Positions 1 to 64,000 of a stretch of 64,000 nt of DNA are shown one piece after another. The notes under the pieces were generated by a model. The model did no database searches. It saw only the letters and a list, made by a program, of their open reading frames with translations, and was not told where the DNA came from. A program made the translations under genes and the position numbers. Numbering within the stretch: the first letter of the stretch is position 1; every line of letters starts with the position of its first letter. Source of the stretch: Jezberella montanilacus (GTDB taxonomy: Bacteria; Pseudomonadota; Gammaproteobacteria; Burkholderiales; Burkholderiaceae_B); the NCBI RefSeq assembly GCF_003003055.1, contig NZ_PVTV01000013.1, forward strand, positions 248,001-312,000, given 5' to 3'.

Positions 1-397
1 TGGCGACCGGGCAGAACTGGCGTCGGCCTTATTGAATCTGATGACCAATGCGGTTCGCTACACGCCGGCTGATGGTCTAATAAAAATCCGCTGGGCGCCC
101 GAAATCGATGGCGGCGCAAAATTTAGCGTAATAGACAACGGCATTGGCATCGCGTCCGAACATATCCCGCGTTTGAGTGAACGCTTCTATCGAGTGGATC
201 GTGGTCGATCCAGAGAAGTGGGGGGTACGGGTTTGGGTCTCGCGATTGCAAAACATATCGCCCTGCGCCATGAAACTGCTCTCGATATCCAAAGCAAACT
301 TGGGCAAGGCAGCACCTTCAGTCTGATTTTTCCGCCAGAAAGACTTGTCAGCACCGACACAAGCAAGGCAAGCGAGGAAACGGTTTCAGCCTCCTGA
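1..397 (+). CDS. phoR: PhoR-like phosphate sensor histidine kinase, C-terminal part (5' truncated by window edge)
   Basis: The reading frame is open from base 2, so this is the 3' end of a gene that begins outside the window. What remains is the ATP-binding GHKL domain of a sensor histidine kinase: N box LLNLMTNAVRYTP, G1 box DNGIGI, an F box around ERFYRVDRGRSRE, and G2 box GGTGLGLAI. The motif RFYRVDRGRSRE with the preceding PRLSERF is typical of PhoR, the inner-membrane kinase that with PhoB controls the phosphate regulon. A generic OmpR-family kinase cannot be excluded because the sensor half is missing. The 51-bp gap to the next gene shows no clear terminator. Confidence 0.75.
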   Translation, partial: GDRAELASALLNLMTNAVRYTPADGLIKIRWAPEIDGGAKFSVIDNGIGIASEHIPRLSERFYRVDRGRSREVGGTGLGLAIAKHIALRHETALDIQSKLGQGSTFSLIFPPERLVSTDTSKASEETVSAS

Positions 398-448
398 CAA
401 AAAGGATAAACTTCCGAGATATCGCTTCAACCACTCAGGAGATTATCA

Positions 449-880
449 ATGAGCGCTCAAACAGCTATGCCGCCGTTTCACCTTGCTTTCCCGGTTCGTG
501 ATCTGGAAGAAGCTCGTCGCTTCTATGCCGGCGTACTAGGCTGTGGCGAAGGCAGAAGCTCCTCTGAGTGGATTGACTTCGATTTTTATGGTCATCAGAT
601 CGTCGCCCATCTTTCACCTGAAGAATGCGGTCATAAACAAACGAGTGCCGTTGACTCGCACAACGTACCTGTTCGTCATTTTGGTGCAGTCTTATCGATC
701 CCTGAATGGGAAGTAATGGCTGACAAGCTTCGTGCGATTGGTACGAAATTCATTATCGAACCTTATATCCGGTTTAAAGGTGAAGTGGGTGAGCAAGCGA
801 CCATGTTTTTTCTGGATCCGTCAGGCAATGCCATCGAGTTCAAAGCCTTTAAGAACATGGAGTCCCTGTTTGCCAAATAA
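449..880 (+). CDS. VOC (glyoxalase/dioxygenase superfamily) protein
   Basis: A 143-residue single-domain protein of the vicinal-oxygen-chelate fold. It opens with FHLAFPVRDLEEARRFYAGV, the usual first beta strand and helix, with His11 placed as a metal ligand. It ends with FFLDPSGNAIEFKAF, where Glu130 is the usual last ligand. The start ATG follows a good ribosome site (aggag, 6-9 bases upstream). The family includes glyoxalase I, extradiol dioxygenases and antibiotic-binding proteins, and the sequence does not decide which. It lies just upstream of the 5-oxoprolinase genes on the same strand, with a 9-bp gap to pxpB, so it is probably co-transcribed. Any link to pyroglutamate metabolism is conjecture. 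Confidence 0.8.
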   Translation: MSAQTAMPPFHLAFPVRDLEEARRFYAGVLGCGEGRSSSEWIDFDFYGHQIVAHLSPEECGHKQTSAVDSHNVPVRHFGAVLSIPEWEVMADKLRAIGTKFIIEPYIRFKGEVGEQATMFFLDPSGNAIEFKAFKNMESLFAK

Positions 881-889
881 GGCAGCTTG

Positions 890-1669
890 ATGACACAGCC
901 AGCGCATAAAAACATAGTGCTCCTGCACCCCAGCTATCAAATTCGAGCACAGGGTGATCGTTGCCTCAGCATCGATTTCGGAGACAGCATTAGTGCTGAA
1001 ACAGGGCGTATCTGTCTGAGTGCTGCGGCAAGCTTTCGGCACGCTGCCTTAGCTGGGGTGATTGATATCACCCCCTCCTTTAATTCAGTTGCCCTGCACT
1101 ACTTGCCGTTTGCGCATCCAGCAAGCTCGGGTTCGACAGATCCACAGACGTTCGAGGTGATTTCTTTCGAGTCGCTGTCACGCAAGGTATCCGCCTTAAT
1201 CGACGCTGGCTTGCCTGAGATCGGTCAACTTGCCCGAACCGTAGAGATCCCCGTTTGCTACGGCGGTGAATATGGGCCTGACCTGTCCTTCGTTGCCAGT
1301 CAGACCGGTCTGACCGAAACACAAGTCATTGAGCGTCATTCAAACAGCGACGTCATGGTGTTTACACTCGGCTTTGCGCCAGGCCTACCCTATATTGGTG
1401 TGCACGATCCGATTTTTGCTATCCCAAGGCGAGACACCCCGCGCACAGCAGTTCCTGCAGGGTCAGTCGCTGTTGCCAATCGACAGAGCACGATTTACCC
1501 GAATCTGCTGCCGGGTGGGTGGCATATTCTCGGCGCTACACCGCTCGCGATGTTTGCTGTTGACCGAGCACCTCCGTCGCGACTCATGCCTGGTGATTCG
1601 GTCAAATTTGTGCCAATCACTGAGACTCAATTCGATGAAATGCGGAAGACACAGGGGTTGCCGTTGTGA
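890..1669 (+). CDS. pxpB: 5-oxoprolinase subunit PxpB (KipI family)
   Basis: A protein of about 259 residues of the KipI/allophanate-hydrolase subunit 1 family. In bacteria PxpA, PxpB and PxpC together convert 5-oxoproline (pyroglutamate) to glutamate with ATP, clearing a damage product of glutamine and glutamate. Diagnostic stretches are GDRCLSIDFGD near the N terminus, PVCYGGEYGPDL in the middle and FTLGFAPGLPYIG, the family hallmark, followed by PRRDTPRTAVPAGSVAVA. ATG at 890 is taken as the start; a TTG lies one codon earlier. The stop overlaps the GTG start of pxpC, so the two are probably translationally coupled. The family was earlier called a histidine-kinase inhibitor from Bacillus KipI. 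Confidence 0.93.
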   Translation: MTQPAHKNIVLLHPSYQIRAQGDRCLSIDFGDSISAETGRICLSAAASFRHAALAGVIDITPSFNSVALHYLPFAHPASSGSTDPQTFEVISFESLSRKVSALIDAGLPEIGQLARTVEIPVCYGGEYGPDLSFVASQTGLTETQVIERHSNSDVMVFTLGFAPGLPYIGVHDPIFAIPRRDTPRTAVPAGSVAVANRQSTIYPNLLPGGWHILGATPLAMFAVDRAPPSRLMPGDSVKFVPITETQFDEMRKTQGLPL

Positions 1670-2664
1670 CGATGCATTTCATCAAGCCAGGGATGTTATC
1701 GACCTTTCAAGACATGGGTCGAATCGGCTTTCAGCACCTGGGGGTGCCGACGGCTGGTCCCATGGACAGGCGATCGCATCAGTTGGCGAATCTTCTGGTT
1801 GGCAATCCAGTCTCTCTGGCAAGCCTGGAAATGACGCTGACTGGCCCGACTATCGATTTCTCAAGCGCCTGCTGTATTGCAATCGCTGGGGCAGATTTAA
1901 GCCCAAAGATCAACGACGAACCTGCTGCAATGAATCGGCCCCTGATTCTGCGCGAGGGTGACCGGTTGTCTTTCGGGGCCAGAGTGCGGGGCGCGAGAGC
2001 CTATCTGGCTATCCATGGTGGCTATCAGCTTGACCCGGTTCTCAACAGCACCAGCACTTACCTTCGTAGTGCGATGGGCGGCTATCACGGCCGTGCCTTG
2101 AAGCGTGACGATCGTGTCGAATTAAACAAGACACTGTCGCCGGCTGCGTTAAGCAGTCTGGCGCAAGACTTATGGAACATCCGCATCTATTTGCCAGCGC
2201 CAGTAACCGAGCAACCAAGAGATCGAATCCGCATCATCAAGAGTAATCAGTGGGTCGATTTCACACCAGAAAGTTGCATCGCGATGCTAACTGAAACGTT
2301 TCGGATCAGCCCTGACTCTGAACGCATGGGTTACCGTCTTGCAGGCCCCACTCTCTCCCTTTCGACGCCTCGTCAAATGATCTCTGAGGCAACTACTTTC
2401 GGTACGATACAAGTGCCAGCCGGTGGGCAACCGATTGTGTTGATGGCTGATACTCAAACAACTGGCGGCTATCCCAAGATAGCCTACGTTGCCAGTGTTG
2501 ATCTGCCTTTGCTCGCACAAATGGTGCCTGGCGATCATGTTAGATTTGAGAGTATCAAACTTGAAAACGCACAGACCCTTGACTTGGCAAGGACGACTGC
2601 TTTTGAGAGACTCGCACAGACTCTCAAACCCATTGAACAACTGATCACGGCACACGTGATTTAG
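1666..2664 (+). CDS. pxpC: 5-oxoprolinase subunit PxpC (KipA family)
   Basis: 332 residues, the biotin-dependent-carboxyltransferase-like (KipA/allophanate hydrolase subunit 2) partner of PxpB. Typical features are the N-terminal GMLSTFQDMGRIGFQHLGVP, then GPMDRRSHQLANLLVGNP, and the C-terminal region SPDSERMGYRLAGP with GTIQVPAGGQPIVLMAD and GGYPKIAYV. GTG at 1666 overlaps the pxpB stop; an in-frame ATG two codons on (1672) is the alternative. It acts in the cytoplasm with PxpB and PxpA in ATP-dependent opening of 5-oxoproline. Length and motif order are normal. Confidence 0.93.
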   Translation: MTMHFIKPGMLSTFQDMGRIGFQHLGVPTAGPMDRRSHQLANLLVGNPVSLASLEMTLTGPTIDFSSACCIAIAGADLSPKINDEPAAMNRPLILREGDRLSFGARVRGARAYLAIHGGYQLDPVLNSTSTYLRSAMGGYHGRALKRDDRVELNKTLSPAALSSLAQDLWNIRIYLPAPVTEQPRDRIRIIKSNQWVDFTPESCIAMLTETFRISPDSERMGYRLAGPTLSLSTPRQMISEATTFGTIQVPAGGQPIVLMADTQTTGGYPKIAYVASVDLPLLAQMVPGDHVRFESIKLENAQTLDLARTTAFERLAQTLKPIEQLITAHVI

Positions 2665-2721
2665 CAAGACCTTGACAGCGCGGGCTATGTTTCAATTTAA
2701 GACCACAGGAATCAACAGAAA

Positions 2722-3477
2722 ATGACTTTGCGTATCGATTTGAATTGTGACATGGGCGAGAGCTACGGTGCCTGGAAAATGGGTAACGACGAGGCGATTC
2801 TGCCCTTTGTTTCATCCGCGAACATTGCCTGTGGCTTTCACGGAGGCGATCCAGCGACGATGCGTAAAACGGTCGCGGCTGCAATCAAAAACAAAGTTGG
2901 TATCGGTGCGCATCCTGGCCTGCCGGATCTGCAAGGGTTTGGGCGCCGCGACATGAAAATCACTGACCAGGAGGCCTACGACATGATGGTCGTGCAAATC
3001 GGCTCTCTAGCGGCTGTCGCGGCATCGCAAGGCGCAAAGTTACAGCATGTCAAAGCACACGGCCAGCTCTACAACATGGCAGTAAAAAACGAAGGTTTGA
3101 CGCGGGCACTCGCCCAAGCAGTCTACGATGTCGACAAGAGTCTGGTCTTCTTCGGTTTAGCAGCAAGCAACATGATATCGATTGCCGAAAAAATAGGCTT
3201 GACCGCCAAAAGCGAAGTCTTCGGCGACAGAACCTATCAGCCTGACGGCACCTTGACACCTAGAACTCAGCCGGGTGCCATGATCACCGACGTGAAGCAA
3301 ACCATCGCTCAAGTACTGCAAATGATCAAGACGGGCACGCTAACAGCCCAGGACGGCACCGTCGTGAAGGTGCGCGCCGATACCTTGTGTATTCATGGCG
3401 ATCAGCCCGGCGCGGTTGAGTTTGCTAAAGCAATCAGGCAGGCGTTACAGGCAGAGGGTATTGAGGTTGGTTTTTAG
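2722..3477 (+). CDS. pxpA: 5-oxoprolinase subunit PxpA (LamB/YcsF family)
   Basis: 251 residues of the LamB/YcsF family, third subunit of the bacterial 5-oxoprolinase. The signature opening DLNCDMGESYGAWKMGND is followed by ANIACGFHGGDPATM and GAHPGLPDLQGFGRR, where conserved acidic and histidine residues form the active site. KAHGQLYN and EVFGDRTYQPDG further match the family, as does the terminal CIHGDQPGAVEFA. It follows pxpC with a 57-bp gap on the same strand, giving order B-C-A. The set is complete, so the cell can probably recycle pyroglutamate. Confidence 0.94.
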   Translation: MTLRIDLNCDMGESYGAWKMGNDEAILPFVSSANIACGFHGGDPATMRKTVAAAIKNKVGIGAHPGLPDLQGFGRRDMKITDQEAYDMMVVQIGSLAAVAASQGAKLQHVKAHGQLYNMAVKNEGLTRALAQAVYDVDKSLVFFGLAASNMISIAEKIGLTAKSEVFGDRTYQPDGTLTPRTQPGAMITDVKQTIAQVLQMIKTGTLTAQDGTVVKVRADTLCIHGDQPGAVEFAKAIRQALQAEGIEVGF

Positions 3478-3497
3478 GGATTTTCTAACGGTCCCAA

Positions 3498-3515
3498 CTA
3501 TTTACGCATAAATAG
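3498..3515. terminator. Small AT-rich inverted repeat between convergent genes
   Basis: A perfect 7-bp stem (CTATTTA and TAAATAG) around the loop CGCA fills the end of the 38-bp gap between the convergent pxpA and the FAD/Fe-S oxidoreductase gene. It lacks GC pairs and a clear T run, so it is at best a weak bidirectional terminator. Confidence 0.3.
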
Positions 3516-6500
3516 CTAAACCAACACTCTTTCAATCCCGCCGTCGTTAGCCCGTGCCACATAATCCTCAAGCCAGTTAGGGCCAAGTATATGTCTTGCC
3601 ATTTCAACGACGATGTAATCAGATTTAGCACCCGTATCTTCTTCGAAGCGCGATAAACCTTGCAAGCATGCTGGGCATGAGGTCAGCATTTTGACCTCGC
3701 CGGTGTAGCCATCGCTCCGAATGGTTGCTGTGTTTTTGTGCAGCTCTTCTTCTTTACGATAACGGATCTGTGTAGAAATATCGGGTCTGGACGCTGCCAA
3801 GGTACCCGCCTCGCCACAGCAACGATCGGTTTTAATCGTCGAGTCGCCGACCAGCGATTTGACGGTTTTCATCGGATCTTGCAGTTTCATTGGTGAGTGG
3901 CAAGGATCGTGATACATGTATCTGACGCCCTGCACGCCTTCAAGCTTGATGTTCTTTTCCAGCAAATATTCGTGGATATCAATCAGGCGACAGCCAGGGA
4001 ATATTTTCTCGAATTCGTACCCCGCCAACTGGTCGTAACAAGTACCACAGCTGACAACAACCGTTTTGATATCCAGGTAATTGAGCGTGTTCGCAACACG
4101 ATGGAAAAGCACACGATTGTCAGTGATGATTTGATCAGCTTTGTCTTTCATGCCACTGCCGCGCTGGGGATAGCCGCAACACAAATATCCAGGAGGCAGC
4201 ACCGTTTGCACGCCTGCATGCCAGAGCATGGCTTGTGTTGCAAGGCCTACCTGCGAAAACAATCTTTCAGACCCACAACCTGGGAAGTAGAAAACCGCCT
4301 CGGTCTCTGCAGTTTGCTTGGGATCCCGAATAATGGGGACGTAGTTTGCATCCTCAATATCGAGCAACTTGCGAGCAGTCTGCTTGGGTAAACCGCCAGG
4401 CATTTTTTTGTTGATGAAATGCACAACCTGCTCGCGAATCGGGGGCTTACCGATTGTTGCGGGGGGCTTTTCAGTTTGTTTGCGAGCAAACTTGGACAAG
4501 AAATCATGGGCGATTCGTTGCGCTTTATAAGCGACACCGACCATGGCTGTGCGAGTCGCATTGATCGTCGCGGGATCTTTGGCATTCAGGAAGAACATGG
4601 CGGCAGTCGTGCCTGGATTGAACGATTTGTGGCCCATGCGGCGCAACAAGGCGCGCATATTCATAGACACATCACCGAAATCAATGTCGACCGGGCAGGG
4701 GTTATAGCACTTGTGACAGGCGGTACAGTGATCCGCTACGTCTTCAAACTCTTCCCAGTGCTTCAGACTGATCCCACGACGCGTTTGCTCTTCGTACAAA
4801 AACGCTTCTATCAACAAGGAAGTTGCCAGGATTTTGTTTCGAGGCGAATAAAGCAGATTGGCGCGTGGCACATGCGTCGCGCAAACAGGCTTGCATTTAC
4901 CGCAGCGCAAACAGTCTTTGATCGAGTGACTAATGGCGCCGATATCGCTCTGCTGCATGATCAGGGACTCGTGCCCCATCAAACCGAAGCTCGGTGTCCA
5001 GGCGTTACGCAGATCTGCACCGGGCATCAACTTGCCGGCATTGAAATGATCGTCGGGATCGATTTCTCGCTTGTACTTCTGAAACGGGTCGAGCTCTTCT
5101 TGAGTCAAGAATTCGTATTTAGTCAGACCAATGCCGTGCTCGCCCGAGATCACGCCATCCAGGTTACGAGCAATCTGCATGATGCGCTCGACCGTCTCAT
5201 TGGCCTCTTGCAACATCTCGTAGTCGTCAGAGTTGACAGGGATATTAGTGTGGACATTACCGTCGCCTGCATGCATGTGCAAGGCCACGAACACCCTGCT
5301 CTTCAGTATCTTTTCGTGAACAGCATATAGGTCAGTTAACACTGGCGAAAAATCAGTGCCGCCAAACAGGCCTTCAAGGGCGGCTTTAACTTCGAGCTTC
5401 CAGGAAATCCGGATGGTTCGGTCTTGCACGACGTCAAAAATTCGCGCTTCGGGTTGATGGCTCAAACGCTCTTGCAATACCGGCACTAAAGCCTCGTAGC
5501 CGAACTGATTCAACGCCCCCGTTGCAGTTGCCACCTCTTGATCAAGGTGAGCCAGAACCCACTGCCAGCGAACCCTGACCGTTTCCAGCAAATCGATCGC
5601 AGCGTCACGCTTTTCATTCAACGCTTCTTCAATCGATACGCCTTCTTCGGTCGCGCGATTCATTTTTGCGATTGGCAAGTTTCCCGACAAGGCGCTATGC
5701 AAACCATCCAACAGGCGCAGTTTGTTTTTAATCGAAAGTTCGATATTGATGCGTTCGATCTCGTCGGTGTACTCGCCCATCCTATCAAGCGGGATCACAA
5801 CATCTTCGTTGATCTTGAAGGCATTGGTATGCCGCGCAATCGCGGCAGTACGTGAGCGATCCAACCAGAACTTTTTACGCGCTTCTGCGCTGACTGCAAT
5901 GAAACCCTCGCCATGGCGGGTATTGGCCAAGCGCACGACTTCGCTCGTTGCAGCGGCTACGACAGACTCATCATCACCCACGATGTCACCAAACAGCACC
6001 ATCTTAGGCAAGAGACCGCGCTTGCTCTTGGTGGAGTATCCGACGGCACGAAGATAGCGCTCGTCCAGATGCTCAAGACCAGCAAGCAGTGCTCCTTTAG
6101 TTCGCCCTTCGCCATCCAAGTAGTTTTTGATTTCGACAATTGATGGGATAGCATCGCGTGCCTGACCAAAAAACTCAAGACAGACCGTACGCGTATGGGT
6201 GGGCATACGGTGCAAAACCCAGCGGGCTGCTGTGATCAGACCGTCGCAACCTTCTTTCTGTACGCCTGGCAAACCAGACAGGAACTTATCGGTTACATCT
6301 TTACCCAGACCTGCCTTACGGAACCGTGCGCCTTCAATCTCTAGCAAGCGCGTACGCAATACTTTTTCGCCTGCTGGAAACAAGCCATCTGACCATTTCA
6401 GCTCAAAACGCACCAAGCCAGCATCGTGGATTTTTCCAAGGTTATGCTCAATACGCGTGACGTCAAGCCAATTGCCATTGGGATCCACCATGCGCCACCA

Positions 6501-7454
6501 GGCGAGATTGTCGAGCGCTGTGCCCCAAAGCACTGCCTTCTTGCCGCCGGCATTCATGGCGACGTTACCGCCCACACAGGAGGCGTCTGCAGAGGTGGGG
6601 TCGACCGCAAACACGAACCCGGCAAGCTCAGCCGCTTCTGATACACGCTTAGTCACAACGCCCGCACCTGCCCGCACGGTTGCCACTTTTGAATCAACAC
6701 CGGGCAAATCGATCAGTTCAACGACACCCAGGGTATCAAGTTTTTCGGTGTTAATGACTGCTGACTTCCATGTCAACGGGATGGCGCCACCTGTATAGCC
6801 GGTACCGCCCCCGCGGGGGACAATCGTCAGCCCTAGTTCAATACAGCCACGCACAAGCCCTGCAATTTCAGTCTCTGTGTCAGGTGTCAGTACAACAAAG
6901 GGGTACTCAACTCGCCAGTCTGTCGCATCGGTCACGTGAGACACGCGAGACAAACCGTCAAACTTGATATTGTCGCGCGCCGTCAGTTTGCCCAGCACCC
7001 GCTTAACCCGCGCACGCAACTCGGCAGTTCTGTCGAACTCAGCCTCAAACGTGCTGACCGCCTGGCGAGCCCGCTTGAGCAAAGCGGCGACTTTATCGTC
7101 TCTTGTTGTGACCTCTGTATCCCTGCGCTTATCTACCTCAGCCAAACGATGCTGCATCGCCTGTATCAGCATGGCGCGACGCTTGGGGTTGTCAAGTAAA
7201 TCGTCTTGTAAATAGGGGTTTCGTCGAACCACCCAAATATCACCAAGTACCTCGTACAACATCCGCGCCGAACGCCCTGTTCTGCGCTCACCACGCAAAT
7301 CGAAGAGCAATGCCCACGCATCATCACCCAACAAACAACGAACCACCTCTTTGTCAGAAAAAGAGGTGTAGTTGTAGGGGATTTCGCGCAAGCGAGCCTG
7401 ACCTTCGGTCTGGGGCTCAGCTTTCAAGTATTGGCTGGCAAGGGGGGCGTTCAT
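3516..7454 (-). CDS. Giant FAD-binding oxidoreductase with N-terminal DUF3683-like region, two 4Fe-4S motifs and CCG domains
   Basis: A 1312-residue fusion. Residues 1-160 resemble the DUF3683 region found on such proteins. An FAD-binding type 4 (PCMH-like) domain follows with [16 protein letters not shown] at 213-228, then an FAD-linked oxidase C-terminal domain carrying [16 protein letters not shown] and [14 protein letters not shown]. Two ferredoxin-type clusters follow: [11 protein letters not shown] near 847 and [12 protein letters not shown] near 910. The C terminus has heterodisulfide-reductase-like cysteine-rich parts (LCCGYP near 1090, CCGEAGT near 1213, CPACLQGL). The layout matches D-2-hydroxyacid dehydrogenases of the GlcD/Dld-II type fused to a GlpC-like iron-sulfur module. 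The substrate is unknown; D-lactate or D-2-hydroxyglutarate are family guesses. No signal peptide is seen. It is divergent from ilvA and convergent with pxpA. Confidence 0.88.
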
Positions 7455-7609
7455 TCGCTGGGGATAACTCTTCTAATTTGATGCAAACCTTAGTGTAAGT
7501 CATCCCTTTGTTTTACCAAAAATAACCCCACGATCAGCTTGACTGCTCGTTTATTGATCGGCCATGGGATAATCAGAGCAACACTTTCTCAGCCAAGATA
7601 CTTGCCTCC

Positions 7610-9118
7610 ATGTCTACCGATTACCTTAAACGCATCCTGACCTCAAAAGTCTACGATGTTGCCATTGAAACCCCTCTAGAAATCGCCCCTCAAACGTCGC
7701 AACGCTCAGGCAACACCATTTTGCTCAAGCGCGAAGATACGCAAGCGGTATTTAGCTTCAAGCTGAGGGGCGCTTATAACAAAATGGCTCATCTACCGGG
7801 GTCAGCTTTGGCAAAAGGGGTGATTGCAGCATCAGCGGGCAATCATGCGCAAGGGGTAGCGCTATCAGCACAAAAACTCGGCTGCAAGGCGTTGATTGTC
7901 ATGCCAACCACGACACCTCAGGTAAAAATCAACGCCGTAAGAGCGTTGGGCGCCGAGGTCATTCTGTGGGGCGATAGTTTCTCTGACGCCTATAGCCACG
8001 CGGCGATGCTCGAGAAAAAGCTACAGATGACGTTTGTCCATCCTTTCGATGATCCCGACGTGATTGCAGGGCAAGGGACGATCGGCATGGAGATCCTGCG
8101 ACAGCATGCAGACCCGATCGATGTCATTTTTGTAGCAGTAGGCGGTGGTGGTCTCATTAGCGGTATTGCTGCCTACATTAAACAACTCCGACCCGAAATC
8201 AAAATCATTGGTGTACAAACGTTTGACTCAGACGCCATGATGCGAAGCGTAAAAGCCGGCAAACGGGTGCACTTGAATGAAGTTGGATTGTTTTCGGACG
8301 GCACAGCCGTCAAGCTGGTGGGCGCAGAAACCTTCCGCTTAGCCAAGCAATATGTTGACGACTATATCTGTGTGGATACCGACGCCATTTGTGCCGCGAT
8401 AAAAGACGTGTTTCAGGATACGCGTTGCGTGCTGGAGCCCGCAGGAGCGCTTGCACTGGCAGGTGCCAAACAGTATGCAATCAATCATAAAATGAAGGGG
8501 CGAACCCTGATCGCCATTGCTTGCGGCGCGAATATGAATTTCGACCGACTGCGCTTTGTCGCCGAACGGGCAGAGGTCGGCGAGGCACGTGAAGCGGTCT
8601 TCGCCGTGACCTTGCCCGAGCAGCCTGGCAGTTTTCGGGCATTGTGCGAGCTGGTCGGTAACCGCAATGTGACGGAATTCAACTACAGAATGTCCGATAC
8701 CAAACAAGCACATGTCTTTGTTGGTATTCACATCAATAACGCGTCTGAACCCGACAGAATCGCCCATGGCTTTCGCAAGCACGGCTTTGACACGATTGAT
8801 CTGACGCAAGACGAAATGGCCAAAACGCATTTGCGCCATATGGTGGGCGGCAAATCCGGTCTGGCAGCCAATGAGGTTCTTTATCGCTTTGAGTTCCCCG
8901 AACGTCCCGGGGCGCTATTGAGGTTTCTCAACTCAATGAAACCCACCTGGAACATCAGCCTGTTTCATTACCGCAATCAGGGCGTAGACTTCGGCCAGGT
9001 TCTCGTGGGCATCCAGCTACCTTTTGGGCAAAAGAAAGCCTTCAGATTGTTCCTTGAAGAGGTTGGCTACCCTTATTGCAACGAAACCGACAATCCAGCC
9101 TATCGGTTGTTTTTATAG
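7610..9118 (+). CDS. ilvA: Threonine ammonia-lyase, biosynthetic (IlvA)
   Basis: 502 residues, matching the long biosynthetic class. The enzyme deaminates L-threonine to 2-oxobutanoate, the first committed step to isoleucine. The PLP lysine is Lys51 in FSFKLRGAY; the phosphate-binding glycine loop is AVGGGGLISG near residue 180; AASAGNHAQGVA is also conserved. After about residue 325 come two ACT-like regulatory domains (starting FAVTLPEQPGSFRAL and YRFEFPERPGALLRF), which bind isoleucine and valine in this class, so feedback control is expected. It is a single gene, divergent from the FAD/Fe-S oxidoreductase across a 155-bp gap. No attenuator-like leader peptide was found upstream. Confidence 0.96.
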   Translation: MSTDYLKRILTSKVYDVAIETPLEIAPQTSQRSGNTILLKREDTQAVFSFKLRGAYNKMAHLPGSALAKGVIAASAGNHAQGVALSAQKLGCKALIVMPTTTPQVKINAVRALGAEVILWGDSFSDAYSHAAMLEKKLQMTFVHPFDDPDVIAGQGTIGMEILRQHADPIDVIFVAVGGGGLISGIAAYIKQLRPEIKIIGVQTFDSDAMMRSVKAGKRVHLNEVGLFSDGTAVKLVGAETFRLAKQYVDDYICVDTDAICAAIKDVFQDTRCVLEPAGALALAGAKQYAINHKMKGRTLIAIACGANMNFDRLRFVAERAEVGEAREAVFAVTLPEQPGSFRALCELVGNRNVTEFNYRMSDTKQAHVFVGIHINNASEPDRIAHGFRKHGFDTIDLTQDEMAKTHLRHMVGGKSGLAANEVLYRFEFPERPGALLRFLNSMKPTWNISLFHYRNQGVDFGQVLVGIQLPFGQKKAFRLFLEEVGYPYCNETDNPAYRLFL

Positions 9119-9170
9119 CGGCGATGCTTAACAGTAGGCACGCTTAGTCGTTGGCCAGGGCCAGTCACCA

Positions 9171-10412
9171 TCAACGTCGAACTTTGACCGTACTGCTCAC
9201 GCCGCGGGCACGGGTTCTAGCCTGCTCGACGGTCGGGGCGTAAGCCAAGCCCACACCCATGCGACGCTTAACGAACGACTCTGGCTTACCAAACAGACGA
9301 AGGTCAGTGCAGGGTTCAAGCAAGGCCTGCGCCACGCCTTCAAAGTGAACGCCTTTGGCATCTACCCCGCCATAAATCACACTGCTTGCCGCAGGGCTGC
9401 GTAAGGATGTGTCGACGGGGAGCCCAAGAATTGCCCGCGCATGCAGCTCGAATTCGCTTTGCATCTGCGACACGAGCGTTACGAGACCGGTGTCGTGCGG
9501 GCGTGGGCTGACCTCTGAAAACCAGACTTCATCGCCTGAGACAAATAGCTCAACCCCGAATAGGCCTTGGCCCCCCAGGTTGGCGGTTACCTCTGAGGCA
9601 ATCTGACGTGAGCGCTCTAGGGCAACCTGTGACATCTTTTGAGGTTGCCAGCTTTCGACGTAATCCCCGTCCACCTGAAGATGCCCAATCGGCGCACAAA
9701 AGTGGGTCGTCACGTTGCCATCTGCCCCAACCGCACGCACAGTCAGTAAGGTAATTTCATACTCGAACTGAATGAAGCCCTCAACAATGACTCTGTCAGC
9801 ACCTACACGACCGCCCTGCTTGGCTTTGGACCAGGCGGCTTCAACATCCTCAGGCCCTCGCAACACGGATTGCCCCTTGCCTGACGAGGACATCACCGGT
9901 TTCACCAAGCACGGATATTTGACGTAGTCGGCGGCGTCACGAAGTTGCTCTGGTGAATCGGCAAAGCGGTAGGGCGACGTCGGCAAGCCGAGGGTTTCAG
10001 CAGCTAACCGGCGAATGCCCTCCCGGTTCATGGTTAGCTGCGCGGCGCGAGCTGTCGGTGTCACACGGATTTGACCTGCCGCCTCGAGCTCGACGAGCAA
10101 ATCGGTTGCGATGGCCTCAATCTCGGGCACGACAAGATGAGGCTTTTCAAGATCAATAATTCGTCTCAGTGCGTCGCGATCCGTCATGGCGATGACATGC
10201 GCCCGGTGCGCCACCTGCTGCCCCGGTGCGTCGGCATAGCGATCCACTGCGATCACTTCTACGCCCAGTCTTTGCAAACAGATGATCACTTCCTTGCCCA
10301 GTTCGCCAGATCCAAGCAGCATGACCCTCAAGGCGCTAGAAGAGCCAGGCGTACCCAGCTTCGGCGTAAAAGCAGAGACGTCTGTAATGGAATCAGGATA
10401 GGCAGTTGACAT
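9171..10412 (-). CDS. purT: Formate-dependent phosphoribosylglycinamide formyltransferase (PurT)
   Basis: 413 residues of the ATP-grasp superfamily. PurT makes formyl-GAR from GAR, formate and ATP in purine synthesis, replacing folate-dependent PurN. Motifs: [15 protein letters not shown] (nucleotide-fold start), [30 protein letters not shown] (ATP-grasp loop), [24 protein letters not shown] (metal site) and [11 protein letters not shown] at 10412 is preferred over a GTG nine codons upstream because the spacing to a GAGAG ribosome site is good. It is divergent from kdsD across about 140 bp of partly AT-rich DNA that must hold both promoters. Confidence 0.95.
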
Positions 10413-10551
10413 ATCGCTCTCGGTAAATAAACAGGTCACTCATTGCGAAAGATCGCTTTTGAATCATTTAAATCGTGATAATCGATACTTTAGCCTGACC
10501 TGAACAAGGGAGGCTGGGACGAAGCACCTAACGAAAGGCTAAAATTGTTAA

Positions 10552-11541
10552 ATGTCGTCCTTTAACCCAGATCAATCCGCCAAAACCCTGGCGTCCGCCT
10601 TACAAACACTTCAACTCGAGGCCAACGCTATCCTCGAGCTACGGTCGCGGCTCGACGCGACATTTGTCACGGCAGTAGAACTCATGCTCGGTTGCACAGG
10701 TCGGGTGGTGGTCTGTGGCCTTGGTAAAACAGGTCATATCGCCCGCAAAATAGCAGCCACCCTGGCATCAACTGGCACGCGCGCTTTCTTTTTACACGCT
10801 GCAGAGGCCATCCACGGTGATATCGGCATGTTGGCTCAAGAAGACGTGCTGCTAACTGTTTCTTACTCTGGTGAAGGCCATGAAATTCTGACCATTCTGC
10901 CGGCAGCGCACCGCCTTGGGGTAAAAGTCATCGCAATGACGGGCAATCCTCAGTCTGAACTCGCCAGACTGGCTGACATTCACCTGGATGTCTCAGTGAG
11001 CCAAGAAGCTTGCCCTCTTAATCTGGCGCCGACATCCAGCACAACGACTGCTCTGGCTTTGGGGGATGCGCTCGCAGTGGCTTGTCTCGGAAGTCGTCAT
11101 TTTGATGCGACGGATTTCGCCAGATCGCACCCCGGCGGGGCTTTGGGGCGAAAACTGTTGACGCGTGTATCGGACGTGATGAGAACTGGCAGCGCCTTGC
11201 CCACCGTTTCAGAAAGTGCGACCGTCTCTCAAGCGCTTGAAGAAATGTCCCACAAAGGCATGGGCATGACCATCGTCATAGGTAAGTCGAACAAACCCGT
11301 AGGCATTTTTACAGACGGCGATCTGCGCCGCTTAATCGAACGTGCTGGCGATGTGCGTGGACTTCAGGTTTCAGCTGGGATGGGTAAACAACCTCGTCAC
11401 ATCACTGCGAATGCGCTTGCCGTAGACGCAGCAGCGCTGATGGATAGCCAAAGAATCAGCCAAATGCTCGTTTTAGACGATTCCGGCAACCTCACCGGTG
11501 CCATTCATATGCATGATTTAATGGCAGCTAAGGTAATCTAG
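10552..11541 (+). CDS. kdsD: Arabinose-5-phosphate isomerase (KdsD/KpsF/GutQ)
   Basis: 329 residues: an N-terminal SIS sugar-isomerase domain (VVVCGLGKTGHIARKIAATLAST, then the GDIGML and VSYSGEGHEI motifs) followed by two CBS domains (from about 205 and 275, VSDVMRTGSALP and the final GNLTGAIHMHDLM). It converts ribulose-5-phosphate to arabinose-5-phosphate, the first step towards Kdo of lipopolysaccharide. It starts a tight cluster kdsD-kdsC-lptC-lptA-lptB, with only 6 bp before kdsC, so Kdo supply and LPS transport are probably co-transcribed. Confidence 0.94.
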   Translation: MSSFNPDQSAKTLASALQTLQLEANAILELRSRLDATFVTAVELMLGCTGRVVVCGLGKTGHIARKIAATLASTGTRAFFLHAAEAIHGDIGMLAQEDVLLTVSYSGEGHEILTILPAAHRLGVKVIAMTGNPQSELARLADIHLDVSVSQEACPLNLAPTSSTTTALALGDALAVACLGSRHFDATDFARSHPGGALGRKLLTRVSDVMRTGSALPTVSESATVSQALEEMSHKGMGMTIVIGKSNKPVGIFTDGDLRRLIERAGDVRGLQVSAGMGKQPRHITANALAVDAAALMDSQRISQMLVLDDSGNLTGAIHMHDLMAAKVI

Positions 11542-11547
11542 TCGCTT

Positions 11548-12147
11548 ATGTCTCTCAAAAAAAAACCACCTCATCCCGCCGAATCTTTGGTGCTGGCAAA
11601 AATTGCGCCAGAGCTACGCGCCTGTTTGGCGAATTTGCGAATGATGGCTTTTGATGTCGACGGTGTACTGACGGATGGAAGTCTGTGGTACTCAGAGTCC
11701 GGTGAAGTAATGAAACGCTTCAATGTGCTGGACGGTCATGGACTTAAAATGCTTGCAACAAGCGGTATTGTTGTTGCTTTGATCACCGGACGAGAAGGTC
11801 CCATCGTCGAACGCCGTGCCGCCGAGCTCGGGATCGCCGAAGTGAAACAAAACGTTCGGGACAAGGGTGCGGCCCTGCTTGAAATTGCAACGCGGCGTGG
11901 CATTGACCTGACCCAAACTGGCTTTATGGGTGACGACCTGATTGATCTGCCTGCCATGCAAAAAGCCGGGTTTGCTGCCACCGTTTGTACTGCTCCCGCC
12001 TACATGGCCCAGGCTGCGCACTGGGTATCGACGCGGTCAGGCGGCCAAGGCGCTGCTCGTGAATGTGCCGATCTGATCCTCGCAGCACAAAATCGACTTG
12101 GCACTTATTTTCAACCGGGCGGCTTGGGCGCCGGGACGATTCAGTAA
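11548..12147 (+). CDS. kdsC: 3-deoxy-D-manno-octulosonate 8-phosphate phosphatase (KdsC)
   Basis: 199 residues of the HAD C0 subfamily. The catalytic motif is AFDVDGVLTDG with nucleophile Asp36 and acid/base Asp38; motif II TGREG and motif IV GDDLIDLPAM follow. KdsC dephosphorylates Kdo-8-phosphate to Kdo. The N-terminal extension of about 30 residues before the HAD motif is slightly long but common in betaproteobacteria. It lies 6 bp after kdsD and 8 bp before lptC. Confidence 0.95.
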   Translation: MSLKKKPPHPAESLVLAKIAPELRACLANLRMMAFDVDGVLTDGSLWYSESGEVMKRFNVLDGHGLKMLATSGIVVALITGREGPIVERRAAELGIAEVKQNVRDKGAALLEIATRRGIDLTQTGFMGDDLIDLPAMQKAGFAATVCTAPAYMAQAAHWVSTRSGGQGAARECADLILAAQNRLGTYFQPGGLGAGTIQ

Positions 12148-12155
12148 AGCCATCA

Positions 12156-12773
12156 ATGAAAGAACGCTTCTCCACCCTCTTCTCTATCGGCCTCATGATT
12201 GCTTTAGTACTGAGCACCTGGTGGGCGTCAGAGTACGCCCAAAAGGCGGTGCAGATCGATCCGCCACCCAGACTGACTCATGAGCGAGACAACTGGTCTG
12301 AAAAATTTGTTGTCCTGCGCACAGATCTGAATGGTATGGTCATCCATCGGCTTGAGGGCGACTTGATGGTGCACTACCCAGATGACCTGTCGTATGAGAT
12401 CACAACCCCCCGAGGTTTTGGTTTACGTCGTGACAACCCCTTAACTGTCGCCACAGCAAAAAAAGCCACGATTTATGATGATGGCAACCGCATTGTGATG
12501 GAGGGCGACGCCGTTCTGCTTCGTCTCGCCGACCCAAAACGGCAAGCCTTAAACTTTATCAGCCAGCAAATCACAATGCTGGTTAAAGAAGACATTACCT
12601 ATACTGATCTGCCAGCTATTGCAGTCAGCGGCCGTTCACGCATGAACGGCATTGGTATGCGTTACAACAATAATACCCAGCAGCTAGACGTGCTTAAATC
12701 CACCGATGTTGATATCGTTGCCAAAGACTCTCGAGACCGTTCAACTCCCGTCGAATCCAAGAAAAAACCATGA
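12156..12773 (+). CDS. lptC: LPS export system protein LptC
   Basis: 205 residues: a single N-terminal membrane anchor (FSTLFSIGLMIALVLSTWWA) and a periplasmic beta-jellyroll of the LptC/DUF1239 family, which passes lipopolysaccharide from the LptBFG complex to LptA. Recognition rests mainly on topology, size and position between kdsC and lptA, since LptC diverges fast. The frame stays open upstream into kdsC, but ATG at 12156, 8 bp after the kdsC stop and just before the anchor, is the sensible start. The stop overlaps the lptA start (ATGA). Confidence 0.9.
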   Translation: MKERFSTLFSIGLMIALVLSTWWASEYAQKAVQIDPPPRLTHERDNWSEKFVVLRTDLNGMVIHRLEGDLMVHYPDDLSYEITTPRGFGLRRDNPLTVATAKKATIYDDGNRIVMEGDAVLLRLADPKRQALNFISQQITMLVKEDITYTDLPAIAVSGRSRMNGIGMRYNNNTQQLDVLKSTDVDIVAKDSRDRSTPVESKKKP

Positions 12774-13393
12774 CTCTCTTCTCGCCCAGCATCTCACGTC
12801 TTGCGCTGACCCTGTCACTATGCGTGCTTTCGACCTTAACAGGCGCAGCGACGCTTAAAGAGTCGGCTAGTGGCAAACCCGGCGATCCCCCTAAAGAAGC
12901 CCCTAGCACCTTGATCGTTTCAGACACGCTCCATTACGACGACACCAAAAGCGAAAGCACGTTTACTGGCAATGTAGTGATGACGCGCGGCCTGCTGACG
13001 CTGAACTCTGATGTATTACAAATGCACGAAGATAAAGACGGCTTTCAGTTCGGCACGGCTACCGTCGACAAAGGCAAACGGGTGTTTATTCGTCAAGATC
13101 GGCCAGACACCTTCGAGGTACTGGAAGGTATTGGCGATCGCGCCGAGTACGACGGCAAAGAAGAAATTTTCGACTTAATTGGTCACGCAATCGTCACCCG
13201 CTACATCTGCGGCGACCGCTTCGACACCATCAATGGGCAAAAAGTCAGGTATCACCAAAAGACCGATGTATATGAAGCATTTGCCGGCCCCGAGGCAGGC
13301 ACCTCAGGTGGGCGCGTCAGATCGGTCGCTCAGCCTCGCTCTAAAGTTGACGCCGCAATCGCTGCGTGTAAAGCAAAGAAAACTGCAAACTAG
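12770..13393 (+). CDS. lptA: LPS transport periplasmic protein LptA
   Basis: 207 residues with a Sec signal peptide (ISRLALTLSLCVLSTLTGAA) and an OstA-like N domain (LIVSDTLHYDDTKSESTFTGNVVMTRG). LptA polymerises into the periplasmic bridge that carries LPS from LptC to LptD. It overlaps lptC by four bases and is followed 8 bp later by lptB, the canonical order. LptD and LptFG are not in this window. Confidence 0.94.
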   Translation: MTLFSPSISRLALTLSLCVLSTLTGAATLKESASGKPGDPPKEAPSTLIVSDTLHYDDTKSESTFTGNVVMTRGLLTLNSDVLQMHEDKDGFQFGTATVDKGKRVFIRQDRPDTFEVLEGIGDRAEYDGKEEIFDLIGHAIVTRYICGDRFDTINGQKVRYHQKTDVYEAFAGPEAGTSGGRVRSVAQPRSKVDAAIAACKAKKTAN

Positions 13394-13401
13394 CCTGACT
13401 C

Positions 13402-14193
13402 ATGCAACAGAAAACTCGCTCGTCTAGTTCTGAGAAAATAGCTCTCGATCGCCCTGGCAGCTTATTGGCAACTGGGTTGCGCAAGTCTTACGGCGGCAGA
13501 ATGGTCGTGCAAGACGTCTCGATTTCGGTCAATAGCGGCGAAGTGGTGGGTTTGCTCGGGCCTAACGGTGCAGGCAAAACCACGAGCTTTTACATGATTG
13601 TGGGACTGGTGCCCGCTGATGCTGGTCGAATCGAGATCGATGGTGCAACGATCACCACCATGCCTATCCACACCCGAGCCCATCGAGGATTGTCTTATCT
13701 GCCTCAAGACGCCTCAATTTTCAGACGTCTGACTGCAGAGGAAAATATCCGCGCGGTTCTTGAGTTGCAGGTCAATGAAGACGGACAAAAGTTTTCACGC
13801 AAGCAGATTGAAAAGCAACTTGACGTGTTACTGGAAGAACTGCAAATCACCCACATCCGTGGTAACGGTGCCCTGTCGTTATCGGGTGGTGAGCGTCGCC
13901 GGGTGGAAATTGCTCGCGCTCTGGCGACTCGCCCGCGGTTTATCCTGCTGGATGAACCTTTCGCAGGCGTGGATCCCATCGCGGTGATCGAAATTCAACG
14001 AATCGTGCGCTTTTTAAAGAGCCGGGGTATCGGTGTGCTGATCACCGACCATAACGTGCGTGAGACGCTAGGCATCTGTGATCGCGCCTATATTATCAAC
14101 GAGGGCAGAGTGCTGATCACGGGTAGCCCGACAGAGATCGTTGAGGATGCAGACGTACGCAAAGTTTACTTAGGCGAACATTTCAAGATGTAG
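13402..14193 (+). CDS. lptB: LPS export ABC transporter ATP-binding protein LptB
   Basis: 263 residues, a complete ABC ATPase: Walker A GPNGAGKT, signature LSGGERRR, Walker B FILLDEPFAGVD, and the H loop in ITDHNVRETLGICDRAYII, which is typical of LptB. An N-terminal extension of about 20 polar residues precedes the fold. It powers LPS extraction from the inner membrane with LptF and LptG. In most relatives the next gene is rpoN; here a 175-bp gap leads straight to hpf. Confidence 0.96.
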   Translation: MQQKTRSSSSEKIALDRPGSLLATGLRKSYGGRMVVQDVSISVNSGEVVGLLGPNGAGKTTSFYMIVGLVPADAGRIEIDGATITTMPIHTRAHRGLSYLPQDASIFRRLTAEENIRAVLELQVNEDGQKFSRKQIEKQLDVLLEELQITHIRGNGALSLSGGERRRVEIARALATRPRFILLDEPFAGVDPIAVIEIQRIVRFLKSRGIGVLITDHNVRETLGICDRAYIINEGRVLITGSPTEIVEDADVRKVYLGEHFKM

Positions 14194-14250
14194 GTAAGGC
14201 TTTCTGGACAAAAACTGCTTTAGCCAAAATTGCTTAGACCAATTTTGCGC

Positions 14251-14278
14251 TTGATTTTCTGATCCAAGTGGGTAAACT
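14251..14278 (+). promoter_or_regulatory. Candidate sigma-70 promoter for hpf
   Basis: TTGATT (14251-14256) and TAAACT (14273-14278) are separated by 16 bp in the lptB-hpf gap, about 90 bp upstream of the hpf start. The match is fair but not perfect. An independent promoter makes sense because rpoN, which usually precedes hpf, is missing. Confidence 0.4.
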
Positions 14279-14368
14279 GGGATTGTCATCAAACTGTAAA
14301 GGAGACTTGACAAGACCCACACCGCGCAGCCGCGCAAACTACCCACAATTTGTCCAGGAGTGCAGTCC

Positions 14369-14695
14369 ATGAACATAAGCATCATTGGTCATCATCTTGA
14401 GGTCACACCTGCTATCCGGGAATACATTCACGCCAAACTTGCGCGTGTTGCCCGACACTTCGACAAGCTTATCGACTTGCAAGTCATGCTTTCAGTCGAA
14501 CCTCTCAAACACCATGTCGAAGTCACCCTGCGCGTCCCAGGGAAAGACATCCACTGCGAATCAACTGAAGATAACCTCTACAGTTCTATCGATATCGTAG
14601 TCGACAAAATCGATCGAAAAGTCATACAGTACAAAGATCGAACTCATCACCACGGCCATATGGCTGCTAAGCGCCAGGCTCTAGAAGCCGCTTAA
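14369..14695 (+). CDS. hpf: Ribosome hibernation-promoting factor, short form (HPF/RaiA family)
   Basis: 108 residues: MNISIIGHHLEVTPAIREYI, then VMLSVEPLKHHVEVTLRVPGKDIHCES, and the DKLDRKV-like VDKIDRKVIQYKDR. These match the S30AE domain that binds the 30S A/P sites in stationary phase. It lacks the C-terminal dimerisation domain, so it is the short type. ATG at 14369 is chosen because aggag lies 8 bases before it; a GTG three codons upstream is unlikely. A strong terminator follows. The usual downstream partner ptsN is displaced by 22 kb. Confidence 0.94.
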   Translation: MNISIIGHHLEVTPAIREYIHAKLARVARHFDKLIDLQVMLSVEPLKHHVEVTLRVPGKDIHCESTEDNLYSSIDIVVDKIDRKVIQYKDRTHHHGHMAAKRQALEAA

Positions 14696-14703
14696 CTGTG
14701 ATT

Positions 14704-14740
14704 GGATTAAGTCCCCTCTTCTGCGGGACTTAATCCTTTT
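14704..14740 (+). terminator. Rho-independent terminator of hpf
   Basis: A perfect 12-bp inverted repeat, GGATTAAGTCCC (14704-14715) and GGGACTTAATCC (14725-14736), with a 9-base loop, followed by TTTT. It begins 8 bases after the hpf stop and marks the conserved side of the boundary with the TPS locus. Confidence 0.85.
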
Positions 14741-14789
14741 CTCGTCTGCTTAAACTTTTATCGACGTTTTCTTAATTCAAAGCCTTACC

Positions 14790-15545
14790 TCACCATCCCG
14801 GGATAGACCAGGCATCGACCGCGTTCTGACCGACAAACACACCGCTTGCCTGAATCAGCAAAGTCAGCAATACCGAAAACCCCGTGACCACGCCTCCCGC
14901 ATAGCCGGCTAGCCTGGGCAACGGTGTTTCAAGCCAGCCCAGAATGATCACTAAAGCCAGAGCACACGTGATAGCCTGTGTGAGGTAATTGGGTAGCGTG
15001 ACCTTGGCTGCCGTCAACCGCGCTTGCCTTGTGTCGGTCAACTGACTGATGGTTAAGCCAATTTCAACCCTCGCCATTTGTTGTTTCGCGTTCTCAGGGG
15101 TTAATAACCCAATGCCCTGTGTCAAATCTGCCAAGAGGCCAGTCGTCACGTCGCTGGAGACGCCTTTAGCCATCAAGGGCCACTCGTCATTGGCCACTGA
15201 TTTAGTATAGGCCTTCAAATCTTCAACTGATTCTTCTGCATCCGGGCCACCAAACACAGCCAAGGCGCCTGTGAGCTTGAGCGTCAGCGCGACCTCTTTG
15301 GCCGCGATGTCTTCTGCATTTCTATGATCTCCCTGCACACGTACCAGCGTGATCACAAAGAGCAAAAGCGTAATAGAGATGGCAATCTTGTAGGCCTCTG
15401 TGGCGCCTTTGGACAGCGCGTCGTTAGGCGTAATTTTGAACTTCCAGCGAATCAGCACCGGCAAGCCCACTGCGAGCAGGAGCCCCGAAGACATAATCAC
15501 CAAGAAAAGCACTACGTTGGGCAGATCAACTAGATAGTCAAACAT
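14790..15545 (-). CDS. DUF4239-like (bestrophin-like) integral membrane protein
   Basis: 251 residues with two N-terminal hydrophobic segments (about 10-33 and 52-70), a soluble middle of about 110 residues, and two C-terminal segments (about 190-208 and 215-240). The layout and the stretch KEVALTLKLTGAL..VEDLKAYTKSVANDEWPLM resemble the DUF4239 family, sometimes called bestrophin-like, of unknown function. It starts 29 bp after the adhesin stop on the same strand with an AAGG ribosome site, so it is probably the third gene of the tpsB-tpsA operon. A role in adhesin export or anchoring is only inferred from position. It converges on hpf, separated by the hpf terminator. Confidence 0.6.
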   Translation of the reverse strand: MFDYLVDLPNVVLFLVIMSSGLLLAVGLPVLIRWKFKITPNDALSKGATEAYKIAISITLLLFVITLVRVQGDHRNAEDIAAKEVALTLKLTGALAVFGGPDAEESVEDLKAYTKSVANDEWPLMAKGVSSDVTTGLLADLTQGIGLLTPENAKQQMARVEIGLTISQLTDTRQARLTAAKVTLPNYLTQAITCALALVIILGWLETPLPRLAGYAGGVVTGFSVLLTLLIQASGVFVGQNAVDAWSIPGW

Positions 15546-15574
15546 ATCTATACCTTATAAAAAAACGTTACGCT

Positions 15575-18500
15575 TTAAGGAATTGCTAACACGTTAAGTG
15601 TAGTTGTCAGGTTAGTCGCCTCTGGGCTTTCATACGAATTTTGCGAGCCGTTTACTTTCTTGTCTTTGGCAGTTTGAGAGCTGGCTGTGTTGCCGGTCTC
15701 AACCGTGGATCCTGACACACGACTAGCAACCATTAGCATCGACGTTGAATCCATCCCTCCTTTAACTTCGGGAACTGGAAGCGCGGGGTTAATGCCAACG
15801 CTGGTAAAGCCACCGTTGCTGAAGGTAATTTTGTTGTCTGTATTGGCATCCGTTCTGGTCGCGTATTTTTCGACGCGTGGCGGCGCGACGTTTACTGGTG
15901 TTGGCGCTGGTCCGTTCGCTGCGACACCCACGCGAGGCGCTGCAGGTGTGACTCTGGCTACTGGTGTTGCGGCGCTGCGTGCACCATCAGCGTATTTTCC
16001 GGTGTACTTGGCCGAGGGCGCATTGGCGCTGGGCGCTGCGGGTTTCGCAGCGGTCGCGGTGGTTCCGCTAGCTGTCCCCGTTGCAGTGCCAGTGCCGCTT
16101 GCACTCACTGCTCGCTTACCATCAGCACCCGTTGCGTATTTGCCTGTGTACTTCACGCTAGGCGCGGCGGTGGCACCAGCGGCTGCCGGTTTTGCCGCTG
16201 CGTCGGTTTTAGCGCCACCATCAGCTCTCGCGGCTGTGTCGGTTCTGGCAACAGTCACTTTTTTCCCGTCCGCATCGACAGCGTATTTACCGGTGTATTT
16301 AGCAGAAGGCGCAGCAGCGGTCGGCGTCTCAGCTTTACCAGTTGCGTCTGCTTTAGCAGCCGTCGCCGGTTTAGCGCTTGCCTCAGTTTTCACGCTCGGG
16401 GCTCGTTTGCCATCTGCTGTAGTCGCATATTTTCCGCTGTACTTAACGGTTGGCGCCGCGGGTTGAGGTGCATCAGCTTTTCCGCTACCGCCTTTGGCCG
16501 TGCCAGAAGATCCCGAACCGCTCTTGGTGCCTGTGCCGCCGTTGCCACTTGCAGATGAACCACCCGAGCTTGAGCCACTTGCGCTTGAGCCACCCGATGA
16601 TGAACCGCCGGAGGATGAACCGCCGGAGGATGAGCCGCCCGAGGATGAGCCGCCCGAGCTTGAACCGCCCGAAGAAGAGCCACCTGAGTTCGAACCACTG
16701 GATGACGCGCCCCCTGCGCTTGATCCACCTGCGCTTGAACCGCCAGTAGCTGAGCCTCCACCAGACGCAGCGGCATCCCCGCCACCCGATGAGGTAGCAG
16801 CGGATGAACCACCTGAACTTGAGCCACCTGAGGACGAACCACCCGCACTTGAACTACTTGAACTCGATCCGCTCGATGATGAGCCGCCAGAGGACGACCC
16901 GCTGGACGAGGCACTTGCGTCGCCGCCAGCAGCTGAGCCACTTGAGCTTGAGCCGCCTGAACTTGAACCACCTGAACTTGAACCACCCGATGATGCACTC
17001 GTCTCACCGCCACCAGATGTACCGCTTGAGGTTGCACTACCTGCACTTGAACCGCCAGATGAAGCTGACGCATCGCCCGAAGCGCTGCTTGACGATGAAG
17101 AAGATGTCGAACTAGAGGTGCTTGCAGTGCTAACCGAAGAAGTCGTTGCCGCTACAGGAGTTACTGTCGTCACTGGTACTACCGGCACTACGGGCGGCAG
17201 AACCACTGGGACGGGGGTAAACGTCGCAACAGTCTGCACAACAGGCGTAACAACTGTCGCGACAACAGGGGTCACCACGGTTGTTTCGACTGTTGTAACA
17301 GCAGGAGTGACAACTGTAGTCGTAACTGTAGTGGTGACCGCTGTCGTTGTGGTGGTCACCATGGTCGCAACCACAGTTGGTGTCGTCACGACTTCTTCCG
17401 TGGCAACGACTGGCGCTGCAGTGATGGTATAGGTTGCGTATCCAGCAGAATAATAGTTATCGCCTTCCCTATACTGCGGGTAAATATAGATATTCGAGAG
17501 GGTTGAAGTGATGGTGCCCTGAACCAAACTCGTTGCCGCTTGCACGCTGTTTGAGTTACCGCCTATGGTGCTCGAAAAACGCAAACTGGATAAAACGGCT
17601 GTGTTCGTTGTATTTACACCAAAGCTATAGGTCGAGTAGGTACCGTAAATAGAGATGTTGTTAGCGTTGCTCAGCCACGCAAGCGCCGTCGCTGAATCAT
17701 AAGTAGTGCCTTCCACTTGCGAGTAATTATTCTGGACGCCCAAGTAAGTTGTCGTGGTATTTTGTGCCCGATAGTTAACGTAGCCGTAGCCTAAGCCAGA
17801 CACAAAACTGACTGGTTGACTATAGCTGCCCCCTGCTTGGCCATAGCTTACGTTCGTACCCACAGCCGCATTCGTGCGTGTCAGCCCGATTTGATATTCA
17901 GGTGATGGATAAAGACCCGCGCCGTAGTAACTGGAGGGGGCAGCCATCGAAAGCACCACAATGCCTCCTGTATTGGTCACCGTGCCTAAACTCGAAATCG
18001 TGCCGTACGAACTTGCGTTACCTGCGGCTAAGCCGTAGCCACCTGCCAACTGAATCCCTGAGCTGCCGCTATTGTTAACACTGTTTAGATACAAAATACC
18101 GACAGCCTGAATCACAATACCGGTGCCCGTTCCACCTGTATTGGTGATGGTCCCAGTCGCGTTAACGTAATTGTATAAACCTGAGCTGTTAATCGTAATC
18201 CCGTTGCTCGAGGTCACGCTTTGCATACTGACATTGCCTGCCGAGATGTTCAACCCACCGATGGCAGAGGTTGCCCCAACGGCGCCACCTAAATACACAG
18301 CGTCCTGATGGTAGGTGGATACCGTGTTGATTGACAAAGAACTACCGTTTGGCGCATCAATCGTGCCGTAAAAATTCACACCTCCGCTCACTTGACTGGT
18401 TGAGCTAGTCGTTATGGTTGTATTCGCACTAAGCGTCACGGCGCCAGAGTAAGTCTGGGCCCCAGTTGTAGTAACAGCCGAAGGTAAAACAACATTACTT

Positions 18501-21500
18501 GCATAGACTAATAAGCCGCGCAAAGAATTAGTTGCCCCGACCGCACCGGCAAACGTAACGGTGCCTGAATAGTTGCCCGCTATGACCTGCAGATAGTTTG
18601 ACCCAGTAGAATCGACCGTGCCATTAAACGTAAACGCTGTGTCGGCTCCAAAGGTTAGGAACGTATCCTTGCTGAGGTTGACTGCTCCGGTATAGGATTG
18701 CGAGCCTGTTGTGTAGATTGATGCGGGCAGAGTGATCTGACTTGCAGATACGGTCAGCGCACCCACAGAGCTAATATTTTGCGTAAAGGTCGCTGTCCCG
18801 CTAGTCATTAGACTCAATGAATAGCCTGATCCGTAAATGAATGCGTCTATGCCGATATTGCCCGCGGCGGTGAGAGTCGTAGCGCCCGACAAACTTAACT
18901 GACTATCGACCGAATAGGTTTGTGTCCCGCTCGTGGTGATCGCGGCAGCAAGATTGACGGTGTTGGCACTAACGTTCAACGAGCTAAGCGACTTCAATGC
19001 ACCAGCCGTGCCACTAAAAGTGACGGCGCCTGACCCACTATTAATGACCGTTAGGGATCTTTGTGTGACCAAGGAGTCAACACTACCGTTAAACGTGATG
19101 TCACCACTGTAGGTATTTGTTATGGTCGTATCGGCACCAAGAGATAACGCGCCGCTATAAGACTGACCGCCGGTGGTGGTTACGTTACCGTATAAGGAAA
19201 TAGCGCTGGCAGAAACAGTCAGTGCGCTGAGGGCAGTCGTGCCGCCTATGGCTTGGCTAAAGTAGGCGGTCGAACCGCTTGTCACACTCAAGGCGTAGCT
19301 CGCGTCAGAGTAAGAATTAACTGAGCCGTACAGGTTGACGTTACCCGAAGCTGTCAGCGCCGAATCGGCAGAAAGCACCACGCTTCCAGTTAATGCTAAC
19401 GTCGCGTTGGTGGTGATATTCCCGCCAAGTTGGATTGTTCCCAAGCCCACATTGACATTGAGGCCACCTAAGCGACTTGTCGCGCCGACCGCGCTTAAAA
19501 AGCTTACGAGTCCAGCACTGGAGGTTGTCCCGGTGTTGATCGTCAAGCTGTATGTTCCGGGCGAATCAATCGTCCCGTTAAATGTCACGGCACCATTCGC
19601 GGTTGTGCTGATGGAGGTATTCGCAACAAGGCTGACCGCGCCGCTGTAGGTCTGAGCGCCGGCGGTGGTGATGCTGCCAGCTAAAGTACTAGCACCACTC
19701 ACTGCCAGCGCTGACACGTTGACAGAGTTGGTAATCGCCGCGCCCGAAGCCATCGTCAGTGAAGTCAAGGTAGCTGTGCCCGAATACTGCAGATCAAGCG
19801 TCGCACCTGAGTCGATCGAGACTGCGCTGCTACCGAGAGCGGCAGTCGTGGGTGCCACCAGGGTGCCAGCGCTAATCGTGGTGTTGCCCGAATAAGTGTT
19901 CGCGCCTGTCAAGTCGAGCGTACTGGTTGACAGGGTTTTGCTGAGCGAACCATAGCCACTAATCACGCCAGACAGCGTCTGTGTAACAGAGGATGCATAG
20001 TTAAAAACTGCGCCACTCGCTACGCTAATAGCACCGGCGTAATCGCCACTACCGAGACTGCCCGCACCACTGACCTTTAAGGTACCGCCCGCGATTGTGG
20101 TGTTACCCGTGTAAGTATTAGTGGCTGACAGACTTAACACGCCACTGTTCGTCCCGGTATATCCCTCTGCGCTGTTCAACACCACAGCGGTTGAACCAGA
20201 AATCACTCCGTTCACTGCGCTGGTTGCTGAAGTCGAGTTAATCGTCAGCGTTGAAATATTGGTGGTAGTGCCCCCAATCACAGCAGCGCCTGAACCTGAC
20301 GAGATAGTCAAAGCATAACGGCCTACTGAAGCGACGTTTCCGGAGGCGACCACCACGCCGCTTCCACCATTACCACCATATGTACCCACATAAATGCTCG
20401 AGCCACTGGATCCCCCACCGCCCGTATTCGACGAACCAGAAACACCAGGGCAACCGCTACAAAGTGCTGTGCCACCGCCACCTAAACCCCCTGAATAACT
20501 TACTGCTCCGCCACCACCACCCACGTAACGAGATCCGTCGTAATAATAAATTTCACCAATATTCGAACCGGCGATTGGGTTAACAACACCAATTCCGCCC
20601 ATGGCAGGGCCGTTCTGGCCACGACTAGGGCCTGCGTAGCCACCAGCACCGCCCGCGCCACCACCACCGCCTGGTACCTCACTATAGTAGGAACTTGCGC
20701 CTGCGTAACCTTGGCCTGATGTGCCGCTACCGGCGGTAGAGTAGAAGAAGGAGTAGCCATAATAATAATAGCCACCAGATGATGCACCAGCGCCACCACC
20801 CGAACCACCAGAGCCTGCTCCGTAAGGCTGACCGTAGAGACCCCCTGCGCCGCCACCGAGCGCGGTGTATCCAAAAGCGCTAGAGTTAGACCCGTTACTT
20901 GCACTGGTCTGATACAAATAATCGGTATAGTACGAAGTTGCATTGCTACCACCCGCCCCCACCACAATCGCGTAAGATTGATTTGAGACAGCGACGCTAC
21001 CCGAGAGCACTCCACCGGCGCCGCCTCCGCCACCGTAATAGGCCCCGCCACCGCCACCGCCGCCCACAATCAGATAGCTTAGTGTCGTTCCCGTAATAAA
21101 CGTCCAGCCATAACTTCCGTTGCTGTAAGTAATCGAAGGTGCGTTACTCAGCGCGCTACCTCCAGAAACATAACTACTGCCAGATGCACTGGCCTGATAG
21201 ATCTCCCAGGTAGCACCTGCGTTGGTACTCACTTCCCAAAGGCCCGAGCCTAAGAACTCGACAATCTCGCTCGTCACTGCATTGAGCGTACTCACGTTAC
21301 CAGCGATGCTTACATTACTGTTCGTGGACGTCAGCGACACGTCTGTACCCAGCTTGAGATTGCCGCCGAAGCTTTGAACACCTGTCGTGGTGACATTGCC
21401 ATTTAAGGTTGTAGTCTGGGCGGTGGTATTGCCTAATACCCCGGTGATCGTCAAGCCGCCCAAGGCAGTCGTTGCCCCAACCGCGCTTCCGAACGTCACA

Positions 21501-24500
21501 TCACCGCTGCCGTTTGTAATCGTCAGGGTCTCACTACCTAGCGTGCCGTTCACCGCTGAGCTAAAGGTCACCGAAGCATTGGTGTTCGTAGTGCTGGCAT
21601 ACAAAGTACTCAGTGTCGTATTGGCAGCTAAGGTGACAGCGCCGGTATAGGTCTGCGCACCAGCCGTGGTGATACTACCGCCTAAAGTACTGGTGCCCGT
21701 TACCGTCAAGGCTAAAGTATTCACCGAGTTCGTAATGGCAGCACCTGACGTCATCGTTAATGAGCCGATCGTAAGCGTCCCCGTGTACTGCAAATCAAGC
21801 GTTCCGCCAGAACTGATCGAGACGACCGAGGCATCAAAGGCCCCTGCAGTGCCAATTACCAGCGTGCCGCCGCCAACCGTCGTGCCGCCGCCGTAGGTGT
21901 TTACTCTGGGGAGTTTGACGGTGCCGTTATTGGTTGAATCACCCGAGGTCAAGGCGCCGGTTGAGCCCGAGATCAAACCAGCGATCGTCGCGGTCACGCC
22001 TGTCACCGCTGCTATCTCGTTGGTCGTGCCTGAGCCTAAGATGATGGCATTACTAATTGTGCTGATCGTCGTATCAACCAGTGCACCGCCATTAATAGTG
22101 ACTGATCCCGACGATAAGTTCGTGCCACTTGCACCACCTGACGCGATCTTTAACTGACCTGCACTAATTGTGGTGCCACCTGTGTAAGTATTTGCGCCTG
22201 TCAGGGTTTGCGTGCCCCTTCCGACCTTAACGATAGAAATAGTTGAGGTCGACGATCCGCTCGCTAAATAACCAATGACCCCTGAATAGCTCGTGTCGAT
22301 ATTGACTGCGCCTACTGACAAAGTCGCCGTATTGGTACCAGAATTGAAATTGATATTGCTCGATCCGGACAGCGAACCAAATGAATAAGTCCCGCTGCCG
22401 TTAAGCCAAGCCGTGACGTTATTGAACGTCCAATTTGCGCTGGCACTGGTCGCAGAAGGGGAAAGGAACAAGTTACCCGAGCTGCCGTTTCCACCTGCAA
22501 CAAAAGAGCCGGTAAAGCCACTGTTGTCGCCGTTGAAATAACCTGTCCAGCCAGTGGTCAGCTCATTGAAGTTCAGCGTGCCCGAGCCGGTGATGTTTCC
22601 GTTAATCGTAATATTCTTGTCTACGTTGATTGTCCCGCCTACTTCGGCAATTGTCGACGAGCTGTTCACCGCGATGGGGTTATAGATCTGATAGCCAGCG
22701 GCTGAGTTTTCTAAGGTGCCGCCGTTCAAAGTCAGCGTGCCTGTGCCGAGCGGTCCTGCGCTGCTGCTTGAGGTTTGATTTGACCCGAGGATGATAATCC
22801 CCGTGCTTAACGTGGTGCCACCTGAGTAAGTGTTTGCGCCCGACATTGTTAATGCGCTGGAGGACGTGTCTTTAAGAAGCGAGCCGTAGCCACTGATTAC
22901 GCCGGACAGGGTCTGTGTTGCCGAAGACGCGTATTGAAATACTGCACCGCTAGAAACACTGATGGCGCCTGCATAAGTGCCGCTACCGAGGCTACCCGAA
23001 CCACTCACCTTTAAGGTACCACCCGATACCGTCGTACCGCCTGTGTAAGTGTTCGTCGCTGACAGACTCAACACGCCTGTGTTAGCACCGGTGTAACCCG
23101 CTGCGCTGTTCAAGGTTACCGCAGTCGAACCAGAGATCACACCACTCACCGCGCTCGAGGCTGAGGTCGAGTTAATCGTGAGCGTTGAGAGGTTGGATAC
23201 AGTGCCGCCGATAGAAGTAGAACCGGATCCAGACGAGAGAGTTAGCGCGTATTTCGGAAATTCAGGTGACACCGTATTCACGTTACCCGCAATACTGACG
23301 TTGCTGTTAGTCGAGGCAAGCGATAGATTTGCGTCAAGTGTGACGTTGCCCCCGAAGCTCTGGACGCCTGTGGTCGTCACATTGTCCGTCAAGCTTGTAG
23401 TCTGGGCTGTGCTAGTGCCGGGGACCCCGGTGATCGTTAGGCTTCCCACCGCAGTGGTCGCGCCTACTGTGCTACCGAAGGTCACATTGCCGCTGCCATT
23501 GGTAATCGTGAGCGACTCCGTACCCAGGGTGCCGTTGACAGTTGAACTAAATGTCACTGCTGCGTTGGTGTTGGTGTTGCTCGCATTCAAGGTGCTCAGC
23601 GTGGTATTCGCAGCAATCGTTACCGCCCCGGAATAAGTCTGCGCACCGGCCGTGGTGATACTGCCCGCCAGGGTGCTCGTGCCCGTGACCGTCAAGATCG
23701 ATGTATTCACCGAGTTGGTAATCTCAGCGTTTGACGCCATGGTGAGCGAGGTGATGGCGACTGTACCGGCGTACTGCAGATCAAGCGTGCCGCCCGAAGC
23801 GATCGAAACTGGACCAGAGCCGAAGGCACCAGCATTGCTTATTGCCAGCGTACCGGCACTGATACTTGTACCGCCACCGTAGGTGTTTGCATTAGGTAAC
23901 TGAACAGTCCCAGTATTCGTTGCATCACCGATCGTCAACGCCCCGGTTGAACCCGAGATCAAGCCAGTGATCGTCGCAGTTGCACCCGTTACAGCTGCGA
24001 TCTCGTTTGTTGTACCTGTAGCTAAGGTGATCGCGCTAGTGATCGTGCTTGTGGTCGTATCAACTAGTGCACCGCCGCTAATGGTGACTGATCCCGATGA
24101 GAGGTTGGTCCCGCTTGCACCACCTGATGTCACCTGCAAGCGCCCTGCACTGATCGTTGTGCCGCCTGTGTAGGTATTTGCATAGGACAAGGTCAGCGCA
24201 CTGGTATTTGAAGTGTCTTTGCTCAGCGAGCCATACCCACTGATCAAGCCAGACAAGGTTTGATTGGCGGACGATCCATAATCAAAGAAGGCGCCGCTGG
24301 CAATACTGATCGCACCAGCGTAGTTGCCACTACCGAGGCTACCCGAACCACTTACTTTCACGGTACCACCCGCTACCGTCGTGTTGCCGGTGTAGGTATT
24401 CGTACCTGCCAGGCTCACTACGCCACTGTTAGCGCCGGTATAACCTGAGGCGCTATTGACCACCACCGCAGTCGAGCCTGTGATCGCACCATTGACTGCG

Positions 24501-27500
24501 CTAGTTGCCGAAGTAGAGTTAATCGTCAGCGTTGAAATATTGGTGGTGGTGCCACCAATCAAAGCGGCGCCTGAACCTGACGAGATAGTCAGAGCATAGC
24601 GGCCTATCGAAGTTACGTTGCCAGAGGCGACCACCACGCCGCTACCACCATTACCACCAGCTCCACCACTATCGTGACTGCCGCCGCCGCCGCCACCGCC
24701 AGTGTTCGCCGTGCCTGCTTGCGCACTCGATAAATTTGAGCCGCCGTTCCCACCACCACCAACACCACCAACACCTCCTGATAAATATCCAATATTTGCT
24801 AAGGATCCACCACCACCACCACCCACGTAATAGCTTCCATTATTCAACTGACCGATATTCGATCCAGAAATCTGATTAACGAGACCCACGCCACCTTGTC
24901 CATCGCTGCTATTGCCCGCATTGCCGTCTCCTCCTGCACCACCACCACCACCACCACGGCAAGAACCAGCACAGTTATAGTAGGGATAAGAAGTAAAATC
25001 TCTGCCCTGGCCGCCACTTCCTGCGGTCCCAATGACCGTACCAGCTGGACCCGTGCCCATCACGCCCCCAGCAAATCCGTAAAGGAAATTATGCCACCCG
25101 CCTCCGCCGGCGGCATAAGATACCCCGTTGTACGAGGCAGTAGGTATGTTTAACGCTGACCCACTCGCATCTAAATTATTGCCTTGTGAACCACCGAAAC
25201 CACCACCGTATGCGGTAATTGATCCAAAACTAGAGGCGCCACCAAGTTCATTTTGAATAACGGAAGAAGTCTCAGTCTGACCAGCGGTATTGGCAGTGCC
25301 GCCCTGCCCAACTGTTGCTGAGATCTGCGAGCCACTGGTAATGCTATAGCTAGCGCTATAAAGCACACCACCACCGCCGCCGCCGCCAGCAGCCCTCTGT
25401 GGTTCGGCTAAAGCGCCACCACCGGCACCGCCGCCGCCGACGACCAGAACAGCTAAATTACTGCTCCCGCTAAACGTCCAGCCATAACTTCCGTTGCTGT
25501 AAGTAATCGAAGGTGCGTTACTCAGCGCGCTACCTCCAGAAACGTAACTACTGCCCGATGCACTGGCCTGATAGATCTCCCAGGTAGCACCTGCGTTGGT
25601 ACTCACTTCCCACAGGCCCGAACCTAAGAACTCGACAATCTCGCTTGTCACATAGGTGAGGGTACTGACGTTGCCAGCGATACTTACATTACTGTTCGTG
25701 GAGGCCAGCGATATATTCGTGCCAAGGGCGAGATTGCCGCCGAAGCTTTGAACACCTGTCGTGGTGACATTGCCATTTAAGGTTGTAGTCTGGCCGGTGG
25801 TATTGCCTGATACCCCGGTGATCGTCACGCCGCCCAAGGCAGTCGTTGCCCCAACCGTGCTACCGAACGTCACGTCACCGCTGCCGTTTGTAATCGTCAG
25901 GGTCTCACTACCTAGCGTGCCGTTCACCGCTGAGCTAAAGGTCACCGCTGCATTGGTGTTCGTAGTGCTGGCATACAAAGTACTCAGTGTCGTATTGGCA
26001 GCTAAGGTGACAGCGCCGGTATAGGTCTGCGCACCAGCCGTGGTGATACTACCGCCTAAAGTACTGGTGCCCGAAACCGTCAAAGCCGACGTATTCACCG
26101 AGTTCGTAATGGCAGCACCTGACGTCATCGTCAGTGAGGCTAAGGTGATCGTGCCCGAGTATTGCAGATCAAGGATAGCGCCTGAACCAATCGAGACAAC
26201 GCCCGTGCTGAGGGCGCCGGCGCTGCCAACGGCGAGGGTGCCCGCGCTAATGCTCGTGGCACCTGTGTAGGTGTTCGTACCGGTCAAGGTTTCGGTGCCA
26301 GTACCAAGCTTAGACACAGCAATGGTTGAGGTGGACGATCCACTTGCCAAATAACCGATCACGCCTGAATAACTTGTGTTGGCGTTCAGCGCACCCACTG
26401 ACAAAGTCGCCGTATTCGTGCCTGAATAGAAATTGATATTGCTCGAGCCTGAGAGCGAGCCGAATGAATAAGTCCCGCTGCCGTTAAGCCACGCCGTGAC
26501 GTTATTAAACGTCCAACTTGCGCTGGCACTCGTTGCGGACGGAGCGATAAACAAGTTACCCGCGTTGCCGTTTCCGCCTGCAACAAAAGAGCCCGTAAAG
26601 CCACTGTTGTTGCCATTGAAATAAGCGGTCAGACCAGACGTTAATTCATTGAAATACAGCGTACTTGAACCGGTAATGTTGCCATTAATGATGATGCTTG
26701 ATCCACTCACCTCACCTATGATGGATGAGCCGCTGACCGCGATGGAGTTGTATAGCTGATAACCAGCGGCGGAATTTTTAAGGGTACCGCCATTCAAGGT
26801 CAACGTCCCTGAGCCCAACGGGCCCGCACCGGCAGAGACGGTCTGATTGGATCCGAGGATGATGGTACCTGCGGTCAGGGTTGTGCCACCTGAATAAGTG
26901 TTTGCATACGACAACGTCAGTACGCTTGATGAGGTGTCTTTAACAAGTGAGCCATAGCCACTGATCAAGCCGGACAAGGTCTGATTGGCAGAAGACGCAT
27001 AATCAAAGATTGCACCACTTGCGACACTGATTGAACTGGCATAAGCGCCGCTGCCAAGACTACCCGAACCGCTGATCTTCAAGGTACCGCCCGATACGGT
27101 GGTGGTGCCCGTATACGTGTTGCTAGCTGACAGGCTCAACACGCCCGTGTTAGCACCGGTATAACCTGCCGCGCTATCAAACACTAACGCCGTCGAACCA
27201 GCAATCACCCCACTCACCGCGTTCGCTGCTGAAGTTGAGTTAATCGTTAGCGTTGAGATATTTGAGACATTCCCTGCAATCGAAGTCGAGCCTGAGCCTG
27301 AAGAGAGCGTCAAGGCGTACGAGGGAAAGCTAGGTGACACCGTGTTCACAGCGCCTGCGACAGTAATGCTACTGTTAGTCGAGACCAGCGACAGGCTGGT
27401 GCCGAGCGTGATGTTTCCGCCATAGCTCTGAAGGCCAGCAGTCGTCACGTTGCCCGTCAGGCTTGTCGTCTGTGAGGTGCTGCTACCCGCTTGGCCCGCG

Positions 27501-30500
27501 ATTGTCAGGCTACCCAGGGCCTTTGTTGCCCCCACCGTACCGCCGAACAATACGTTCCCGCTGTTATTGATAATCGTCAGTGCTTCAGTCCCAGCTGTGC
27601 CGTTGACAGTTGAACCAAAACTGATGGCGCTGCTGGTGTTGACAGTGAGGGTTGTGTTGGCGGCGAGGACGACCGCAGCGGAATACGTCTGCGTACCGTT
27701 AGTGGTGATCGTACCTGCCAGGGTGCTGACGCCAGTCACCGTCAAAGCAGACGTGTTCGTTGAGGTAGTGATCGCGGCGCCAGATGCCATTGTCAGTGAG
27801 GCTAGGGTAACTGTCCCCGAATATTGCAGATCAAGCGTTCCGCTAGAGCCAATCGAGACTACGCTTGCACCGGGTACCCCAGCACTAGTGACTGCCAGCT
27901 TGCCTGCACTGATATTAGTGGTGCCTGTATACGTATTCGTGCCTGTCAAAGTTTCGGTGCCAGTGCCAGCCTTAGTCAGGCTCAAAACTTCAGTGCCGTT
28001 GGCATAGCTTGAGTTGGTGATAGCACCGCTGAAGGTACCCGAGCCATTATCGTTACCTAAGGACAAGGTGAGCGCTCGGCCCGCGCCGCCGTCCGGGAAG
28101 TCGACGTTACCGCTTCCGCTTAAGGTGCCAATCGCAATGGTTTGATTGGCAGTGCCATAGAGGCGTAACCAAGTGTTGCTCCCATTCAGGTTGATTGCAG
28201 ACGTGGACGTGATCGAGGCATCCGACGTGGGGTTAAGCCATAAATTTCCGTAATTCGTTAACGTAATCGCGCCGGTAGTCGTGCTACCCGTGAAGAAGAC
28301 CCTTTCGTTATAAAGCCCGCCGTTATTATTATTGCTGGTGATGTTCCAGGCACCTGATCCTGACACATTATTTAGATAAATGGTCGAACAACAGTTACTG
28401 GAAGACTGATAACCATTGGACGTATCAAGGTTGACCGTGCCGTTATTCACAAAATTACCACTTAGTGTGTAATTCTGAAACGCATAACTGGGCGTCACAT
28501 TCAAGGTGCTGCCACTGTTTACGGTGGTAGTCCCAGAGTAGGTATTGCTACCAGTCAGTGTCACAGTCCCTGCTCCGCCAATCGTCAGGCCACTACTTTC
28601 ACCGTATATCGCTGATTGCACGGTTAAAGAGGCATTGGCCGTCGCAGAGATCGTGCTGCTCGACTGAAGCTGCAAGTTGGTCGTCGCAACGCTCACTGCT
28701 GTATTGGCCTTGGCGTTCGTCAGCGTACCGCCATTCAGGAAGATCCAGTTCTGGGCACTGTTATAGCCGTTCAAATCGAAGGTGCCGTTTGAATTAACGT
28801 AGACGATGGGGTTAGTCGCCACTGGCCCACCACTGCTCATGGCTGCACCCAACTGGAAAGTGCCGTAGTTAACGTTGAAAGCGTAAGTCGTGAAAGTGTT
28901 GTTGGCTGAGAAATTGACGGTACCCGTGTTGCTGCTGTTACCAATTTTTAGGTTACCTGGCTCGTCGTCAATGTTTGAAGCATCCGAGATGACGCCCGAG
29001 AACTTCACCAAGCCTGCTGCCGCTGACGCAAAGGTCGCGCCATTACTACCCACATAAATCGGGTTACTGATGGTGACACTAGAGGCCGTGTTTACCAGCG
29101 TACCGCCGTTGATGTTAACGCTACCTGTTGACAGGCTCGAGCCGCTCGCGCCACCTGACGAGACTTGCAAAGTACCTGCGTTAATCGTGGTGCCGCCGGT
29201 AAACGTATTAGCACCCGACAGTGTCAATGTGCTGGACGACGTGTCTTTAAGAAGCGAGCCGTATCCGCTGATTACGCCGGACAAGGTCTGAGTAGCAGAG
29301 GATGCGTAATTGAAGACAGCCCCACTTGCCACACTGACTGCGCCAGCATACGAGCCACTGCCGAGGCTGCCCATCCCGCTGACTTTTAAGGTGCCGCCGG
29401 CTACGGTCGTGTCACCAGTATAGGTATTCGTACCTGACAGGCTTAACACCCCATTGTTGCTGCCGGTATATCCCACTGCACTGTTTAACACTAGTGCAGT
29501 TGTACCCGCAATCGCACTGTTTACTGCACTGTTTGCTGAGGTTGAGTTGATGTTAAGCGTTGTAAGGTTAGAGACCGTGCCGCCAATCGATGCAGCGCCG
29601 GATCCTGACGAGATGGTCAGAGAATAATTGCCAACCAAGGTCAAATTGCCTGAAGCGATGACGGCGCCGCTTCCACCGTTACCACCATAGGGTACGGTAT
29701 CTTGACTTCCGCCGCCGCCGCCACCGCCCGTGTTGGCCGTGCCTGCTGACGCAATGACAGATTGTTTACCACCGTTCCCGCCACCCCCGACGCCCCCAAC
29801 ACCAGCGGCCGAATTGGAGTTTTCTATCGAACCACCACCGCCGCCACCGAGGTAATAGCTGCCATTTTTCAACTGACCGATATTCGATCCGGATATTGGG
29901 TTGAGGATACCCACCCCACCCGCTCCGTTACTGCTATTGCCGTCGTTGCCGTTGCCTCCCGCACCGCCGCCGCCGCCGCCACGCCAAACATAACCGCCGC
30001 AGTAGGAACAACCTTGCCCACCGTTTCCGGCGGTGCCAATAACCGTACCGTCTGGACCTGTCCCCATCACGCCGCCAGCAAATCCATACCGGCTCTGCCA
30101 TCCGCCGCCGCCGCCTGCATAAGATACCCCGTTATATGAAGCGCCCGGTATGTTTAACGTTGACGCGCTCGCGTCTAAATAATTACCGTTTGAACTCTCG
30201 GTACCACCGAACCCGCCGCCATAAGCGGTAATTGATCCAAAACTGGAGGCGCCGCCAATTTGGCTTTGGATGATGGCGGTAGTCTCAGTCTGACCATTGT
30301 TGGCAGTCCCGCCCTGCCCAACTGTTGCTGAGATCGCGGTGCCGCCAGTCACGCTGTAGCTGGCGTTATAAAGGACACCACCACCGCCGCCGCCGCCAGC
30401 GGTTCTCTCGGGCGAGGCATCACCGCCAGCCCCGCCACCACCGACAACCACCACTGCAAAGTTACCGCTTGCCGTTGGTGTCCAGAGGTAACTACCGCTG

Positions 30501-33500
30501 CTATAGGTGATCGAAGGCACTATCGATAAGGCAGTGCCACCAGAAACATAGGTGCTACCGCTTGCGGTTGCGGAGTACTGCTCCCAAGTAGTCCCCGCAT
30601 CCACACTGATTTTCCAGTAGCCGGACCCTAAAAACTCGATGATCCCGGCGGTGAGCGTTGTTTGGGTACTGACGTTACCCGCAATGGTGACGTTACTGTT
30701 GTGCGAAGCAAGCGACGTGTTGCTGCCCAGGGTCAAATTGCCACCGTAACGCTGAACACCGGCGGTCGTGACGTTGCCGTTCAAGCTCGTTGTCTGGGCA
30801 GTGGTATTACCCGACACCCCTGTGATGGTCAGACTACCCAGGGCGGTCGTTGCCCCAACCGTGCTGCCAAAGGTCACGTTACCGCTACCGTTTGTCACCG
30901 TCAGCGACTCAGTGCCATAGCTGCCATCTACCGTTGAACTAAAGCTAACTGCTGAGTTGTTATTTGCAGTCAGCACGGTGCTGTTACCCAGTATCACCGC
31001 ACCCGTGTAGGTTTGTGCACCATAAGTAGTGATGTTCGCGCCCAACGCTATCGTACAGGCATTCAAGCTTAACGATGAGGTACCCGACGTCGCAGTAATC
31101 GCAGCGTTCACTGCAATCGTGCTCGCCGAATCTGTTGTGATCGTCACACTGGTGTTGGTCAGAGCTGACGAAACCGCACTAGCTAGAATGATGCTGGTAG
31201 ATGAGGAGGTGTAAGTATAACTTGAGCCGCTTGAGCTAAAGACAGACCCAGAAGTGGTCGTCCCGGCTGCTGCAATGGTCACGTTACCTGGATCCAACAA
31301 CCAGTTACCGACGCGGCCGTTTACCGCTGAGGTAAGAACTGAGGCACCCGTCAGGTCAAGAAAATTACCCGAGGTCTCGACCAAGCCGCCATTACCTGAG
31401 GTGCCAAAGGCCGATGCGCTGAAGCGCCCATAGGCCCCTAAACCCTGACCCCAATTAAGTACGTTACCACCATCGCCGCTCAGCAACGCGTTGGCGCTCA
31501 GGCTGGACGCTTGGTCAATGACCGTGATTTGGGATGTCGGGACGACAACAATACTGGATAGCCTTGGCAATAACGCGTCTTGTGCTGCGCTACCTGAGAG
31601 GGGATTTGCTTGAAAATCGCGACCGGTGATGATGTTACCGCCGCCGCTTGTACCGTTAGCTTCGAGCGTTGCACCCGAGAGCCCCGTGCTAATCAGACCG
31701 GACTGAGCGATCGTGCCACCCAAACCTGCCCCACCATTGGTCTGAACATAGCCAGTATTTTGATAAGTGCCGGCAGGCGAGCTAAGAATAATTAAACCGC
31801 CGTTATCGCCATTCGCCTGTATTTGTGCTGCAGTGCTCAGACTATTGTTACCCGCGATATAGATCTCGCCGGCTTGACTTGGGTTGGCAGATGCAGAGGC
31901 GGAGGCCGAGTTGGCCGTAATAATGGTCTGGCTATCGAGGGTAGTCGTGTTTGAAATCGTTGCGTTATTGGTAAAGGCAGCGAGTGCCGGTGGAGCCAAA
32001 GTTGAACCACTGCCAGAGGTGTTGTTAATACCAATCTGGATACCGCCACCAGTCGTCGCACCATTGGCGCTAACCGACGAAGCAGCAAGCTGCGTTTGAT
32101 TTAGGCCAGCGATCTGCACCGAACCACCTGACCCGGTCGTGCCATTTGCTGCGACCGTGGTATTGGCCAGCGTCGCGTTACCTGAGGTAGCCGTTACATA
32201 GATTGCACCACCAGTTGTTCCGTTTGCCTGCAGCGTTGCGCCATTAAACAAAACATCATTTGCGGCGACTGCTACGACACCACCTGCTCCCGTCGTACTG
32301 TTCGCACTCACGCTACCTGCCACCGAAACAGGGCCACTATAGGCAGTCAAAGCGACGGAACCAGCAGAAACTGAGGAGGATGAACTTGATACACCGCTTG
32401 ATACAGAGCCTGATACGCTTGATACAGTGCCCGAAACCGCTGCAGAATTTGCGGTAATACTTGAGGTTGAACTTGCTATCAAGTTCTGAGTGGTTTGAAT
32501 ATTGACCGAGCCGCCACTCGCCAATGCAGCCGCGGTCGGCGTTGCAGTCGACGTTGTAGAAGGGGCAATCATGATGTTCATGGCGGCTTGCGAGGTGCCC
32601 GCCACGGTGCCGGCGCCCACATTGATGTAGGTGGTCGTGCCTGTCGCTGCCGCAGCACTTGCCGAGTTAATGGCTGCCGCCAAATTTGTCGACATATTGG
32701 CAGCCGTCAAATTCACGACATTGATATGTGCAACAGCACTCGTGACCGCCGCATTAGCGATGGCCGCATTGGCTGCCGCAGCCGCCTGAGCAGTCGTGAT
32801 CGCCGTTAACAATTGTTGGGCTGAAGCGGGGGTTGGGTTAGCGCTTGAGCCGTTTGAGGATTTACCGGTCGAGGTGTTCGATTGTGAACCCGTGCTCGAC
32901 GAAGAAGAGCCAGTTCCAGTTGATCCAGACCCACTCGATCCTGAGCCACTCGACCCTGTGCCAGATGAGCCTGAGTTGCTCGATCCAGAAGACGAACCCG
33001 ACCCTGAACTACTTGACCCCGATGAGCCGCTCGACGTCGACCCTGAAGTCCCGCTTGAGCTCGTGCCTGACGAGGAGCCCGAGCTACTGCCACTTGCCGA
33101 AACGCTTCCGGTGATCACCGCACTCGTGGCTAAAAGGGTGACACCGCCACTACTGCCGCCGGTACTGGTAACCGATCCACTAGACGTGATGCTTTGTGCC
33201 GTCGCAGTGACTTGGTTGGCACTCGTCACGCTTCCTGCCGCTAAGTTAAGCGCAGTAGCGGTCAGGACGAGACTGTTGGTTTGACCCAGGGTGAGAGAAC
33301 CATTACTTGTCAACGTGCCGGATGCGTTAAGCGTTAAAGTTGACGCGTTCGTGTTTGAGCTACTGGAAGTTGACCCGCTTGAGGATGAAGCAGCGCTTGC
33401 AGCGGCACTGATCGTGCTGATCACTGCGCCGGCAGCGACGGTCAAATCACCCTGCACGGCGACCGTCACGTTGGCATTCGCCAAAGCCGCCGACAACGCA

Positions 33501-34906
33501 CCGGCAGTGCTGGCGTCAATCGTCAACCCGTCAGGATCAAGCAGCCAATTACCTTTAACACCCAAGGGGGCCGAGGCGTTAACCAGAATCGCTGGCGATA
33601 TCGTCAGCTTGCCTTGAGAGCTGGTTTCGATGTTACCGCCGTTGCCACCCAACTTGCCGCCCGTCGCATTGAAAGTGCCCGCAACGGTGGTCTGTTTGCT
33701 TGACCAGACGTTAATCTGACCGCCATTACCAATACTGGTTGAGGACACATCTACCGTCGCACTTGACTCAACGGTGACAGTCTTAGCCAAATTCTGTGCT
33801 TGAACGTTGCCGCGGGTACCGTCGGCGTTCTGGGTGTAGCTAACCGCAGTCGTCCCGATATTGACAGTGCCGCCATTGGTTGCACCTTTCGCCGTTGTCT
33901 TGGAGCCTTGCGCCAAAACCACATTATTGCCTGCGATAGTGACCTGGCCACCGGTCGTCGTGGCGGAATCCGCACTCACCGTCGCACTTTGATTCACGGT
34001 ATCGCCGGATAGAAACACCTTGCCGCCAGACACCTTGAAACCGTTGGCGCTGATCGTGCCGGTGTTGTTGATTACGGAAGCGCGCAAATCTGAGGCGGCG
34101 TTGGCAGCAATGAGCACTTGACCGCCATTCACTTGAATTAACCGTTTATTGGCGATCAGTGACTTGACCGCCGAGGCGTCCACGGTGAAGCTCAGGAGTT
34201 GTCCATCATCAAAATTCAAAGTCACCTGTTGGCCCGATACCAAGGCAATTGCGTTGTTACCCGATAAGGTCGCGCTCAGGACACCTTCATTTTTTACTTC
34301 GGGTGCCATCAAGGCGATATAGCCATTGGCATTGTTAACCGTAATTTTGCCCTTGTTGACGACCTTGCCCGTGCCATTACCCGAATAGGTGTTGCGGCCA
34401 TTCATGTAATCCGAGTCTTTGATGTCCATCGTGGTGGCGGTGATCCCACCCGTATTGACCTCAGCCCCTTTGCCGAACACAACCCCATTGGGATTGACGA
34501 AAACGACTTGACCGTTCGAGTTGACGGCGCCATTGATCATTGACTTTGACGCGCTGTTGACACGATTTAGCGTGGAGGCGTTTGCGTCAGGCTGGTTGAA
34601 ATTGACGGTCGCGTTTTTACCGACGTCAAAAGAGTTCCAGTTAACAACCGCCTTTTGTGTGGTTTGGTTGACGTTAAGGGTATTGCCGTTCTGCGTAATA
34701 GTCGCTTGCCCTGCGCTGACGGTACCACCCGTGGGCAGCGCAGTGGGTGCAGGCGAGGCTGCATAAGTGCTCGCAGCTAGAACAAAAAGCCCCAATACTT
34801 TGGCTACATCAACCAGTGTTTTTAATGGCCGCAAAAACCCCCAACCCCCCGTTTTATGGGGGTTGTGGCATAACACAACTTTTGGATAAGCTAAGTTTGT
34901 GTTCAA
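15575..34906 (-). CDS. Giant TpsA exoprotein: filamentous-haemagglutinin-like adhesin with autotransporter-type repeats and three glycine-rich modules
   Basis: 6443 residues. Residues 1-49 form an extended signal peptide ending in GLFVLAASTYA. Residues 50 to about 330 are the TPS secretion domain with NWNSFDVG (89-96), NRVNS (114-118) and NPNGVVFG (138-145). A Ser/Gly-rich linker lies near 606-676. The repeat body, about 1100-5500, holds 16 motifs of the type NTYTGxTTxxxGTL, as in the passengers of type V secreted proteins. Five super-units share the GNVTTxGVQ and LTINSTSA blocks; glycine-rich modules lie near 1423-1753, 3090-3434 and 4546-4863. A Val/Thr/Pro stalk (about 5830-5926), a Ser/Gly tract (5930-6123) and four KYxGKYA repeats (6160-6306) end the protein. 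There are only ten cysteines. The start is TTG; a stop at 34931-34933 and no in-frame ATG lie upstream. Its function, adhesion or aggregation, is inferred from the family. It is exported by the adjacent TpsB. Confidence 0.92.
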   Translation of the reverse strand: MNTNLAYPKVVLCHNPHKTGGWGFLRPLKTLVDVAKVLGLFVLAASTYAASPAPTALPTGGTVSAGQATITQNGNTLNVNQTTQKAVVNWNSFDVGKNATVNFNQPDANASTLNRVNSASKSMINGAVNSNGQVVFVNPNGVVFGKGAEVNTGGITATTMDIKDSDYMNGRNTYSGNGTGKVVNKGKITVNNANGYIALMAPEVKNEGVLSATLSGNNAIALVSGQQVTLNFDDGQLLSFTVDASAVKSLIANKRLIQVNGGQVLIAANAASDLRASVINNTGTISANGFKVSGGKVFLSGDTVNQSATVSADSATTTGGQVTIAGNNVVLAQGSKTTAKGATNGGTVNIGTTAVSYTQNADGTRGNVQAQNLAKTVTVESSATVDVSSTSIGNGGQINVWSSKQTTVAGTFNATGGKLGGNGGNIETSSQGKLTISPAILVNASAPLGVKGNWLLDPDGLTIDASTAGALSAALANANVTVAVQGDLTVAAGAVISTISAAASAASSSSGSTSSSSNTNASTLTLNASGTLTSNGSLTLGQTNSLVLTATALNLAAGSVTSANQVTATAQSITSSGSVTSTGGSSGGVTLLATSAVITGSVSASGSSSGSSSGTSSSGTSGSTSSGSSGSSSSGSGSSSGSSNSGSSGTGSSGSGSSGSGSTGTGSSSSSTGSQSNTSTGKSSNGSSANPTPASAQQLLTAITTAQAAAAANAAIANAAVTSAVAHINVVNLTAANMSTNLAAAINSASAAAATGTTTYINVGAGTVAGTSQAAMNIMIAPSTTSTATPTAAALASGGSVNIQTTQNLIASSTSSITANSAAVSGTVSSVSGSVSSGVSSSSSSVSAGSVALTAYSGPVSVAGSVSANSTTGAGGVVAVAANDVLFNGATLQANGTTGGAIYVTATSGNATLANTTVAANGTTGSGGSVQIAGLNQTQLAASSVSANGATTGGGIQIGINNTSGSGSTLAPPALAAFTNNATISNTTTLDSQTIITANSASASASANPSQAGEIYIAGNNSLSTAAQIQANGDNGGLIILSSPAGTYQNTGYVQTNGGAGLGGTIAQSGLISTGLSGATLEANGTSGGGNIITGRDFQANPLSGSAAQDALLPRLSSIVVVPTSQITVIDQASSLSANALLSGDGGNVLNWGQGLGAYGRFSASAFGTSGNGGLVETSGNFLDLTGASVLTSAVNGRVGNWLLDPGNVTIAAAGTTTSGSVFSSSGSSYTYTSSSTSIILASAVSSALTNTSVTITTDSASTIAVNAAITATSGTSSLSLNACTIALGANITTYGAQTYTGAVILGNSTVLTANNNSAVSFSSTVDGSYGTESLTVTNGSGNVTFGSTVGATTALGSLTITGVSGNTTAQTTSLNGNVTTAGVQRYGGNLTLGSNTSLASHNSNVTIAGNVSTQTTLTAGIIEFLGSGYWKISVDAGTTWEQYSATASGSTYVSGGTALSIVPSITYSSGSYLWTPTASGNFAVVVVGGGGAGGDASPERTAGGGGGGGVLYNASYSVTGGTAISATVGQGGTANNGQTETTAIIQSQIGGASSFGSITAYGGGFGGTESSNGNYLDASASTLNIPGASYNGVSYAGGGGGWQSRYGFAGGVMGTGPDGTVIGTAGNGGQGCSYCGGYVWRGGGGGGAGGNGNDGNSSNGAGGVGILNPISGSNIGQLKNGSYYLGGGGGGSIENSNSAAGVGGVGGGGNGGKQSVIASAGTANTGGGGGGGSQDTVPYGGNGGSGAVIASGNLTLVGNYSLTISSGSGAASIGGTVSNLTTLNINSTSANSAVNSAIAGTTALVLNSAVGYTGSNNGVLSLSGTNTYTGDTTVAGGTLKVSGMGSLGSGSYAGAVSVASGAVFNYASSATQTLSGVISGYGSLLKDTSSSTLTLSGANTFTGGTTINAGTLQVSSGGASGSSLSTGSVNINGGTLVNTASSVTISNPIYVGSNGATFASAAAGLVKFSGVISDASNIDDEPGNLKIGNSSNTGTVNFSANNTFTTYAFNVNYGTFQLGAAMSSGGPVATNPIVYVNSNGTFDLNGYNSAQNWIFLNGGTLTNAKANTAVSVATTNLQLQSSSTISATANASLTVQSAIYGESSGLTIGGAGTVTLTGSNTYSGTTTVNSGSTLNVTPSYAFQNYTLSGNFVNNGTVNLDTSNGYQSSSNCCSTIYLNNVSGSGAWNITSNNNNGGLYNERVFFTGSTTTGAITLTNYGNLWLNPTSDASITSTSAINLNGSNTWLRLYGTANQTIAIGTLSGSGNVDFPDGGAGRALTLSLGNDNGSGTFSGAITNSSYANGTEVLSLTKAGTGTETLTGTNTYTGTTNISAGKLAVTSAGVPGASVVSIGSSGTLDLQYSGTVTLASLTMASGAAITTSTNTSALTVTGVSTLAGTITTNGTQTYSAAVVLAANTTLTVNTSSAISFGSTVNGTAGTEALTIINNSGNVLFGGTVGATKALGSLTIAGQAGSSTSQTTSLTGNVTTAGLQSYGGNITLGTSLSLVSTNSSITVAGAVNTVSPSFPSYALTLSSGSGSTSIAGNVSNISTLTINSTSAANAVSGVIAGSTALVFDSAAGYTGANTGVLSLSASNTYTGTTTVSGGTLKISGSGSLGSGAYASSISVASGAIFDYASSANQTLSGLISGYGSLVKDTSSSVLTLSYANTYSGGTTLTAGTIILGSNQTVSAGAGPLGSGTLTLNGGTLKNSAAGYQLYNSIAVSGSSIIGEVSGSSIIINGNITGSSTLYFNELTSGLTAYFNGNNSGFTGSFVAGGNGNAGNLFIAPSATSASASWTFNNVTAWLNGSGTYSFGSLSGSSNINFYSGTNTATLSVGALNANTSYSGVIGYLASGSSTSTIAVSKLGTGTETLTGTNTYTGATSISAGTLAVGSAGALSTGVVSIGSGAILDLQYSGTITLASLTMTSGAAITNSVNTSALTVSGTSTLGGSITTAGAQTYTGAVTLAANTTLSTLYASTTNTNAAVTFSSAVNGTLGSETLTITNGSGDVTFGSTVGATTALGGVTITGVSGNTTGQTTTLNGNVTTTGVQSFGGNLALGTNISLASTNSNVSIAGNVSTLTYVTSEIVEFLGSGLWEVSTNAGATWEIYQASASGSSYVSGGSALSNAPSITYSNGSYGWTFSGSSNLAVLVVGGGGAGGGALAEPQRAAGGGGGGGVLYSASYSITSGSQISATVGQGGTANTAGQTETSSVIQNELGGASSFGSITAYGGGFGGSQGNNLDASGSALNIPTASYNGVSYAAGGGGWHNFLYGFAGGVMGTGPAGTVIGTAGSGGQGRDFTSYPYYNCAGSCRGGGGGGAGGDGNAGNSSDGQGGVGLVNQISGSNIGQLNNGSYYVGGGGGGSLANIGYLSGGVGGVGGGGNGGSNLSSAQAGTANTGGGGGGGSHDSGGAGGNGGSGVVVASGNVTSIGRYALTISSGSGAALIGGTTTNISTLTINSTSATSAVNGAITGSTAVVVNSASGYTGANSGVVSLAGTNTYTGNTTVAGGTVKVSGSGSLGSGNYAGAISIASGAFFDYGSSANQTLSGLISGYGSLSKDTSNTSALTLSYANTYTGGTTISAGRLQVTSGGASGTNLSSGSVTISGGALVDTTTSTITSAITLATGTTNEIAAVTGATATITGLISGSTGALTIGDATNTGTVQLPNANTYGGGTSISAGTLAISNAGAFGSGPVSIASGGTLDLQYAGTVAITSLTMASNAEITNSVNTSILTVTGTSTLAGSITTAGAQTYSGAVTIAANTTLSTLNASNTNTNAAVTFSSTVNGTLGTESLTITNGSGNVTFGSTVGATTAVGSLTITGVPGTSTAQTTSLTDNVTTTGVQSFGGNVTLDANLSLASTNSNVSIAGNVNTVSPEFPKYALTLSSGSGSTSIGGTVSNLSTLTINSTSASSAVSGVISGSTAVTLNSAAGYTGANTGVLSLSATNTYTGGTTVSGGTLKVSGSGSLGSGTYAGAISVSSGAVFQYASSATQTLSGVISGYGSLLKDTSSSALTMSGANTYSGGTTLSTGIIILGSNQTSSSSAGPLGTGTLTLNGGTLENSAAGYQIYNPIAVNSSSTIAEVGGTINVDKNITINGNITGSGTLNFNELTTGWTGYFNGDNSGFTGSFVAGGNGSSGNLFLSPSATSASANWTFNNVTAWLNGSGTYSFGSLSGSSNINFNSGTNTATLSVGAVNIDTSYSGVIGYLASGSSTSTISIVKVGRGTQTLTGANTYTGGTTISAGQLKIASGGASGTNLSSGSVTINGGALVDTTISTISNAIILGSGTTNEIAAVTGVTATIAGLISGSTGALTSGDSTNNGTVKLPRVNTYGGGTTVGGGTLVIGTAGAFDASVVSISSGGTLDLQYTGTLTIGSLTMTSGAAITNSVNTLALTVTGTSTLGGSITTAGAQTYTGAVTLAANTTLSTLYASTTNTNASVTFSSAVNGTLGSETLTITNGSGDVTFGSAVGATTALGGLTITGVLGNTTAQTTTLNGNVTTTGVQSFGGNLKLGTDVSLTSTNSNVSIAGNVSTLNAVTSEIVEFLGSGLWEVSTNAGATWEIYQASASGSSYVSGGSALSNAPSITYSNGSYGWTFITGTTLSYLIVGGGGGGGAYYGGGGGAGGVLSGSVAVSNQSYAIVVGAGGSNATSYYTDYLYQTSASNGSNSSAFGYTALGGGAGGLYGQPYGAGSGGSGGGAGASSGGYYYYGYSFFYSTAGSGTSGQGYAGASSYYSEVPGGGGGAGGAGGYAGPSRGQNGPAMGGIGVVNPIAGSNIGEIYYYDGSRYVGGGGGAVSYSGGLGGGGTALCSGCPGVSGSSNTGGGGSSGSSIYVGTYGGNGGSGVVVASGNVASVGRYALTISSGSGAAVIGGTTTNISTLTINSTSATSAVNGVISGSTAVVLNSAEGYTGTNSGVLSLSATNTYTGNTTIAGGTLKVSGAGSLGSGDYAGAISVASGAVFNYASSVTQTLSGVISGYGSLSKTLSTSTLDLTGANTYSGNTTISAGTLVAPTTAALGSSAVSIDSGATLDLQYSGTATLTSLTMASGAAITNSVNVSALAVSGASTLAGSITTAGAQTYSGAVSLVANTSISTTANGAVTFNGTIDSPGTYSLTINTGTTSSAGLVSFLSAVGATSRLGGLNVNVGLGTIQLGGNITTNATLALTGSVVLSADSALTASGNVNLYGSVNSYSDASYALSVTSGSTAYFSQAIGGTTALSALTVSASAISLYGNVTTTGGQSYSGALSLGADTTITNTYSGDITFNGSVDSLVTQRSLTVINSGSGAVTFSGTAGALKSLSSLNVSANTVNLAAAITTSGTQTYSVDSQLSLSGATTLTAAGNIGIDAFIYGSGYSLSLMTSGTATFTQNISSVGALTVSASQITLPASIYTTGSQSYTGAVNLSKDTFLTFGADTAFTFNGTVDSTGSNYLQVIAGNYSGTVTFAGAVGATNSLRGLLVYASNVVLPSAVTTTGAQTYSGAVTLSANTTITTSSTSQVSGGVNFYGTIDAPNGSSLSINTVSTYHQDAVYLGGAVGATSAIGGLNISAGNVSMQSVTSSNGITINSSGLYNYVNATGTITNTGGTGTGIVIQAVGILYLNSVNNSGSSGIQLAGGYGLAAGNASSYGTISSLGTVTNTGGIVVLSMAAPSSYYGAGLYPSPEYQIGLTRTNAAVGTNVSYGQAGGSYSQPVSFVSGLGYGYVNYRAQNTTTTYLGVQNNYSQVEGTTYDSATALAWLSNANNISIYGTYSTYSFGVNTTNTAVLSSLRFSSTIGGNSNSVQAATSLVQGTITSTLSNIYIYPQYREGDNYYSAGYATYTITAAPVVATEEVVTTPTVVATMVTTTTTAVTTTVTTTVVTPAVTTVETTVVTPVVATVVTPVVQTVATFTPVPVVLPPVVPVVPVTTVTPVAATTSSVSTASTSSSTSSSSSSSASGDASASSGGSSAGSATSSGTSGGGETSASSGGSSSGGSSSGGSSSSGSAAGGDASASSSGSSSGGSSSSGSSSSSSSAGGSSSGGSSSGGSSAATSSGGGDAAASGGGSATGGSSAGGSSAGGASSSGSNSGGSSSGGSSSGGSSSGGSSSGGSSSGGSSSGGSSASGSSSGGSSASGNGGTGTKSGSGSSGTAKGGSGKADAPQPAAPTVKYSGKYATTADGKRAPSVKTEASAKPATAAKADATGKAETPTAAAPSAKYTGKYAVDADGKKVTVARTDTAARADGGAKTDAAAKPAAAGATAAPSVKYTGKYATGADGKRAVSASGTGTATGTASGTTATAAKPAAPSANAPSAKYTGKYADGARSAATPVARVTPAAPRVGVAANGPAPTPVNVAPPRVEKYATRTDANTDNKITFSNGGFTSVGINPALPVPEVKGGMDSTSMLMVASRVSGSTVETGNTASSQTAKDKKVNGSQNSYESPEATNLTTTLNVLAIP
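15980..16450 (-). repeat. Four C-terminal KYxGKYAxxADGKR-type repeats in the adhesin
   Basis: The motif KYxGKYA followed by xADGK(R/K) or a variant recurs at about 16430, 16285, 16140 and 15990, every 145-150 bases (about 48 residues), separated by Ala/Lys/Thr-rich linkers. A degenerate fifth copy (EKYATRTDANTDN) sits near 15865. The basic, regularly spaced motif could bind a polyanion or the cell wall, but no family was recognised. Confidence 0.75.
16587..16691 (-). repeat. Tandem 15-bp repeats coding for GGSSS-type units
   Basis: Seven consecutive 15-bp units encode GGSSS or close variants; the two at 16602-16631 are identical and the others differ at a few bases. Similar degenerate units continue to about 17000. 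The copy number is free to change without a frameshift. Confidence 0.8.
20320..21270 (-). repeat. Glycine-rich module 3 of the adhesin
   Basis: About 317 residues beginning with LWEVSTNAGATWEIY (Asp-box-like), then a beta-rich lead-in and the glycine-rich body LIVGGGGGGGAYYGGGGGAGG, ending GGNGGSGVVVASG. It carries one cysteine pair, ALCSGCPG. Its body is shorter and more diverged than modules 1 and 2, and rich in Tyr. Confidence 0.8.
21101..21766 (-). repeat. Long direct repeat, copy 2 (partner at 25475-26140)
   Basis: About 665 bp aligned without gaps to 25475-26140, offset exactly 4374 bp. By eye the copies agree at well over 90% of positions, and 21576-21699 is identical over 124 bp. The copy covers the start of glycine module 3 and the super-unit upstream of it. 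Confidence 0.85.
24610..25640 (-). repeat. Glycine-rich module 2 of the adhesin
   Basis: About 344 residues. It opens with LWEVSTNAGATWEIY, has long glycine runs (AVLVVGGGGAGGGALAEP, CRGGGGGGAGGDGNAG, GGVGGVGGGGNGG) and ends GGNGGSGVVVASG. The cysteine pair is CAGSC. It is closely similar to module 1 throughout, including the shared core SFGSITAYGGGFGG. Confidence 0.82.
25475..26140 (-). repeat. Long direct repeat, copy 1 (partner at 21101-21766)
   Basis: The partner of the copy at 21101-21766. It is at the same position relative to glycine module 2 as the other copy is to module 3. The 4374-bp offset is 1458 codons, so exchange between the copies keeps the frame. Confidence 0.85.
29640..30640 (-). 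repeat. Glycine-rich module 1 of the adhesin
   Basis: About 330 residues. It opens with YWKISVDAGTTWEQY, where SVDAGTTW fits the Asp-box pattern SxDxGxTW exactly, and continues with FAVVVVGGGGAGGDASPE, glycine runs and GGNGGSGAVIASG. The cysteine pair is CSYC. It sits between the GNVTTAGVQ block and the LTISSGSGAA block of the first super-unit. Confidence 0.82.
34833..34865 (-). promoter_or_regulatory. G-tract hairpin in the adhesin signal-peptide codons
   Basis: Read on the coding strand, an 8-bp perfect stem CAACCCCC / GGGGGTTG with an 8-base loop is followed by GGGG and TTTTT. The region holds a G6 and a G5 tract two bases apart. It lies in codons 15-25 of the adhesin. It could act as a terminator-like attenuator or a slippage site; this is inference from shape. 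Confidence 0.4.
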
Positions 34907-34947
34907 AATTGCCGGCTGTGGGTTGGTACCTCAGTACGTTGCCACAT
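34903..34947 (-). other. Possible 14-codon leader ORF overlapping the adhesin start
   Basis: ATG at 34947 opens a frame coding MWQRTEVPTHSRQF whose TGA stop (34903-34905) overlaps the TTG start of the adhesin by two bases. It has no strong ribosome site. Since the TTG also lacks a well-placed one, termination-reinitiation coupling is possible. Such a short frame may also be chance. Confidence 0.25.
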
Positions 34948-35061
34948 TAAAAAACGTGCGCACACCCGCCCGATTATCCGTCAACAATGGCTTATTAAGC
35001 TAGCGGGAAAAATCGTTTTTATGTGTAAGTGAAAGTCTATTTAATGACCTGATTGGGTGAC

Positions 35062-35101
35062 AAAAAAAGACTGACTAACCGAGCCCTCAGACACGGCTTG
35101 G
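35062..35101 (-). terminator. Weak stem-loop with T run after tpsB
   Basis: On the minus strand CCAAGCC and GGCTCGG pair with one mismatch around a 9-base loop, and ten bases later comes a run of seven T. It lies 15 bases after the tpsB stop. It may partly terminate tpsB transcripts and so lower adhesin expression relative to the transporter. Confidence 0.3.
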
Positions 35102-35115
35102 GGTGCTGACGGCAC

Positions 35116-36846
35116 TTAAAATGCGTAACTCGCTTTGACCCAAGCCTGAACCATCTTGTAGGCGTTATCGGCATTTAATTGCTCGCCAGACGAGTTGTAG
35201 AGCGGGTTATTACCCAACCGCAAGGCAAGGGTCGCGCTAACCTGCAACTTCTCGTACTCGAATTTAACGATTGGGCCCATTGCCGCCAGAAAGTAGACGT
35301 TGCCGGCATTCGTCAATCCCTGCCAGCTGTCGTAAAGATTGACGTATTGCTGCACGAGACCAACATCAAGAAACGCGCCTAATTGCCAATTTTCGTTCAA
35401 CCGGTGCTGCAATTCATTCGTAAAAATCCCACCTTGCGACCCGCCCCCTTGGCCACCTGGATAAGCCCTGACCGCATAAGAACCACCCAGATAAGTCTGC
35501 TCTGAGCTGTTCAAATTGGCACTGGCGATCTGACCATTGAGCGACATCAACCAGGTCGTACTGGGCAGCCAGGCAAGCGTTTCCGTCCGACTCAGCGTGA
35601 AGCTAAGCTTTTTATAAATCCCAGCCGTCCCGGGGCCAGCCGCATCTTGAGCCGCTTGCGCCGCATTATTCATAACCAGATTGCCCAAGACGCCGGTCAG
35701 GCTATAACTGATCAATGACTGCGTCGTATCGGCAAAACTGCCATCTAATGCCGCTGAATACGCCGTGATCTGATAATTACTGATGTTGGCATGAGCCTGG
35801 CTGTTGCTATAGCCGCGATTTTCTATCTTGAAACGGGCATTCATCGTATTACCCGGTTCACGCAGTAAGGCGTAACTCGCATTCATACCGACAGTATCGG
35901 CGATACCTTGGGATTGGGTTGCACTCCAGTCCGCAAGGGTTTCGTAAGTGAGGGCGTTGGCCTGCACACCTAAGCGCCAACCATCATGACCGACCGGGAA
36001 TGAATACCCTAGTTGGCCATAAAGGGAGCCCAGAGTTTGAATCGCATCAATCGTGACTTGATCACCGTAACCAAGGGGATTATTCACGCTGAGATTGGCA
36101 AGCACCTGGGTAACCCCGGTACTTCCCGACCCCGCGTTACTTATCGAAGCTTGCCCTGCAAAGAGCGGCCCATCATCCAGTTTCACCCGAAAATTACTCT
36201 CCCCCGCAGTCGAGCCAGCTTCAAACCCGCCAGTCGCCTTGACGCCCGGCAACTCATTTATGAGTAGCAAGGAGCGATTAAGTGGTCTGGTATCAATGTA
36301 TTCTTTACCTTCGTCGGACCGTTTGAAATAACCCTGTACGTGATCCGGCTGCGTCCTTAATGCCTGGCCTTCTTGACTAGGTTCGACAATCACTGCGCCC
36401 AGCTTACCTTCAACAATATTGATCAAGATGACGCCGTCTTGAATTTCTTGAGGCGGGATATTGGCCTGGGCGACCCGTCCATTTTTTGCGTATAAGTTCC
36501 GAAGGGCAGCCGTGACATCCTGTAATTCACTGAAGCGGATTTGAGTATTCGCCCATTGTTTGACGGCTTCTTGCAACTGTTCATTAGTCAGTAGGGTATT
36601 ACCCTGAAACTTATAGCCCTTGACCTCTTGCTTCTGCTCGTCAGGCTTGGGCGGAGTAGGCGCCACCGGCTTCTGAGGTTGCACCGGTGCCTGGGGAGCA
36701 GAGCGTTGAAGCTGCAACTGCAACTCGCGCTGCAAGGCGCCTGCATCTTGCGCATGGCCGGCCGATGAGACAAATAAGCCTGTCACCCAGGCCGTAGCCA
36801 CAAAAGAATAACTTAAGGGCCTAGCACCCAGAAAGTTGATACTCAT
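35116..36846 (-). CDS. TpsB two-partner secretion transporter (ShlB/FhaC family)
   Basis: 576 residues. The signal peptide ends near SSAGHAQD. A Gln/Pro-rich linker is followed by a POTRA domain (about 75-150, YKFQGNTLLTNEQLQEAVKQW to IVEGKLGAVIVEP) and a 16-strand barrel domain of the ShlB type with GYGDQVTIDA, SYSFPVG-like and FLDVGLVQQY stretches, ending in an aromatic-containing strand, WVKASYAF. It sits in the outer membrane and secretes the adjacent TpsA by recognising its TPS domain. ATG 36846 is chosen for its AGGGA ribosome site; the TTG nine codons upstream is unlikely. It is transcribed towards tpsA with a 209-bp gap, and is divergent from ptsN. Confidence 0.93.
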   Translation of the reverse strand: MSINFLGARPLSYSFVATAWVTGLFVSSAGHAQDAGALQRELQLQLQRSAPQAPVQPQKPVAPTPPKPDEQKQEVKGYKFQGNTLLTNEQLQEAVKQWANTQIRFSELQDVTAALRNLYAKNGRVAQANIPPQEIQDGVILINIVEGKLGAVIVEPSQEGQALRTQPDHVQGYFKRSDEGKEYIDTRPLNRSLLLINELPGVKATGGFEAGSTAGESNFRVKLDDGPLFAGQASISNAGSGSTGVTQVLANLSVNNPLGYGDQVTIDAIQTLGSLYGQLGYSFPVGHDGWRLGVQANALTYETLADWSATQSQGIADTVGMNASYALLREPGNTMNARFKIENRGYSNSQAHANISNYQITAYSAALDGSFADTTQSLISYSLTGVLGNLVMNNAAQAAQDAAGPGTAGIYKKLSFTLSRTETLAWLPSTTWLMSLNGQIASANLNSSEQTYLGGSYAVRAYPGGQGGGSQGGIFTNELQHRLNENWQLGAFLDVGLVQQYVNLYDSWQGLTNAGNVYFLAAMGPIVKFEYEKLQVSATLALRLGNNPLYNSSGEQLNADNAYKMVQAWVKASYAF

Positions 36847-37026
36847 TACTGATTTCCCTGAAAACGATAGCAATTAATGAGTGCAAATGTGGTGAACAAG
36901 CGATAACTCAAGGGTAAACACCGGCAAGGGTAGCACGCCGGTTTCTGACAAACAACCCGTCGTTTAAGGAAGCAGTTTTTGGTATAAAGACGCATCGCCC
37001 TCGTACCGCAACCAAATAACCAGCAC
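36847..37026. promoter_or_regulatory. Divergent intergenic region between tpsB and ptsN
   Basis: 180 bp must hold both promoters. A TATAAA box at 36983-36988 faces ptsN but lacks a good -35. For tpsB, TTGTTC and TAATTG spaced 17 bp on the minus strand is a weak candidate. No obvious operator palindrome was seen. Confidence 0.35.
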
Positions 37027-37482
37027 ATGCCGCTTTTAGCCAAAACACTTACTCTGCAAAATGTCGTGCTCGACTTGGCCGCAACCAGCAAGAAAAGGGT
37101 GTTTGAGCAAGCTGGCTTGTTATTTGAAAACAATCACGGGCTTGAATCGTCAGCGGTCTATCAAGCTCTGTTTGACAGAGAGCGACTTGGATCAACCGGC
37201 CTCGGCTTTGGTATCGCCCTTCCTCATGGGCGGGTAAAAGGGCTCACGACACCGATTGCCGCTTTCGTTCGCATCCCCAAACCAGTCCCTTTTGACTCGC
37301 CGGATGGTCAGTTAGTCAATCAATTTCTTATTTTGCTGGTGCCAGAGTCTGCCACGCAACAACATCTCGATATACTGGCCGAGATTGCTACTCGGCTGTC
37401 AGACGAAGCACTCAGGCTCAAACTAAATGAAGTTTCCGATCCCAAAATTGTTTTCAATCTTTTAACAACCGGTTTAATCTAA
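37027..37482 (+). CDS. ptsN: PTS IIA-like nitrogen regulatory protein PtsN (EIIA-Ntr)
   Basis: 151 residues of the fructose/Ntr EIIA fold with the phosphorylation site His67 in GFGIALPHGRV and the ending HLDILAEIATRLSD. In the PTS-Ntr chain (PtsP, Npr, PtsN) it regulates potassium, nitrogen and stress responses through protein contacts and has no sugar-transport role. It is followed by hprK and rapZ, the usual betaproteobacterial order. It usually follows rpoN-hpf, but here the TPS locus lies between. Confidence 0.94.
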   Translation: MPLLAKTLTLQNVVLDLAATSKKRVFEQAGLLFENNHGLESSAVYQALFDRERLGSTGLGFGIALPHGRVKGLTTPIAAFVRIPKPVPFDSPDGQLVNQFLILLVPESATQQHLDILAEIATRLSDEALRLKLNEVSDPKIVFNLLTTGLI

Positions 37483-37511
37483 ACCCTAGCAAACACTCAG
37501 GCAAACGCGCG

Positions 37512-38447
37512 ATGACCATGCTGACCGTCAAAGATTTGGTTGAAGACAACCGCGAAGACATCAACTTCGTCTGGTTAGCGGGCGAGGCGGCAGCGGATCG
37601 CGTCATTCCGGATAACGGAATGGCAGCCGCTGATCTGATTGGTCACCTAAACCTCATCCATCCCTCGCGCATTCAAGTGTTTGGCCAAGAAGAGATGGCC
37701 TATTACAGCCGGTTTGATTTGCGACGACGGGTGCACCACCTTGAAGAATTATTGGCTGGCGGGGTCCCAGCGCTAATGGTGGCCGACGGTTTATCACCAA
37801 CCGATGACCTGATTGAAAATTGCGAACGTAATCACGTCCCGCTGCTCTCAACGACCATGCACACGGCCGATCTGATCGACCTGTTAAGAATCTACCTTGG
37901 TCGCAGACTGGCACCTAAGACAACGGTGCACGGTGTCTTCATGGACGTACTCGGGCTTGGGGTACTAATTACCGGCGAATCCGGTCTTGGCAAAAGCGAA
38001 CTGGCGCTTGAGTTGATCTCAAGGGGGCATGGCTTAGTTGCGGACGATGCAGTCGATCTCTCAAGAACCGCCCCCAACATGATTGAAGGCACCTGCCCAA
38101 CCTTGCTGCAGAACATGCTGGAAGTTCGGGGTCTGGGGCTGCTTAACATCCGCACCATCTTTGGCGAAACGTCAGTGCGTCGAAAAATGAAACTTAAACT
38201 CATCGTTCATTTAGTTCGAGCCACGGCGCAAGACAAGTTCGAACGCCTGCCCTTGCAAGAGATGACGCAGGATCTCATGGGCTGCCCGATCAGGCGAGTG
38301 ATGTTGCAGGTGGCGGCGGGGCGCAACCTCGCGGTCCTGGTCGAGGCTGCGGTGCGAAACACAATCCTGAAGTTACGCGGTATCGATACCTTGAATGAGT
38401 TTCTCGAGCGGCAGGCTCAAGCGATTGCTGACGGGACCGCATCATGA
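37512..38447 (+). CDS. hprK: HPr kinase/phosphorylase (HprK)
   Basis: 311 residues. The Walker A loop GESGLGKSELALEL (about 155-168) and the region LVADDAVDLSR, then MLEVRGLGLLNIRTIFG, are the HprK signatures. The protein phosphorylates and dephosphorylates a serine of HPr-like proteins, and in proteobacteria is part of the PTS-Ntr/regulatory PTS branch. The stop overlaps the rapZ start (ATGA). The HPr gene itself is outside the window. Confidence 0.95.
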   Translation: MTMLTVKDLVEDNREDINFVWLAGEAAADRVIPDNGMAAADLIGHLNLIHPSRIQVFGQEEMAYYSRFDLRRRVHHLEELLAGGVPALMVADGLSPTDDLIENCERNHVPLLSTTMHTADLIDLLRIYLGRRLAPKTTVHGVFMDVLGLGVLITGESGLGKSELALELISRGHGLVADDAVDLSRTAPNMIEGTCPTLLQNMLEVRGLGLLNIRTIFGETSVRRKMKLKLIVHLVRATAQDKFERLPLQEMTQDLMGCPIRRVMLQVAAGRNLAVLVEAAVRNTILKLRGIDTLNEFLERQAQAIADGTAS

Positions 38448-39316
38448 ACTCGCTTCGGGTAGTCCTCATTACTGGTATTTCCGGCTCGGGGAAATCAGTC
38501 GCACTAAGGCTGCTTGAGGACTCCGGCTATACCTGCGTCGATAATCTTCCGGTGCGTTTTCTGAGCGAATTCATCGCTTCGGTCAGAGATAGCACGGTCA
38601 AGCTCGTCGCCGTCGCGATTGATGCCAGAAGCCCGGACGAAATTGACGAATTGCCGGGTGTAATCACCGCTTTGAGGGCGATGGGTACCTCACTACGAGT
38701 CGTATTTCTGGAAGCAGATGACGAAACCCTGATCGCTCGCTATTCTGAATCGCGCAGAAGACACCCCTTATCTGACCGGATTGCTGCCGAAGGCATCACC
38801 GCATCGCTCGAGCAATGTATAGCCATGGAGCGTGAGCTGCTCGAGGATCTGCGTAATCAAGAACATGTCATCGACACCTCCGGCCTCTCGCCAGGTCAAT
38901 TAAGAGCCTGGGTTCGAGATTTGGTGCAAGCCGACCGCACCCCGCTCTTGATTACCTTTGAATCCTTTGCCTTCAAACAAGGCGTGCCGCGAGACGCCGA
39001 TCTGATGTTCGATGTGCGCTGCCTGCCAAATCCTCACTACGACAAGGACTTGCGTCCGCTAACGGGCCGCGACAAACCCGTGGCAGACTGGCTTGCCAGT
39101 TTCGACGAATGTGGGCAAATGATTGATGATATCGAAACATTTATCCGCAAATGGTTACCGCATTACACCGAAGACACCCGCAGTTATTTGACTGTTGCAA
39201 TCGGCTGTACGGGCGGTCAACACCGCTCAGTTTATGTGGTCGAGTCGCTCGCCAGGCGGTTTGAGGGTCATGAGCACACGCTGGTCAGACATCGAAACCA
39301 GGTCGAGGTGGGGTAG
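38444..39316 (+). CDS. rapZ: RNase adapter protein RapZ
   Basis: 290 residues. Walker A GISGSGKS (11-18) opens the NTPase-like N domain (DSGYTCVDNLPVRFL follows), and the C-terminal domain carries FDVRCLPNPHYDKDLRPLTG and IGCTGGQHRSVYVVE, the RapZ hallmark. In enterobacteria RapZ binds GlmZ sRNA and directs RNase E cleavage to control GlcN-6-P synthesis; in betaproteobacteria the same role is assumed only by homology. It is translationally coupled to hprK; rlpA begins one base after the stop. Confidence 0.95.
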   Translation: MNSLRVVLITGISGSGKSVALRLLEDSGYTCVDNLPVRFLSEFIASVRDSTVKLVAVAIDARSPDEIDELPGVITALRAMGTSLRVVFLEADDETLIARYSESRRRHPLSDRIAAEGITASLEQCIAMERELLEDLRNQEHVIDTSGLSPGQLRAWVRDLVQADRTPLLITFESFAFKQGVPRDADLMFDVRCLPNPHYDKDLRPLTGRDKPVADWLASFDECGQMIDDIETFIRKWLPHYTEDTRSYLTVAIGCTGGQHRSVYVVESLARRFEGHEHTLVRHRNQVEVG

Positions 39317-39317
39317 C

Positions 39318-40412
39318 ATGACGGCAAGATGGCGCACCCTGCGCTTAGTTCTTTTTTGCTTGCTCGTCGCGGTGCTGACCGCCTGTTCGTCAACAGGCTC
39401 GCGCCGAGGGGGTGGTTACTATCAAGATGACGGTCCCGATGCCAATCCACCGAGCAATCTGGATGCCGTGCCGGATGCGGTGCCCAAGATAGAGCCCTTT
39501 GCAAGTGGCGCGAACAAACCCTATACGACGCTGGGCAAAAGTTACACCCCGGACACGTCAGGCGCTCCTTACCGTCAACGCGGGCTGGCCTCGTGGTACG
39601 GGAAAAAATTTCACGGGCATCAGACTTCAATTGGTGATCGCTACGACATGTATGGCATGACCGCCGCTCACAAGACTTTACCTATACCCAGCTATGTCAG
39701 GGTTACCCGGGTCTCAAATGGCAAAACTGTGGTCTTGCGAGTCAACGACCGTGGGCCGTTTCACGAGGATCGGATTATCGATTTATCCTACGTGGCAGCC
39801 TATAAACTAGGTCTGCTTTCGCCTGGCAGCGCCGAAGTGCTTGTTGAACGGATTACGCCTGACCAGATTCGCAACTGGGATAGAAGCCAACCAAACAATG
39901 CCGTGGCCGACGCTCAACCAGTCGCGCCACCCCCCGCGGCTGCGCCTATGCCACCCAGCAGAACAAGCGAATCCTGGCAAAGCACCTCTCAAGATAGCGC
40001 CCAGAGTGGCTCTCAACGCCCCAGTAGTAGCCTGCTGCAGGGGCGGCCGCTCGACCCAGTCGCGCCGGGCAACACAGCCCCGCCTAACCAAGCATCGTCT
40101 CAGCCCAATCCTTCATCTGGTGCTTCACCCAGCACTTCAGGGTCAAACAGTTCGTCAACGAAAGCGCTACCCGCAGGGTCCATGTTCTTGCAAGCAGGTG
40201 CCTTTAGCGATCAGGCCAAGGCCCAGGCGTTGGCGGATAAATTGAGTGGGCAAATCACCAGTGGCTTAGGGCATCCTGTCTTTGTTGAACAGACGCCAAG
40301 CAATCTCTACCGGGTCAGGATAGGCCCTTTTGCTAGCCGCGCCGATGCCAATGCAGCAATTGCCCCGATCCAGTCAGCGACGGGTTTAACTACCAGCCTT
40401 ACTGCTCCTTAG
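39318..40412 (+). CDS. rlpA: Septal lipoprotein RlpA (DPBB and SPOR domains)
   Basis: 364 residues. A lipoprotein signal peptide ends in the lipobox VLTAC with Cys23. The double-psi beta-barrel domain (about 85-180) has RGLASWYGKKFHG and VLRVNDRGPFHEDRIIDLS, the RlpA core with the catalytic-type aspartate. A Ser/Pro/Gln-rich linker of about 90 residues leads to a C-terminal SPOR domain (about 285-364, FLQAGAFSDQAKAQALADKL) that binds denuded septal peptidoglycan. It acts at the outer membrane as a lytic transglycosylase or septal factor. ATG 39318, right after the rapZ stop, is chosen because it precedes the signal peptide. Its 3' end overlaps the convergent rsmI by 14 bp. Confidence 0.93.
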   Translation: MTARWRTLRLVLFCLLVAVLTACSSTGSRRGGGYYQDDGPDANPPSNLDAVPDAVPKIEPFASGANKPYTTLGKSYTPDTSGAPYRQRGLASWYGKKFHGHQTSIGDRYDMYGMTAAHKTLPIPSYVRVTRVSNGKTVVLRVNDRGPFHEDRIIDLSYVAAYKLGLLSPGSAEVLVERITPDQIRNWDRSQPNNAVADAQPVAPPPAAAPMPPSRTSESWQSTSQDSAQSGSQRPSSSLLQGRPLDPVAPGNTAPPNQASSQPNPSSGASPSTSGSNSSSTKALPAGSMFLQAGAFSDQAKAQALADKLSGQITSGLGHPVFVEQTPSNLYRVRIGPFASRADANAAIAPIQSATGLTTSLTAP

Positions 40413-41343
40413 CCCTGGACAGGGTCCGTGCGTAAACGCTGTCCCGGGTCACGCCCGTCGCTTGCGAGATAATTTTGGCAATATCTCTTACCGATACAAG
40501 CGGCAGCATCGCGTCAATCCAATGATCCAGACTAGCGGCCACTTCCTGCTCGGTATCCGCTTGACTGTCGGCGCGCAACTCAGGATGAAGGATAACCACG
40601 TACTCACCCTGCTCGCGATGAGAATCCTCTGCAATCCAGGTCTCGGCGTCGCTCAGCGCAATCGTGCAGAGCTGTTCAAAACGCTTGGTCAACTCGCGGG
40701 CCAGCGTGACTTTTCTGTCAGACCCGACGGCGGCATAAAGATCTTTTAGGCTTGCCGCAATGCGATGTGGCGTTTCGTAATAGACCAAGGTGTGGGGCTG
40801 CGCAACCCAGCGTTTAAACCATTTTTGGCGCGCCATCGCTTTAGCGGGGGCAAAACCTGCAAACATAAACTCTGGGTGTTGATCATCTGTCACGCCCGCC
40901 GCCATCAGCGCACAAATCAGTGCGCTCGCACCGGGCAACGGGATGACGCGAAATCCCGCAGCAAGCACCGTAGCCACGACTCGCGCGCCCGGGTCACAAA
41001 CAGCCGGGCTGCCCGCATCAGAAACCAAGGCCACACGCTCACCGGACTGCAGTCGCTGGACAATGGAATCCGCAGCTTCTGCCTCATTGTGGCGGTGCGA
41101 GGCCATCAAGGGCGTTTGAATCCCCCAAGCATCAAGCAAGACTCTTGTCGCGCGGGTGTCCTCTGCAGCAATAACATCGGCGCGACATAGCGCCTGCCAG
41201 GCTCGCAAGCTTAAATCACCCAAATTACCAATTGGCGTTGCCACAACATAGAGGCAAGCGCCAGGCCAAGATTGGGCATCTACTCGACTGACCAGGCGGG
41301 ACCAGTCAGGCGCAGGCTCGGCGGGATGGATATTTTCAGTCAC
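40399..41343 (-). CDS. rsmI: 16S rRNA (cytidine(1402)-2'-O)-methyltransferase RsmI
   Basis: 314 residues of the SAM-dependent tetrapyrrole-methylase fold. Motifs: LYVVATPIGNLGDLSLRA, DVIAAEDTRATRVLL, LVSDAGSPAVCDPGARVV and PLPGASALICALMAAG. RsmI methylates the ribose of C1402 in 16S rRNA, improving decoding fidelity. Translation appears to start at GTG 41343, as no in-frame ATG lies near the conserved start. It is divergent from yraN, as in the enterobacterial rsmI/lpoA-yraN region. Confidence 0.95.
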   Translation of the reverse strand: MTENIHPAEPAPDWSRLVSRVDAQSWPGACLYVVATPIGNLGDLSLRAWQALCRADVIAAEDTRATRVLLDAWGIQTPLMASHRHNEAEAADSIVQRLQSGERVALVSDAGSPAVCDPGARVVATVLAAGFRVIPLPGASALICALMAAGVTDDQHPEFMFAGFAPAKAMARQKWFKRWVAQPHTLVYYETPHRIAASLKDLYAAVGSDRKVTLARELTKRFEQLCTIALSDAETWIAEDSHREQGEYVVILHPELRADSQADTEQEVAASLDHWIDAMLPLVSVRDIAKIISQATGVTRDSVYARTLSRAKEQ

Positions 41344-41412
41344 AGCGCATCACATTGAGGGAGTAATCGTGGCAGTGTAGTCCGACCCGCCCCCTGCGTC
41401 ATACCAAAGCCT

Positions 41413-41943
41413 ATGCACAAATTAGAACCACTCTCAGATTTTGACCTTTGTCATCTCGCCCAACAAAAAGCCCGATGCAAAAGGCGTAGCCAGTTGCGCC
41501 GACGGTCAAAAGCCACGACGGCGCCAACAAAGCCACGGGCAAAACCTCAAGGAGCACCCCGTCCACCGACGACACTCCAGTTGACAGGCCTATATTTTGA
41601 AAAAAAAGCTGAAGCGCTTCTTTGCAGCCAAAATTACGTGATTCTGGCGCGCCGTATCAGCTGCCGCGTGGGTGAAATCGATCTGGTTGCCAAGGAGGGC
41701 GCAGTGCTTGTCTTTGTTGAGGTTCGCTGGCGCAATCGCAGCGATTTTGGGGGCGCTACTGCCAGCGTTCATTCAAAAAAACAGGGTCGACTCATCCGGA
41801 CTGCTATGCGGCATCTTCCGGAATTAACGCGGTCTCATTTTGGTGGACAAACCCCCGTTTGTCGGTTTGATATTATCGGCTTCGAACCAGGCAGAACCAG
41901 TTGGCTCAAAAATACAATTCAGGATCACCTATCAATGCGATAA
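41413..41943 (+). CDS. YraN family protein (UPF0102, nuclease-like)
   Basis: 176 residues. Residues 1-55 are a basic, low-complexity extension rich in Arg, Lys and Pro. The UPF0102 domain follows: GLYFEKKAEALLCSQNYVILARRI, CRVGEIDLVAKEGAVLVFVEVRWR, with the Glu/Asp-Leu-Val-Ala and Val-Glu-Val-Arg pattern of the restriction-endonuclease-like fold. The function is unproven; a Holliday-junction-resolvase-like role has been suggested for the fold. It leads the cluster yraN-diaA-dolP. A shorter start after the basic extension is possible but no good codon was found. Confidence 0.88.
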   Translation: MHKLEPLSDFDLCHLAQQKARCKRRSQLRRRSKATTAPTKPRAKPQGAPRPPTTLQLTGLYFEKKAEALLCSQNYVILARRISCRVGEIDLVAKEGAVLVFVEVRWRNRSDFGGATASVHSKKQGRLIRTAMRHLPELTRSHFGGQTPVCRFDIIGFEPGRTSWLKNTIQDHLSMR

Positions 41944-41970
41944 TTGTCGCAATTAACTCAAAATACAGCT

Positions 41971-42561
41971 ATGGATTTCACAGACAAACTCACTGCCCAC
42001 TTCGAGGATCACATTGTTGCCACCCAGCGCAGCATGGCGCTGACCGCCCCACTCGGTCAAGCCATTGAGATGTGCTTTTCTGCGGTCACCAATAATGCCA
42101 AGATTCTTGCTTGCGGCAACGGAGGCTCTGCTGCCGACGCTCAGCACTTTATCGCCGAACTGGTTGGTCGTTTTGAGCGAGATCGCCTGCCCCTGGCGGG
42201 CATCACACTTAATACCGACACGTCGATCATGACCGCAGTCGGCAACGATTACAGCTTCAACCAGATATTCTCGCGTCAAATCACCGCGCTCGGGCAACCC
42301 GGCGACGTGCTTGTTGCGATCTCAACCAGCGGTAATTCAGTCAATGTCCAGCTCGCCATACAGGCTGCTCATGAACGCGAAATGCGAGTCATCGCACTCA
42401 CTGGCCGAGGCGGTGGCCTCATCACCGACTTATTGAAACCAGAAGATGTGCATTTGTGCGTACCGCATGATCGAACCATGCGAATTCAAGAGGTTCACAT
42501 TCTGTTGCTGCACATGTTATGCGATGGTATCGACGCATTACTCTTAGGAGACCCCGTCTAA
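41971..42561 (+). CDS. diaA: SIS-domain protein DiaA/phosphoheptose isomerase family
   Basis: 196 residues of the GmhA/DiaA family: ILACGNGGSAADAQHFIAELVGRFERDR, TDTSIMTAVGND, VAISTSGNSVNV and IALTGRGGG. GmhA makes D-glycero-heptose phosphate, while DiaA binds DnaA and times replication initiation. The setting between yraN and dolP, as in Escherichia coli, favours DiaA. The isomerase role cannot be excluded from sequence alone. ATG 41971 is chosen; an upstream TTG at 41944 is the alternative. Its stop overlaps the dolP start by one base. Confidence 0.82.
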   Translation: MDFTDKLTAHFEDHIVATQRSMALTAPLGQAIEMCFSAVTNNAKILACGNGGSAADAQHFIAELVGRFERDRLPLAGITLNTDTSIMTAVGNDYSFNQIFSRQITALGQPGDVLVAISTSGNSVNVQLAIQAAHEREMRVIALTGRGGGLITDLLKPEDVHLCVPHDRTMRIQEVHILLLHMLCDGIDALLLGDPV

Positions 42562-43307
42562 TGATAGACCGATCCCCACTGGTTAAAGGCCTACTTTGGA
42601 TAAGCGTCGCAGCAGCGACTTCCTTGCTGCTGCAAGCCTGTGTCCCGCTTGTGGTTGGGGGTGTTGTCAAAGGTGTGTCAATGGTCAGAGATCGTCGGTC
42701 TACTGGCCAGCAGGTGATTGATCAGGGGATAGAACTCAAGGCGGCGGGTAAGTTCTCCTCAGAATTTGCCTCAACCGCAAGCATCTCGACCAACAGCTAT
42801 CAAGGCAAAGTCTTATTGACTGGTGAGGCCTTAAGCGAAAAATCCAAACAAAAAGCAGCTGAGATTGTGACTAGCCTCGACGGGGTGAAGTCTGTCATCA
42901 ACGAAATCACCGTTGGGCCAACTTCGTCCTTCGGCGACGTCTCACAAGATGCGTGGATTTCCAGTTCGGTGTTTACCGTCATGAGCACCGCCAACGGCGT
43001 CCCCTCCAGGACGATCGTGACCGTGGTCAGAAAAAGTAATGTGTACCTCATGGGCCTGGTGACAGAAGCAGAAGCCACTCTCGCGACCACAGTCGCCTCG
43101 CGAGTCAATGGGGTCAAAAGCGTCAATAAAGTGTTCGATATCATCAGCGCGCAACAAGCAGCTAAGCTTGATGAGCAGGCCGGATCGACCGCATCGGGCA
43201 ATAATGGTGCGAATAACGCTGCAGCGCCTATTAAAGATACCGATACATCGGCTAGCTCAACAACAACCAGCTCTGGCACCGACGTTCAGGTCATGCCAAT
43301 CAAATGA
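42561..43307 (+). CDS. dolP: BON-domain outer-membrane lipoprotein DolP (YraP)
   Basis: 248 residues. The lipoprotein signal ends at LLLQAC (Cys27), then VPLVVGGVVKGVSMVRDRRSTGQQ, typical of YraP/DolP. Two BON domains follow (about 60-130 and 135-205; VLLTGEALSEKSKQKA and VYLMGLVTEAEATLA). The C-terminal 40 residues are Ser/Thr/Ala-rich. DolP supports outer-membrane integrity and the BAM complex. The ribosome site aggag lies 10 bases before the ATG. The stop overlaps the next gene (ATGA). Confidence 0.9.
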   Translation: MIDRSPLVKGLLWISVAAATSLLLQACVPLVVGGVVKGVSMVRDRRSTGQQVIDQGIELKAAGKFSSEFASTASISTNSYQGKVLLTGEALSEKSKQKAAEIVTSLDGVKSVINEITVGPTSSFGDVSQDAWISSSVFTVMSTANGVPSRTIVTVVRKSNVYLMGLVTEAEATLATTVASRVNGVKSVNKVFDIISAQQAAKLDEQAGSTASGNNGANNAAAPIKDTDTSASSTTTSSGTDVQVMPIK

Positions 43308-43804
43308 AAAAGATTGTTAGTCTAATCCTCGCGGTTGCGGTTACAGGCATCATTGCCTGGTTGATAGTAAAGCCCGCCGCGCAAGCCCCCGAAGTCGCTT
43401 TCTCTACCTTGACAGGCCAGAAGGTAAAGACCTCTGAACTCAAGGGCAAAGTCGTTTTGGTCAAGTTCTGGGCAACCAGTTGTGTGACCTGTATTGCACA
43501 AATGCCGCAAACAATCGAGACCTACAATCGCTATCACGATCAAGGCTTCGAGACCATTGCAGTCGCGATGCAGTACGATCCCGCCAACTATGTCATCAAT
43601 TACACCGAAACCAAGAAGCTGCCCTTTACCGTTGCCTTAGATCCAATCGGTGAACTGGCAAAAGCTTTCGGTGACGTCAAACTGACACCTACTGCGTTTC
43701 TAATCGATAAAAACGGCAAAATTATCAAGCGCTATTTAGGCGATTATGATTTAGCGGATTTTCACAATACCCTAGAAAAAGCGCTTTCCGTTCAACCCAG
43801 TTGA
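43304..43804 (+). CDS. TlpA-like membrane-anchored thioredoxin
   Basis: 166 residues. An N-terminal hydrophobic anchor ([19 protein letters not shown]) places the thioredoxin fold in the periplasm. The redox motif is CVTC (Cys60, Cys63) in [16 protein letters not shown], and the cis-proline region is [13 protein letters not shown]. It fits the TlpA/ResA/AhpC-TSA group that reduces or isomerises periplasmic thiols. The CVTC dipeptide differs from the common CPPC or CEPC of ResA/TlpA. It overlaps dolP by four bases, so it may serve envelope proteins. Confidence 0.85.
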
Positions 43805-43823
43805 TGCACTTGAAATCACCAAC

Positions 43824-44720
43824 ATGACCACAATCAACAGCCATTCCCTGCCCTTGGACGTCGTTGCACAAGTTCTGGCCGAAAGCCTGCCATACATCAA
43901 ACGCTTTCACGGTAAAACCATCGTCGTTAAATACGGTGGCAATGCCATGACAGAAGAAGTCCTACAGCGCAGTTTTGCCCACGATGTCGTCTTGCTCAAG
44001 CTTTTTGGCCTGAACCCCGTTGTTGTCCATGGTGGCGGCCCTCAAATTGACGATGCACTCAAGCGTATTGGTAAACAGGGTACGTTCATTCAAGGCATGC
44101 GCGTGACGGATGAAGACACGATGGAGGTCGTTGAATGGGTACTGGGTGGCCAAGTGCAGCAAGACATCGTCCTCATGATCAACGAGGCAGGTGGCAAAGC
44201 GGTCGGGTTAACCGGCAAAGACGGCAGCATGATTCAAGCCGTCAAAAAACTGATGCCGAACAAGGAAGACCCTAGCTTGCCCATCGACATCGGTTACGTG
44301 GGCGACATCGCCAAGATCGAACCCGCTCTAGTGAAAGCACTGCAAGATGACCAGTTCATCCCCGTGATTTCACCGATTGGTTATGGCGAGGACGGTTTGG
44401 CTTACAACATCAACGCCGATGTCGTTGCAGGCAAAATGGCTGAAATCCTTGGTGCAGAAAAACTGCTGATGATGACAAACATTACCGGCGTACTGGATAA
44501 AAACGGTTCCTTGTTGCGTGTGCTCTCAGCCAAGACCATTGATGCGCTGTTTGAAGATGGGACGATCTCGGGTGGCATGTTGCCCAAGATTTCTTCTGCC
44601 GTTGATGCCGCCCGCAATGGTGTCAAGTCGGTGCATATTGTTGATGGTCGCGTCCCTCACTGTCTGTTGCTTGAAATTCTGACTGACCGTGGTGTCGGCA
44701 CCATGATCACCTCTGATTAA
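43824..44720 (+). CDS. argB: Acetylglutamate kinase (ArgB)
   Basis: 298 residues of the amino-acid kinase family. [28 protein letters not shown] and the C-terminal [20 protein letters not shown] are ArgB signatures. It phosphorylates N-acetylglutamate, the second step of arginine synthesis. The N terminus ([23 protein letters not shown]) carries a helix like that of arginine-inhibited hexameric forms, so feedback inhibition is plausible. It lies 19 bp after the thioredoxin gene and 6 bp before the nucleotidase. Confidence 0.96.
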
Positions 44721-44726
44721 ACAGGG

Positions 44727-45473
44727 ATGCGACGATTGCAACGACCGTCAGTTCGCAAACGTCGCTCAAAGTCGACAGCTTGCAATCCAGCACTTTGGCT
44801 GTTCGATCTTGACAATACTTTGCACGATGCTTCGTACAAGATTTTCCCCAAAATAAATGTCGGCATGACCGCCGCGGTCATGGAAACCCTTGGTGTCGAC
44901 GAGCTGACAGCAAATCATCTTAGAACCAAATACTGGAAGCGCTACGGGGCAACCATGATTGGTATGGTCAAGCATCATCAAATTAACCCTGAGCGATTTT
45001 TGCGGCGCAGTCATGATTTTGATGTCGGGCCGTTAATCCGTGCAGAAAAACACCTCGCGCGAAAGTTGACCCAGTTACCCGGCAGAAAGATTCTCGTCAC
45101 GAATGCACCGTTTCACTACGCCTATGCCGTCATGAAACATCTTGGGATCTTGCGCTGTTTTGACGGCGTCTGGGCAATTGAACATATGCGTTTGCATGGT
45201 CATTTTCATCCTAAACCCGCCCCTAAATTAATGCGACATATCCTTGCCCACGAAGGCGTGAGTGCCCATCGCGCAGTACTGGTAGAAGACACGCTCGAGA
45301 ATTTACGGGGCGCACGCGCGGCTGGGCTTCGAACCGTACATGTTTATCATCCGGGTACACCGTTCGCGAAGGGTCAACGAGGTCGTCCAGATTTTGTGGA
45401 CTTGCGCGTCAACCGCGTTGGCGACCTGCTCACGCAAAAACGGTCGGTTAGACACCACACGATTGAGGGATGA
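44727..45473 (+). CDS. HAD-family pyrimidine 5'-nucleotidase
   Basis: 248 residues. After a basic 23-residue start comes LWLFDLDNTLHDASYKIFP, the HAD motif I with the nucleophile aspartate. KYWKRYGATMIGM, then LVTNAPFHYA (motif II) and HFHPKPAPKLM with VEDTLENLRGARAAG (motifs III and IV) match the SDT1/PHM8-type pyrimidine 5'-nucleotidase group, which acts on UMP and CMP. Placement between argB and slmA suggests co-transcription, with 3 bp to slmA. Substrate assignment is by family only. Confidence 0.85.
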   Translation: MRRLQRPSVRKRRSKSTACNPALWLFDLDNTLHDASYKIFPKINVGMTAAVMETLGVDELTANHLRTKYWKRYGATMIGMVKHHQINPERFLRRSHDFDVGPLIRAEKHLARKLTQLPGRKILVTNAPFHYAYAVMKHLGILRCFDGVWAIEHMRLHGHFHPKPAPKLMRHILAHEGVSAHRAVLVEDTLENLRGARAAGLRTVHVYHPGTPFAKGQRGRPDFVDLRVNRVGDLLTQKRSVRHHTIEG

Positions 45474-45476
45474 AAC

Positions 45477-46070
45477 ATGGCCAGCCGAACAGGTGAGCGT
45501 CGCACTGAGATCTTGCAAACCCTAGTCATGATGCTAGAGCAACCGACTGCCGCTCGGGTTACCACGGCCGCACTGGCTGCCAAGATAGGCTTATCCGAGG
45601 CAGCGCTTTATCGCCATTTTGCAAGCAAAGCGCAAATGTTCGAAGGTTTGTTTGAATTCATCGAAGCCACCATCTTCGGTTTGATCAACCAAATTCAGGC
45701 TGCAGAGCCCAGCACCCTCGAGCGATTGCGACAGACGACAGGCATGTTGCTGTCTTTTGCCAAACGTAATCGTGGCATGACCCGCGTGCTGACCGGCGAT
45801 GCGTTAGTCAATGAAGATTTACGCCTGCAAGAGCGCGTCAACCAGATCACCGGTCGGCTAGAAACCACCTATAAGCAATTGATTCGCGAAGGGATTGCAG
45901 AGGGTCAACTCAACCCAGCAATAGACGTTGTGGCGATTGCCAGTCTGTTAACACACTATGTCATGGGTCGTTGGCTGCGCTTCACGCAAAGCGGCTGGCA
46001 GATTGATCCAACAGATCATATGCTCGCCAACATGAATATCGTATTGCAGTCCGCCATCCTCGACTCGTAG
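45477..46070 (+). CDS. slmA: Nucleoid occlusion factor SlmA (TetR family)
   Basis: 197 residues. The N-terminal TetR helix-turn-helix includes VTTAALAAKIGLSEAALYRHFASKAQMFEGLFEFIE, very typical of SlmA. SlmA binds DNA sites on the chromosome and disassembles FtsZ rings over the nucleoid. The C-terminal helical domain is full length and ends with a hydrophobic region (IVLQSAILDS). It converges on moeB/thiF with only 2 bp between stops. Confidence 0.92.
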   Translation: MASRTGERRTEILQTLVMMLEQPTAARVTTAALAAKIGLSEAALYRHFASKAQMFEGLFEFIEATIFGLINQIQAAEPSTLERLRQTTGMLLSFAKRNRGMTRVLTGDALVNEDLRLQERVNQITGRLETTYKQLIREGIAEGQLNPAIDVVAIASLLTHYVMGRWLRFTQSGWQIDPTDHMLANMNIVLQSAILDS

Positions 46071-46072
46071 GC

Positions 46073-46858
46073 TCAGTCAGTTTGAGTCTGGATCTTGCCC
46101 TGTGAGGTTTTGCCGTGACCACACACTTGGCAAGCCGGATCGCGATGCACTCGAACACTATGCCATTGCATATCCAGCGCATCAAGCAATAAAAGCCTGC
46201 CATTCAATGAGCGACCAATTCCTGCCAGCAACTTGATGGCCTCTGCTGCTTGCATACTCCCAATAATCCCAACCAAGGGGGAAAACACGCCAGTTGAGGC
46301 GCACGTCAGCATTTCACCCTCCCCAGTGGCCGGGAACAAACAGCTGTAGCATGGGGCATCTTCCTGCCGCCGATCAAACACGGTGATTTGACCGTCAAAG
46401 CGAATCGCTGCGCCAGAAACCAGCGGCTTGGAGAACGCAACACAGGCCTGATTAATTGCGTGCCGCGTGTCGAAGTTATCGGTGCAATCCAGCACCAGGT
46501 CAACCGTGGCTACCAGATCGCCAAGCGCCTGAGCGTCCAGTCGTTTAGCCAGCGCCTCAAGAGTGATATCAGGATTGAGTGCATGCATCGCCTCGCAACC
46601 AGACTCAGCCTTCAGTTGACCCAAGCGGCTGGTCGTGTGCATGATTTGACGTTGCAGATTACTGATTTCAACGGTGTCGTCATCCGCAAGAATGATGTGC
46701 CCTATGCCGGCTGAAGCGAGATAGAGCGCAACGGGAGAACCCAATCCACCCGCCCCGACGATGAGCACTCTCGCAGCCAAGAGCTTTTCTTGGCCCTCGA
46801 TACCCAGCTCATCCAACAGGATGTGCCGGGCATACCTGAGCAGCGCTGCATCGTTCAT
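46073..46858 (-). CDS. MoeB/ThiF-type adenylyltransferase (E1-like)
   Basis: 261 residues. The nucleotide motif VLIVGAGGLGSPVALYLASAG is followed by LADDDTVEISNLQRQIMHTT, the MoeB/ThiF/HesA signature. Zinc cysteines are in CYSC (DAPCYSCLFP) and CQVC near the C terminus. These enzymes adenylate the C terminus of a small sulfur carrier (MoaD or ThiS). No carrier gene lies nearby, so molybdopterin or thiamine cannot be told apart. Its ATG overlaps the ctp stop, making it the last gene of gpmA-envC-ctp. Confidence 0.9.
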   Translation of the reverse strand: MNDAALLRYARHILLDELGIEGQEKLLAARVLIVGAGGLGSPVALYLASAGIGHIILADDDTVEISNLQRQIMHTTSRLGQLKAESGCEAMHALNPDITLEALAKRLDAQALGDLVATVDLVLDCTDNFDTRHAINQACVAFSKPLVSGAAIRFDGQITVFDRRQEDAPCYSCLFPATGEGEMLTCASTGVFSPLVGIIGSMQAAEAIKLLAGIGRSLNGRLLLLDALDMQWHSVRVHRDPACQVCGHGKTSQGKIQTQTD

Positions 46859-48342
46859 TTGGGCGTTGCCGCGCCTCCGGGTGACGGGGCAGGAGCTGTT
46901 GCAGGAGCTGTTGCAGGAGCTGTTGCAGGAGCGCTGGGTTTGCGAGCTGCCTGCGGTTTTTCAAGCTTATCTAGCTTGGCAACTGGCGTGGTCACGCCTT
47001 TCTGGATGGGCTTGCCTTCCAGGTAATTGACACCCTGTTGTAATTGAAAATCGTCAGGTGTACCAAACTGAAAAATCTTGGTCGAATCAGCAAGTGGTGG
47101 GTCGTCTGCGTTGCCCTTGACCTCACCATCCTTAGCTTGATCATTGCCAAGGTGACGCTGCAAGTCAGCCTCGCGAGGCACTCTGAACAAATCCCCTTGC
47201 GCGGTGTCAGTCACAATAAGATCCGGCGCGATACCCGTTGCCTGAATCGACCGACCAGACGGCGTGAAATAACGTGAGGTGGTGAGCTTAATGGCGGTAT
47301 TTTCCGAAATGGGCAAAATCACCTGAACAGAGCCCTTACCAAAGGAGCGATTACCCATGATGGTTGCACGCTTGTGATCTTGCAGCGCACCAGCCACGAT
47401 TTCTGACGCTGATGCAGAGCCAACGTTAATCAGTACGACCATCGGTACGGTCTTCGCCCAGGCTGGCAATTTAGATAAGTAGTCCCCCTCGCCGGCGTCG
47501 TAATCCTTGGCCGCGGCGACATACTTGCGCTTTGCGTCGGCCGTCCGCCCGTCAGTTGAGACAATCAGTGTGTTTTCTGGCAAAAAAGCACCAGCCACGC
47601 CGATGGCCGAGTGCAAGAGCCCACCCGGATCATTACGTAAGTCGAGGATAAAGCCTTTTGGTGCAGCTTTTGCACCTAGTTCATTCATTTGTTTAACCAG
47701 ATCGGTGCCAGTGCGTTCTTGGAACTGCGCAATACGCACGTAAGCGATCCCGTTATCAAGCATTTTGCTGCGTACGCTTCGAACGCGAATGGTGTCCCGA
47801 ATCAGTGTAACCACGATGGGCTTATCCATGCCCTGACGAACGATGGTCAGGGTAATTGGGGTCTTGACCGGACCGCGCATCGTCTTGACTGCTTCAGTCA
47901 AGGTCATGCCTTTGGTTGAGGCGCCGTCGATCTTCACGATCAAGTCGCCCGCTCGAATACCCGCTTTGGCAGCTGGGGTATCCTCGATTGGCGAGATAAC
48001 TTTCACTGCGCCTTCCTCAGCGCCCACTTCGATACCAAGCCCCCCAAACTCACCTTGAGTCGAGCTCTGCATCTCTTTAAAAGCATCCGCGTCAAGATAG
48101 GCTGAATGAGGGTCCAGATCGGACAGCATGCCTGCGATGGCCCCATCAATCAGTTTTTTATCGCCCACCGGCTCAACATAATTATTTTTAATGGTGGAGA
48201 AGACGCTGGAAAACTGCCGAATCTCATCCAAAGGCAAGGGAGCGCCGCGCTGCGCCACTGCACTGAGCCCGAGGCTCAATAAAACCCCTGCGAACAAACC
48301 AGCCGCTAGCAGACCTAAACTTTTTAACTTACTGGGGCTCAT
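46855..48342 (-). CDS. C-terminal processing peptidase (S41 family, CtpA-like)
   Basis: 495 residues. A signal anchor (LGLLAAGLFAGVLLSLGLSAVA) precedes the helical region IRQFSSVFSTIKNNYVEP, a PDZ domain (about 95-175, GLGIEVGAEEGAVKV), and the tail-specific protease domain. The catalytic serine is in GSASASEIVAGAL, with lysine in SFGKGSVQ. It acts in the periplasm on C termini. The C terminus has a Pro/Ala tract encoded by 12-bp repeats. ATG 48342 is chosen over a TTG two codons earlier because AGGA precedes it. It follows the EnvC gene, a common pairing. Confidence 0.92.
   Translation of the reverse strand: MSPSKLKSLGLLAAGLFAGVLLSLGLSAVAQRGAPLPLDEIRQFSSVFSTIKNNYVEPVGDKKLIDGAIAGMLSDLDPHSAYLDADAFKEMQSSTQGEFGGLGIEVGAEEGAVKVISPIEDTPAAKAGIRAGDLIVKIDGASTKGMTLTEAVKTMRGPVKTPITLTIVRQGMDKPIVVTLIRDTIRVRSVRSKMLDNGIAYVRIAQFQERTGTDLVKQMNELGAKAAPKGFILDLRNDPGGLLHSAIGVAGAFLPENTLIVSTDGRTADAKRKYVAAAKDYDAGEGDYLSKLPAWAKTVPMVVLINVGSASASEIVAGALQDHKRATIMGNRSFGKGSVQVILPISENTAIKLTTSRYFTPSGRSIQATGIAPDLIVTDTAQGDLFRVPREADLQRHLGNDQAKDGEVKGNADDPPLADSTKIFQFGTPDDFQLQQGVNYLEGKPIQKGVTTPVAKLDKLEKPQAARKPSAPATAPATAPATAPAPSPGGAATPK
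46889..46932 (-). repeat. 12-bp tandem repeat at the 3' end of ctp
   Basis: Three perfect copies of gcaggagctgtt (plus-strand reading) and a fourth partial copy encode the TAPA repeats at the C terminus of the S41 peptidase. The copy number can vary without changing the frame. Confidence 0.9.
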
Positions 48343-48397
48343 GCACAATCCTGGAAATAGACGTTATTGCGAACACCAACCAAAGAAGCGAATCTCA

Positions 48398-49639
48398 CTA
48401 CTTTTCCAGATAGGGGGTAGGATCGATTGCAGCGTTGCGGCGTCTCAATTCGAAGTATAGGGCGGAATCTAATTGACCGCCGGTATTACCCACAGTTGCA
48501 ATAGTGTCACTGTCAGTGACAGCATCACCGACTTGCCTGAGCATGCTCTGCAGATAGGCGTAAATACTCAGGAATTGTTGGCCATGATCGACAATGACGA
48601 TGTTGCCAAAGCCGCGAAGCCAGGTGGCATACACGACCGTACCACTTGCGATCGGCTTCACGGGCGCCCCCTCGGGCGAGGCAATCAACAGCCCGCGCCA
48701 AATACCACCTTCAGGCCTGTCCGTGCCAAAACGCGCCATCACATTGCCGCGAACTGGCCATTTGAAGCCAGATTTCAAAGTACTGGGCTCAGCGGGCAAC
48801 ACGTCTGGTCTTTTCTTGTTCGCTTCGGCCGCTTGCCGAGCAGCCTCGGCTTTTTTTGCCTCCTGGTCTCGCTTCACCGCCTCTGCAAGCTGGCGAGCGA
48901 CCACAATTTGTTCATCCAGGCTAGAAATTAGCTGATTCAAATGTTTTCCGTCGCGATCAAGCCTGTCAGCCTCTGCACGCTGCGCGGCAAGCTGCCCTTC
49001 GATCTGAGCTAACAGCGTCGCCCGATCTTTTCTCTGAGCATCGAACAAGGATTTTTGTTCGTTCTCATCGCGAATCAAGCCAGCTATCTCAAGCTGCTTC
49101 CCGTCAGCCCGCGCTTGAAGGTCGGCTAAACGGGACAATTGCTCTTGCACCCGGGCGACCGAGGCTGTCCGCGCTTTCGCGACGTAATCCAGATAAGCCA
49201 GGTTGCGGCCAAGTATTTGAGGATCATTGCCAGAAAGCCACGCCGATAGCGGTGACAAGCCACTTTGGTATTGTTTTCTCAACTGTTCGCTTAACGCTAG
49301 TCGAATTTGAGTAAGCAACGCTTGTTGGGTCGCAATCTGGAGGTTCAGCTCGTCCAGCTCTGTTTGCGCCTTTTTTTGCTTAATACTCAGATCATTTAAC
49401 TTTCGAACCGATACAGAAATGGCCGATTCTGATGCTTTGAGCGCGTCACTGGCTTCTTTGCGCGAGCTTTCTTTGGACTCGATTTCCTTTTGGATCAAAG
49501 CGATTTTGTCGCGCAGCTCGGTTTGCTCCTGTTGACGCTGGGCAAGCGCGCTAGCCGTGTCGTCTGCATAAGCCGGCACGGGCAGGCTAAAAAGCCAACC
49601 GCAAAGCAAAGCCAACCACCACCCCGAGCTGTTGCGCAC
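48398..49639 (-). CDS. envC: EnvC-like murein hydrolase activator (coiled coil and degenerate M23 domain)
   Basis: 413 residues from GTG 49639. The signal peptide (WWLALLCGWLFSLPVPAYA) is followed by a long coiled coil (about 25-270, rich in Gln, Lys and Glu) and a LytM/M23 domain (about 290-413: FKWPVRGNVMARFG, GTVVYATWLRGFGNIVIVDHG, YFELRRRNAAIDP). The usual metal-binding His/Asp of active M23 enzymes in the first motif is replaced (GIWRGLLIASPEG), as in EnvC, which activates amidases rather than cutting peptidoglycan itself. The frame is open further upstream into gpmA (ATG 49741), but GTG one base after the gpmA stop gives a clean signal peptide. Confidence 0.87.
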   Translation of the reverse strand: MRNSSGWWLALLCGWLFSLPVPAYADDTASALAQRQQEQTELRDKIALIQKEIESKESSRKEASDALKASESAISVSVRKLNDLSIKQKKAQTELDELNLQIATQQALLTQIRLALSEQLRKQYQSGLSPLSAWLSGNDPQILGRNLAYLDYVAKARTASVARVQEQLSRLADLQARADGKQLEIAGLIRDENEQKSLFDAQRKDRATLLAQIEGQLAAQRAEADRLDRDGKHLNQLISSLDEQIVVARQLAEAVKRDQEAKKAEAARQAAEANKKRPDVLPAEPSTLKSGFKWPVRGNVMARFGTDRPEGGIWRGLLIASPEGAPVKPIASGTVVYATWLRGFGNIVIVDHGQQFLSIYAYLQSMLRQVGDAVTDSDTIATVGNTGGQLDSALYFELRRRNAAIDPTPYLEK

Positions 49640-49640
49640 G

Positions 49641-50393
49641 TCAGTCTTTTTTAGCTTTACCCTGCGCAGCCACAGCAGCCATCGCGGCTTCGATCTCAGC
49701 AGGATCCCCCAAATAATAGTGCCTGATCGGTCGAAGCTCATCGTCTAGCTCGTACACCAATGGTTGCCCCGTTGGAATATTGAGGTGAACAATATCATCG
49801 TCTGAGACGTTATCCAGATGCTTGATCAAGGCTCGTAAGCTGTTGCCGTGTGCTGCGACGAGCACGCGACGACCGGCTTTGATGGCGGGCGCGATGCTTT
49901 CGTTCCAGAAGGGCAAAACACGCGCCACAGTGTCCTTCAGGCATTCGGTAGCCGGCAGTTGATCTGCGGGGATCTTGGCATAGCGTTTATCAAATCTCGG
50001 ATGACGGGGGTCATCCAAAGCGATCGGATTAGGCGCGATGGCGTAGGCGCGGCGCCAGATCAGCACCTGCTCATCACCAAATTTGGCTGCAGTCTCAGCT
50101 TTATTGAGGCCTTGCAAGTCGCCGTAATGACGTTCGTTAAGACGCCAATTGCTATGAACAGGCAAATACATCGTACCCATCGCGTCCAGCGCGATCCAGA
50201 GCGTGCGGATCGCCCGGGTCAACATGGATGTGCAGGCAAGATCGAATTCGAAACCCTTCTCTTTGAGCAACAAGCCCGCCTGGCGGGCCTGTTCACGTCC
50301 GGTTTCAGTCAAATCGACGTCATACCAGCCAGTAAAACGGTTTTCGAGATTCCATTGGCTTTCGCCATGACGCATGAGTACAAGTTTATGCAT
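49641..50393 (-). CDS. gpmA: 2,3-bisphosphoglycerate-dependent phosphoglycerate mutase (GpmA)
   Basis: 250 residues. The phosphohistidine motif [12 protein letters not shown] (His9) and [15 protein letters not shown] open the protein; later come [15 protein letters not shown] and the second catalytic region [19 protein letters not shown]. It interconverts 3- and 2-phosphoglycerate in glycolysis. ATG 50393 is preferred over a GTG three codons upstream. It heads the operon gpmA-envC-ctp-moeB/thiF and is divergent from the rhodanese gene. Confidence 0.96.
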
Positions 50394-50483
50394 GACAGAC
50401 ACAGGTTAAAGTTGCAGATGTCAGCATTTTATAATTGTTATGAACTTTGCCCCGAATCGGGTGCCAACCAACCTGGACTTACC

Positions 50484-50897
50484 GTGGATTTCTTTCTCGC
50501 CCCTACCAATCTTGTCCTGATCGCTGTCGCCCTCGGCTCTGGTCTTTTACTCGCTTGGCCCGCCCTCGCAAAAGGCGGGGCTGGCGGTGCAATCAGCACG
50601 ACGCAAGCCGTGCTCATGATGAACCAGCAGCACGCTGTGCTGGTCGATGTCAGACCCTTAGAACTGTTCAATAACGGCCATATTGCTCAGGCACGGAGCC
50701 TGCCAGCAAGCGACCTGCCCCTGAAGGCCAATAGTCTGCCCAAAAACAAGCCTTTGATTATCGTCTGCGATCTGGGCAAATCAGCCGTTTCAGCGGCTGC
50801 TGAGCTTAAAAAGCTGGGTTTTGCTGAAGTGTCCGTGCTCGAAGGTGGCCTTAAGGCCTGGGGCGAAGCGGGTTTACCGATTACTGCAAAAAAATAA
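50484..50897 (+). CDS. Membrane-anchored rhodanese-like protein
   Basis: 137 residues from GTG 50484. The N-terminal hydrophobic helix (LVLIAVALGSGLLLAWPALA) is followed by one rhodanese domain: AVLVDVRPLELFNNGHIAQARSLP, with the active-site loop CDLGKSA containing the catalytic cysteine, and SVLEGGLKAWGEAGLP. It may transfer sulfur or, as in the YgaP/YibN group, act near the inner membrane. It precedes grxC-secB-gpsA as YibN does in enterobacteria. The earlier part of the open frame overlaps gpmA and is not coding. Confidence 0.88.
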   Translation: MDFFLAPTNLVLIAVALGSGLLLAWPALAKGGAGGAISTTQAVLMMNQQHAVLVDVRPLELFNNGHIAQARSLPASDLPLKANSLPKNKPLIIVCDLGKSAVSAAAELKKLGFAEVSVLEGGLKAWGEAGLPITAKK

Positions 50898-50906
50898 GGA
50901 ATGATC

Positions 50907-51173
50907 ATGAATAAAGTCTTGATGTACAGCACCGGCGTTTGCCCTTATTGCACGCGTGCAGAAATGTTGCTGAAGCAGCGCGGTGTCACAGAAATCGAAA
51001 AAATACGTATCGATCTTGACCCCGAACAGCGCGACGCAATGATGACGCGCACAGGGCGCAGAACAGTCCCGCAAATCTATATTGGTGACACACACGTTGG
51101 CGGCTTTGACGACTTGGCGGCCTTGGATAAAGCAGGTCAACTCATGCCCTTGCTGAACCCTGCTACAAATTAA
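50907..51173 (+). CDS. grxC: Glutaredoxin 3 (GrxC)
   Basis: 88 residues with CPYC (Cys12, Cys15), then RRTVPQIYIGDTHVGGFDDLAALD, typical of GrxC. It reduces disulfides with glutathione in the cytoplasm. ATG 50907 is preferred over ATG 50901 because the AAGGA ribosome site ends at 50900. It lies between the rhodanese gene and secB, the usual arrangement. Confidence 0.95.
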   Translation: MNKVLMYSTGVCPYCTRAEMLLKQRGVTEIEKIRIDLDPEQRDAMMTRTGRRTVPQIYIGDTHVGGFDDLAALDKAGQLMPLLNPATN

Positions 51174-51266
51174 TCTGGCCTAACGCGACTTTGCTTGCCC
51201 CCTGAGGCAAGTGATTTCACCTTCTCAAACATTGTTTATCCGCTAACCACTTACCTGGAAACCTTC

Positions 51267-51782
51267 ATGTCTGATCAAAACGCTCAAGCCGGTAACGCGC
51301 CTATTTTTAATATGCAGCGCGTCTACATCAAAGATCTGTCGCTTGAAATGCCCAACGCCCCCAATATCTTTCTTGAGCAAGACGCGCCAAAGGTTGAGGT
51401 CAATATCAACGTGGGAGCCAACCCTCTGGCTGATACGATTTTCGAATCAACAATTACCGTCACAGTGACGACCCGTATCAACGACAAGGTGCTGTATCTG
51501 ATTGAAGCCACCCAAGGCGGGATTTTCGAGATGAGCAACATCCCCGAAGATCAGCTGGATCCTTTGCTCGGGATCGTGTGCCCAACCATGCTCTACCCCT
51601 ATCTGCGCGCGAATGTTGCGGATGCGATTACCCGCACGTCAGTGCCACCTTTGCATTTGGCAGAAGTCAATTTTCAAGCACTCTATGAGCAACGCATGAG
51701 CGAGCTTGCTCAGCAAAACGGCGAAAGCGGCAATAGCTCAGAATCTGGGTTGATCCTGCCGGCCAGCGCAACGCGTCAATGA
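51267..51782 (+). CDS. secB: Protein-export chaperone SecB
   Basis: 171 residues: [24 protein letters not shown] and the central [31 protein letters not shown] are SecB signatures. It keeps precursors unfolded and delivers them to SecA. It is relevant to the TPS pair, whose large precursor is expected to need Sec. ATG 51267 gives the conserved N terminus; the frame upstream is noncoding. The C-terminal 25 residues are polar and variable. Confidence 0.96.
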
Positions 51783-51818
51783 GCTTAAGACTTGGCAACA
51801 ACGTTTCGCCAAGCTTCG

Positions 51819-52871
51819 ATGAAAAAGCCTGAAGGACCTAAGCGGCCCGTCCTCGTTCTCGGGGCGGGGGCTTGGGGTTCAGCCTTGGCCATCGCTGCAG
51901 CAAGGCAGAGCGCCACGACGCTATGGGGGCGCGACCCCCTGCTGATGCAGAATATGGCTGACTACAACCAGAATCGCCAGTATCTGCCCAATATTGAATT
52001 CCCTGACTCGTTACAAGTAACCAGCGATTTCGACGCCGCACTGGCAGCTGTGTCGTCATCCACCTATCCGGGCCTGATCATCATTGGCACGCCCATCGCG
52101 GGATTGAGGGCCACCTGCCGCGACATAGCCGACTGGCTCGGCCAAGCTAGTCGCTCAGTCACCTCAGTCGTTGGCGTTATCTGGACTTGCAAAGGACTCG
52201 AAACGGGCAGTGGCGAATTGCCTAACGAAATTGCCCGTCAGGCATTTGCCTCGCAACCAACGCTAGCGACGGGCGTGCTGTCAGGACCATCGTTTGCCAA
52301 GGAAGTCGCAGCTGGATTGCCGGTCGCGCTCACCGTGGCAAGCCATCACGCGGCGCTGCGCACCGCGACGATAGAGGCCTTGCACGGTGGTGCGGTGCGG
52401 GTGTACGCCAGTGATGACGTCACGGGCGTAGAGATAGGCGGTGCACTCAAAAATATCATGGCCATTGCCTGTGGCATCGCCGACGGATTGGGACTTGGTA
52501 CAAACGCCCGTGCCGCGCTGATCACACGCGGCCTAGCTGAAATTACCCGCTTTGGCTGCGCGCTCGGCGCACAAGCTGCAACCTTTGCAGGCCTAACCGG
52601 CTTAGGTGATCTGGTCTTAACCGCGACAGGTGATCTGTCCCGCAACAGGCAAGTGGGCTTAGCGATCGGTCAAGGACAGTCCGCGATTGAGGTGCTGGGT
52701 CAAGGCTTGACTGCGGAGGGTGCTCGCTGCGCCTTAGCCGTCAGAGAACGGTCAAATCAGATGGGCTTGACGTTACCCATCACCGAAGCGGTCTGCGCAG
52801 TGCTTTTCGAAGGAATGCCGCCCAGGGATGCAGTCGGTCAATTGTTGTCTCGGGAGGCCACAACCGAATGA
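51819..52871 (+). CDS. gpsA: Glycerol-3-phosphate dehydrogenase (NAD(P)+) GpsA
   Basis: 350 residues. The dinucleotide fold VLVLGAGAWGSALAIAAA is followed by SGPSFAKEVAAGLPVALTVAS and the catalytic region VEIGGALKNIMAIACGIADGLGLGTNARAALITRGLAE. It makes sn-glycerol-3-phosphate for phospholipids. ATG 51819 is chosen over a TTG nine codons earlier. It follows secB and overlaps the next gene by ATGA. Confidence 0.96.
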   Translation: MKKPEGPKRPVLVLGAGAWGSALAIAAARQSATTLWGRDPLLMQNMADYNQNRQYLPNIEFPDSLQVTSDFDAALAAVSSSTYPGLIIIGTPIAGLRATCRDIADWLGQASRSVTSVVGVIWTCKGLETGSGELPNEIARQAFASQPTLATGVLSGPSFAKEVAAGLPVALTVASHHAALRTATIEALHGGAVRVYASDDVTGVEIGGALKNIMAIACGIADGLGLGTNARAALITRGLAEITRFGCALGAQAATFAGLTGLGDLVLTATGDLSRNRQVGLAIGQGQSAIEVLGQGLTAEGARCALAVRERSNQMGLTLPITEAVCAVLFEGMPPRDAVGQLLSREATTE

Positions 52872-53863
52872 ACCGCTTTGCTCGCAATCTTAAATTAGCG
52901 ATCATGGTCACCATGTCCTTGATCGCGGCCGGTGCCATCACCACGGCCAGAGCCGCTTGGCCTCAAGATAGACCGATCCATTTGGTGGTGCCTTTCCCCC
53001 CGGGATCATCGCCGGATTTGTTAGCACGAACGATCGCAGAGCCTCTCAGCAAAGCCTTAGCCCAAGTAGTGGTGGTAGAAAACAAAGTAGGGGCGGGAGG
53101 CAATATCGGTACACGGGCAGTTGCAAAAGCAGCCGCAGACGGCTACACCCTGCTCTACACCATCAATGGCCCCCTGGTGACTGCGCCTAAGCTTTTCAAG
53201 ACCAAACTCGGCTACGAACCTTCAACCGATCTGGCACCCATCATGCTGGTGGCCTCGAGCCCAAACATTTTGGTGGTGTCCAAAAGCCTGCCGGTCGATA
53301 ACCTGGCTGACTTTATTAAACAGGCCAAAGCGCAGGCTGGCCAGATGAATTATGGCTCGGTCGGCAACGGCAGCGCATCTCACTTAGCCATGGAAATGTT
53401 CATGCAAGCGGCCGGCATTGATCTCAAAAACATCAATTACCCCGGGTTTAATCAAATCACACTCGCTATGTTGGCGGGCGATATACAGGCCGGATTCATG
53501 GTTCCCTCAGGTGTGATGACCCAAATCAATGAGGGCAAACTGAAAGCCTTGGCGATCAGTAGTAAAACTCGAAATGAACTACTACCGACCCTTGAACCGA
53601 TTGCGACAAAGGGTTACCCAGATTTTGAAGTGATATCCTGGAACGCCTTGTTGGCCCCGGCGGGCACGTCAGGTGAAGTTATTGACCGGCTTCAGCGCAC
53701 CTTGACAGAGATCCTTGCGCAGGATGAGGTTCGCAACAAATTTAAGCTGCAATACTTTAATGTCGTTGCGTCATCGCCAGAGAAGCTGACTCAGCAGATG
53801 CGCGACGAGCGGGCCCGGTCAGAAGCGCTGATCGATCAGCTCAAATTATCGCTGGATGATTAA
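52868..53863 (+). CDS. Bug-family tripartite tricarboxylate transporter substrate-binding protein
   Basis: 331 residues. The signal peptide ends near TTARAAWPQD, then PIHLVVPFPPGSSPDLLARTIAEPLSKAL and VVVENKVGAGGNIGTRAVAKAAADGYTLL, the Bug/TctC hallmark. These are periplasmic binding proteins, greatly expanded in Bordetella and relatives; ligands are mostly carboxylates. No TctA or TctB gene lies nearby, so it is an orphan, and the ligand is unknown. It is translationally coupled to gpsA (ATGA), which is unusual for a transporter component. Confidence 0.93.
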   Translation: MNRFARNLKLAIMVTMSLIAAGAITTARAAWPQDRPIHLVVPFPPGSSPDLLARTIAEPLSKALAQVVVVENKVGAGGNIGTRAVAKAAADGYTLLYTINGPLVTAPKLFKTKLGYEPSTDLAPIMLVASSPNILVVSKSLPVDNLADFIKQAKAQAGQMNYGSVGNGSASHLAMEMFMQAAGIDLKNINYPGFNQITLAMLAGDIQAGFMVPSGVMTQINEGKLKALAISSKTRNELLPTLEPIATKGYPDFEVISWNALLAPAGTSGEVIDRLQRTLTEILAQDEVRNKFKLQYFNVVASSPEKLTQQMRDERARSEALIDQLKLSLDD

Positions 53864-53884
53864 TCGTCAACAAGAGCGACACAA

Positions 53885-54355
53885 CTACACGCCGCCAACG
53901 TATCCTTGCTGCCGCCAAGCTTCAAAAACCACGACAGCCACTGAATTGGATAAATTCAAACTGCGCTGTTCGGGCAGCATAGGCAACCGGATTTTCTGGT
54001 CATCCCCGAACAGCGCCCGTTGCTCTGGCGATAAACCCGCCGTTTCGCGACCGAACACAAATACGTCGCCAGGCCGAAACTCAACTTGATCGACAAGTTT
54101 GCTTGCTTTAGTAGTCATGGCAAAACAACGGTTGGCAGGTGCGCCAGTAGCGGCCAAGGCTAGCTCAAGCGTGTCATGGATTTTGACAGGTTGCCACTCG
54201 TGATAATCAAGACCCGCGCGACGTAAACGCCTATCGTCAACCTCGAACCCTAACGGACGAACCAAATGAAGTCTTGCGCCCGTATTGGCACAGAGACGAA
54301 TCACATTGCCTGTGTTGGGCGGGATTTCAGGCTGGACAAGGATGACATCAAACAT
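53885..54355 (-). CDS. trmL: tRNA (cytidine/uridine-34 2'-O)-methyltransferase TrmL
   Basis: 156 residues of the SPOUT fold: MFDVILVQPEIPPNTGNVIRLC, then VFGRETAGLSPE and LPMLPEQRSLNLSNSVAVVVFEAWRQ, the TrmL motifs (knot and SAM site). It methylates the wobble base of leucine tRNAs. ATG 54355 is chosen; the frame is open upstream into comF without conservation. It overlaps comF by 8 bp and converges on the bug gene 21 bp away. Confidence 0.94.
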   Translation of the reverse strand: MFDVILVQPEIPPNTGNVIRLCANTGARLHLVRPLGFEVDDRRLRRAGLDYHEWQPVKIHDTLELALAATGAPANRCFAMTTKASKLVDQVEFRPGDVFVFGRETAGLSPEQRALFGDDQKIRLPMLPEQRSLNLSNSVAVVVFEAWRQQGYVGGV

Positions 54356-55139
54356 GCTGCGTATTGTGCCAGACAAGTCTTGGAGTACGCATGGCCGATA
54401 GAGCGACCACCCCAGCAGCACCGCCCCGGCGTAAGGCAAGCGCCGCGAAATGCATCGTGCTGCCCGTCGTCATGACATCATCGACCAACCCAATCCAAAC
54501 TGCGGGCAAATTTGGCCGACTTTCGTAGGCGTGCTCGGTAGCCAGTCGCCGGGCTTGCTGATCAAGATGTTTTTGGACACCACCAGCTTGCGTTCGGCGC
54601 AGCCAACTGACCTGACAAGGTAAGCCGAGCGCCTTGGCCAGGACTCGGGCGATCTCACCCGGTGGATTAAAACCTCGACGCCTGATCGACACATCGCTTG
54701 AGGGGATCGGCACAATACAGGCCAGCTTAGCCAGCGTATGCGGCTCTTCGCGGATAGCGCCAGCCAGCATCCGTCCCATCAGAGCCGCCAGATGCAACTG
54801 CATACGTTTTTTTAGCTCATGCATCAGTGCGTCTGTCGGGAAAGCATAGCGCATGGCGACAATTGAGCTTTCAAACGCTGGGGGGTTTTTTGCACAGCCC
54901 TCACAAAGGATCCGACTCGAGCTGAGCGAACGGGGCGCGGCTAGTGCACTGGGCAACTCATCGGCGCAAATGGCACACGTCAAGCATGCTCGCCTGGCTG
55001 CGGTGACTTCGCCCAAGCAAGCACGACAGAAATCACCGCCGCGTGCCGCCAGCCCGCATAGTGGGCATGGTGTCGTGAATTGCAATCGCAAAAAGTTCTG
55101 GATCAGGTAAAGTCTGGCTTGTCGTGGCTGGTTTCGCAT
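54348..55139 (-). CDS. ComF family phosphoribosyltransferase-like protein
   Basis: About 263 residues. The N terminus has a zinc-finger-like set CPLCG..CRACLG and further cysteines in CLTCAICADELP and CEGC. The C-terminal type I PRTase domain has IVPIPSSDVSIRRRGFNPPGEIA and the PRPP loop WIGLVDDVMTTGST. ComF proteins are linked to DNA uptake; the reaction is unproven. Start choice is uncertain: ATG 55139 is used because ATG 55184 would overlap the start of the divergent methyltransferase. trmL follows with an 8-bp overlap. Confidence 0.85.
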   Translation of the reverse strand: MRNQPRQARLYLIQNFLRLQFTTPCPLCGLAARGGDFCRACLGEVTAARRACLTCAICADELPSALAAPRSLSSSRILCEGCAKNPPAFESSIVAMRYAFPTDALMHELKKRMQLHLAALMGRMLAGAIREEPHTLAKLACIVPIPSSDVSIRRRGFNPPGEIARVLAKALGLPCQVSWLRRTQAGGVQKHLDQQARRLATEHAYESRPNLPAVWIGLVDDVMTTGSTMHFAALALRRGGAAGVVALSAMRTPRLVWHNTQHV

Positions 55140-55182
55140 CAAGGCATTTTGGGCGACCGTCACACCACCTGGCAAGCTAACC

Positions 55183-56100
55183 ATGACAGACTCATCCACC
55201 CATCCCCTACTTCCTCTCTCAACCACAGCAGTGAAGGCGCAATTTGCGCGCAGAGGTGACTTGAGCGATGCTCAGTTTTTGTACGCCGAAATCGCGAACA
55301 GAATGCTGGATCGGCTCACACTGATTCGTATGCAACCCGAAAACATCCTCGATGCGGGCTGCGGCCCAGGGTCAGGCATTACTTTGCTAAAAAACCGCTA
55401 CCCGACAGCACGAATAACCGGCCAGGATTTTAATGCCCAAGCGTTAGCGATCGCACAAAAAATGCACGACCAGGGCTGGTCGGGTTTATTCAAAAAACTC
55501 ACAACGGGCAAATCCAACTCAATGCGGTGGGTAACCAGTGATCTTGCTGACACGGGATTGGTGCCAGAAGCACTTGATTTGATCTGGTCCAACCTCGCCG
55601 TGCACTGGCACCCAGCCCCGCATGACGTGTTGCGTGAATGGGCGCGTATCGTCAAGCTTAATGGGCTTGTATTTTTTTCTTGTTTTGGGCCCGACACCTT
55701 GAAAGAAGTGCGACAAGCGCTCGTAACCGCAAAGTTAGTGACGCAAACACCCTCGTTCGTTGATATGCATGACTTTGGCGATTTACTGGTCGAAAACGGA
55801 TTTGGCGATCCAGTGATGGATCAAGAACGACTGACCTTAACGTACAACTCAGCAGAAAAACTTTTACAAGATGTCCGCGCGCTGGGTGGCAATCCCAGTT
55901 CGGGTCGACGAGCCGGTCTGGTCGGGCGCCAATGGCGCCAGCGACTAATCGAAGCGCTTGAGTATCAACGCCACACAGATGGCACGATCCATCTGACTAT
56001 TGAGGTAGCTTACGGGCACGCTTGGCGCCTCGGGCATAGCCGTCAAAAAGACGGCGAAACCCGTGTCAGCATTAGCTCGATTGGCCGAAAGTCTAAATAA
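55183..56100 (+). CDS. BioC-like SAM-dependent methyltransferase
   Basis: 305 residues. A class I methyltransferase: NILDAGCGPGSGITLL (motif I), TGQDFNAQALAIA (motif II) and LIWSNLAVHWHPAPHDVLREWAR (motif IV), with GLVFFSCFGPDTLKEVRQAL, which resembles BioC, the malonyl-ACP O-methyltransferase that starts biotin precursor synthesis. No bioA, bioD, bioF or bioB is adjacent, so the role is inferred. Its stop overlaps the convergent permease by 8 bp, and its start faces comF across 43 bp. Confidence 0.72.
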   Translation: MTDSSTHPLLPLSTTAVKAQFARRGDLSDAQFLYAEIANRMLDRLTLIRMQPENILDAGCGPGSGITLLKNRYPTARITGQDFNAQALAIAQKMHDQGWSGLFKKLTTGKSNSMRWVTSDLADTGLVPEALDLIWSNLAVHWHPAPHDVLREWARIVKLNGLVFFSCFGPDTLKEVRQALVTAKLVTQTPSFVDMHDFGDLLVENGFGDPVMDQERLTLTYNSAEKLLQDVRALGGNPSSGRRAGLVGRQWRQRLIEALEYQRHTDGTIHLTIEVAYGHAWRLGHSRQKDGETRVSISSIGRKSK

Positions 56101-56899
56101 ACGCGGCGTAAGCTTTGTATGCCATATAGGCAGACAAGCCAAACAGCAGATAGGCGAACACACGTTTTAGTTGTTTAACGGGCAGTTTATGCGCCAGCCG
56201 GGCACCGACTGGCGCAGTGAGCACACTGAAGGCCGCCAGGATCAATAAAGCAGGCCAGTAGACCAGGCCGATCATGCTATTGGCCAGGACACCGTCACTC
56301 ATTTGTGCGTATTGAATCGTATTGAACAAGGCGATAGGAAATCCCAGCGCAGCTGACGTGCCAATCGCTTCACGCAAAGGCACGTTGCACCAGGCCATAA
56401 AAGGGACCGAGACAAAGCCGCCGCCTGCACCAACCAGGCCGGATAAGAAACCAATCCCCGTACCTGCAACAACCGTCCCGGCAGGACCCGGCATCTGTCT
56501 GGTGGGCTTGGGCTTTTTATCCAGCAGCATCTGCAAGCCAGAGTAAGCAACGAAAAGCGCAAATAACAAAGCAAGCCAAGCAGTAGGCAGCGTTTCAAAC
56601 ACATACTTGGCAAAGAGGCTGCCGATAAAAATACCTGGCGCAAAGGCGAATACCAGCTTCCAGCGAACAGCGCTCTTCTTATGATGGGCCGTCACACTCG
56701 ACACGGAGGTGAAAAGGATAGACGCCATCGACGTAGCAATCGCCGCCTTGACGACAAGATTCGGATTGAGGTCAGTCCAGCCGAGCAGAAAGGTTAGAAA
56801 CGGCACCAGAATCATGCCACCGCCAATACCCAGCAAACCCGCGGCCAGCCCAGTCACCGCGCCGAGTACGCCCAAAGAAATGATAAAAACCGGATCCAT
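56093..56899 (-). CDS. TSUP-family (TauE/SafE) membrane permease
   Basis: 268 residues with about eight hydrophobic helices. GLAAGLLGIGGGMILVPFL and GFLSGLVGAGGGFVSVPFM are the two internal family motifs of the sulfite exporter TauE/SafE group. Substrates include sulfite, taurine products or sulfoacetate; none is indicated here. It is divergent from the XdhC-like gene across 93 bp with a 12-bp palindrome. Confidence 0.9.
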   Translation of the reverse strand: MDPVFIISLGVLGAVTGLAAGLLGIGGGMILVPFLTFLLGWTDLNPNLVVKAAIATSMASILFTSVSSVTAHHKKSAVRWKLVFAFAPGIFIGSLFAKYVFETLPTAWLALLFALFVAYSGLQMLLDKKPKPTRQMPGPAGTVVAGTGIGFLSGLVGAGGGFVSVPFMAWCNVPLREAIGTSAALGFPIALFNTIQYAQMSDGVLANSMIGLVYWPALLILAAFSVLTAPVGARLAHKLPVKQLKRVFAYLLFGLSAYMAYKAYAAFI

Positions 56900-56931
56900 G
56901 TCAAACCCTAAGATGACGTCAAGAGTGACGA

Positions 56932-56943
56932 TCAGTATACTGA
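56932..56943. promoter_or_regulatory. 12-bp perfect palindrome between divergent genes
   Basis: TCAGTATACTGA lies 33 bp upstream of the TSUP gene and 49 bp upstream of the XdhC-like gene. It could be an operator for a dimeric repressor controlling both. No regulator gene is adjacent and chance is possible. Confidence 0.3.
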
Positions 56944-56992
56944 CCGGCGAGGCGGATGGGCGCTGTCACAATAACAATCACTCAAGATAAAA

Positions 56993-57973
56993 ATGAACTC
57001 TCTCGACACCGAAGTACTACGACAGGCGTTCGACTGGCTCGAAGCGGGTCATCGCGTGCATTTGGCGACCGTCGTTAAAACATGGGGATCTGCGCCCAGG
57101 CAGGCCGGTGCGATGGCGGCAATCCGGGGCGACGGCAGGCTGGTCGGATCGGTTTCAGGGGGCTGTATTGAAGATGATCTGATCGTCAAAGCACAAGCGG
57201 GCGAGTTGCCAACCCGGCCCTCTCTCGTCAACTACGGGGTGACACAAGACGAAGCGGCAAAATTTGGGCTGCCCTGCGGGGGCAGCTTGACGCTCGTCAT
57301 CGAAGCATTGGATCGCTTCGAGTGGATAGCATCGGTTGTTGAATCGACCGAAGCACAACAGCTGGTCGCTCGACTGATTAATCTCAAGACCGGCCAATCG
57401 ACCACAGCGCCAGCAAGACCGGGGCAAAAGACCGAGCTGACCGGTGATAGCTGTCAATTCGTTTATGGTCCTCACTGGCGCTTATTGATCATTGGCGCAA
57501 ATCAAACGGCGCTCGCGCTTGCTGAAATCGCGCATATGCTCGAATTTCAAGTCGTTGTATGCGATCCGCGCGAAGAATTCACAGCTGATTTCAATCTGCA
57601 GGGTATTGCACTTGAGCGTGGCATGCCGGACGACGTGGTCCTATCCATTCGAACCGATTCAAGGACTGCCATCGTTGCGTTAACTCACGACCCCAAGTTA
57701 GATGATATGGCGCTGCTCGAAGCACTCAAGTCATCCGCTTTTTACGTCGGCGCGCTAGGGTCGGTTCGCAACCAGAGCAGTCGCCGTGAACGTCTGAAGC
57801 TGTTTGAGCTCACCGATGCCGAAATCAATCGATTACATGGCCCAGTCGGGCTGCAAATCGGCAGTCGAACACCGGCAGAGATTGCCGTTGCAGTAGCGGC
57901 CGAACTCGTTCAAGTCAGACGAACGCTTGAAGACGAGCGGGTGCAATTAAAAGGGGCAGACCAAGAGGCTTGA
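56993..57973 (+). CDS. XdhC-family protein (molybdenum cofactor insertion/CoxI type)
   Basis: 326 residues. GHRVHLATVVKTWGSAPRQAGAMAAI and VGSVSGGCIEDDLI with LPCGGSLTLVIE are the N-terminal XdhC motifs; the C-terminal Rossmann-like domain includes LLIIGANQTALALAEIAHML, VALTHDPKLDDMAL and YVGALGSVRNQSSRRERL. XdhC proteins bind and sulfurate molybdenum cofactor for xanthine-dehydrogenase-type enzymes. No such enzyme is in the window, so the partner is elsewhere. It converges on the ntrX-like gene 8 bp away. Confidence 0.9.
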   Translation: MNSLDTEVLRQAFDWLEAGHRVHLATVVKTWGSAPRQAGAMAAIRGDGRLVGSVSGGCIEDDLIVKAQAGELPTRPSLVNYGVTQDEAAKFGLPCGGSLTLVIEALDRFEWIASVVESTEAQQLVARLINLKTGQSTTAPARPGQKTELTGDSCQFVYGPHWRLLIIGANQTALALAEIAHMLEFQVVVCDPREEFTADFNLQGIALERGMPDDVVLSIRTDSRTAIVALTHDPKLDDMALLEALKSSAFYVGALGSVRNQSSRRERLKLFELTDAEINRLHGPVGLQIGSRTPAEIAVAVAAELVQVRRTLEDERVQLKGADQEA

Positions 57974-57981
57974 ATTAGGCG

Positions 57982-58665
57982 TCAGCTACCGCGCTTGCGT
58001 GACTCAATGCCTAATTGCTTGAGCTTGCGATAGAGGTGCGTACGTTCAAGGCCCGTTTTATCCGAGACCTTAGTCATACTGTGGTTCTCATTGGCCAGGT
58101 GATATTCGAAATATACCCTTTCAAAGGCGTCTCGCGCATCTCGAAGGGGCTGATCCAACGAGATATCACCCAACAGGCTTTGATCCACCTCTGGGAGTGG
58201 TTCAATCACGGGGGGCTCTTCACGCTTAAATACCCCCGACGTATCGAGAGGGCGTGGCGTAGCCGCAGAAGTCATCGCCGCAGTTTTCGGCGTTGTGAAA
58301 CGTCCGCGGGCTAAACCGGACGAAACGGTTTTTAATAGTCGTTGCAGCGTGATAGGTTTTTCAAGAAAATCAACTGCCCCGATACGAGTGGCTTCTACCG
58401 CGGTATCGATCGTTGCATGACCGCTCATCATGACAACAGGCATATCCAAAAGGCCCTGCGATCCCCACTCTTTGAGCAAGGTCACGCCGTCAGTGTCAGG
58501 CATCCAGATATCGAGCAGAACCAAGTCAGGTCGCATACGCATACGAGCCGCTCTTGCCTCGGCTGCGTTTTCGGCGAGCTCGACTGTGTGCCCTTCGTCA
58601 TAAAGGATTTCGGACAATAACTCGCGGATACCTACTTCGTCGTCAACAACCAAAATTCTGGCCAT
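57982..58665 (-). CDS. NtrX-like response regulator with Fis-type HTH but no AAA+ domain
   Basis: 227 residues. The receiver domain (1-120) is complete: VVDDE acidic pocket, phospho-acceptor Asp52 in VLLDIWMPD, and MSGHATIDTAV with AVDFLEKPI, very like NtrX. A Ser/Pro-rich linker follows, then a C-terminal Fis-like helix-turn-helix (MTKVSDKTGLERTHLYRKLKQLGI). The roughly 240-residue sigma-54 activator ATPase normally between the two, with GAFTGA, is absent. It must act without sigma-54, if active. ATG 58665 is preferred over GTG 58677. It is the last gene of rsmB-DUF4390-ntrY-ntrX. Confidence 0.88.
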   Translation of the reverse strand: MARILVVDDEVGIRELLSEILYDEGHTVELAENAAEARAARMRMRPDLVLLDIWMPDTDGVTLLKEWGSQGLLDMPVVMMSGHATIDTAVEATRIGAVDFLEKPITLQRLLKTVSSGLARGRFTTPKTAAMTSAATPRPLDTSGVFKREEPPVIEPLPEVDQSLLGDISLDQPLRDARDAFERVYFEYHLANENHSMTKVSDKTGLERTHLYRKLKQLGIESRKRGS

Positions 58666-58704
58666 GTTCTTTTTCACCTGTTGCGCGGCGGAATTATCGC
58701 TGCA

Positions 58705-60984
58705 TCATTTGTCTAATTCTACTCGGGTAGCCAGTCGCGTAAATAATATAGAAACTCGAGCACCACCATCACGCCGATTCGACACGTCAATTCGCCCGCC
58801 ATGTTCTTCAACTATCTTCCGAACGATCGCCAGGCCCAAACCCGTGCCCTGAGCCTTGGTTGTGACGTAGGGCTCAAAAACCCGCTGCAAGACATGCGCG
58901 GGGAAGCCGGGGCCACTATCCATCACCGTCAAGCGAACAGATTGCTGGGGCGGCCCATCCTGCGGCTGCGCCTCGGCTACCTGCGTTGCCACCATCATTG
59001 CACCGGCCTCAGGCATATCAGCAAGTGCGTCGCGAGCGTTAGCCAGCAAGTTATGAATAACTTGACGCAATTGTGTCGAATCACCTTCGATCAACGGCAG
59101 ATTCGGCGCTAAAGATACCTCAAGATGCCACGGCATATTGACATCTGCGGGGGACGCTTCATCGGGATCCCAACCATAAAGGGTCAACACTTCGTCGACC
59201 AACTCGTTAAGATCAATCGGTAGCATCGCGCTAGTGGGCTTACGCGCATATTCTTTAAAGTCGTCAACCATGTGTTTGAGCGAGGTCACTTGATTGACAA
59301 TGGTCGTGGTCGCGCGCTCAAGCAGTTGCGCATCTGCGGGCTCAAGTTTATGCGTGAGTTTCATCGCCAGTCTCTCGGCCGATAGCTGTATGGGCGTGAG
59401 CGGATTCTTGATTTCATGTGCGAGCCGGCGTGCCACCTCACCCCAGGCAACGGTTCGATTGGCGGAGATGACTTCACTGATGTCATCGAAAACCACCATA
59501 TAACCGTTGTTGCGATTATCGACTCGCAAATGGGTGCCACGAGCCAGTACAGTGACGGTGTGTTCGCTATCACGCTTCCCCGTGGCCTCAATGGTGAGCT
59601 CAAATTGTTCTTGCCAATGGGTCCGCTCAGAACCCACTGCAGAATGCTCAGCGAAGGCTTGTCGTATCCTGCCAGAAAACTCGAGCAGGCCATCAATCGT
59701 TTCGAGAGGTCGCCCAGGACTCGCCCTTAAATCGACCGCAAGTATCGTCTGAGCGCCCTGATTGAAGGTCGTGACACGAAACTGTTCATCAAAAACCAGC
59801 ACCCCAGCCGATAAATTCGCCAAGACGCTCTCTAAATAGACATTGGATCGTTCCAGCTGGTTGCGATTGGTTTCGACAAGCCGCCTTGCATCGTCCAACT
59901 GCTTGGTCATCGCATTGAATGACCGGGTCAACTGCGCCACCTCATCGCGCGTCGTGGGTTCCGGCAAAGGGCGATAGTCACCAACGCTGACTGCGTGTGT
60001 GCCAGACGCCAAGGCGAGCAGAGGGCTCACTAGCTTCTTAGATAAATACAGTGCAACTGCAATCGCGGCAAACACCGCTAGCAGTAACGCTAAGGTCAAG
60101 GTGATGCCATAGAGATTGCGCAGACTGCGTCGCGATAAAGCAAGCTCTTGATAGTCGAGATTACCTGCCTGCACTTCAGCTGCATTGCGTGCGATTTTGT
60201 CCGATAGCGGTTGTATCAACTGAAGCCAGCGTGCATCAGCGGTAACGCCAAGCGACACGTCGCCACGGTCCTGAGAGCCTAAGGGGACAATTACCCGCAA
60301 TTGCAAAGCAGCCTCGACAGGGCCTGCTGCCGATTCATCCATTGCGGCTGCAGAATAGCCACGCGTCAAACGCAATTGGTTGAGTACGGATGGTGGGGGC
60401 ATAGGAGGCAACAGCGTGCCCAATTTGTCTGTTGAAAAAGCGATGAGCCTGCCGGTACTGCTGAACACCATGACATCATTAAGCCCGTTCGCTTCTCGTA
60501 GCCGCGTAATCACGGAGGCCATATCGGAGTCGGACGTTGTCGTCAGTTCTGGCATCATGGCGCGCGCACGCGAATCGAGTTCTGCGAGCTGCGCATCAAT
60601 GGCTGCCCGGCCTAATGCAAGCCCGGATTCAAGGGCTGTGTCCACTCTGACGTTAAACCAGGATTCAATCGACCGGGACATGAACTGAACCGACAAGGTG
60701 TAGATCAAAGCGCCGGGCAACACACCAATCAAGGCAAAGGCAAGCGCAAAACGCGCGGTTAACCTTGCGCCAAATTGACCCCGGCGCAATTGTCCCAACA
60801 GATTGGCCGTCAACGCAACGACCCAAATAAACAAGGCAAGTGCCAGCGCGCCGTTTAGCCATAACAACAAAGTTTGATACTGAGCGACACGCGAGGCGTT
60901 ACCGGTTGACCAGGCGAGCAGGCCGAACAAGGCGAACCCGCTCACGATGCCGACAACCATCGCCAGGCGCAACAACCGGTTCAT
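58705..60984 (-). CDS. NtrY-like sensor histidine kinase
   Basis: 759 residues. Several N-terminal membrane segments lie at about 5-25, 38-58 and 75-105, with a periplasmic or sensor region (about 120-285) and another helix near 290-312. A HAMP domain follows (SKKLVSPLLALASGTHAVSVGD), then a PAS-like region (VLVFDEQFRVTTFNQGAQTIL) and the kinase core: H box RRLAHEIKNPLTPIQLSAERLA, N box QVIHNLLANARDAL, G1 MDSGPGF, G2 GTGLGLAIVRKIVEEHGG. It pairs with the NtrX-like regulator downstream; the signal is unknown. Its ATG overlaps the DUF4390 stop. Confidence 0.92.
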   Translation of the reverse strand: MNRLLRLAMVVGIVSGFALFGLLAWSTGNASRVAQYQTLLLWLNGALALALFIWVVALTANLLGQLRRGQFGARLTARFALAFALIGVLPGALIYTLSVQFMSRSIESWFNVRVDTALESGLALGRAAIDAQLAELDSRARAMMPELTTTSDSDMASVITRLREANGLNDVMVFSSTGRLIAFSTDKLGTLLPPMPPPSVLNQLRLTRGYSAAAMDESAAGPVEAALQLRVIVPLGSQDRGDVSLGVTADARWLQLIQPLSDKIARNAAEVQAGNLDYQELALSRRSLRNLYGITLTLALLLAVFAAIAVALYLSKKLVSPLLALASGTHAVSVGDYRPLPEPTTRDEVAQLTRSFNAMTKQLDDARRLVETNRNQLERSNVYLESVLANLSAGVLVFDEQFRVTTFNQGAQTILAVDLRASPGRPLETIDGLLEFSGRIRQAFAEHSAVGSERTHWQEQFELTIEATGKRDSEHTVTVLARGTHLRVDNRNNGYMVVFDDISEVISANRTVAWGEVARRLAHEIKNPLTPIQLSAERLAMKLTHKLEPADAQLLERATTTIVNQVTSLKHMVDDFKEYARKPTSAMLPIDLNELVDEVLTLYGWDPDEASPADVNMPWHLEVSLAPNLPLIEGDSTQLRQVIHNLLANARDALADMPEAGAMMVATQVAEAQPQDGPPQQSVRLTVMDSGPGFPAHVLQRVFEPYVTTKAQGTGLGLAIVRKIVEEHGGRIDVSNRRDGGARVSILFTRLATRVELDK

Positions 60985-61601
60985 TTGCGATACTCGTAGG
61001 TTCGAACTGAAAAATCGAATGGTGCCCATTCACTTGTCAGCAACCAGGCACCGCGATTCAGCGCATCAATTTGAAGTGGCCGGGCAAGCTGAGAATTATC
61101 CAGTCTTATCCGGACTTTGCCGTCATATTTAACGTTGGGATCAAACCGGTCGATTGGTGCGATGGGCCAATCTCGCAACTGTTGCAGTGCGGCCAGACCT
61201 TCTTTAAAACTGGCCATGGGGATACCCAAATCCCCTGCCGCCAAGCGCCATTGCCGAGTCAGGGTGTTATAGGTCAATCTGCGTATCAACGATGTTTCAA
61301 CCACTTTGTGATCAAACCACCACCACCGCGACTGACCAATCTCAATATCAACCGTGAAATAAAGCGGTACCCCTCGCTCAAGGGCGTCGATCATGACGCG
61401 ATTGAGTTCGAGTGAGAAATCTACATCCAGATTTAACTGGCCTTGAACTACCCTGGGCTCAATCTGGGTCACCTTAGCTTCTGCCGCGTGTGAGACGTGA
61501 GGGACGAACACGCACAGCAATAGCAAAGCGAGCACCATAGACAAGTGCTGCCGGGCGCAAGCCCGTTTTTGCTTACTCGACATCCAGGCAAAAGCTGTCA
61601 T
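60981..61601 (-). CDS. DUF4390 secreted protein
   Basis: 206 residues. A signal peptide (LSMVLALLLLCVFVPHVSHA, cleavage before AEAK) follows a basic start; the mature part of about 165 residues is of the DUF4390 family: QGQLNLDVDFSLELNRVMIDALERGVPLYFTVDIEI and RWWWFD. Its function is unknown. The constant placement between rsmB and ntrY in betaproteobacteria suggests a tie to the NtrY signal. ATG 61601 is preferred over a GTG two codons upstream. Confidence 0.87.
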   Translation of the reverse strand: MTAFAWMSSKQKRACARQHLSMVLALLLLCVFVPHVSHAAEAKVTQIEPRVVQGQLNLDVDFSLELNRVMIDALERGVPLYFTVDIEIGQSRWWWFDHKVVETSLIRRLTYNTLTRQWRLAAGDLGIPMASFKEGLAALQQLRDWPIAPIDRFDPNVKYDGKVRIRLDNSQLARPLQIDALNRGAWLLTSEWAPFDFSVRTYEYRK

Positions 61602-61615
61602 GGTCACCCTGTGGA

Positions 61616-62947
61616 TCAGGCGTTACGGGAAAACAGCGCGTAAAAAAAGCCGTCGTGATCAGTCTGAATATTATCCACTGTGCGTATGACAGGCAACAAC
61701 TGCCCTGGCGCAGGCAACCTCACTGCGTCCTCGTGCTGCGTGGCAAACTCAGCGGCAAGCAACTCGCCTTCTTGTGGGAAAACGGAACACGTTACTAATA
61801 GCAACTTACCACCAGGTGCCAAGGTTTGCCATAGCTGGTTCAGGATTTCCCGCTGCAACTTAGCCATCCGATCAATGTCTTTTTCTTGTCTGAGCCAACG
61901 AATATCAGGATGTCTGCGCACGATGCCAGATGCCGTGCAAGGCACGTCAGCCAGGATTGCATCGAAAGGCTTCTTATCCCACCAAGTATTCGTCTTGCTT
62001 GCATCGGCCGCCTTTAAATGTAGGGCGGGGGTCGACAAGCCCAAGCGTTTGAGATTGTGCTGAACCCGCTCAAGCCTTGCCCCATCGACGTCGATGGCGG
62101 TCAGTTCAATGGCGGCCAACTCAAGCAGATGCGCAGCTTTACCACCAGGCGCAGCACAAGCATCCAGCACCCGCATCCCATCTTTTACGTCCAGCAATCT
62201 CGCAGCCAACTGCGCACCGGCATCTTGAACAGACCACCAGCCTTCTTGATAGCCAGCAAGCGACGTAATCGCACGCGGTTGATCCACAATCAGACCAAAG
62301 TCATCAAGCAGTGTGCAGGTCAAGCCTTGTTTGGTCAGCGCATCCACTGCCGACGCGACTGTGGCGCGACGTCGATTGACCCGCAACGTTAAAGGGGGAG
62401 GCGTATTGGCAACATCGAGAATACTTTGCCATTGATCCGGGTAAGCACGACGCAATCGATGCACCCACCAGCTTGGATGGTTGTAGCGCGCCTCCAAGTT
62501 TGTACTGAGCTTTGCCAGCAACTGATCACGCTCGCGCTGAAACCGGCGCAATACCGCATTAACCATGCCTTGGTAGGACATCAAATCGCGCTGGGTCTGA
62601 GTTGCGGCAACGCTCTGGTCGACCAGGGTATGGACGGCATATAAAGGAGTGCCTGGCATGCTCGCGCCTTTTGCTGCTTGCAACGCAGCCTCGAGTAACA
62701 CGAGGCTCAAACCCAATAAAGCGGACACCACGGCATTTGGCGGCGCCCGTTGCACCAATAAACCAGTCAAGCCTTTGGCCAGGCCCCAATGGCGCATGGC
62801 GTAAAACGCCAAAGCCTGCGTTGAAGGCCTCAATTCAGAGGGTATGTGGGTAATGGCTTCGGTCATGGAGCGACCGTTTTCAACATCGGCAAGCACATGG
62901 GCTGCCGCGACCAAACTGTCTGATAGCGCTGGGGCGTGATTCGTCAT
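61616..62947 (-). CDS. rsmB: 16S rRNA (cytosine(967)-C5)-methyltransferase RsmB
   Basis: 443 residues. The N-terminal NusB-like RNA-binding domain (about 10-160) is followed by the class I methyltransferase: VLDACAAPGGKAAHLLELA, the motif IV cysteine in LADVPCTASGIVRRHPDIRWLR and the catalytic cysteine in LLLVTCSVFPQEGE. It methylates C967 of 16S rRNA. ATG 62947 is chosen for the conserved start; 23 upstream codons are open but unlike the family. It is divergent from rimO across 87 bp and heads the ntr operon. Confidence 0.95.
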   Translation of the reverse strand: MTNHAPALSDSLVAAAHVLADVENGRSMTEAITHIPSELRPSTQALAFYAMRHWGLAKGLTGLLVQRAPPNAVVSALLGLSLVLLEAALQAAKGASMPGTPLYAVHTLVDQSVAATQTQRDLMSYQGMVNAVLRRFQRERDQLLAKLSTNLEARYNHPSWWVHRLRRAYPDQWQSILDVANTPPPLTLRVNRRRATVASAVDALTKQGLTCTLLDDFGLIVDQPRAITSLAGYQEGWWSVQDAGAQLAARLLDVKDGMRVLDACAAPGGKAAHLLELAAIELTAIDVDGARLERVQHNLKRLGLSTPALHLKAADASKTNTWWDKKPFDAILADVPCTASGIVRRHPDIRWLRQEKDIDRMAKLQREILNQLWQTLAPGGKLLLVTCSVFPQEGELLAAEFATQHEDAVRLPAPGQLLPVIRTVDNIQTDHDGFFYALFSRNA

Positions 62948-63034
62948 AGGTGCAATTGTAGGCTGACTCGCCCATTCACACGGTAAAATCCACTTCTTTT
63001 CTGAATGAGGGCGCAAGCCCCCAAGGTCTCTTTC

Positions 63035-64000
63035 ATGTCATCCCCCAAAGTCGGTTTCGTCAGCCTAGGCTGTCCCAAAGCGCTAGTCGATTCAGAACGT
63101 ATCTTGACGCAATTGCGAACAGAGGGATATCAGATCGTGCCGGATTACGATGGCGCAGACGTGGTGGTCGTCAATACCTGCGGGTTTATCGATAGCGCAA
63201 AAGCTGAATCCCTGGACGCCATTGGTGAAGCGATTGCCGAGAATGGTCGTGTCATCGTGACAGGCTGTATGGGCGTCGATGAATCAGTGATTCGAGCGGT
63301 GCACCCCAGCGTGCTTGCAGTGACTGGACCACAGCAGTACGAACAGGTTGTTCGTGCTGTCCATGACGCGGCTCCACCGGATTTGTCACACGACCCGTTT
63401 GTTGACTTAGTACCCCCTCAAGGGATCAAGCTGACACCGCGGCATTTCGCGTACTTGAAAATATCAGAGGGTTGTAATCATCGTTGTAGCTTTTGCATCA
63501 TCCCATCGATGCGTGGCGACTTGGTGAGCCGCCCCGTTGGCGATGTACTCGATGAGGCGCAACGGCTCGTTAACGCCGGGGTCAAAGAAGTTTTGGTGAT
63601 TTCTCAAGATACCAGCGCCTATGGCGTTGACGTCAAATACCGTAGCGGTTTTTGGGGTGGTCGCCCAGTTAAGACTCGCATGACTGAACTGTGCGCTGCG
63701 CTCGGCGAGCTGGGTGTGTGGGTAAGACTGCACTACGTCTACCCTTACCCAAGCGTGGATGAAGTGATCCCGCTGATGGCTGAAGGCAAAATCCTACCCT
63801 ACCTGGACATCCCTTTTCAACATGCCAGCCCGCGCATCCTCAAGTTGATGAAACGCCCTGCATTTGAAGATAAAACCCTGGCGCGTATCAAGAAGTGGCG
63901 TGAGCAATGCCCTGAGCTGACGATACGCTCGACGTTTATTGTTGGCTTTCCCGGTGAGACTGAAGAAGATTTTCAGTATCTGCTGGATTGGATGACTGAG
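63035..64000 (+). CDS. rimO: Ribosomal protein uS12 methylthiotransferase RimO (3' truncated by window edge)
   Basis: The first 322 codons, with no stop before the window edge. The N-terminal UPF0004 domain has [16 protein letters not shown] (Cys13) and [12 protein letters not shown], then VTGCMGVDE; these three cysteines hold the auxiliary 4Fe-4S cluster. The radical SAM domain has [15 protein letters not shown]. The enzyme adds a methylthio group to the aspartate of ribosomal protein uS12. ATG 63035 fits the conserved start. The C-terminal TRAM domain is outside the window. Confidence 0.96.

Follow-up and report, generated by a model that had tools for sequence, protein, structure and literature searches.

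The locus and its exoprotein

The window (the whole stretch of 64,000 nucleotides analysed here) contains, between 14193 and 37027, a bestrophin-like gene, the gene of a giant exoprotein (TpsA) and a TpsB gene, all placed between the frame 14360-14695, which we take to be hpf-like, and ptsN (Table 1). TpsA begins with an N-terminal TPS domain, in a region that is also matched by TIGR01901 (NPXG adhesin N-terminus, E 7.8e-22), while the TpsB gene, encoding POTRA and a ShlB/FhaC barrel, sits immediately upstream. The passenger is largely an autotransporter-type beta repeat, with PATR in both halves of the protein plus TIGR02601. The N-terminus of TpsA is hydrophobic by sequence, with no signal-peptide family among the listed family matches. 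The Gly_rich_2 and TPS matches in TpsA were obtained by hmmscan of protein pieces one at a time, and a genome-wide search found a single TPS domain in this genome. TpsA appears to be a two-partner-secretion fibre, presumably exported by the adjacent TpsB.

Table 1. Positions of the TpsA/TpsB genes and of the features of the repeat array in the window.
Feature	Position	Strand	Details	Basis
TpsA-type exoprotein	15575..34906	-	6443 residues, TTG start as listed	ORF, TPS domain, PATR, TIGR02601
TPS secretion domain PF05860	33986..34738	-	residues 57-307	E 1.7e-35, 123.6 bits
TpsB transporter (POTRA_2 + ShlB)	35116..36873	-		ShlB E 8.4e-26, POTRA_2 E 6.8e-13
Module 1 (unit 1), lead + Gly_rich_2 core	29627..30646	-	residues 1421-1760	PF21722 E 3.4e-12; phrog_2295 E 1.7e-27
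Module 3 (unit 3), lead + Gly_rich_2 core	24599..25642	-	residues 3089-3436	PF21722 E 2.1e-11; phrog_2295 E 3.1e-22
Module 5 (unit 5), lead + Gly_rich_2 core	20318..21268	-	residues 4547-4863	PF21722 E 9.1e-12; phrog_2295 E 4.2e-28; AlphaFold2 model; fold matches
Bare unit 2, short spacer at module position	27323..27346	-	NTVSPSFP	sequence
Bare unit 4, short spacer at module position	23252..23278	-	NTVSPEFPK	sequence
Segment X of unit 2	26237..26926	-	residues 2661-2890	184/234 columns identical to unit 4
Segment X of unit 4	22157..22858	-	residues 4017-4250	alignment to unit 2

In all six genus relatives fetched (out of 30 other genus genomes with an hprK match) the distance from the lptB match to the ptsN match is only 641-710 bases, and nothing in this stretch matches TpsB, the N-terminus of TpsA or the bestrophin-like gene. 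The TpsA/TpsB/bestrophin-like locus therefore looks like an insertion between the hpf-like frame and ptsN.

Towards its C-terminus TpsA has a Ser/Gly-rich stretch (residues 5950-6400, window ~15600-17100, minus strand; 31-35% G and 42-52% S in 100-residue windows) and, after it, a KYTGKYA-type repeat in several copies. Together these may form a surface-retention tail.

Glycine-rich modules and their phage relatives

The original prediction divided the passenger into five units, each with a pair of marker blocks, and assigned a glycine-rich module, lying inside the marker pair, to units 1, 3 and 5 only. All five pairs were found within 21 bases of the positions given then, with GNVTT.G[VL]Q-type blocks at 30775, 27451, 25771, 23383 and 21397 and LTINSTSA-type blocks at 29557 (here LNINSTSA), 27250, 24529, 23182 and 20248, and the modules are indeed confined to these three units. 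In units 2 and 4 a spacer of about nine residues (NTVSPxFPx) occupies the point where the other units have the module. The Pfam search proposed at that stage identified Gly_rich_2 (PF21722) in all three modules, with 47.3, 44.7 and 45.9 bits for modules 1, 3 and 5; since each exceeds the cut-off of 24.3, the modules are not a chance resemblance. A profile of the module cores, built from TPS modules that include the three of the window, has exactly three matches in TpsA. The match of phrog_2295 takes in most of a lead of about 55 residues ahead of the glycine-rich part, and this lead, absent from the earlier description, seems to belong to the module.

An AlphaFold2 model of module 5, calculated with viral relatives added, has high pLDDT in most of the core and low confidence in the lead, and DSSP leaves most of the core without assigned helix or strand. 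The predicted fold is a TNF-like sandwich with a lattice of glycine-rich loops of the type found in Pam3 gp24. This cyanophage fibre (PDB 7ypx, 7yfw) is a solved homolog with an ordered glycine-rich lattice, trimeric and chaperone-assembled (PMC9608196); the TpsA modules are, in contrast, inserted three times per chain in a loop of a secreted repeat protein. Another fold match, the tail-tip protein of mycobacteriophage Bxb1 (PDB 9d93 chains Qa, Qb), is also part of a phage virion. The TNF-like and glycine-rich extracellular domain of the animal receptor kinases ALK/LTK is similar too, at a level that the tool flags as common. Salmonella phage S16 gp38 was not among the structure matches listed for the model; its polyglycine sandwich, a type defined by polyglycine II helices in a three-layer lattice, has hypervariable loops between glycine-rich motifs and a beta-helix carrier, and is a domain of 73 residues at the tip of the phage fibre (PMC6851490). 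The domain and fold matches support both the kinship to phage tail and surface proteins that had been proposed and the picture of folded glycine-rich knobs on a long repeat TpsA, the latter as far as the model of module 5 predicts.

By sequence, the viral proteins of PF21722 and phrog_2295 contain the same domain as the TpsA modules. When viral contigs were scanned for a motif from the C-terminus of the domain, at least 80 loci were obtained, and among the matches listed the TPS-module profile finds 98 frames on 69 of 80 loci (E < 1e-10). Among these listed matches, 96 of the 98 frames stop no more than 40 residues after their last glycine-rich domain, the frame is 290-660 residues long in 89, and the number of domains is one in 85, two in 12 and three in 1. 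Unlike in TpsA, the viral domain is not part of a giant repeat fibre. Several other searches found nothing: no pattern stretch was confirmed for lead plus module (119 in bacterial genome contigs, 71 in viral contigs) or for a 17-row module alignment (590 and 600), the latter perhaps due to low-complexity masking of glycine runs; module 3 had no match in phage records or among the sequences of solved structures, and a 1200-residue piece with units 3-4 had none in plasmids.

Four viral contigs (L123, L137, L139 and L193) have three motif matches each, about 1.4-1.5 kb apart, and on every one of these contigs two or three frames have a glycine-rich domain at their end or at most 35 residues from it. 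It is possible that these are runs of paralogous tip proteins.

Order and history of the repeat array

Three modules can be distributed over five slots in ten ways, of which 1-3-5 is one, so that the pattern taken alone is weak evidence of order. Stronger evidence comes from segment X, common to units 2 and 4, which align there with a score of 935; elsewhere the best scores are 270 (after unit 1), 204 (unit 3) and 182 (unit 5), against a maximum of 173 from 100 shuffles, and units 3 and 5 have no close copy of the segment by these scores. A 417-residue piece around unit 4 likewise aligns with a stretch of unit 2 over query residues 2-417 at 77%, and only piecemeal with other parts of TpsA. The pair of units 1-2 can be aligned with the pair 3-4 along most of its length, apart from a large additional stretch that follows module 1. 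With segment X in units 2 and 4 and modules in 1, 3 and 5, the array reads M-X-M-X-M, an order that block duplication would give. These alignments support a two-unit period, although not a clean one. On the right side of the module position, unit 4 is the best match of unit 2 (83%); on the left side, however, unit 4 resembles units 3, 5 and 1 (79, 78 and 77%) more than unit 2 (66%), and the closest pair there is units 3 and 5 (103/112 residues; DNA 490/539). The left flank of unit 4 is thus evidence against a two-unit duplication in clean form; the mixed similarities would be explained if units had later exchanged sequence.

We propose that a block of two units was duplicated as the array grew, which most likely gave the alternation of module and plain units, and that local exchange between units followed, with the stalk and lead of units 3 and 5 remaining, or being kept, nearly identical while the cores diverged. 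The regular spacing of the knobs, originally seen as a design of its own, does not hold up as such: the spacings of 1668 and 1458 residues are possibly a leftover of block duplication, and module spacing in other proteins varies widely, from 287 (a value resting on one weak match) to 1248 residues.

Between modules 1 and 3, 248 of 333 aligned residues are identical. The leads of modules 3 and 5 agree in 55 of 55 positions, while their cores agree in 69 of 105 columns with a glycine and in 43 of 132 other columns. Such identical leads with unlike cores suggested that the core of module 5 might come from an outside source, and its pairwise identity is indeed higher to a module of G744, one of the relatives described below (52.6%), than to module 3 (45.0%). 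In a quick tree with 70 of 129 inner branches drawn open, however, modules 1, 3 and 5 fall together (SH-aLRT 97), the branch of module 5 being long, and an outside source is not supported.

Recurrence and possible role of the heads

PF21722 was searched in overlapping sets of genomes, the own genome being in each count, and matched 2 of 32 in the genus, 11 of 250 in the family, 21 of 399 in the order, 12 of 369 in the class and 24 of 398 in the phylum. The other match in the genus (G022) is in a frame of 321 residues. Some TPS domain is found in 15 of the 32 genus genomes, own included, and among these 32, many of them fragmented assemblies, only the own genome has modules in a TPS frame. Frames of at least 2900 residues with PF21722 occur in six genomes: the own one, G093 (16,305 residues), G744 (18,106), G691 (29,206), G631 (2960) and G385 (3509, filling its contig); the remaining matches are in frames of 111 to 1908 residues. 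In five of the six the TPS domain is in the same frame; G385 has an incomplete frame, and its genome, which is 79% complete, gave no TPS domain. The core profile gives three modules in the own protein, six in G093 and ten in G744 (one weak in each), four in G691, two in G631 and one in G385, and Pfam stretches number five among the 3999 residues read from the start of G093, seven in the first 3900 of G744, four in 3500 of G691 and two in G631. PATR repeats are present in all five relatives. Other bacteria thus have this design too, in one case with about ten knobs on a protein.

The lead in G631 resembles that of the window and the insertion point is by eye the same, while in G093, G744 and G691 the modules enter the PATR unit elsewhere and the lead is of a different kind. 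The gaps between modules in G744 run 346-237-134 and then 348-238-134 (L110, G744:C1:284001-303000), which looks like a mark of block duplication there too, and several modules of G093 and G744 pair up in the quick tree. G631 has a PA14/GLEYA domain between its two modules on the same TPS stalk (L112, G631:C1:38001-52000); domains of this type are often carbohydrate-binding. The G691 frame, which has a TPS domain and, close to its beginning, four modules (L111, G691:C1:290001-305000), is to our knowledge among the longest known bacterial frames.

What is the role of the modules then? We consider it probable that TpsA is a stalk of beta repeats with phage-type receptor-binding heads, grown by two-unit duplication and exchange. 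Three units would carry a complete receptor-binding domain of phage type at one loop of the repeat. This domain would be a TNF-like beta sandwich to which the conserved lead probably contributes; glycine-rich loops would leave the sandwich and stack into a knob with variable tips. By analogy with the phage relatives, the knobs projecting from the stalk most likely bind ligands several times along one fibre, perhaps surface glycans or the matrix of partner cells, and several heads would then be of advantage.

It is unlikely, though conceivable, that the modules are structural and non-binding, acting as bumpers or spacers, or as lateral contacts through which neighbouring fibres pack together or stalks are kept from aggregating. 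The near-equal glycine content of the three cores (34.4-34.7%) would suit such a role, as would the backbone hydrogen bonds that, in the two phage structure papers, hold glycine-rich lattices together. The same papers propose the tips for receptor binding (PMC9608196, PMC6851490), however, and the core of module 5 contains 11.4% tyrosine, compared with 4.5% for module 1, 4.3% for module 3 and 3.2% for the sampled remainder of the passenger, an enrichment that a pure spacer would not need. We regard as more improbable still a neutral by-product, in which a module entered one unit by chance and spread without function by repeat duplication: the alternation is compatible with block duplication and a search of the 31 remaining genus genomes gave no module in a TPS frame, but the reading frame is intact through all three copies, the modules have diversified rather than broken, and four other TPS proteins have module arrays. 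Disordered linkers, the outcome named beforehand as fatal to the knobs, are very improbable and are rejected on the predicted structure of module 5, since against the low complexity of the glycine runs, the scarcity of DSSP assignments and the poor model from window sequences alone stand the high pLDDT of most of the core with viral relatives, the Pfam identity and the ordered lattices of solved homologs.

TpsA, read as a stalk with receptor-binding heads, has the TPS domain, TpsB partner and beta repeats in common with classical FHA-type adhesins and adds the serial insertion of phage-type glycine-rich heads, which we do not know from described TpsA proteins; a literature search by title and abstract start, with most subscription journals outside its scope, found no description of such heads. 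The protein would be a giant secreted surface protein with three glycine-rich domains otherwise typical of phage tail-fibre tips, joining two well-studied machines, two-partner-secretion adhesins and glycine-rich receptor-binding fibre tips. Should the heads bind, they would supply a concrete, testable binding part for giant TPS proteins whose target is unknown, and one fibre would be a natural array of several heads, each of which could be compared with the others for specificity. More tentatively, and with the odds somewhat against it, giant TPS fibres might in general be multivalent display stalks, with heads at a fixed loop of the repeat, a stalk and head base that stay similar through duplication or conversion, and tips that diversify per copy, giving several specificities per fibre; this would be a bacterial counterpart of phage tail-tip variation.

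TpsA contains only 10 cysteines in 6443 residues, six of them in close pairs, one pair per module (1633/1636, 3312/3316 and 4816/4819). The pair of module 5 is apparently in a different loop from that of modules 1 and 3, and CxxC is also found in both G631 modules. These pairs could possibly form small disulfide loops in the knobs.
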